This document shows positions 1 through 24,403 of a stretch of DNA of 24,403 bases, one piece after another. The stretch is from a virus. The stretch lies in the IMG/VR virus record IMGVR_UViG_3300029989_000149, positions 1 to 24,403 of that record; one strand, given 5' to 3'. Numbering within the stretch: the first letter of the stretch is position 1; each line of letters begins with the position of its first letter. The notes beneath the pieces are model-generated. The model had not been told where the DNA came from. It did no database searches and saw only the letters and a program-made list of their open reading frames with translations. The translations under genes were made by a program, and so were the position numbers.

Positions 1-1661
1 TTCAACAAACTAAAAGTCGTAACACCTGTAACACAAATAAAAGTGTATTCAGGTCGATAATTTACGCCATTATACACGATTGATTTAGTCACATCGTTAG
101 CTGTATCATTGAAAATCTTATACATTTGCCCGACAACGAGAGCATCTCCAGGATTGACAATATTGGTATCAATCAAGTTTTGTTTTTTTCCAAGATAGTT
201 CCCGAAAGGTGAACCATCTTGGCTCATTGCTGACATACCTTTGAAATTAGAGCCAACAGGAATGTAAATAGTATTGGCATCTCTTAATCTATTCCATGTT
301 TGAGAACTGGTATTGAAAATCAAATTACCTGCCGAATCAACAGTCATAAGGGTACCTGGAGTTGACGTATCAGTGCCGTCATCATTTACATTAACAATGT
401 TGGCTCCTGATGTAATTATACCATTTACTGCCGGCCTTAATCCTCCAACAAAATCACCTAGAGAACTACAATAAATTGCTTCATTTGTAGGGTCAGGATT
501 CAGTGTTATATCCAAAATATTACCATATTTTGTACACATTGAATTTATTAAATGTGCTACCTTAAACGTGTAACTACTACCATTTAAAGTTATAGATGTC
601 GAACTATTTATCGTTATAGATGAATATGTAAACACCTCAATACTACCTGTAGGCATTGTTATGCCATTAGAAATATAATCAGCAGATGTTGGTAGAAATA
701 AGTCTCCAGAAGTTGGCCATAAACTTGAATCAGCAACAGTTAGTGTTATAGATGTCTTTGCTGAGCCTGCTGTTATTGCAGCCGAAAGTGCACCAGTTAG
801 TTTTGCTGAATAACCATTAAATACATTTACCGCATTACCACCGCTTAAGGTTTCATTTATAATACGACAGGTCTGATTTCCAAATGTATCCTTATAGAAA
901 AGTAATTCTAATCCAGAACTTGCTGCTCCAGCAGCAATGTAGGCATTCTTTAGTAGCGTTATATTCTGAAGGCTGTCATTACCGAATGCAGGAACTACAA
1001 TATTTACCCCTCCATATTTGAAAATCGAAGAAGCTTTAAAAGTTACTCCCAACACGTCTAATTGACCTATTGTAGCCGCCGAAAAATTAAGTCCATTAAA
1101 TAACGAATTAGAAATCCTCCATTTATTCCCATATCCCACCGATAACAGAGAACCTATGTCTAAATGCTTAGTTGCTGTTATTTTTGCTAGAGCAGATCCA
1201 ACAGTACCTCCACCATACACAGAGAAATAACCAATAATAATACTATAACTACCCATTCCACCAACATAACCACCGAAACCTCGAGTTGAATCACCTCGTG
1301 ATATTATATTATTCAAGTGACCCTGTTGATTAAAGCATGGTTGATCAACAGTCAAACGCCACATGAATATACCAACAGCATAGTTATTAGTTATTAAAAC
1401 CTGATTTATATCATCTCCAATTAAATACGCCGTATTTGAATACATAGCTTCATTTACAACGCCTCTAAACAATATATAAGTCAATCCCTTTAATAATGCT
1501 TTTGCTGCACTTCGGTATGGTTTTTCACGTGTACCATCACCAGTAGAATCATCTCCTAAATAAGTATGCAAAAATGTCGTATTTGCATTTGTTATAGCCG
1601 TTGTGCTTTCAGTTCCATCAACATTAGGAAAATACCTTGTTTTAAAAAAAATTGCTGCCAT
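1..1661 (-). CDS. Tail fibre / receptor-binding protein, beta-helix-like (partial, runs off left edge)
   Basis: An open frame runs from an ATG at 1661-1659 to the window edge with no stop, giving at least 553 residues; the C-terminus is missing. The N-terminal part contains LGDDSTGDGTREKPYRS (about residues 37-53), the kind of 'DG-GTxExPY-S' opening that often precedes right-handed parallel beta-helix domains in tail spikes and pectate-lyase-like proteins. The rest is rich in Gly, Ser, Thr, Asn and Ile with short alternating strands, and no enzyme motif is visible. It is the last gene seen in the leftward late operon, after the collagen-like fibre gene, where Mu-like phages encode host-recognition proteins. 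Inferred role: distal fibre or spike that binds the cell surface. The structural class is fairly likely; the receptor and any depolymerase activity are unknown. Confidence 0.6.
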   Translation of the reverse strand, partial: MAAIFFKTRYFPNVDGTESTTAITNANTTFLHTYLGDDSTGDGTREKPYRSAAKALLKGLTYILFRGVVNEAMYSNTAYLIGDDINQVLITNNYAVGIFMWRLTVDQPCFNQQGHLNNIISRGDSTRGFGGYVGGMGSYSIIIGYFSVYGGGTVGSALAKITATKHLDIGSLLSVGYGNKWRISNSLFNGLNFSAATIGQLDVLGVTFKASSIFKYGGVNIVVPAFGNDSLQNITLLKNAYIAAGAASSGLELLFYKDTFGNQTCRIINETLSGGNAVNVFNGYSAKLTGALSAAITAGSAKTSITLTVADSSLWPTSGDLFLPTSADYISNGITMPTGSIEVFTYSSITINSSTSITLNGSSYTFKVAHLINSMCTKYGNILDITLNPDPTNEAIYCSSLGDFVGGLRPAVNGIITSGANIVNVNDDGTDTSTPGTLMTVDSAGNLIFNTSSQTWNRLRDANTIYIPVGSNFKGMSAMSQDGSPFGNYLGKKQNLIDTNIVNPGDALVVGQMYKIFNDTANDVTKSIVYNGVNYRPEYTFICVTGVTTFSLL

Positions 1662-1662
1662 A

Positions 1663-1929
1663 TTATCGTGTTATTTCAATTTTAAAATCAGAACATGCCC
1701 AACTTGATTTCTCTTGAAAAATATACAACCAAAATACTTTTACAACTAAGTTTCCAACTTGTATGGTGAAACTAACTGGTCGGTCATACTCATCCAATGA
1801 ATCAGGGACTGTTTTATCTGTAATTTGTTGATTCACTAGATTAAACCATTCCTTGAATTCTGGTGATTGTCCTGAAAGATTTAGTTCGGGATTAAATTCT
1901 ATGTTATCGGTTATCTTTATCAATTGCAT
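1663..1929 (-). CDS. Small hypothetical protein between fibre genes
   Basis: An 88-residue protein starting at ATG 1929-1927. Its start overlaps the end of the collagen-like gene by 10 bp and its stop lies immediately before the next fibre gene's ATG, so it is translationally packed within the fibre cluster. It has no signal peptide or membrane helix. The N-terminal half is polar and helix-prone (EFKEWFNLVNQQI); the C-terminal half looks beta-rich (SFTIQVGNLVVKVFWLYIFQ). I do not recognise the family. Its place between two fibre genes would fit a fibre-assembly factor or a minor fibre subunit, but nothing in the sequence demonstrates that. Confidence 0.6.
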   Translation of the reverse strand: MQLIKITDNIEFNPELNLSGQSPEFKEWFNLVNQQITDKTVPDSLDEYDRPVSFTIQVGNLVVKVFWLYIFQEKSSWACSDFKIEITR

Positions 1930-2744
1930 ATAATTAAAGCATTAGCATTTGAATATCCTGTATTTATAGTAATATCATTAATAACCAATTCTGTGTTTGC
2001 AGTCAATGTTACTCCAACCAAAGTATTATGATCATAGCTTGTTGCTCCAATACTAGCAGAAATTGATACGCAATTGCTCATAAGCAAAACACTTCCAAGT
2101 GTCTTATCAGTAGGCCACTTAAACCTAACAGGATAGGTTATACCATTCGTTCCTTGTTTGAAAAGTGAAATTGTAAGGGGTGCGTTTGTACCGTTAGTTC
2201 CGTTTGTTCCATTAGTTCCTTGTGCTTTCACACCTGTATCTGTCGTACCAATAAACCAGTTACCATTTATGCCAATATGAGGAGTAACACCATCAGTTCC
2301 GGCAGAACCCACATCACCATCCGCTCCTTGTGCTTTAACACCGGTATCTATTATGCCTATATACCAGTTACCATTTACGCCAATATGAGGAGTAAGGCCG
2401 TCAGTTCCGGCAGCACCATTTACTCCTTGAGCTTTTATACCTGTGTCAGTTGTGCCAATAAACCAGTTACCATTTACGCCGATATGGGGAGTAATACCAT
2501 CAGCACCCGCTGCACCATCCGCTCCTTGAGCTTTTACACCGGTATCGGTTGTACCTATATACCAATTACCATTTGTGCCAATATGAGGAGTAACGCCATC
2601 AGTTCCCGCAGCCTCAGCTACCACATCCAATATAGCATCAGCTGCATCGGCCACACGCTGATGCGTGTTGGCATACTTTTCTGTCTCATTCCGTATTTGT
2701 GCCCATTTTACACGGGCAGTGGCAATTAAAGAAGCTAAGCTCAT
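1920..2744 (-). CDS. Collagen-like repeat tail fibre protein
   Basis: A 274-residue protein. Residues 1-46 form a helical leader (possible coiled coil, VADAADAILDVVAEAA). Four near-identical units follow, built on GxDGxTPHIGxNGNW(Y/F)IG and TTDTGVKAQG, with TPHIG beginning at residues 52, 85, 118 and 154 (period 33, 33, 36). Short Gly-x-y tracts join the units and a TNG run (residues 177-186) ends the array. A C-terminal domain of about 85 residues, rich in Thr, Ser, Val and Ile, probably provides trimer registration or binding. Such interrupted Gly-x-y triplets are typical of trimeric phage fibres. It lies between tail genes and the beta-helix-like protein and overlaps the 88-residue gene downstream. 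Inferred role: elongated trimeric shaft of a tail fibre. Its period could vary between related phages by repeat recombination. Confidence 0.75.
   Translation of the reverse strand: MSLASLIATARVKWAQIRNETEKYANTHQRVADAADAILDVVAEAAGTDGVTPHIGTNGNWYIGTTDTGVKAQGADGAAGADGITPHIGVNGNWFIGTTDTGIKAQGVNGAAGTDGLTPHIGVNGNWYIGIIDTGVKAQGADGDVGSAGTDGVTPHIGINGNWFIGTTDTGVKAQGTNGTNGTNGTNAPLTISLFKQGTNGITYPVRFKWPTDKTLGSVLLMSNCVSISASIGATSYDHNTLVGVTLTANTELVINDITINTGYSNANALIICN
2227..2618 (-). repeat. Four tandem ~99-bp coding repeats
   Basis: The collagen-like fibre gene carries four tandem copies of a unit encoding TPHIGxNGNWxIG plus TDTGxKAQG. Spacing is 99, 99 and 108 bp; the longest spacing has one extra Gly-x-y triplet. 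Silent differences between the copies indicate that the repeat is old or selected at protein level rather than a recent DNA duplication. Confidence 0.8.
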
Positions 2745-2745
2745 A

Positions 2746-3042
2746 TTAAATAGGGCATGAAGTTAAGTTTTGAACACGAGCTCCAGTCGATGAAACTGAA
2801 AGCCCTGGATATTGGCTCTGATAGTTTGCAGTAACATAAGCAGCATAAGCCGTTACACGTGCATTGTAATCAGTTAGCGACATTTGTGCTATCTGCGTTG
2901 AGTTCACAGCCGGATAAGTAACGCCGGACTGCGTGAATGCTGACATAAGCGGCAAAGTAGCCGTTGTTACAACAGTACCATTATCTTTGACTCTGATTGT
3001 TAGTTCGGTTGCCCTTTGGTAACCTGTGTTAATGTATGCCAT
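2746..3042 (-). CDS. Small tail-associated hypothetical protein
   Basis: A 98-residue protein from ATG 3042-3040, packed between the gpI-like gene (gap of 2 bp) and the collagen-like fibre gene. It has no signal peptide or membrane segment. Composition (Thr, Ala, Val and Tyr rich; IRVKDNGTVVTTATLPL) suggests a beta-sandwich N-terminal half and a helical C-terminal half (TDYNARVTAYAAYVTANYQSQ). I do not recognise the family. Its location at the base of the fibre cluster suggests a connector between baseplate and fibre, which is inference from position only. Confidence 0.6.
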   Translation of the reverse strand: MAYINTGYQRATELTIRVKDNGTVVTTATLPLMSAFTQSGVTYPAVNSTQIAQMSLTDYNARVTAYAAYVTANYQSQYPGLSVSSTGARVQNLTSCPI

Positions 3043-3044
3043 AA

Positions 3045-3767
3045 TTAAATTATTGTATAGGTATAAACATAGTTATCATCGGCAGTGATATTTAGATGAA
3101 CAAGATCAATAACATTGAAAGTATATTCGTGATATGAAGTGCCTGACGATGCTCCCTGAACAATTTCGATAGCTGTATAATAATGTTGATCTAATCCAGA
3201 GTCATAAACTCCGATATCTATCATCAAATGACTTGTAACAGGGAACTGAGAACTAGCAACAACACTATTACCTGATTTTTGAATCGTAATCAGATTCTCA
3301 GTTGGTTGTACTTTTTCGCATACCGGCGAACTCCATACAAAATCGAAGGTTCTATCCACTTTTTCGCAAACCTGCGAACCCCACTCATATTCATATTCAT
3401 AAGCCGTTTGGTTGATTGTATATCGCTTTCCTGTGGCCTTATACTTCTCAAGCAATCCGATAAGCAGTTGAACATTATAAACCGTTCCTGAAGGCACATT
3501 TACAATAAAGTCGTAAGTTACCTGATCACCATCGGTTATAAAGATCACTCTATTATAACTGCCAAAAATCCGGTAATTGATAATCAACTCCAAATATATC
3601 ACCTGGCATGTGATGGACGACTGAAGTATTATATCATTATACCAAGTTTTCCATGCTGTATAGATCGTTGTAAATGGGTAAGCAATAGCTTTCACCAAAT
3701 CAACTAACCCACTGCGTAAAAACGTAGGTAAAAGCAGCTTCAACAGTTTTTCAAAATCTATATTCAT
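3045..3767 (-). CDS. gpI-like tail/baseplate protein
   Basis: A 240-residue protein whose ATG (3767-3765) overlaps the stop of the baseplate J-like gene. The N-terminus (FEKLLKLLLPTFLRSG and a following amphipathic stretch with KTWYNDI) resembles the start of tail protein I or Mu gp48-like proteins, which attach fibres to the wedge. Position immediately after the J-like gene and before fibres supports this. Residues ~125-156 contain two tandem 16-residue modules built around W(G/S)S(Q/P)VCEKV, each with a cysteine; the DNA of these modules is also repeated with a 48-bp period (3311-3335 and 3359-3383). Family assignment is from gene order more than residue identity. Confidence 0.55.
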   Translation of the reverse strand: MNIDFEKLLKLLLPTFLRSGLVDLVKAIAYPFTTIYTAWKTWYNDIILQSSITCQVIYLELIINYRIFGSYNRVIFITDGDQVTYDFIVNVPSGTVYNVQLLIGLLEKYKATGKRYTINQTAYEYEYEWGSQVCEKVDRTFDFVWSSPVCEKVQPTENLITIQKSGNSVVASSQFPVTSHLMIDIGVYDSGLDQHYYTAIEIVQGASSGTSYHEYTFNVIDLVHLNITADDNYVYTYTII

Positions 3768-4648
3768 TAGATTGACGTTTGAGGTTGATAGGTAACAGTG
3801 AGCGAACCAATTTTAAACCAACCATTCGTACTTTCGTACGTTCCCCATAGCTCAGTCTTAACCACTGTATTAATGCTTAGACCTGTAATTTTCACGTCAA
3901 CAACACCTATGGCCGCTTGAATTTTATCTACGAACTTGGTCACATTTAAATTACCTTTAAAGTAATTTGTATTTAGGTCAACGATATAACCATCAGCGGC
4001 CAGATCAACCGGTTTACTACCATCGTTGATAAGTTCACCATTTGAGTTAAGCAACAATGGGTTATAATTTACCGTCAAAGCAATATCAAGCGTATCACCG
4101 TCGCCTGATACAAGTTTTGTCAACACGCCGGCATACTTTATCTTTGAAACATAAGTATCCACTTCAGCCTTTTGGAGATTAGTAAGCGGCAATATTACGC
4201 CATTGCTTTCGCCGGCAACATATAAAAACACTTTGTATTTATTTGAATCATCTGTATCGTATTTCTCACGTACGGCTACCCGCTTGATTATTTGCTTAGA
4301 AGAATCTATAACACTGTATTCATATCGCTTGGTAGTGGAATTCAGTACTAAATTATCACCACTCTGGAAAGCAGCAAGCGCATCATGCCAATAGGCATCG
4401 TTGCAGATATAGTTTTTATCGACAATGGCCTGAATGGCCGTTTGTGCCGTCTCCACAATTGATTCAATCAGGAAACAAGCGTAACCAATGGCATAAAATA
4501 CCAGGTTCTCAATAGAAACGATTGAAAAGGTTTTTGAAAAACCATTCAATAGATCGTTACTCGTTAAACTATATATCGTTTGAACAGCAGACAATGACAT
4601 GTAATAATTGCCAATAACCTCTTTCCATTCCGTTGCGCTCTTTGCCAT
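3767..4648 (-). CDS. Baseplate J-like wedge protein
   Basis: A 293-residue protein from ATG 4648-4646. The middle portion reads as the J/gp47 pattern: a strand pair KVFLYVAGESNG (about 139-150) followed by LPLTNLQKAEVDTYVSKIKYAGV, then a domain with alternating strands and a helical stretch ending in LTVTYQPQTSI. In gpJ proteins this helical 'ALQAVxxYL...k..G' element links two beta domains of the wedge. It precedes the gpI-like gene and follows the LysM-like gene, matching baseplate gene order in contractile phages. Compared with gpJ of P2 (about 300 residues) the length is usual. The N-terminal 110 residues are mostly helical. Alternative: another wedge subunit; a baseplate role is likely either way. 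Confidence 0.6.
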   Translation of the reverse strand: MAKSATEWKEVIGNYYMSLSAVQTIYSLTSNDLLNGFSKTFSIVSIENLVFYAIGYACFLIESIVETAQTAIQAIVDKNYICNDAYWHDALAAFQSGDNLVLNSTTKRYEYSVIDSSKQIIKRVAVREKYDTDDSNKYKVFLYVAGESNGVILPLTNLQKAEVDTYVSKIKYAGVLTKLVSGDGDTLDIALTVNYNPLLLNSNGELINDGSKPVDLAADGYIVDLNTNYFKGNLNVTKFVDKIQAAIGVVDVKITGLSINTVVKTELWGTYESTNGWFKIGSLTVTYQPQTSI

Positions 4649-4657
4649 GTTGTTTTT

Positions 4658-5209
4658 TTAATAAAAAGTGAAATCAAATGTGAAATCAAATGTCCGATAA
4701 TCAGTATCAATCGTTTCAATAATTCCGGATGCAGGATATAAACCTTTTTGTTTGTAAAAGGCTACTACCATTGTTTTTAACGCAGCTATACGCATTAGTT
4801 TCGTTCCGGTTGCCGGCATATCAGTAACATCATATCCATTAACCTCAGCCAATTGATAGGCCGCTTCAGCAGAACCGCATTCCTGAATAGCCAGATCAAA
4901 AAAACTTTGATTTTCAAGAACTGGTATGAAATTACCTTGCAACACATTTTCATCACGGATAATAACGTCAGCGGCCATAACTACACGCTCAGCAGCTTCA
5001 ATTAATGCCGTTGCCGGTTGAATGCCTTTATTTTTGTAATAAGCCGCGATATCAGCATTAATCACGTCCACAATGTCCAAAAAGTCACCCGCCTGTAAAT
5101 CATCCGTCACATTCAATCCATTTACAACAGCTAACTCATAAGCCGCCTCAGCAGAACCGGCGCAAATAACAGCCAGGTCGAAAATGGATTGATGTTCAAG
5201 AACTATCAT
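4658..5209 (-). CDS. Duplicated LysM-like baseplate-associated protein
   Basis: A 183-residue protein made of two diverged copies of a LysM-like unit. Copy 1 is residues ~3-65 (LEHQSIFDLAVICAGSAEAA, then ELAVVNGLNVTDDLQAG), copy 2 residues ~97-159 (LENQSFFDLAIQECGSAEAA, then QLAEVNGYDVTD). Each is followed by a similar tail, YYKNKGIQPAT or FYKQKGLYPAS. LysM domains bind glycan in peptidoglycan; in tails, small LysM proteins bind near the tape measure or hub. The ATG (5209-5207) overlaps the TGA of the lipoprotein gene upstream (ATGA), indicating translational coupling. The C-terminus ends FDFTFDFTFY, a short repeat. Inferred role: baseplate or hub component that contacts the cell wall. Confidence 0.6.
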   Translation of the reverse strand: MIVLEHQSIFDLAVICAGSAEAAYELAVVNGLNVTDDLQAGDFLDIVDVINADIAAYYKNKGIQPATALIEAAERVVMAADVIIRDENVLQGNFIPVLENQSFFDLAIQECGSAEAAYQLAEVNGYDVTDMPATGTKLMRIAALKTMVVAFYKQKGLYPASGIIETIDTDYRTFDFTFDFTFY

Positions 5210-5778
5210 TTGAAAATGCTCAAAAGGTTTTTAAACTTTGTTACTATCGAAATAAACCAATTTGATTTACGGTAAAAAAGAACTACAATGATTATGATCA
5301 CAACAACTACTATATAAATCCAAGCAGGTGTTTTGGTGGACGTAGTAGCGATAACCTTTTGATTATCGCTACTTTTTACGCTTGTTTTATTATTTACTGA
5401 CGAGTCGGATTTATTGTTCGACTTATCAACCAGGTTAGTTTTATTTTGCTTTTTTTCCTGCAGGTTTTTAGCTTCATTCCTGGCAATACCACGCTTTGTG
5501 GTAGTCACCGAAGTAACATGCTGTTTTCCTACCGAGTCAGGAGCCGAGTAATTAGTTGTAGTCGTTTCTTCGTTCACTATTTCAGATACTTGACCTTTGT
5601 CAATTGTCAGTTTTGAACTGTCAACTTTCAACGAAATATCATTATTATGAACATTCGACGCTTTTACTGTGCTATTTTGCGTCGTATTTGTACGAGATAC
5701 CGATTGGGCTTGCTTCACAGTTTTGCATCCCACCACGGTAATGGCTATCATTAGCAATAATATAATTTTAGTTTTCAT
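5206..5778 (-). CDS. Lipoprotein with C-terminal membrane helix, candidate unimolecular spanin
   Basis: A 190-residue protein. Residues 1-17 form a lipoprotein signal peptide ending in lipobox VVGC with Cys18 as the lipidation site. Residues 19-150 are highly polar (Thr, Ser, Asn, Lys) with no Pro until residue 80. Residues 153-168 are a strong transmembrane helix (a run of Ile and Val), followed by a basic tail (YRKSNWF...KFKN). An outer-membrane lipid anchor plus an inner-membrane helix in one chain is the hallmark topology of u-spanins such as T1 gp11, which fuse the two membranes at the end of lysis. It lies directly after the holin (11-bp overlap) in a lysis cassette. No sequence homology is claimed; the call is from topology and context. 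An alternative is a general envelope lipoprotein. Confidence 0.55.
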   Translation of the reverse strand: MKTKIILLLMIAITVVGCKTVKQAQSVSRTNTTQNSTVKASNVHNNDISLKVDSSKLTIDKGQVSEIVNEETTTTNYSAPDSVGKQHVTSVTTTKRGIARNEAKNLQEKKQNKTNLVDKSNNKSDSSVNNKTSVKSSDNQKVIATTSTKTPAWIYIVVVVIIIIVVLFYRKSNWFISIVTKFKNLLSIFK

Positions 5779-6316
5779 TTTTCTTCGGTTTTATGTTTGA
5801 CAATAAATTAGACCAACCTCCCTGAATAGCTTCGATAATGGCTGTTTTCTCCCGTCCTTTTAGAACAGATACGTTTTCGAGAATAGAAGTTACATATTCG
5901 ACCAGGAAGCCGGTGAGACAAGCGACAAAAACAAAACTAAAGAAGCCATAAGCTGCTATATCTATTAAGTTTTTAGAATCCTGAAATTCACGCTTGAATG
6001 CATTAATTATATAAAGTATAGCCAACCAAACAAGTATCTTGATGACACATCTTGAAAATTTTAATGACTCAAATTTATCTCCCTTTCGCTTAGATGCTTT
6101 TATGCCCGTACTAACCTCAATTAAAATGGCAAAGAACATGGCAATAGCCAAAGCCGGTGTAATACCAAACAAATAGTTGATCACACCGGATAGAGCCGAA
6201 ATAGTCAATACAGCACCGTGTAACTGATATTTGTACGATGGGAAAATTGATAACGCGAAATCTTCAAATGAATTCCAGTCGTATGTCTTCAGGAAATTTG
6301 TTACAAATTGTCTCAT
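5768..6316 (-). CDS. Phage holin family protein
   Basis: A 182-residue membrane protein from ATG 6316-6314. Hydrophobic segments are near residues 33-50, 53-71, 90-107 and 118-139. Between the second and third is IEVSTGIKASKRKGDKFES, the 'D/E-xxTGI-kAxKxG' loop typical of phage holin family (holin_4-like) proteins. The C-terminus is polar and basic. Holins make the inner-membrane lesion that releases or activates endolysin. The gene overlaps the candidate spanin downstream and follows a small exported protein, forming a lysis block with the GH108 gene. The number of membrane segments was judged by eye. Confidence 0.7.
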   Translation of the reverse strand: MRQFVTNFLKTYDWNSFEDFALSIFPSYKYQLHGAVLTISALSGVINYLFGITPALAIAMFFAILIEVSTGIKASKRKGDKFESLKFSRCVIKILVWLAILYIINAFKREFQDSKNLIDIAAYGFFSFVFVACLTGFLVEYVTSILENVSVLKGREKTAIIEAIQGGWSNLLSNIKPKKNEN

Positions 6317-6328
6317 ATAGATTATCTT

Positions 6329-6610
6329 TTATTGTTCAAATACTCTAGTTGACCAACCTTTGTAATACTTCCACTGTGTAGGCTTCTTTTTGCAAATACG
6401 GTAGTATTTCAGCAACCTTTCATACTTATAAATTCGTACAAAGTCGCGAGAGCTCATTACAGTTCTTTGATTGAGAACCTTAATACTATCATTTGCCTTT
6501 GCAAGTTTCTGCCGATAGTAAGCCGTGGAATCACTTCCATGACTTACCTGGGCATGAACACAAGAAAACAAACAATAAACAAAACACAACAAAAACACTA
6601 TCTTTCTCAT
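6329..6610 (-). CDS. Small exported protein in lysis cassette
   Basis: A 93-residue protein starting at ATG 6610-6608. It has a clear signal sequence (MRK, then a hydrophobic stretch of about 15 residues), with cleavage likely after HA in VHAQ; FSC just before it could instead act as a poor lipobox. The mature part (~70 residues) is basic, with many Tyr, Lys and Arg (YKYERLLKYYRICKKK), and would sit in the periplasm or outer membrane. It lies between the endolysin and the holin. Possible roles are an accessory lysis factor or an antiholin-like regulator, but I see no recognised motif. Confidence 0.55.
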   Translation of the reverse strand: MRKIVFLLCFVYCLFSCVHAQVSHGSDSTAYYRQKLAKANDSIKVLNQRTVMSSRDFVRIYKYERLLKYYRICKKKPTQWKYYKGWSTRVFEQ

Positions 6611-6640
6611 ACACTTAATTCCTTTTTAATCTTCCTAATG

Positions 6641-6676
6641 TACCCTTTCAAAGGGGACGAGCGAAGCGGAGGGGTT
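6641..6676. repeat. Dispersed GC-rich repeat, copy A
   Basis: On the plus strand it reads CCCTTTCAAAGGGGACGAGC followed by GAAGCGGAGGGG. CCCTTT/AAAGGG can pair. In transcript direction it begins with the last bases of the endolysin stop codon (TAA followed by CCCCTCCGC). A near-identical copy lies at 7456-7494 and related ones at 7102-7123 and 20796-20863. Confidence 0.75.
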
Positions 6677-7088
6677 ATACCAATGAATTTAATTTCGTTA
6701 CTAAATCCTGAGACACAATGCCTGTCATAGCCAAACCCACAATCTCCTGGGCGCGTTTTATGCCGGCTGCAGTACCTTCAAGAACTGCAGCATCTACTAA
6801 TATGTCTGCAATTGATTGATCACGGATACCATCGCCACCTACTTTATCCCAAAAATTCAACTTATAGAATCCAGTCACCAGATCGCTGAGAGTTGGATTA
6901 GTATAGCAGTTCTTTGGGAAGTTCTTACCATCTTTCTTACAAATGTCTATAATTGCCCAACCCGACCATTTCGGCCAGTATACACGGCTAATACCCTTGT
7001 ATGTTTCACCACCGGCATCATCCGGATCATTCACATACCCGCCTTCATTAAGAAGGACTTTTGCGATTGCTTTCTTGTAGTCTGCCAT
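6675..7088 (-). CDS. GH108-type endolysin (N-acetylmuramidase)
   Basis: A 137-residue protein from ATG 7088-7086. NEGGYVNDPDDAGGETYKGI (residues 14-33) is the signature of glycoside hydrolase family 108 muramidases, with Glu15 the expected catalytic acid and the DxGGxTxxGI loop. The C-terminal half (ADILVDAAVLEG, then IKRAQEIVG) matches the peptidoglycan-binding region usual after the catalytic part (PG_binding_3-like). At 137 residues it is shorter than the usual 170-180. There is no signal peptide, consistent with holin-dependent export. It cleaves the glycan backbone of peptidoglycan at lysis; a role in tail puncture is possible because it lies next to baseplate genes, but the flanking holin and exported proteins favour lysis. 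Confidence 0.85.
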   Translation of the reverse strand: MADYKKAIAKVLLNEGGYVNDPDDAGGETYKGISRVYWPKWSGWAIIDICKKDGKNFPKNCYTNPTLSDLVTGFYKLNFWDKVGGDGIRDQSIADILVDAAVLEGTAAGIKRAQEIVGLAMTGIVSQDLVTKLNSLV

Positions 7089-7101
7089 AATTCTTATTTT
7101 T

Positions 7102-7123
7102 AAGCCCCTTTGGGATTTGGGGT
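7102..7123. repeat. Dispersed GC-rich repeat, short copy C
   Basis: AAGCCCCTTTGGGATTTGGG sits between the endolysin start and the stop of the gp25-like gene. It shares the CCCCTTT/GGGG core of the repeat family but lacks the GACGAGCGNAGCGG part. Confidence 0.45.
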
Positions 7124-7434
7124 CAATTCGTTGTAATGTTTAATCTATCTTTATAGTCCTCGTAGTCAATACCGACACGGGTTAAATGCTGTTTTATTCT
7201 CAATTCAATTTCAGAACTGGAGTACTTACTTCTAATAGTTTGCGTAAGTCCCGGTCCGAGTATAGGGTCTTCTTTAAAATCGCAAGGCCTTGATTTAAGT
7301 ACACAAACAACTTCCTGATCAACACACGCACCAACCATTATACCTGAAGTAATCAAGCCCGAAGAATCACGGATAACCCTAATGGATAATCCCATGTTTT
7401 CAGTCAATAATATGCCTTTTCTATCCTTATTCAT
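7123..7434 (-). CDS. gp25-like baseplate wedge protein (candidate)
   Basis: A 103-residue protein from ATG 7434-7432. The region DFKEDPILGPGLTQTIRSKY (residues ~53-72) resembles the segment of gp25/gpW-like wedge proteins where a short conserved motif precedes helices that form the wedge core. The N-terminal half has short strands. It follows the spike gene, as Mu gp46 follows gp45, and precedes the J-like gene after the lysis block. No signal peptide or membrane segment is present. The assignment rests on gene order and a weak motif match. Confidence 0.5.
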   Translation of the reverse strand: MNKDRKGILLTENMGLSIRVIRDSSGLITSGIMVGACVDQEVVCVLKSRPCDFKEDPILGPGLTQTIRSKYSSSEIELRIKQHLTRVGIDYEDYKDRLNITTN

Positions 7435-7455
7435 AATCTATTTTTTCCTTCTTAC

Positions 7456-7494
7456 TGTCCCCTTCCAAAGGGGACGAGCGTAGCGGAGGGGTTT
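7456..7494. repeat. Dispersed GC-rich repeat, copy B
   Basis: GTCCCCTTCCAAAGGGGACG followed by AGCGTAGCGGAGGGG. The first part is a near-perfect hairpin (GTCCCCTT/AAGGGGAC around CC). In transcript direction it starts right at the spike gene's stop codon (TAAACCCCTCCGC), as copy A does for the endolysin. It may act as a terminator or mRNA-end element, but no U tract follows. Confidence 0.75.
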
Positions 7495-8008
7495 AATGCG
7501 TTATTTTACTATCCTCAATTTGACCAAAGTCACCAAGTTGTTTTCCTGTGATAGCTGCTTTCAAAGCTGTTTGCAATGCACTTGGTGAGCCGCTTCCAGG
7601 TTCCGGTATCGGTGTTCCCGATAAAACCGTTATAATTGCCTGAAGCACTGCATTGGTTTTATCCAACTGCGTTTTCAGTTCCGGAGTATTCGTCAAACCG
7701 CCGTTTTCGCCTCCATTAAATTCTACCAGTTCCGTTTCACTGGCATAGATCAACCAGGCAACTGATTCCTGGCCTTCCAGAATTCCAATAATACAATCAG
7801 TTTCAACGACCGGTTTTGTATTGCATGAACCGAAGCCCAGGGCAACATCATAATAAGCCAATTCGTCGCTCATTCCTTCAGCTTCCATTGTTTTTGCATC
7901 CCAGTCCACCGACTTGCATGTTACCCATCGTATTTGAGCCTGTGAATTGCTGCTTAAATGCCGTTTAAATAGCATCATGAATTCATCTGCCGCCGTTTCC
8001 AAACCCAT
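7493..8008 (-). CDS. Baseplate spike-like protein (gpV/gp45 position)
   Basis: A 171-residue protein from ATG 8008-8006. The first ~100 residues (IRWVTCKSVDWDAKTMEAEG, then ALGFGS and ETDCIIGILEG) look like an OB-fold, the usual N-terminal domain of central spikes. A Gly/Pro-rich linker (PIPEPGSGS) leads to a short C-terminal tail ending in GDFGQIEDSKITH. It lies between the hub gene and the gp25-like gene, the place of the spike in Mu (gp45). I see no clear metal-binding HxH apex, so an apex could be supplied by another protein. Upstream, a 5-bp-stem hairpin (GACGC...GCGTC, 8026-8044) is present. Function is inferred mainly from order and OB-like pattern. Confidence 0.55.
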   Translation of the reverse strand: MGLETAADEFMMLFKRHLSSNSQAQIRWVTCKSVDWDAKTMEAEGMSDELAYYDVALGFGSCNTKPVVETDCIIGILEGQESVAWLIYASETELVEFNGGENGGLTNTPELKTQLDKTNAVLQAIITVLSGTPIPEPGSGSPSALQTALKAAITGKQLGDFGQIEDSKITH

Positions 8009-8062
8009 AGTTGTAATTTTGCTTAGACGCGCTTAAAATGCGTCATTATAAATCATTTTGAT

Positions 8063-9010
8063 TTAGTTTGTCCGGCTACCCAATTTTGCCACTTGCCGGT
8101 AAGTTTTAGTATCAGCTTCTTTTGTTACTGAATCTATGTAATAGGCTCCATTCTTTTCTGGATAAAGCACACTTGTTAGGTCTGCAATCATTCCATGCTG
8201 CAAGCGTGGAATACCAAATAAAGTAAGATCACCATCAAGTCCGGGTTGTATCGCTTTATCGTAAGCACCATTCACTATACGTTCAATTTCAATCTTGGTA
8301 AGATTCGGCTGTTTAATAGTGATTGTATTGCCTTTCTTTTCACCTTTCTCACCCTTCAACATCTTTCCATTTGTCTGAAGAGACTCAACTCTTACATAAA
8401 CCTTTTCAACATTTCGTTCTTTCAACGATTCTAAAGCTTGCTTTTCAATCACTATTTTTACCCGTTGACCACCATCTATTGAGGTTCGGCCACAAACTAA
8501 TATCTTACCACGGAAATAGGAATAAAAGCCCATTTTCTTTTGTAAATCATCCAATATCTCACTGATCAGTTTTTTTGAATATCTCACAGAACCGATAGGA
8601 GCATCATCACATTGTATTGCATATCCTGGAGCAATGGCCGTTAATAGTTGTTTTAAGTTGCACGACGCTTTGGATATACTTACCGTTTCACGCTTCAACT
8701 TATACATTTCATCTTCACATCTAATCATTACCGGAACACCGGTTGTCACAGAAAATATATATCCTGCAAATTCTTCAGGTGTATTGCCATCGTAGCCCAT
8801 CCGGACTATTACTGGGTCGCCTGCCTGAAAAACTTCATTTACCTTTTGCCGGTCAAAATCTTTCACCTTTCGTGGAAGAACAATATCACAAGTGCTTGTC
8901 AGTTGCTTAAATCCGCTAACTATCTTAACCTTGCTGAATCGTCGAATCAGTAATTTACCTCGAACCTTGGTAGCCGGAAATTCAATTTCACCATAAAAAG
9001 CAACTGTCAT
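8063..9010 (-). CDS. Baseplate hub protein (gp44/gpD-like)
   Basis: A 315-residue protein from ATG 9010-9008, overlapping the upstream stop by 4 bp (ATGA). Near residues 28-105 it has the hub pattern: SGFKQLTSTCDIVLPR, VFQAGDPVIVRMGYDGN, then FAGYIFSVTTGVPVMIRCED. These match gpD/gp44-like hub proteins, in which 'f.aGd.V.i..Gy.g....f.G.i' recurs. The C-terminal part includes a basic loop (KMLKGEKGEKKGN, ~215-227) and a closing domain (GAYYIDSVTKEADTKTYRQV). Hub trimers sit between the spike and the tail tube. It is followed by the spike gene. Length is within the 300-400 residue range of the family. Confidence 0.65.
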   Translation of the reverse strand: MTVAFYGEIEFPATKVRGKLLIRRFSKVKIVSGFKQLTSTCDIVLPRKVKDFDRQKVNEVFQAGDPVIVRMGYDGNTPEEFAGYIFSVTTGVPVMIRCEDEMYKLKRETVSISKASCNLKQLLTAIAPGYAIQCDDAPIGSVRYSKKLISEILDDLQKKMGFYSYFRGKILVCGRTSIDGGQRVKIVIEKQALESLKERNVEKVYVRVESLQTNGKMLKGEKGEKKGNTITIKQPNLTKIEIERIVNGAYDKAIQPGLDGDLTLFGIPRLQHGMIADLTSVLYPEKNGAYYIDSVTKEADTKTYRQVAKLGSRTN

Positions 9011-9651
9011 ACTTCACTGATTAAAAAATCTTCATCACTGGAACATTGCATTTCATATTGAATAAGTCCTGGTTTACCTTGTACCGGACTAATCGACAAA
9101 CTTTCAATAGCAATACGTGATATGTACTTTTCTTCAAAAATTCTTCCTTTCACCTTAATACTACCTGCAATTTCATGCATCCGAATTAAAAAATACTGCT
9201 GTTGCTTTGCTGACTTTTGACCCACGCGACTATAATCATCGAGTAATAGTCCGCGTATATTGATTTTCCAGTCATCAAATCCAAATATCTCTTTAACTGT
9301 GCCACCGCTTCCAATCGTTGGTGTTTTGGTGATATTCTTATTCCTTGAAAAATCTACAATCGTTGCGACTGGAAATTCAAATTCCGTAAAATCTTTGTCA
9401 ACAAGTTTGCCGTCAACACTATAAACTTTATAAGGAACATCGCCAGGAATAGCCCAGAAAGTACCAACTACCGGTGTACCAAACTGGCTCATCCGATCAT
9501 AAGCAACTATATTCTCAATACTAACATTATAAACAGCATCAACCGAACTTTTTTCAGTTCCTGGAATATGATATACAGCAACACCAAAAACCTCACCCAG
9601 CAAATTTATTGCCGTATCAATTCCAATTCCAAGCGGTCTGTATTCGTTCAT
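9007..9651 (-). CDS. DUF6046-like tail protein
   Basis: A 214-residue protein from ATG 9651-9649, placed between tape measure (2-bp gap) and hub, with its stop overlapping the hub start. Features include SGGTVKEIFGFDDWKINIRG (~117-136), followed by a helix rich in Gln and Lys (GQKSAKQQQYFLIRMHEIAG) and a strand pair ending in SSDEDFLISE. This pattern is what I associate with the Bacteroidota-specific family DUF6046; the name is from memory. In Mu the equivalent slot encodes gp43, which ends the tail and contacts the hub. It probably closes the tail end at the baseplate. Confidence 0.5.
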   Translation of the reverse strand: MNEYRPLGIGIDTAINLLGEVFGVAVYHIPGTEKSSVDAVYNVSIENIVAYDRMSQFGTPVVGTFWAIPGDVPYKVYSVDGKLVDKDFTEFEFPVATIVDFSRNKNITKTPTIGSGGTVKEIFGFDDWKINIRGLLLDDYSRVGQKSAKQQQYFLIRMHEIAGSIKVKGRIFEEKYISRIAIESLSISPVQGKPGLIQYEMQCSSDEDFLISEV

Positions 9652-9653
9652 AA

Positions 9654-11471
9654 TTACTGAAGTGCTACCGTTGCATCTCTCAACCGGTCATTTATAACTC
9701 TTACCACACGTTCCGCAATGGCTTCCACATCGCTTCCTTCACTCACAGTGAAGTAATTTTTAATATCAATCCGTTGCGTGATGCTTTTCACACCACCAAC
9801 GCCACCACCAGAACCGGATAAACCGCCTTTTCCACCACTACCTAATGCAGTTGGTTGAATGATTGGCGATGTTTTATCTTTTGAAAGGTCTGTGTCTTTT
9901 TTCTTTTTTGCTTCAGTATCTGCCGCTTTTTTCTTATCAATAGCATCAACTTCAGAAACTCCTTTCTGATAAGCCGAACCAATCTTCTTACCGGCAGCTG
10001 CAGCATTTTTTATTGCATTCTGATCAGCTGTAACACCTAATAAATCAGCACCGGCTTGTTTTGCTGTAGCCCAGGCTTCTTTGAAATTTCCTGAGAATAA
10101 TTGTCCTATTGCCTTTGCCAGTCCACCCAATCCGGATAGAATTCCTTTAATGCGATCAACAACGTATTCCTTAATGATATTTCCAAAACCTTTGATAGTT
10201 TCCCAGGTTGCCATAATACCACCGCGAAAAACACCAAATTTGTCCCAGGCATACATAATAGTTCCGACCAATAACGCAACGCCGGCAATCACTAAACCGA
10301 TAGGATTGGCATCCATAGCTATATTCCAAAGCCATTGTGCCGCCGTAATAATTCCGTAACCGATAGCAACAAAACCGAATTTGTCAATAACAAAAACAAG
10401 CATATCACCCAGGGCTTTTATTGGATAACTCAAATACTCAAGTACAGCACCTATTGTCCGCATGGTATCAACCACACCATCACCGGTTGATTTTGTACCG
10501 GTCAGAAATTCAAGAACTCCACCCACTTCACCCAAAAATTCTGAAATGTAGTTCCATGCAGTTTTGAAAACTAAAGAAATTGTATCCCATATCGGAGCAA
10601 TAGCAGTCATTACCGGCTGCATATTTTCACCAATTCTGGTAAAAATATCTTTCATAAACAAAGCGATACTTTCTAAGCCTGGAGCTAACACTTTTTGTAT
10701 TCCAACAACCGCTTCACCCATTTGTAGTTGAATTCCACCGACAGCCTTATTATAACGTGCCAATGGGTCAGCATCAAAAGCAGCTTTAGCAGAACCGCCA
10801 AACTCAGTATTAAGCTCTTTGAGAATCAGAGTTTGCGCTTCAGCTTTTTTCCCGTTGGCCACTAAGTTTTTGATAACTTCAGTTTGCTCTTTGTTGAAAT
10901 TTACCCCAACCCTTCTAAGTGCTGTAATACCACGTTCAGGATCTTGAAGTGCTTTTCCAACCTGAACAGCCGTAGAACTCAAATCCTGTTTCATACGGAC
11001 ACTCATATCCGCAATAGCCTGTGACGCAGTACCGAAAGTTTTTGAAGTTATATCCGGAAATGTAACCAGGATAGACTGCATGGATAATAAATCAGTTCTA
11101 CTCAATTTTGAATTTGAGCTGATTTGTTTTGCAATATCTCCAATACTTTGCATGGTCATTCCTGCAGCATAACCGGTACTCTTTAGACCGGCTTCAATTT
11201 GCGCTTCAGCTGCATGTAATTCGTGAGCTTTTTCAATGCCTTTGTCCATCATAGAGATGAACTGAAACATTCCGAAACCAATCCCCAAACCGCCTAAAAT
11301 CTTTCCTGGAAGATTAGCGATTCCATTCATCTTACCCGCTAAACCGTTTACTTCAGTACCAACTTTTTCAACTCCTTTTGCCGCATTGACTGAATGAGTA
11401 ACCACATTCTTCATAGGTGAAGAAATATGATCAACTAATTCAAGTATCCAACTGGTTGTTTGTGCTGACAT
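9654..11471 (-). CDS. Tail tape measure protein
   Basis: A 605-residue protein, the longest in the leftward operon, from ATG 11471-11469. It starts with an N-terminal helical segment, then a tape-measure-like region (~70-260) with long helices (SLSRTDLLSMQSILVTFPD-type text, GKALQDPERGITALRRVGVN). Hydrophobic, membrane-compatible stretches lie near residues 350-405 (VLEYLSYPIKALGDMLVFVI; IGLVIAGVALLVGTIMYAW). The C-terminus has a Gly-rich linker (~545-562) and an amphipathic end. Using ~0.15 nm per residue, the tail would be about 90 nm. Its start overlaps the end of the chaperone's frameshift extension, as H follows G/GT in lambda. During infection, such hydrophobic segments are thought to enter the cell membrane. 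Confidence 0.85.
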   Translation of the reverse strand: MSAQTTSWILELVDHISSPMKNVVTHSVNAAKGVEKVGTEVNGLAGKMNGIANLPGKILGGLGIGFGMFQFISMMDKGIEKAHELHAAEAQIEAGLKSTGYAAGMTMQSIGDIAKQISSNSKLSRTDLLSMQSILVTFPDITSKTFGTASQAIADMSVRMKQDLSSTAVQVGKALQDPERGITALRRVGVNFNKEQTEVIKNLVANGKKAEAQTLILKELNTEFGGSAKAAFDADPLARYNKAVGGIQLQMGEAVVGIQKVLAPGLESIALFMKDIFTRIGENMQPVMTAIAPIWDTISLVFKTAWNYISEFLGEVGGVLEFLTGTKSTGDGVVDTMRTIGAVLEYLSYPIKALGDMLVFVIDKFGFVAIGYGIITAAQWLWNIAMDANPIGLVIAGVALLVGTIMYAWDKFGVFRGGIMATWETIKGFGNIIKEYVVDRIKGILSGLGGLAKAIGQLFSGNFKEAWATAKQAGADLLGVTADQNAIKNAAAAGKKIGSAYQKGVSEVDAIDKKKAADTEAKKKKDTDLSKDKTSPIIQPTALGSGGKGGLSGSGGGVGGVKSITQRIDIKNYFTVSEGSDVEAIAERVVRVINDRLRDATVALQ

Positions 11472-11697
11472 TACTGTTTATTGCGTTGAGAATTTCAGCT
11501 GCAGCATCGATTAGGGCAGCCTTTTGGTTTGCGTGGTTTACTTTGGTGATATATTGCCATTCAGCATAAAGCTTACACCACTTGTCAAACGTGATTGTAT
11601 CAGGGTCGATGCCGTATTCGTGCCTGATTATGGCATCGACCTGACTGATTAAATCATCATCTTGTATTTGTTCGCGCCTTATGCTTTGTCTAAAAAA
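11440..11697 (-). CDS. T-like extension of the tail assembly chaperone, read by -1 frameshift
   Basis: An open frame in the -1 register relative to the chaperone gene, with no ATG, GTG or TTG of its own (open back to a stop at 11719-11721). It gives 83 residues after the slip site: starts RQSIRREQIQDDDLI, contains HEYGIDPDTITFDKWCKLYA and ends at TGA 11442-11440. On mRNA, the 0-frame gene contains the heptamer T TTT TTA (11697-11691) in exactly the X XXY YYZ register, three codons before its own stop. Slipping back one base joins residue ~175 of the chaperone to this frame, giving a ~258-residue product. It overlaps the tape measure start by 32 bp. This is the lambda G/GT arrangement. A 13-bp hairpin starts ~50 nt further on. 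Expression was not measured. Confidence 0.8.
   Translation of the reverse strand, partial: FFRQSIRREQIQDDDLISQVDAIIRHEYGIDPDTITFDKWCKLYAEWQYITKVNHANQKAALIDAAAEILNAINSNVSTNNQLDT
11604..11641 (-). other. Hairpin downstream of the slippery site
   Basis: In mRNA sense GGTCGATGCC and GGCATCGACC form a perfect 10-bp stem around an 18-nt loop; after a one-base bulge three more pairs (TCA/TGA) can form. It begins about 50 nt beyond TTTTTTA, farther than the 5-9 nt typical for stimulatory structures, so any role in frameshifting is uncertain. Confidence 0.5.
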
Positions 11698-12215
11698 CTT
11701 CCGTATGGCTTCAGGAAATTATCAACCTCCGAAGCAAGCCCTAAATAAACCAAACCGTTGGTCTTAAGAGCCTCCACATCTCCACCTACTATCAGGTTCT
11801 TTATGAATGCTTCAATATATTCGTCAGTCTTACCGGATTTAGCATAATTCATCATCATTTTAATGGTACCTGGGTCTGGACGTTTAACTGCATAACTATA
11901 AAACTCTCCTGGTTCTATCAAAGTGCCTGATTCATCATAAGTTGGAGCCTCCAACACCACGGTAAGAATCTTTAGTTTACCAAATTGAGATGTCAGATCA
12001 CCAAGTTCTTTGACTGAAATAGTGCAATTATCCTTTACATAGCTTGCTAACGGTACGACAGCAAACGAAGCAGCAGCTTCTACCATATGTTTGGGCGAAA
12101 TATGTTGTGCATAATGCATTACCGTACTACACGCCTGGGCGTTACCAAACGAGAAAAATAAAGTAGCCATAACAGCCACCAAAAGCAATAATTTGAATTT
12201 AAAATGTCCTTTCAT
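11679..12215 (-). CDS. Tail assembly chaperone (gpG-like) with N-terminal signal sequence
   Basis: Start chosen at ATG 12215-12213 (178 residues); a TTG 27 bp upstream would extend the frame but is poorer. Residues 1-29 look like a Sec signal: MKGHFKFK, hydrophobic core LLLLVAVMATLFFSFG, then NAQA with likely cleavage before Cys. The C-terminal half reads as a tail chaperone: EFYSYAVKRPDPGTIKMMM, helices, then NLIVGGDVEALKTNGLVYLG, matching the 'RPd..t...a......N...GGd' pattern of gpG-like proteins. Position between tail tube and tape measure fits. The 0-frame ends SFLDKA shortly after a TTTTTTA slip site. Role: cytoplasmic assembly of the tape measure, in which a signal sequence is unexpected; initiation at an internal Met (e.g. 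Met44 of this form, MVEAAASF) is an alternative. Confidence 0.7.
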   Translation of the reverse strand: MKGHFKFKLLLLVAVMATLFFSFGNAQACSTVMHYAQHISPKHMVEAAASFAVVPLASYVKDNCTISVKELGDLTSQFGKLKILTVVLEAPTYDESGTLIEPGEFYSYAVKRPDPGTIKMMMNYAKSGKTDEYIEAFIKNLIVGGDVEALKTNGLVYLGLASEVDNFLKPYGSFLDKA

Positions 12216-12262
12216 AATCGTAAAATTTTGTTGTAAAATCAATAGCTTAAATACTGTTTAAA

Positions 12263-12307
12263 CGTATCCGGACGGCTGACGCATTCGTCTTAATTCCGCC
12301 GGATACG
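12263..12307 (-). terminator. Intergenic hairpin between tail tube and chaperone
   Basis: CGTATCCGG and CCGGATACG form a perfect 9-bp stem, extended by CG/CG after a bulged A. On the minus strand only TTTAAAC follows, so it is a weak terminator or an mRNA-stabilising 3' end. It could lower chaperone and tape measure expression relative to tube and sheath. Confidence 0.55.
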
Positions 12308-12332
12308 GTTTCTTATTTCCCTTTAGGGGTTC

Positions 12333-12779
12333 TTATACGTTCCAGGCAATTTTACCAAACACAGCTAAATCGCATTTGTAAGCAATAGTCTTGTCACCCT
12401 GCTTTACAGCTACGCCGCGACCTTTAAACTTGCAATACGGAATGATATCGGTAGTTTTTACACGATCACGTTCATACTCAGCAATGATATTAAATGGTGG
12501 AACATCGGTAATTGAAGCCCCTTTTGGCAATGCTGCCTGAATAGCGTCCCATTCTTCTTTGAAAAGGGTTATGGAGCATTTAGCTTCATAGTTACCTTCA
12601 CCGTAACCGACAAAGAACATCCCTGCACCGCGAGCACCTTCCATTTCCATGGTGTCATCATAGCTCAATTCGGTTATACCTTCCACATCACGACCCAGAA
12701 GATTTACGGTCAATGCATTCCATCCGGCCATCAAACCGAACTTATTTACAATGGTTGTATATTTTTTAGTATCAGTCAT
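12333..12779 (-). CDS. Tail tube protein
   Basis: A 148-residue protein from ATG 12779-12777, 2 bp after the sheath stop. It has the size and strand-rich composition of a tail tube subunit: a central region (VEGITELSYDDTMEMEGARG, then GNYEAKCSITLFKEEWDAIQ) suggests strands with one helix packed across, and the C-terminus ends in IAYKCDLAVFGKIAWNV. Its place directly after the sheath gene and before the chaperone and tape measure is the canonical tube slot in contractile phages. It would form hexameric rings around the tape measure. Confidence 0.75.
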   Translation of the reverse strand: MTDTKKYTTIVNKFGLMAGWNALTVNLLGRDVEGITELSYDDTMEMEGARGAGMFFVGYGEGNYEAKCSITLFKEEWDAIQAALPKGASITDVPPFNIIAEYERDRVKTTDIIPYCKFKGRGVAVKQGDKTIAYKCDLAVFGKIAWNV

Positions 12780-12781
12780 GA

Positions 12782-14032
12782 TTATGAAATTTTAGAAGTT
12801 AAACCTAAATCGACATTGAATTCGTGAACAATATCACCTACCTGTACCTGTGCAGTTACAGCCATAGGCGTTTGCGCGTTTACATTTTGAGTCGGATTGA
12901 TATACACGTCAACAGCATCAGCATTACCAATATTCACCATACTTGCAGTCAATTTATCAACTACTTTTTGTTGTGTACCACTAATCCATGTTGTTTTAAT
13001 TGTACCATCAGTTTCTTTAGGAACTTTCGACCGTACAAGCGGAATCAGAGTAGTACGAATGATTCGTGCAGCCTTATTCCAGATACAGTTGAAATTAAAG
13101 AAAGCATAATCGCTTGTTGCTTCAACTGCCGTTGGACAACCGGACAAATACCAACCATCGTATTGCTCAAATTTACCGACGTAGATATATCCTTTATTAC
13201 TCAACGAAGTTTGTTGAGCCCCTGACAATGCCGAAAACAAAGTCCCATCACTCAAAGCCGCACTAGTCCATTTTCCAAGGGTTGCATCGGCTATTGAAAA
13301 AGCTTCATTTCCCTTTTTAGCCGACGGCTTATTTTCAATATTTACAGAACCTAAGTCTTCATGCACTTTGCGTACAGCTACAGAACCCAACACAGTACCC
13401 ACAGCACCATGAGTTGCATAAGCAACATTCAAAGAAGCCTGAGCAGGGTCATGCATATCAACTACGCTGATATTAGGAGCTGCAAGCGTACGCAAATCGA
13501 ATAGATCAGTACCGGTATTATGAAAATCCGCATTAGCAGCTTTTGCCTTCCCTTCCAGGAACACACCATCAATCAGAATCTTTTCAGTAGCGAAGGCATT
13601 TACCCAAGCCTGTAATGCCAATGCATCAGTATTGATCACGTCAACAGTAGATGAAGCAATACCGGCTATACCTATTACATTTCTACCAGCTACACCACGA
13701 ATAGCAGCTTTGACATCATCATCAGCTACCAAAGCAGCAATGGTTGTCGTTTTCACCACCGGAAGCAAATAATACGTGAACCCCGGACACAACCTGAACA
13801 TTTCGTCCAAATGGTAGTGAACCAGTTCACTGTTATTATTATCCGATGCAGCAGTAATACCCAACGCTTCGACACTTGTAATGTCTAGGCATTCGATTAC
13901 TGTTTTATGAACAACCTTACCGGCTATTGGAGTGACACCACATATCAGTACAATAACCCTATCCTGACTATCAGTGGAGCGACCCAAACCGCCGTTAAGC
14001 TTGTTTATATTAGCACCTGTAAACGTTCCCAT
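12782..14032 (-). CDS. Contractile tail sheath protein (DUF2586-like)
   Basis: A 416-residue protein from ATG 14032-14030. It starts GTFTGANINKLNGGLGRSTD and continues with alternating strands and helices; SELVHYHLDEMFRLCPGFTYYL lies near residues 68-89. The C-terminal part carries YDGWYLSGCPTAVEATSDYA and NIWNKAARIIRT-type segments (about 293-330), followed by a closing strand domain (VGDIVHEFNVDLG). 'Y..GwYlsG.p.a....sDYa' recalls the 'h.dG.y..g..m.....sdy' region of DUF2586 sheath proteins of Bacteroidota phages. The presence of a sheath plus J-like wedge makes this a myovirus-type particle. Its stop and the tube start are 2 bp apart; the sheath start overlaps the upstream stop by one base. 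Confidence 0.75.
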   Translation of the reverse strand: MGTFTGANINKLNGGLGRSTDSQDRVIVLICGVTPIAGKVVHKTVIECLDITSVEALGITAASDNNNSELVHYHLDEMFRLCPGFTYYLLPVVKTTTIAALVADDDVKAAIRGVAGRNVIGIAGIASSTVDVINTDALALQAWVNAFATEKILIDGVFLEGKAKAANADFHNTGTDLFDLRTLAAPNISVVDMHDPAQASLNVAYATHGAVGTVLGSVAVRKVHEDLGSVNIENKPSAKKGNEAFSIADATLGKWTSAALSDGTLFSALSGAQQTSLSNKGYIYVGKFEQYDGWYLSGCPTAVEATSDYAFFNFNCIWNKAARIIRTTLIPLVRSKVPKETDGTIKTTWISGTQQKVVDKLTASMVNIGNADAVDVYINPTQNVNAQTPMAVTAQVQVGDIVHEFNVDLGLTSKIS

Positions 14033-14424
14033 TATTCAGCGGCTTTTAAAGTTTCAAGTTTTTTTGCAGCAGCAGCAATCACCGTTTTGCGGGCATCACC
14101 TGCAGCAAGTTCATTCACTGCCTCAGCAGTTTCGGCAGCTTCAATAAGTGCAATCACTTCATCGGCTGTTTTTTTCTCTTTACTACCTTCGGCTTTCGAT
14201 TCGAAATCATCACGCGTAAACGTTTCTAACTTCAGTTCTTTACCGTACGAATTCACCTTACTGTGATTCTTAGCAGCAGCATCGCTTTGGTCTGAAATAA
14301 ATGCCTGACCGTCGCTGGCCACAATCACCTTATGAGCATCAGAATATCTATTTAAAATATCTTTTGCCACTTCCTTTTGTTCATCCTTACTTAGGACTTT
14401 TAATTCGGCTTTCTTTGTTTCCAT
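14032..14424 (-). CDS. Small head- or neck-associated hypothetical protein
   Basis: A 130-residue, charged protein from ATG 14424-14422. The N-terminal half (ELKVLSKDEQKEVAKDILNR, then VASDGQAFIS) has a compact helix and strands; residues 77-130 are almost entirely charged or Ala and helical (ADEVIALIEAAETAEAVNEL, then AARKTV-type stretch). It lies between the capsid gene and the sheath gene. It may be a capsid decoration or head-tail connector protein, but I do not recognise a family. No signal or membrane segment. Confidence 0.6.
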   Translation of the reverse strand: METKKAELKVLSKDEQKEVAKDILNRYSDAHKVIVASDGQAFISDQSDAAAKNHSKVNSYGKELKLETFTRDDFESKAEGSKEKKTADEVIALIEAAETAEAVNELAAGDARKTVIAAAAKKLETLKAAE

Positions 14425-14465
14425 TATTATGTTGAATGAAAATGAATATTAATGTTTTTTACATA

Positions 14466-14501
14466 TACTTTCCCAAAGTTTATTTCAACTTTGGGAAAGT
14501 T
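14466..14501 (-). terminator. Perfect hairpin after the capsid gene
   Basis: ACTTTCCCAAAGT (14467-14479) and ACTTTGGGAAAGT (14488-14500) pair perfectly over 13 bp, with one further T-A pair closing the loop. No U tract follows on either strand (minus: ATATGTAAAAAAC), so it is more likely a partial terminator, RNase stop or 3'-end stabiliser that lets capsid mRNA accumulate above the downstream genes. Confidence 0.65.
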
Positions 14502-14515
14502 ATAGAGGTGTTAGC

Positions 14516-15442
14516 TTACGGTACAATACCGCTAATCAATGCACCAACTGCAACATCCTGAATGCGATCAACAATACCGTAAGCTTGCAAACGGAATTTT
14601 GATGTTGGTGATTTACTTTTTGTATCGGTAGTTTCAGGCGAGTACAGAATTTTTACTGAGTCAATCCATGCAACAGTATTTGGAGCATAGTAGAACACAG
14701 ATGCATATCTATCAGTCGAACCAAGTGCAGCACCTTTTGCTTTCTTTACATTGGCCGAAGTATAAGCAACAGAAGCATTGTTTTCGAAGAATTTGAAGCC
14801 CAATACACTGCGAACTTTACCCGTTGTTGGGTCAAAGAACACATTATTCGATGCGAAAAATGCTGCTGTTTTTGTATCAAGAATTAAGTCACCTGAATGT
14901 TCTGCACAAAGAACCATGTAAATCTGATTTGGGTCAGCCAAGTTCAATGCTTTCACCTTTTGAAGATAGTTAACCAAATCTTCAAATGTCAAACGTTTAC
15001 GACCAGTACCATCGTTAGCACCGGTAGTACGCATCACTGGCATTTTTACATTTGTATCGTTCGAAGGAGCAAGTTTCCAAATTGCATGGTCACGAAATCC
15101 CATTTTAAACTTTTCTGAATGCTTAGTTCTTACGGAACTACGTTTGTCAAATGACAATGCCTTCATTTCGGCATCAGTAACAGCGGTTGGAGCTGTATCG
15201 TAAACCTCCCAAGCAACAAATCCCTTACCGCCTGGCATTGAAGTATCAGTAAAGTCCTCAGTGTTGTCCACAAAGAACTGAACGTTATTTTCAAGTTTAT
15301 TGAACTTCAAACCATCAGATGTTTTTGCACCTTCATCAGGTTTTCCAAGCGTTTGAATAAACGCATCATCCATGTTTTGGAATTCATCCAACAACTTTGG
15401 AGACACATACTGGTTAAGCCAGTTACCTTCAGTGTATACCAT
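14516..15442 (-). CDS. Major capsid protein
   Basis: A 308-residue protein from ATG 15442-15440. It begins VYTEGNWLNQYVSPKLLDEF and shows features of HK97-fold capsids in Bacteroidota Mu-like phages: an N-terminal arm, a strand-rich E-loop region, a long helix near residues 172-190 (FEDLVNYLQKVKALNL), and a closing beta region (TGKVRSVLGFKFFEN, then VAWIDSVKILYSPET). It is followed by a strong hairpin, and sits right after the protease/scaffold gene, the classic order protease-scaffold-capsid. No homology search was possible; position and size are strong. Confidence 0.75.
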   Translation of the reverse strand: MVYTEGNWLNQYVSPKLLDEFQNMDDAFIQTLGKPDEGAKTSDGLKFNKLENNVQFFVDNTEDFTDTSMPGGKGFVAWEVYDTAPTAVTDAEMKALSFDKRSSVRTKHSEKFKMGFRDHAIWKLAPSNDTNVKMPVMRTTGANDGTGRKRLTFEDLVNYLQKVKALNLADPNQIYMVLCAEHSGDLILDTKTAAFFASNNVFFDPTTGKVRSVLGFKFFENNASVAYTSANVKKAKGAALGSTDRYASVFYYAPNTVAWIDSVKILYSPETTDTKSKSPTSKFRLQAYGIVDRIQDVAVGALISGIVP

Positions 15443-15462
15443 TTTTTTTAATCTCCTATAAA

Positions 15463-15930
15463 TTAATTAATACCTTTTCTGTTTTTCCAATCAGCAAATA
15501 AAGCCGCAAATACTTCCGATTTATTTTCTGCCAAATCAGCTAACAATGCAGGATTTTCAGCCTCCAATTGTTCGTACGACTTACCGTTGTAAGTCTTAGT
15601 TCCATTTTCAGCAGACACCACAATTTCACTCGACAAAGCACTCACTACCTGAACAGCTTCAAGAACCTTGATAGTAGTTTCGTAGTTAGCTTCGAGCATA
15701 GTCTGCCAGTTGGCGCGAGTGTCCGCAGTAATGCGGTGTTCCTTTTCAGCTTTATCAAGGGCTGCCTTGATGTTAGCCGCTTTTTCAGTTTTTTCCTTTT
15801 GAGCTGTAGCAGCTACTAAGGCATCATAATCACCGGCTTTCTTTGCATTTTCAGCAATTTTAGCAGTAATCTCAGGTTCAGTTGCAGTTGCAGCCAAACC
15901 AAGCGTGAGAGCAATAGCTTGTAAATTCAT
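15463..15930 (-). CDS. Possible internally started scaffold protein
   Basis: In frame within the protease gene, an ATG (15930-15928) begins MNLQAIALTLGLAATATEPE and covers only the helical scaffold part (155 residues). It is preceded by an A-rich stretch (AAAGATAACGAA), compatible with initiation in Bacteroidota. Lambda Nu3 and Mu gpZ are made in the same way from within their protease genes. No protein evidence is available. Confidence 0.4.
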   Translation of the reverse strand: MNLQAIALTLGLAATATEPEITAKIAENAKKAGDYDALVAATAQKEKTEKAANIKAALDKAEKEHRITADTRANWQTMLEANYETTIKVLEAVQVVSALSSEIVVSAENGTKTYNGKSYEQLEAENPALLADLAENKSEVFAALFADWKNRKGIN

Positions 15931-16596
15931 TTCGTTATCTTTATTTTGGTTTAAAATAATATATTCAGGTGAGAAGTCGAGCGGCGAACCACTGGCTTTA
16001 ATTGATGCGGCCAAAGCCTGGGTAACCTTAACCGGTTCTTTTACTTCAGTTACAAAACCCCAGTCTTTTGCTTCCTGGGCTGTCATCCAAAAATCACCAC
16101 CATCCCATTTAGCTAGGAAATCAGGCTCAGGCTTTTTTAGTTTTGCTTTGTATGAACCATAGTATGAAATTGTCATATTCTTGAGCAACTTCAAATAATT
16201 CTCCATATCAGTTTCAGTTCCATAAACTGAACCAGCCGGCTTATGAATCATAAACTGACCATTCTTAGCCATCAGGAATGAAGTTGCATTCACAGCAATA
16301 TAAGTTCCGGCACTTGCTACAATTGCACCACCCTCACCGGTATACGAACCAAAAATTTCTATGAGTATGTTTACAATTTCATTGGCCTGAAAACAGTCAC
16401 CGCCATTTGTCATCAAATAAACCAGGCACGAAGTAGCACCGGCATCCTTTACCTCCTGGCATCGTTCCCTGAAATCAATGGCATTATTATCACCCCATTC
16501 CGAAATGTTTCCAATAATGTCAACGCGACCTACCGTTCCTTCCGATTTAATACTAATTTGCAATCCTGGCATAAGCTCTAAAATTTGTTGTTTCAT
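15463..16596 (-). CDS. ClpP-type prohead protease with C-terminal scaffold
   Basis: A 377-residue protein from ATG 16596-16594, first gene of the leftward operon. Residues 1-190 form an S14 (ClpP-like) fold: IDIIGNISEW-type start, TNGGD (63-67), nucleophile Ser95 in IVASAGTYIA, His118 in MIHKPAG, and the likely acid Asp168 in GGDFWMTAQEA, aligning with the ClpP 'D-x-F-x-S-A-x-E-A' motif. Residues ~225-377 are helical, Ala/Glu/Lys rich (KIAENAKKAGDYDALVAATA, then KAALDKAEKEHRITADTRAN), the expected scaffold part. The protease cleaves head proteins including the scaffold during capsid maturation, as Mu gpI/gpZ. An internal ATG at 15930-15928 could yield a separate 155-residue scaffold. Confidence 0.85.
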   Translation of the reverse strand: MKQQILELMPGLQISIKSEGTVGRVDIIGNISEWGDNNAIDFRERCQEVKDAGATSCLVYLMTNGGDCFQANEIVNILIEIFGSYTGEGGAIVASAGTYIAVNATSFLMAKNGQFMIHKPAGSVYGTETDMENYLKLLKNMTISYYGSYKAKLKKPEPDFLAKWDGGDFWMTAQEAKDWGFVTEVKEPVKVTQALAASIKASGSPLDFSPEYIILNQNKDNEMNLQAIALTLGLAATATEPEITAKIAENAKKAGDYDALVAATAQKEKTEKAANIKAALDKAEKEHRITADTRANWQTMLEANYETTIKVLEAVQVVSALSSEIVVSAENGTKTYNGKSYEQLEAENPALLADLAENKSEVFAALFADWKNRKGIN

Positions 16597-16610
16597 AATC
16601 GAATCGGCAA

Positions 16611-16618
16611 CAAATGTA
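16611..16618 (-). promoter_or_regulatory. Candidate promoter for the leftward late operon
   Basis: On the minus strand the sequence reads TACATTTG, a perfect TAnnTTTG core, 15 bp before the protease ATG. The -33 position reads only TTTTT rather than TTTG and lies in the outermost iteron (16630-16650), as expected of an activator-dependent promoter. Confidence 0.5.
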
Positions 16619-16629
16619 AAGCGTTATTT

Positions 16630-16733
16630 ATGTAGATAAAAATCACGTTTTCATGTACTTACGAATTTTATAGTACAAAATAAAATTCATTTAGTAGAAC
16701 ATAAAATTCTTATTGTAGATAAAATCATGTTTT
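16630..16733. promoter_or_regulatory. 21-bp iterons in the divergent late promoter region
   Basis: Three direct repeats start at 16671 (TAGTACAAAATAAAATTCAT), 16692 (TAGTAGAACATAAAATTCTT) and 16713 (TTGTAGATAAAATCATGTTT), spaced exactly 21 bp (two helical turns). A fourth at 16630 (ATGTAGATAAAAATCACGTT) matches the third best. All share (T/A)(A/T/G)GTA-x(3-5)-ATAAAAT. They fill the gap between the two divergent promoters, so one regulator could control both late operons. The binding protein is not identified. Confidence 0.6.
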
Positions 16734-16762
16734 GTTTTTCCACGTAAATAGGTACAACTTTG
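16731..16762 (+). promoter_or_regulatory. Candidate promoter for the rightward late operon
   Basis: TTTG (16731-16734), a 20-bp spacer and CAACTTTG (16755-16762) fit the Bacteroidota promoter TTTG-N19-21-TAnnTTTG with one mismatch in the -7 core. It lies 20 bp before the terminase small subunit ATG. The -33 box overlaps the end of the last iteron. Confidence 0.55.
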
Positions 16763-16782
16763 CATAAAAATCAGAGCAAAAA

Positions 16783-17337
16783 ATGAGAAAAAACAAGGCT
16801 GTAAGAAAAAAGATTGACCGGAAGCCAAAACTTACGGATGCCGAATATCAAAAGCTTAAGTTTACTGGATATGAGTATGTAGTTGTCCAGGGAAAAACCC
16901 AAAAGGAAACGGCTGAACTGTTAGGACTCACCGAACAGACAATTTCGGACTGGGCACGCACAGGCGGTTGGAAGGAACAACGCGAAGGCAGGCAACAGTC
17001 ATCACGCACTGAAGCTGAAAACATCCGTCAAATCATCCGGATAAACTCAGAACGCCGGTTAGAAATTGAGGGTGAAATAGCAACTGCAGTAAGAACAGCA
17101 AATAAAAGTTTAGAGTCAACACTTCGTTCTGAAGCCAATTGTTTATCTGATAATTCAGCAAAGTGGGCTAAAACATTGCGCGATATGGAGAAAAACAACA
17201 AGTACTCACTTGGAGAACTCATCAACATGATGGACGATCTGTTTACCGACATGCGCCAACACGACCCCGAACTATTTGAGAAAACGATCGCTTTCCAACA
17301 ATACTACATTCGCAAAAAGACACAGGAGCTAGGGTAA
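16783..17337 (+). CDS. Terminase small subunit
   Basis: A 184-residue protein, first gene of the rightward operon. A helix-turn-helix lies at residues ~35-65: GKTQKETAELLGLTEQTISD followed by WARTGGWKEQR, the arrangement of phage terminase small subunits (DUF1804-type) where the HTH recognises the packaging start. A central helical region (~90-130) probably drives oligomerisation, and the C-terminus ends in helices (FEKTIAFQQYYIRKKTQELG) that may contact the large subunit. It directly precedes the large subunit gene with only a 61-residue gene between. The family is well supported by motif and position. Confidence 0.8.
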   Translation: MRKNKAVRKKIDRKPKLTDAEYQKLKFTGYEYVVVQGKTQKETAELLGLTEQTISDWARTGGWKEQREGRQQSSRTEAENIRQIIRINSERRLEIEGEIATAVRTANKSLESTLRSEANCLSDNSAKWAKTLRDMEKNNKYSLGELINMMDDLFTDMRQHDPELFEKTIAFQQYYIRKKTQELG

Positions 17338-17338
17338 C

Positions 17339-17524
17339 ATGAAACTATCTATATTCGATTTTATCAGATTAAGATACTACACTGAAGTATTCAAAACTAT
17401 GTATTTTTTGGATGATCATATAACCTATAAACCGGCGCAAGAAATGCATCAGTATTGGTTAGAGTATTATCGTAATAAAATATCATTTCTGTTAGAAAAA
17501 CAAAACAATAAAATGTTTAAATAG
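17339..17524 (+). CDS. Small hypothetical protein between terminase genes
   Basis: A 61-residue protein whose ATG comes one base after the terminase small subunit stop; its TAG lies in the 17-bp TTTAAATAGCATTTAAA element that also reaches the next ATG. It is rich in Phe, Tyr, Leu, Lys (RLRYYTEVFKTMYFLDDHI) and largely helical, ending EKQNNKMFK. There is no recognised motif. It may assist packaging, but only position suggests that. Confidence 0.55.
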   Translation: MKLSIFDFIRLRYYTEVFKTMYFLDDHITYKPAQEMHQYWLEYYRNKISFLLEKQNNKMFK

Positions 17525-17532
17525 CATTTAAA
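17516..17532 (+). repeat. 17-bp junction element, copy 1
   Basis: TTTAAATAGCATTTAAA: arms TTTAAAT and ATTTAAA are inverted around AGC. It spans the stop of the 61-residue gene and the A of the terminase large subunit ATG. Identical copy at 19499-19515; a one-base variant at 22734-22750. Confidence 0.75.
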
Positions 17533-19070
17533 TGGCAACAAAAAGAGTTCAGGACAAACTATTAGCCGAACAATACCTCGCAAAGCTTGACATTACAAGC
17601 AAGTCGAACGATGTAAACCCATTCGAGACTAAAGCAGAACAACAGGCACGAAAAAAGCGGGCAATACTGGATGTTGTCTACATGGTTGAGACATATTTAC
17701 CACACTACGCCACTGCCGAATGTGCCGAGTTTCAAAAAATGGCAGCCAATGAAGTAGCCTACGATGATCTGATTATAATGTTCATAGAATGGTTTCGTGG
17801 AGCTGCTAAATCTGTTTGGTGCGATGTCATCATTCCATTGTGGTTGTGGATGCGTGGTGAGGATGTTTTTCTTTGCCTAATGTCCGATTCTGTTGAGCGC
17901 GCTCAGGAACTATTAGCCGATATACAAGCCGAGTTGGAAGGTAACCAGTTACTCATTCACGATTTTGGAGCGCAAAAGCGTGAGGGTTCGTGGGAGTTCG
18001 GAAATTTCAATACCTTAGACCAACGTTTTATTGGCAAGGCTTTCGGTATAAAAAAGAAAGTGCGTGGTGTACGTATCAAACACCGTCGCCCCAACCTATG
18101 GGTTATTGATGATTTGGAAACACCTGATACAATCGGTAACCCCAAACGCATGCGTAAACAGGCCGAACAAATTGAGCGCGACATCCTGCCAACCATGACC
18201 GGAAACAAACGCCGGTTACTGTATGCCAACAATAAGTTTGCAAGGGTTATGACCCAAACCATACTGCAGGAAAAACACCCAGACTGGAAAGTAAACCAGG
18301 TGAAAGCATACAACAAAGTAACCTATGAACCTACATGGCCTGCCATGTACACACCGGAGTATTATATGATTCAGGAAAAAAATATGGGTATTCCTGCAGC
18401 CTATTCCGAGTATTTACACGAATCAATTTTACAGGGTAAGGTATTTAGCGAAAAACAAATACAGTGGGGTAAAATGCCCGAACTGAATGAGTTTAAAATG
18501 ATCATTGTTCATTGGGATATCGCTTATACCGACAATGACACATCAGACTACAATGCTTGCAAGGCATGGGGTTTATCAACTGATAATAACTTTTGGCTGA
18601 TTGACTGCTATGTCAAACAATCAAAAATGAAACAGGCAGTAGCATGGATGTGCCAGTTTAAAAAACAACTTCCTGATGGTACGAATGTAATTTTCCAATA
18701 TGAATCACAGTTCTGGAACGGTGAGGTACAACGCGCCATTGATGAGGTAGAATGGGAATATGGTATTTACCTTAACCTTATGAAAGTAATGGTTGCTAAG
18801 GTAAACAAGCTCATGCGTATGATTACCAAACAACCATACTACCAAAATGGACGTATTTATTATAGCGACAAGTTGAAAAGCCATTCAGATACTCAGGTTG
18901 GGATAATGCAGCTTTGCGCAGTCGAAGAAGGTAGTACCGAACACGATGATAGTCCTGATGCTGATACTGAAGCTTTGGAAGCTCTCGAAAAATACTCTAC
19001 GCCAACCAGGCGTGAAACAGATCAATCATGGAGCACAGGTAAAATGACAGTCACTTACAACATCAGATAA
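17532..19070 (+). CDS. Terminase large subunit
   Basis: A 512-residue protein. ATPase part: WFRGAAKS at residues 87-94 is the Walker A-like motif; WVIDDLE at 190-196 is the Walker B with the acidic catalytic residue. Nuclease part: the RNase H-like strand IIVHWDIAYTDNDTSDYNAC (324-343) supplies the first catalytic Asp (~329), and an acidic cluster near the end (HDDSPDADTEALEA) is likely to supply the last. These domains cut concatemeric or, in Mu-like phages, host-integrated DNA and pump it into the prohead through the portal. The length is typical. Upstream is the small subunit; downstream are DUF1320-like and portal genes. Confidence 0.9.
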   Translation: MATKRVQDKLLAEQYLAKLDITSKSNDVNPFETKAEQQARKKRAILDVVYMVETYLPHYATAECAEFQKMAANEVAYDDLIIMFIEWFRGAAKSVWCDVIIPLWLWMRGEDVFLCLMSDSVERAQELLADIQAELEGNQLLIHDFGAQKREGSWEFGNFNTLDQRFIGKAFGIKKKVRGVRIKHRRPNLWVIDDLETPDTIGNPKRMRKQAEQIERDILPTMTGNKRRLLYANNKFARVMTQTILQEKHPDWKVNQVKAYNKVTYEPTWPAMYTPEYYMIQEKNMGIPAAYSEYLHESILQGKVFSEKQIQWGKMPELNEFKMIIVHWDIAYTDNDTSDYNACKAWGLSTDNNFWLIDCYVKQSKMKQAVAWMCQFKKQLPDGTNVIFQYESQFWNGEVQRAIDEVEWEYGIYLNLMKVMVAKVNKLMRMITKQPYYQNGRIYYSDKLKSHSDTQVGIMQLCAVEEGSTEHDDSPDADTEALEALEKYSTPTRRETDQSWSTGKMTVTYNIR

Positions 19071-19074
19071 CTAT

Positions 19075-19503
19075 ATGAAATACATTGATGAAACTGACCT
19101 TGCATCGGTCATACAAGAACGCTTCTTAGATGAAAGCACTGCCAACATTGCAGGCAATACAAATATATTGGATAATATCGAATCAAAGGCCATTGAGTAT
19201 GTTATCTCATACATTACCGGCAGATATAAAACTAACCTGATATTTGCAGAAACAATACCACTGGCCAGCGGAATATTAAAGCAAATCATTGCTCAGATAG
19301 TCGTTTATCGTGCCGTAAAACGCAACGCAGCACGCAAAGTCCCCGAAGACTATGTAACACTTATGTCCGATGCCACAAAACAGTTGGAACGCATTCAATC
19401 CGGTGCAATGTCATTGGTAGGCATGCCACTTCAAACCGATGATTCAGGTAACACAACACCGGTTCTTTTCGGCAACACAACTAATAGTAGTAACTTCATT
19501 TAA
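19075..19503 (+). CDS. DUF1320-like (Mu gp36-like) head protein
   Basis: A 142-residue protein, 4 bp after the terminase large subunit. It begins MKYIDETDLASVIQERFLDE and continues with helices (ESKAIEYVISYITGRYKTN), then RNAARKVPEDYVTLMSDATK and a Gly/Ser-rich end. The helical bundle with a YI-x-GRY stretch fits DUF1320, the family of Mu gp36 that lies in the head-tail joining part of the genome. The gene end contains copy 2 of the 17-bp element. The exact step (connector or head completion) is inferred. Confidence 0.65.
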   Translation: MKYIDETDLASVIQERFLDESTANIAGNTNILDNIESKAIEYVISYITGRYKTNLIFAETIPLASGILKQIIAQIVVYRAVKRNAARKVPEDYVTLMSDATKQLERIQSGAMSLVGMPLQTDDSGNTTPVLFGNTTNSSNFI

Positions 19504-19515
19504 ATAGCATTTAAA
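19499..19515 (+). repeat. 17-bp junction element, copy 2
   Basis: TTTAAATAGCATTTAAA, identical to the copy at 17516-17532. It contains the stop codon of the DUF1320-like gene and ends 4 bp before the portal ATG at 19520. Confidence 0.75.
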
Positions 19516-19519
19516 CACT

Positions 19520-22078
19520 ATGGCTAAGTATTTAGACAAAATAATTAACGCAACAGTAGAAGCCGTTTTAAGCAAAGCAAATAACGGAACTATTTTCAGT
19601 GAGTACTACAAGCGTACCGAAGCTGCAAGTAAAATAGACTGGACAAAACTGCCAACACATTTCATTTCTAAAACAATAGATGACTGGGCTATGTCAATTA
19701 TGCAGGCTACAGACACCTATGACCCACGCCGTGGAATGTTGATGCGCTTCAATAATTCTATGAAGCTTGACCTTCACCTAATGTCATGTATCGACAACCG
19801 TATATATCCAATTCAATGTGCACCATATAAATTCGTTGATAAGTCTAAAACCGAAAACGAAGATGCGCATGCACTTTTTGAACGTCCCTGGTATATTGAC
19901 ATAATCAGAATGATGTGTATGCATATTTACGATGGAACAAAGCTTATCGAAATGATTGAGTTGAACGATAAAGGTGAGTTAAGCTGCGTAACAGAAATAC
20001 CTCAGTCAAATTTTCTACCAATCAAAGGACTTGTTATAAAGGAAGAATATGACACTACCGGTGTGAGTTACAAAACTGGCGTATATGCTAACTATTACGT
20101 GCAGATTGGAAACGATTATACACTAGGCATGTTGAGCGAACTAGCCATGATAGTCCTGGCCAAGAAACTCGGTTTAGGTTCGTGGATGTCATACATTGAA
20201 AAATATGGAGTACCTCCTATATTTGCAATTACCGACCGTCAGGACGATGCCAGGGCACAAGAACTTTTTAAAATGCTTCAGGCATTTCGTTCAAATCATT
20301 TTGCCATACTTAAAGGCAATGAGAAAATTGAAATACCGGATGGCAACAATGCCGATGGTTACCAATCATTCAGTAGTTTAAACACGCATGCCAACAGTGA
20401 ATTGAGCAAACGCATTCTTGGAGGTACAGGAATGACCGATGAGAAAAGTTTTGTGGGTGCAGCCGAAATACATGAACGTCTATTGAAATATAGAATTCAA
20501 GTAGACAAGTTGATTATAAAGTTCTACCTGAATGAAGAAATTATACCTCGTTTAGTTAAGTTGAGTTCTGTATATGCACCATTAGCTAACCTAACATTTG
20601 ACTGGGATGATACTGAGAGTCTTACATTAGCACAGAAAATTACAGCCGTTAAAGACCTTGCACCTTACTTCAAGTTTGACCCTGAAAAGTTAGCTAAACT
20701 TACAGGTCTACCAATCACTGATGTAAGAGATATTTTATCCAGTGTAACTCCACCACCTGTAAACGACCCTCAAAAAAAAAAGCCTAATGCGTCCGTAGCG
20801 GGCGCAAATTCTTTAGATTTCCCCTTTGCTAAAGGGGAATACCCGAAGGGGAAGGGGTTTATTTACATTCATGCAGCCACCTGGGATGCTGCTACCGAAC
20901 GTCTGGCCACACAGCTTTATAACGGTGAAATAAAACCGTCAGACTTAGACAAAGACTTAGTGCTAAAGAATTATTCAGCACTAAGTAAGTCAGCTGAAGC
21001 TGCATGGGGAAACGGTTACTATACCGATGACAAAACCCGCCAGTTCCGTGAGAACTTGTTACAGTTCTCAGGTGCAAAAGCAAACGACTTAATGACTCGA
21101 CTGGATGATTTACGTGCCAACAGCAAGGACAAAGAATCATTCATTACAGATGCTAAGAAATTGGTTGCATTGCACAATGAAACCTATCTCAACGTTGAGC
21201 AAAAGTTTGCGGCAAACTCAGCCAGTACTGCTAAAGACTTCGAACAGTTTGTGAAAGATGTTGATATTTATCCATGCCTTACTAATCGCACAATGGGCGA
21301 TGGTAACGTTCGCGATACGCACGCAGAAAACGAAGGCGTTACTAAACCTGTAGCTGAATGGATTGAAACTCCACCTTATGACCCCGGATGTCGCTGTTGG
21401 TTAGAACAATCAACTGACGAACCTACAAAAAACGGATTGGTGAACCTGGACTCTAAGTGGGCAAACAATCCGTATACTTCAGGTTGCATTTTTACGGACA
21501 AACACAGTTACTTTGAAAGCATACCTGAAAATACATATCCCGAAGTAATGGGCAATGCTGAAATGATGAAACAATATGTTCCATACAACGAAGTAATTGA
21601 CACAGATAATGGAAACAAAGTATTGGTAAACGATTTTGTTGACCAATTCGACCTGAGCAGTAACATTATTGCAGCAAAGAAAGTGGCTGATGAGCTAAAT
21701 ACTGATATCTATATACGTCATCATATTGAAAGTGGCTTTGTTACCGGCGTAAAAAATCCGGAGTTAGGAATTGGTACACCCAACAAATTAGGTGATTTAA
21801 AGACATTTATTGACCTAAAGAACTCATTATCCAGGTTTATAACCAATAGATTAAGCGCATGTGATGATCAGTTGTGTAAATACGCTATTTTAGACGTTAC
21901 AGCATACAATAAACCGGACTTAGATGTTATACTTAAACGGCGTTTATGTGGTGAATTAACTGATAAAATGAACCAAAACATCACTGATGTGATAATAATT
22001 AAGGGGAATAAAGTAAGTAAAATCACCCGAAAACAAGTTCAAAAACGTGATTTTACAAGCTTCTTGAAAGGTCTGTAA
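19520..22078 (+). CDS. Portal (DUF935-like) - MuF - putative nuclease toxin fusion
   Basis: An 852-residue fusion. Residues 1-~415 look like a DUF935-type portal (Mu gp29-like), with YDPRRGMLMRFNNSMKLDLH near the start and ADGYQSFSSL later. A linker (426-448) is encoded by a dispersed repeat. Residues ~450-640 are MuF (SPP1 gp7-like): NRTMGDGNVRDTHAENEGV then PPYDPGCRCW. Residues ~650-852 form an extra domain: AKKVADELNTDIYIRHHIES, TPNKLGDLKTFIDLKN with Asp759, Asp765 and Lys767, and NITDVIIIKGNKVSKIT. The Asp...DxK pattern recalls PD-(D/E)xK CdiA-type tRNA nucleases. MuF-toxin fusions are known in phages. A terminator follows and no immunity gene adjoins. Usual portals are ~500 residues. Confidence 0.7.
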   Translation: MAKYLDKIINATVEAVLSKANNGTIFSEYYKRTEAASKIDWTKLPTHFISKTIDDWAMSIMQATDTYDPRRGMLMRFNNSMKLDLHLMSCIDNRIYPIQCAPYKFVDKSKTENEDAHALFERPWYIDIIRMMCMHIYDGTKLIEMIELNDKGELSCVTEIPQSNFLPIKGLVIKEEYDTTGVSYKTGVYANYYVQIGNDYTLGMLSELAMIVLAKKLGLGSWMSYIEKYGVPPIFAITDRQDDARAQELFKMLQAFRSNHFAILKGNEKIEIPDGNNADGYQSFSSLNTHANSELSKRILGGTGMTDEKSFVGAAEIHERLLKYRIQVDKLIIKFYLNEEIIPRLVKLSSVYAPLANLTFDWDDTESLTLAQKITAVKDLAPYFKFDPEKLAKLTGLPITDVRDILSSVTPPPVNDPQKKKPNASVAGANSLDFPFAKGEYPKGKGFIYIHAATWDAATERLATQLYNGEIKPSDLDKDLVLKNYSALSKSAEAAWGNGYYTDDKTRQFRENLLQFSGAKANDLMTRLDDLRANSKDKESFITDAKKLVALHNETYLNVEQKFAANSASTAKDFEQFVKDVDIYPCLTNRTMGDGNVRDTHAENEGVTKPVAEWIETPPYDPGCRCWLEQSTDEPTKNGLVNLDSKWANNPYTSGCIFTDKHSYFESIPENTYPEVMGNAEMMKQYVPYNEVIDTDNGNKVLVNDFVDQFDLSSNIIAAKKVADELNTDIYIRHHIESGFVTGVKNPELGIGTPNKLGDLKTFIDLKNSLSRFITNRLSACDDQLCKYAILDVTAYNKPDLDVILKRRLCGELTDKMNQNITDVIIIKGNKVSKITRKQVQKRDFTSFLKGL
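20796..20863 (+). repeat. Dispersed GC-rich repeat, copy D, in frame within the portal fusion
   Basis: Within an AT-rich gene, a GC-rich block holds GTCCGTAGCGGGCG, then CCCCTTTGCTAAAGGGG and CCGAAGGGGAAGGGG. CCCCTTT/AAAGGGG forms a hairpin. It encodes SVAGANSLDFPFAKGEYPKG, low in structure, joining the portal and MuF parts without breaking the frame. The hairpin core is related to copies A, B and C on the other strand. Confidence 0.65.
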
Positions 22079-22081
22079 ATC

Positions 22082-22119
22082 AAAACAGGCTATAAACCGA
22101 AGTCTATAACCTGTTTTTT
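22082..22119 (+). terminator. Intrinsic terminator after the portal fusion
   Basis: AAAACAGG (22082-22089) pairs with CCTGTTTT (22110-22117), with four more pairs (TATA/TATA) after one mismatch and a 10-nt loop, followed by T residues. A second short hairpin (GCACTTC...GAAGTGC, 22121-22148) comes next. It probably reduces read-through into the virion morphogenesis gene. Confidence 0.65.
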
Positions 22120-22166
22120 GGCACTTCGCAGCCGTAGCTTAGAAGTGCTGCAAATATAATACATTT

Positions 22167-22757
22167 ATGGATAATAAATACAAAATACCGGATTTTTCTT
22201 CAATGGGTAAAGATTTACTCAAAGATGCTGCACGGTATGCGGGTTCTGAATCGGTCAAGTTCTTTAAAAAAAGCTTTGTAAAGGAAGGTTTCACCGATAC
22301 ATCATTTGTACCTTGGAAAAAGACTACCAATCCAATGGCCGGTAAACGTACCATGTATAAATCAGGTACATTGATGCAATCTATCCGTAAAACTGAAGGT
22401 ACAATTAGACGTATAGTGGTTGAATCAAAAACTGACTATTCAGAAATACAAAACAATGGTGGAACTATTACCGTAACTCCACAAATGAAAAAGTTCTTTT
22501 GGGCAAAATTCTACGAATTTAGTGGAAAGATTAAGCTAAGTAAAGAAGGCACATCAGCATCATTTAGAAATAAAGGAAATAAAGAAATCAGCCAAAAAGC
22601 AATGTTTTTTCGGCGAATGGCAATGATGAAAGTCGGTTCAAAAATCAAAATACCAAAACGCCAGTTCATGGGTGACAGTAAAGTAATGATGACCGGCTTC
22701 GATTCCTGGTGGAAAGGTCAGTTAGAAGTATCATTTAAACAGCATTTAAATAAGTAA
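22167..22757 (+). CDS. Virion morphogenesis protein (Mu gpG-like)
   Basis: A 196-residue protein. KSGTLMQSIRKTEGTIRRIV (~66-85) followed by SKTDYSEIQNNGGTITVTPQ (~89-108) and later GSKIKIPKRQFMGDS (~155-169) match the phage virion morphogenesis family of Mu gpG (a minor tail or head-tail component): the 'tg.L..Si......V.vgt...YA.iqn.GG' and 'iPaR.Fl' pattern. Basic overall. It lies after the portal fusion, the usual place of gpG. It starts after a terminator, so it probably needs read-through or its own weak promoter. Copy 3 of the 17-bp element lies at its end. Confidence 0.75.
   Translation: MDNKYKIPDFSSMGKDLLKDAARYAGSESVKFFKKSFVKEGFTDTSFVPWKKTTNPMAGKRTMYKSGTLMQSIRKTEGTIRRIVVESKTDYSEIQNNGGTITVTPQMKKFFWAKFYEFSGKIKLSKEGTSASFRNKGNKEISQKAMFFRRMAMMKVGSKIKIPKRQFMGDSKVMMTGFDSWWKGQLEVSFKQHLNK
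22734..22750 (+). repeat. 17-bp junction element, copy 3 (one-base variant)
   Basis: TTTAAACAGCATTTAAA differs from the other two copies by one base. It lies in the last codons of the virion morphogenesis gene (encoding FKQHLNK) and 12 bp before the next ATG. Confidence 0.7.
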
Positions 22758-22761
22758 TAAT

Positions 22762-23307
22762 ATGGAATACTGGAGCGATTTATATTTAGAGTTAAGTCAG
22801 AAAATAACTGACAATCTTCCCGGAATTGAATGGTGCGACCTTTGGCACGAACAAGTAAATTACCTTACTGCAGAATTACCGTTTCCAACACCGGCTGTAT
22901 TTATTGCTTTCAACCTGTTGAATGCAGATGACAAAGGTATGAAAGGCCAGTTATGCAATACGCAAATAGACTTCTATTTGTTTTACGAAACATTCTCAGA
23001 TACTTATGCAGGTTCAATCAATAGAGATTCAGCAATAAACTACCTGAAGCAACTCACCGAGATACACAAACTATTCCACGCCACTTCCGGTGATAATTAT
23101 TTCGAGATGCGACGTGTTGACATGAAGCGTGAAGATAGTGGCGATGCCGGGAACTTGTATCGTATATCATTCCAGTGCATAGTTGATGATATGTCTGCAA
23201 CGCATGACTTCAATGAAGAAACTGTAACAGATATCAGTATCATTCGAGAAAGCACACCGGGTCAAGTTGAAGATGCTAATCCATCTTTCAGAATAGAACT
23301 ACAATAA
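22762..23307 (+). CDS. Tail terminator-like protein (DUF1834/gp37 position)
   Basis: A 181-residue protein, 4 bp after the virion morphogenesis gene. Its size, helical N-terminus (WSDLYLELSQKITDNLPGIE), then strands (FPTPAVFIAFN, CNTQIDFYLFY) and a helix (SAINYLKQLTEIHKLFHAT), followed by strands (YRISFQCIVDD), fit a tail terminator / gp37-like fold that caps the tube. It lies in the slot after gpG, as DUF1834 does in Mu-like phages. Family identity is inferred. It is the last gene before the convergent terminator. Confidence 0.6.
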   Translation: MEYWSDLYLELSQKITDNLPGIEWCDLWHEQVNYLTAELPFPTPAVFIAFNLLNADDKGMKGQLCNTQIDFYLFYETFSDTYAGSINRDSAINYLKQLTEIHKLFHATSGDNYFEMRRVDMKREDSGDAGNLYRISFQCIVDDMSATHDFNEETVTDISIIRESTPGQVEDANPSFRIELQ

Positions 23308-23309
23308 AC

Positions 23310-23345
23310 AATAACGGATATACAACTCAATGTATATCCGTTATT
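23310..23345. terminator. Bidirectional terminator between convergent operons
   Basis: AATAACGGATATACA and TGTATATCCGTTATT form a perfect 15-bp stem with a 6-nt loop (ACTCAA). It starts 3 bp after the tail terminator-like gene and ends 5 bp before the stop of the minus-strand 62-residue gene, so it serves both directions. Confidence 0.85.
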
Positions 23346-23349
23346 TATA

Positions 23350-23538
23350 TTATCTATATCCTAACCAATCAATTGCAGTACTTAGTGATATTGCACGTTC
23401 TGAAGACAACTTAAGTACATTAATAGTTCTATCGAATGACTTACAGACCTCATATACTTTAATTATATCTTTCATTTCAAATGCGCATGATGTATCAATT
23501 GCTTTTAAAACATTTTTCTGCAATAAATCAAGTTCCAT
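23350..23538 (-). CDS. Small helical protein in the convergent operon
   Basis: A 62-residue protein from ATG 23538-23536, 3 bp downstream of the 69-residue gene stop and 5 bp before the shared terminator. It is almost entirely helical (LLQKNVLKAIDTSCAFEMKD, then VYEVCKSFDRTINVLKLS). No motif recognised. A plus-strand frame (23330-23566) overlaps it, but the tight spacing to the upstream gene and terminator supports this strand. Role unknown. Confidence 0.55.
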   Translation of the reverse strand: MELDLLQKNVLKAIDTSCAFEMKDIIKVYEVCKSFDRTINVLKLSSERAISLSTAIDWLGYR

Positions 23539-23541
23539 ATA

Positions 23542-23751
23542 TTATTTCTTTTCATTAAGTTTCTGATAATATTCATTATTTCCTTTATGGTAGAATATGC
23601 GTGAGTAAATATACTTAGGGTCAAGAAAGAAGTGATTCTCAGACAAATCATCAAGAACATCGTCTATACGCTTACGTTTCACGTCATATTGTTCGTGGAA
23701 TTTCTCCACGATTTTACGGTCACGCAGTTGTATAAGTTCTTTCTGTCTCAT
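23542..23751 (-). CDS. Small basic protein, candidate DNA-binding regulator
   Basis: A 69-residue, basic, helical protein from ATG 23751-23749. RQKELIQLRDRKIVEKFHEQ (2-21) leads to YDVKRKRIDDVLDDLSENHF (22-41), then DPKYIYSRIFYH. The layout, with a helix, a KRKRIDDVLDDL stretch and an 'ffl.p.yI..ii' helix, resembles small winged or homeodomain-like helix-turn-helix proteins of Bacteroidota prophages. It sits right next to a palindrome GTTGTAAATTACAAC and three TTGTAACCTTT repeats, consistent with an autoregulating DNA-binding protein. DNA binding is inferred from composition and context. Confidence 0.6.
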   Translation of the reverse strand: MRQKELIQLRDRKIVEKFHEQYDVKRKRIDDVLDDLSENHFFLDPKYIYSRIFYHKGNNEYYQKLNEKK

Positions 23752-23752
23752 A

Positions 23753-23767
23753 GTTGTAAATTACAAC
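23753..23767. promoter_or_regulatory. Palindromic operator candidate
   Basis: GTTGTAAATTACAAC is a perfect 15-bp palindrome starting 1 bp upstream of the ATG of the 69-residue gene. Its half-site TTGTAA recurs in the three direct repeats at 23819-23853. Probably an operator acting on the transcript start or early leader of that gene. Confidence 0.55.
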
Positions 23768-23818
23768 ACAAAGTAACAAAGAAATATTTATCTAAAAAAC
23801 ACTTATATCAAACAAAAA

Positions 23819-23853
23819 TTGTAACCTTTTTTGTAACCTTTATTGTAACCTTT
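23819..23853. repeat. Three 12-bp direct repeats TTGTAACCTTT
   Basis: TTGTAACCTTT occurs at 23819, 23831 and 23843 with an exact 12-bp period. The half-site TTGTAA is shared with the palindrome at 23753-23767. Their location upstream of the small regulator and near the inferred right end of the element fits regulator or transposase binding sites. Confidence 0.7.
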
Positions 23854-23881
23854 GGTATGTTTTCATACATTTATTCAACAA

Positions 23882-23914
23882 AAAGGCGGTCGTATATTTA
23901 ATTACGCCGCCTTT
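23882..23914 (-). terminator. GC-rich hairpin near the right end
   Basis: AAAGGCGG and CCGCCTTT form an 8-bp stem, extended after a bulged T by CGTA/TACG, with loop TATTTAAT. On the minus strand it is followed by TTTTTGTTG, so it can act as a terminator for leftward transcripts arriving from the right. Confidence 0.55.
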
Positions 23915-24240
23915 ATTGTACTTAAACCTATCATCTATTAAACCAAAACGTTACCTTTGCATACAGTTCATTTAAATATACTGCAATAAATTAAATATAA
24001 ATTCAATCTATATTAAGTCTGAATCACGATTTGAAGAAGCACATAATTTTGTTTTTCGTATTTATTCATTTGTATATCAATCAATTAAAAAACTTTCGGC
24101 GCGCGTTCGTTCTTTCACGGTTCGTTGTGCCCCTCTCATAAGACAAATTTGTGCATTAATATGACATTAAAATCAGATTTCAAACTCCCACTAAGCTTCA
24201 ATTTTGAAATAATCCAATCCAAAAACTATAAAAATAATCG
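23915..24240. other. AT-rich non-coding stretch between the element and pheT
   Basis: I see no credible gene here. It contains a TACCTTTG core (23952-23959), AT-rich sequence to about 24090, and a GC-rich patch (GGCGCGCG, with two CGTTCGTT/GGTTCGTT-like repeats) near 24098-24130. The right boundary of the prophage probably lies in or near this interval; no duplicated att site can be seen because the left end is outside the window. Confidence 0.4.
23952..23959 (+). promoter_or_regulatory. TACCTTTG promoter core
   Basis: A perfect TAnnTTTG -7 core, rightward, but without a TTTG about 20 bp upstream. It might drive a long leader for pheT or be fortuitous. Confidence 0.35.
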
Positions 24241-24248
24241 TATCTTTG
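24241..24248 (+). promoter_or_regulatory. TATCTTTG promoter core upstream of pheT
   Basis: TATCTTTG is a perfect Bacteroidota -7 core, 30 bp before the small ATG frame and 118 bp before the pheT ATG. No clear -33 TTTG is seen. It is the likeliest promoter for pheT in this window. Confidence 0.45.
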
Positions 24249-24278
24249 TGGCTTCAAAAAAATTACAACTTATTTGTT

Positions 24279-24356
24279 ATGAAACGAGCATGTTTTACCC
24301 ACACTAAAGATTCAGATAAAGGTGTCATGCGAGTTCCACGTAACATTAAAATTTAA
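24279..24356 (+). CDS. Possible 25-residue leader peptide before pheT
   Basis: An ATG frame (MKRACFTHTKDSDKGVMRVP, then RNIKI and stop) lies between the TATCTTTG promoter core and pheT, ending 10 bp before its ATG. It has just one Phe codon, so it is not an obvious phenylalanine attenuator. It may be a short leader or chance. Confidence 0.3.
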   Translation: MKRACFTHTKDSDKGVMRVPRNIKI

Positions 24357-24366
24357 TTATTTACAC

Positions 24367-24403
24367 ATGAATATCTCGTATAATTGGCTGAAACAATACA
24401 TTA
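24367..24403 (+). CDS. pheT: Phenylalanyl-tRNA synthetase beta subunit, first 12 residues (cut by right edge)
   Basis: The last 37 bases encode MNISYNWLKQYI, which matches the strongly conserved start of Bacteroidota PheT (MNISYNWLK-x-Y). PheT, with PheS, charges tRNA-Phe. It marks the return to host chromosome. Only the start is visible, so the call rests on this short but distinctive string. Confidence 0.7.
   Translation, partial: MNISYNWLKQYI

Follow-up and report, generated by a model that had tools for sequence, protein, structure and literature searches.

Predicted PD-(D/E)xK nuclease domain on the portal-MuF protein of a Mu-like phage of Bacteroidota-type bacteria, next to a candidate small RNA

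Entry into bacteria together with the phage DNA is the presumed mode of action of MuF toxins, of which few have been studied. Passages of Jamet et al. (2017, PMC5576092) describe MuF toxin fusions that include the toxin class considered here (cd13442), so that the kind as such is already known, as a preliminary description of the DNA analyzed here had stated. The MuF toxins of these passages are found mainly in Firmicutes, and a small ORF lies downstream in 89.4% of 191. Injection of MuF toxins is proposed in the discussion of the same paper and in Iyer et al. (2017, PMC5512222), whose account of phage polyvalent and MuF-PBECR proteins includes an RNase domain that is fused to MuF and portal and predicted to be injected. 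For Bacteroidales, the parts of PMC11699363 concerned with MuF toxins describe Bxa, a MuF ADP-ribosyltransferase neutralized by two cognate immunity proteins, and place the immunity proteins of Bacteroidales MuF toxins such as Bxa adjacent to the toxin.

Here, we analyzed a stretch of 24,403 nucleotides from a viral record (IMG/VR IMGVR_UViG_3300029989_000149, positions 1 to 24,403; hereafter the window), in which one ORF joins a portal, a MuF and a further C-terminal part:

19520..22078, plus strand: ORF of the portal-MuF-nuclease fusion, 852 aa (ORF, Pfam, PHROGs)
19757..20710, plus strand: Mu-type portal domain, residues 80-397 (PF06074, E 6e-54)
21176..21400, plus strand: MuF domain, residues 553-627 (PF04233, E 1.3e-4, under the curated cut-off)
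21536..22075, plus strand: predicted PD-(D/E)xK nuclease domain (CdiA_C type), about residues 673-852, about 180 residues (AlphaFold2, 4g6v_A match, hhalign)

The 852-aa ORF with its portal and MuF parts had been read off in the preliminary description and is borne out by these matches, that of MuF being below cut-off; the extra C-terminal part, said to begin at about residue 650, is present as well. PHROGs, like Pfam, assigned the ORF as a portal, with weaker head-morphogenesis matches from about residue 586. On the plus strand 5' of the fusion ORF lie genes for a small DNA-binding or terminase-small-like protein, a large terminase and a gp36-like adaptor, and the opposite strand of the window encodes a Clp-type protease, the major head protein, sheath, tape measure and baseplate hub. 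Such a set of genes is typical of a Mu-like phage with a contractile tail. A search with the portal-MuF part found relatives in 51 of 50,697 phage records, namely Bacteroides, Flavobacterium, Porphyromonas and Winogradskyella phages and some without a host name, and the source is a Mu-like phage of Bacteroidota-type bacteria. A MuF domain and a C-terminal toxin-type domain thus lie together in the packaging module, the arrangement by which MuF polymorphic toxins are recognized.

Taken alone, the C-terminal domain of the window matched no Pfam or NCBIfam family above cut-off, PF18451 (CdiA_C) included, and no PDB chain was found for it by sequence search; a profile search reached 4g6v at an E-value of 0.65 only. 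Relatives of the domain were collected from viral contigs, one phage record and bacterial genomes. In an alignment of these (A2), nine of the 16 rows, the window not among them, matched PF18451 at a loose E-value of 1 or below (best 2.2e-10), and MT835523 scored 25.5 bits against the family in one run and 27.1 in another, at a cut-off of 26.6. PF18451 itself occurs in eight of 395 Bacteroidota genomes, and the seven loci over the cut-off served as reference alignment, the eighth being omitted. When a 17-row alignment (A3; the window plus 16 relatives at 21-53% identity to it) was compared with these seven loci by hhalign, a match of 94.8% (E 5e-8) was obtained that laid KNPE and DLK of the domain over the acidic positions of the toxins; a smaller 7-row alignment reached 70.5% only. 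By sequence comparison, PF18451 membership is hence given for the homologue group, not by the window sequence alone.

With A3 as input, AlphaFold2 modeled the domain piece with a pLDDT of 87.7 and a pTM of 0.82, while a single-sequence model with a pLDDT of 41.4 was discarded. Structural comparison with 999 chains returned as best match 4g6v_A, a CdiA-CT tRNase (Z 9.3, 121 residues aligned, rmsd 3.1), followed by 5j4a_A, another CdiA-CT, whose Z of 6.6 hardly exceeds the 6.5 of unrelated carboxylase domains. Foldseek of the model against the PDB gave nothing at an E-value of 0.001 or below. At the same threshold, BFVD yielded five matches, one with a CDI toxin-like protein, three with minor capsid proteins and one with a mycobacteriophage MuF fusion, and an 883-aa portal protein ranked sixth (E 1.5e-3). 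These matches suggest that this architecture, seemingly also with a portal, occurs elsewhere under capsid names. Relatives, profile-profile comparison and modeled structure together support the assignment of the last ~180 residues to the CdiA C-terminal (Bp1026b-like) group of metal-dependent PD-(D/E)xK nuclease domains, with nuclease activity as a prediction. The preliminary description had called this fold, of CdiA-CT type and on a portal-MuF protein, and had named structure prediction and profile comparison as checks; both, run here, found a nuclease-type fold. The closing strand that it noted is also real and corresponds to model strands at 186-191 and 194-199 of the domain piece (residues 823-828 and 831-836).

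To locate the active site, we inspected the columns of A3, with residues numbered in the whole protein (domain-piece number + 637). N715, R733, H735, G743, N746, E748, I751, D759 and K761 are invariant in all 17 rows including the window, and the positions of interest are the following:

21716..21724, plus strand: R733-x-H735, invariant (17/17 in A3)
21761..21763, plus strand: E748, first acidic residue, in NPE (17/17 in A3)
21794..21802, plus strand: D759-L760-K761, DxK pair, in GDLK (D and K 17/17 in A3)

E748 stands in KNPE, eleven residues ahead of D759, and relatives of the NPEYLIN...LADLK type point to the Glu of NPE as the first acidic residue. Conservation and model support E748, D759 and K761 as the predicted active site. 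Table 1 of PMC9086364 lists residues E187, D214, D223 and K242 for 4G6V; in the profile alignment, D214 and D223 would lie over E748 and D759, the numbering being inferred from spacing. The preliminary description had proposed Asp759, Asp765 and Lys767 as catalytic residues. Asp759 is indeed invariant, but Asp765 and Lys767 vary among homologues, and the lysine of the motif is K761 of GDLK instead of Lys767. The doubt raised there, that an Asn replaces the first Asp expected after Pro, can be set aside, since the Asn of TPN sits opposite a two-residue gap in the majority of the distant (NPEYLIN-type) relatives and no catalytic residue is replaced.

Eight further relatives fall outside A3. Five of them (L003, L037, L039, L040 and L041) keep E, D and K, the exceptions being L038 with a Thr at the Lys position and L042 with an Ala at the Asp position. 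In the phage Peternella_1, Q, K, T, E and V stand at the positions of R733, H735, E748, D759 and K761, and the domain is still matched with an E-value of 2e-27. These substitutions make a non-enzymatic role possible, i.e. the domain could serve structure or nucleic-acid binding at the portal vertex, its chemistry being vestigial. Just as Peternella_1 retains the domain without the catalytic set, phage Mu gpF bears an inactive PBECR domain according to passages of PMC5512222. However, all 17 rows have E, D and K, with 21-53% identity between the window and the 16 relatives, the domain is exchanged as a block (see below), and other MuF proteins do without any such extension; we hence hold a vestigial domain to be decidedly improbable.

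The boundary of the C-terminal part is marked by a recurrent motif and, in comparison with a sister phage, by a break in DNA similarity:

21464..21514, plus strand: junction motif NNPYTSGCIFTDKHSYF, residues 649-665 (loose pattern in 20 of 25 MuF proteins; alignment A4)
21535..22148, no strand assigned: exchanged block without DNA similarity to the sister phage L005/L049 (DNA alignment; 80-84% on both sides)

One of the 20 proteins with the loose pattern (L030) is doubtful, and the MuF part of proteins that differ in their C-termini ends in variants of NNPYTSGCIFTDKHSYF (A4, n=19). Against the nearest sister phage, to which L002, L005, L021 and L049 all belong, the DNA of the window is 84% identical over 13595-21535 and 80% over 22148-23198, with nothing in between; a second, smaller alignment gap spans 23198-23542. 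The break lies a few residues past the NNPYTSGCIFTDKHSYF motif, which is mirrored in the protein: within residues 1-666, 573 of 657 aligned positions are identical, in contrast to 60 of 167 within residues 667-852. Identity recovers to 159 of 196 in the next gene, and the proteins flanking the block share 81-87% with their counterparts. In its place the sister phage carries another, distant PD-(D/E)xK domain. The C-terminal domain is thus swapped as a block between related carriers, as observed in this one phage pair.

MuF C-termini are varied among Bacteroidota phages also beyond this pair. Our survey of 395 genomes gave 28 MuF matches in 24 genomes, and seven of these MuF proteins match the A3 profile over the nuclease domain. 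Judged by eye, we take the remaining C-termini to be another nuclease-like domain, PBECR-like, ADP-ribosyltransferase-like, of no assigned class or without extension. This variety also bears on the possibility that the nuclease acts in the particle or during packaging rather than on the host, for instance on concatemer ends or on DNA of the phage at the portal. A portal comprises up to twelve copies. The portal fusion in the lineage of the window would therefore bring up to twelve nuclease copies to the packaging vertex. Yet the best structural match is a tRNase toxin, and related phages bear unrelated domains at the same place (PBECR-like, papain-like and metallopeptidase-like, labeled by eye), which fits effectors better than a packaging enzyme, so that we give a role in packaging only a very slight chance.

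Toxins of this kind usually have a protective gene as their neighbor. Behind the fusion ORF, the following gene is found:

22167..22757, plus strand: gene that follows, for a neck / tail completion protein and not for immunity (phrog_26, E 5e-9)

In the window, no plus-strand ORF of at least 45 aa lies between the stop codon of the fusion and this gene. In 15 loci, the window included, the first sizeable gene that follows on the plus strand encodes 162-216 aa and starts 69-155 nt past the stop, and it is the neck protein (phrog_26) in all 11 loci scored by PHROGs (the window and ten of its 14 relatives). Short plus-strand frames overlap the spacer in L018 (45 aa) and L020 (56 aa), and the minus strand of 17 spacers holds only scattered frames of 12-47 codons, mutually unlike by eye. 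The earlier statement that no immunity gene lies directly downstream hence holds for the window and its near relatives. It had located a terminator there instead; a hairpin is indeed present behind the stop codon, yet the content of the spacer goes beyond a terminator.

The protein could also be a classical polymorphic toxin directed against competing bacteria, with its cognate immunity protein encoded elsewhere in the prophage. Such a toxin would agree with the block exchange of the C-terminus between flanks of 81-87% protein identity, and Bacteroidales MuF toxins such as Bxa do have adjacent immunity proteins, as stated in PMC11699363. We considered as immunity gene a 62-aa minus-strand ORF (23350-23538), which is located in the second segment missing from the sister phage. 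Within the 10 records searched it is, however, essentially confined to the window's own phage (G003), the one further match being part of a 323-codon frame in G402 (27% identity, E 0.01), and it is unlikely to serve as such. Genes other than the neck gene follow the domain in the distant loci L041 and L042, where the next gene encodes about 220 aa (that of L041 without a Pfam match), and in Peternella_1, where two small annotated ORFs lie 3' of the domain. But the ~220-aa gene is also found behind short MuF genes that have no toxin (L065, L067) and is hence not toxin-linked. With the neck protein next in 11 of 11 scored loci, a classical toxin with a remote immunity gene appears rather unlikely to us.

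A further candidate partner came from L039, a MuF-nuclease remnant just behind a SocA/Panacea gene. The Panacea antitoxin was dropped as partner of the nuclease, because in the wider L039 locus another small gene, which to us looks MqsR-like, lies directly 5' of the antitoxin, which therefore probably has a partner of its own.

Apart from the hairpin, the spacer between the fusion and the neck gene holds a putative promoter on the opposite strand:

22151..22158, minus strand: promoter box TATATTTG (Bacteroidota -7 element), TTG 22 nt upstream (spacer box scan)
22082..22145, minus strand: candidate small RNA with approximate ends (22124-22145: hairpin, 2x2 internal loop; next, UUCG-loop hairpin and T run)

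Passages of PMC7366714 describe a box of the TAnnTTTG type as the -7 promoter element of Bacteroidota, which is accompanied by TTTG at about -33. Exactly one TAnnTTTG box was present on the minus strand of each of 15 spacers, at an expectation of 7% per spacer from shuffles, and none on their plus strand. Together with L037 and L038, box and terminator-like hairpin occur in 17 of 17 spacers, with TTG 17-24 nt upstream in 15. Counted over loci bearing the nuclease domain (duplicates, the truncated loci L007 and L025 and the remnant L039 omitted), the element is found in 17 of 20, L040, L041 and L042 being without the promoter box. Box, -33 element and terminator combined occurred 14 times in 13 stretches comprising 347,868 strand-bases, window positions 1-7207 having entered twice, and ten of the occurrences are, according to the list per locus, the spacer itself. 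A sigma-70 promoter scan is uninformative here, as it returned 20 sites where 26.8 were expected.

Behind the box, a hairpin with a 2x2 internal loop is followed by a strong hairpin ending in T near the stop codon of the toxin. The internal loop is GC/AA in eight of the 17 spacers (0.28 expected), the window with TA/GC not being one of them, and a UNCG loop tops the strong hairpin in nine of 17 by manual count. Folding energies are 1.6 to 6.4 SD below those of mononucleotide shuffles, with 30 nt of the toxin gene end included. Since the stem could not be aligned by MAFFT from one group to another, pairing was tallied manually; in 14 loci (L028, L029 and L032 omitted), 84 of 84 cells were paired versus 43.6 in shuffles, a figure that is biased because each hairpin had been chosen for pairing. 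Trained on six spacers (A9), a covariance model missed all 11 boxed held-out spacers (the window, L016-L020, L028, L029, L032, L037 and L038) and gave two matches in all, both weak and both in L009. Rfam returned no match at gathering score in 12 sources (133,530 bases), and by E-value only matches far under the gathering scores. The last hairpin of the window has T runs on both strands and was not listed by a terminator scan of the window; under a stricter terminator rule, five of 20 loci are without a minus-strand terminator and four have one on the plus strand. We refer to the spacer element as a candidate small RNA, a putative transcript.

Several observations bear on a connection between this element and the nuclease. 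In the sister pair, the RNA body lies inside the exchanged block. Across 15 phages, RNA similarity tracks toxin similarity when the neck gene is allowed for (partial r 0.67, 0 of 5000 permutations), the corresponding value for RNA and neck gene with the toxin allowed for being 0.13 (p 0.14). The co-variation of RNA and toxin may come from mere adjacency. A simple antisense block of the translation start is unsupported, since in 11 phages the candidate RNA was not complementary to the beginning of its own gene, taken at the first in-frame ATG (z -0.9 to 1.5). The element is moreover not specific to the PD-(D/E)xK nuclease, because some MuF genes with other C-termini, among them L055, L056, L059 and L071, also have a box nearby; that it is missing from short MuF genes is confounded, both by phage lineage and by the lack of a spacer at most of these genes. 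Peternella_1, in which the active site is degraded, has no spacer element, and its portal is about as distant as that of MT835523 (41.5% and 39.4%). A narrow literature search on small RNAs with MuF toxins matched PMC3482391, in passages that concern MuF and portal. That the structured RNA, with its own convergent promoter, is the cognate controller of the nuclease, acting as a decoy or on its synthesis and forming one exchangeable cassette with it, seems unlikely.

Taking these lines together, we consider it probable that the portal-MuF protein is a virion-delivered nuclease effector with E748, D759 and K761 as active site and a candidate RNA control. Its portal and MuF parts would place the fusion in the capsid at the portal vertex, from where the fusion or a released fragment may enter a new host along with the DNA. 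The injected domain would then cut host nucleic acid, with tRNA as the likeliest substrate by analogy with 4G6V. Portals are usually made late. A dying producer cell may thus need no immunity, and, since this cell would be lost anyway during assembly, an immunity protein would be unnecessary; a newly infected cell that turns into a lysogen would face only few injected copies. The small structured RNA on the opposite strand of the spacer, as a candidate, may add control. A nuclease in the portal itself, with no protein immunity gene adjoining, raises the question how phage and lysogen survive. Should the candidate RNA protect, the immunity factors of polymorphic toxins would include RNA as well as proteins; should it fail to, this would suggest that a virion-tied toxin is able to do without immunity. 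The spacer element is the part most worth testing.

When compared to the CdiA-CT toxins of the PD-(D/E)xK class (PF18451; 4G6V, 5J4A; cd13442), the predicted nuclease of the window has the fold and the order of NP-acidic motif and D in common with them. CdiA-CT toxins, however, reside on a secreted filament, whereas the domain of the window resides on a phage portal-MuF protein without the adjoining immunity gene of CdiA-CT systems, and the listed lysine of 4G6V lies 19 residues past the second Asp, whereas that of the window lies within DxK. With the MuF polymorphic toxins in the passages of PMC5576092, the protein shares a MuF domain and a variable C-terminal nuclease beside portal and terminase genes; it differs from them by its Bacteroidota-type Mu-like phage, its fusion to the portal and the lack of a small downstream ORF. 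Bxa and the other MuF toxins treated in PMC11699363 are likewise of the MuF toxin type and reside on Bacteroidales prophages, whereas the protein of the window is a predicted nuclease for which no such immunity gene was found. The RNase described in passages of PMC5512222 has the BECR fold, unlike the PD-(D/E)xK domain of the window. MuF fusions with this toxin class and predicted portal-MuF-RNase fusions are thus already in print in these sources, and what the window adds to them is the three-way fusion of portal, MuF and PD-(D/E)xK domain in Mu-like phages of Bacteroidota type, without an adjoining immunity gene and with the RNA element in the spacer.

Over the stretches compared (1-7207 and 13520-24139), the window and the virus record IMGVR_UViG_3300030943_000085 have the same sequence, and beyond 24139 the DNA of the two records differs. 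The right end of the phage seems, as judged from this sequence comparison, to lie at about position 24139 of the window, because the identity stops there and is followed by other DNA. Positions 24139-24403 of the window look like host DNA, and the start of an ORF near 24368 resembles pheT. The presence of the same phage with different DNA past 24139 fits a transposing Mu-like phage located at two sites.

Further features of the window are as follows:

2191-2612, internal DNA repeats, inside the ORF 1920-2744
6632-6676 and 7448-7494, a repeated sequence roughly 45 bp long, recurring in the sister phage with 89-91% identity
23542-23751, minus strand, an ORF of 69 amino acids, after the neck and tail-completion genes

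The ORF 1920-2744 matches tail-fibre and collagen-like PHROGs. Relatives of the 69-residue ORF, with 52-96% identity, are found in the loci L002 (the sister phage), L016, L017, L022 and L003, where they occupy a similar place in their phages.

The minus-strand promoter box is absent from the spacers behind the fusion gene in three additional nuclease-MuF loci (L040, L041 and L042); by eye, the minus strand of these spacers carries a different sequence with inverted repeats and a long T run at its end.

In the locus L027, two ORFs (5914-6498 and 6647-7255) lie in a row upstream of a putative large terminase gene; one is CdiA_C-like and free-standing, the other metallopeptidase-like. The latter ORF matches PF01863 weakly, below the cut-off. 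Both share the ten-residue start MGKSSGGIRN, which is perhaps a targeting leader.

In one genome (L047:6161-8610), a MuF-nuclease remnant is directly preceded by a gene for a SocA/Panacea antitoxin and by a small one of MqsR-like appearance. The MuF protein of Winogradskyella phage Peternella_1 (L009:6272-7435) has kept the nuclease domain without its catalytic set, and two small annotated ORFs lie between the MuF gene and the neck gene of this phage.
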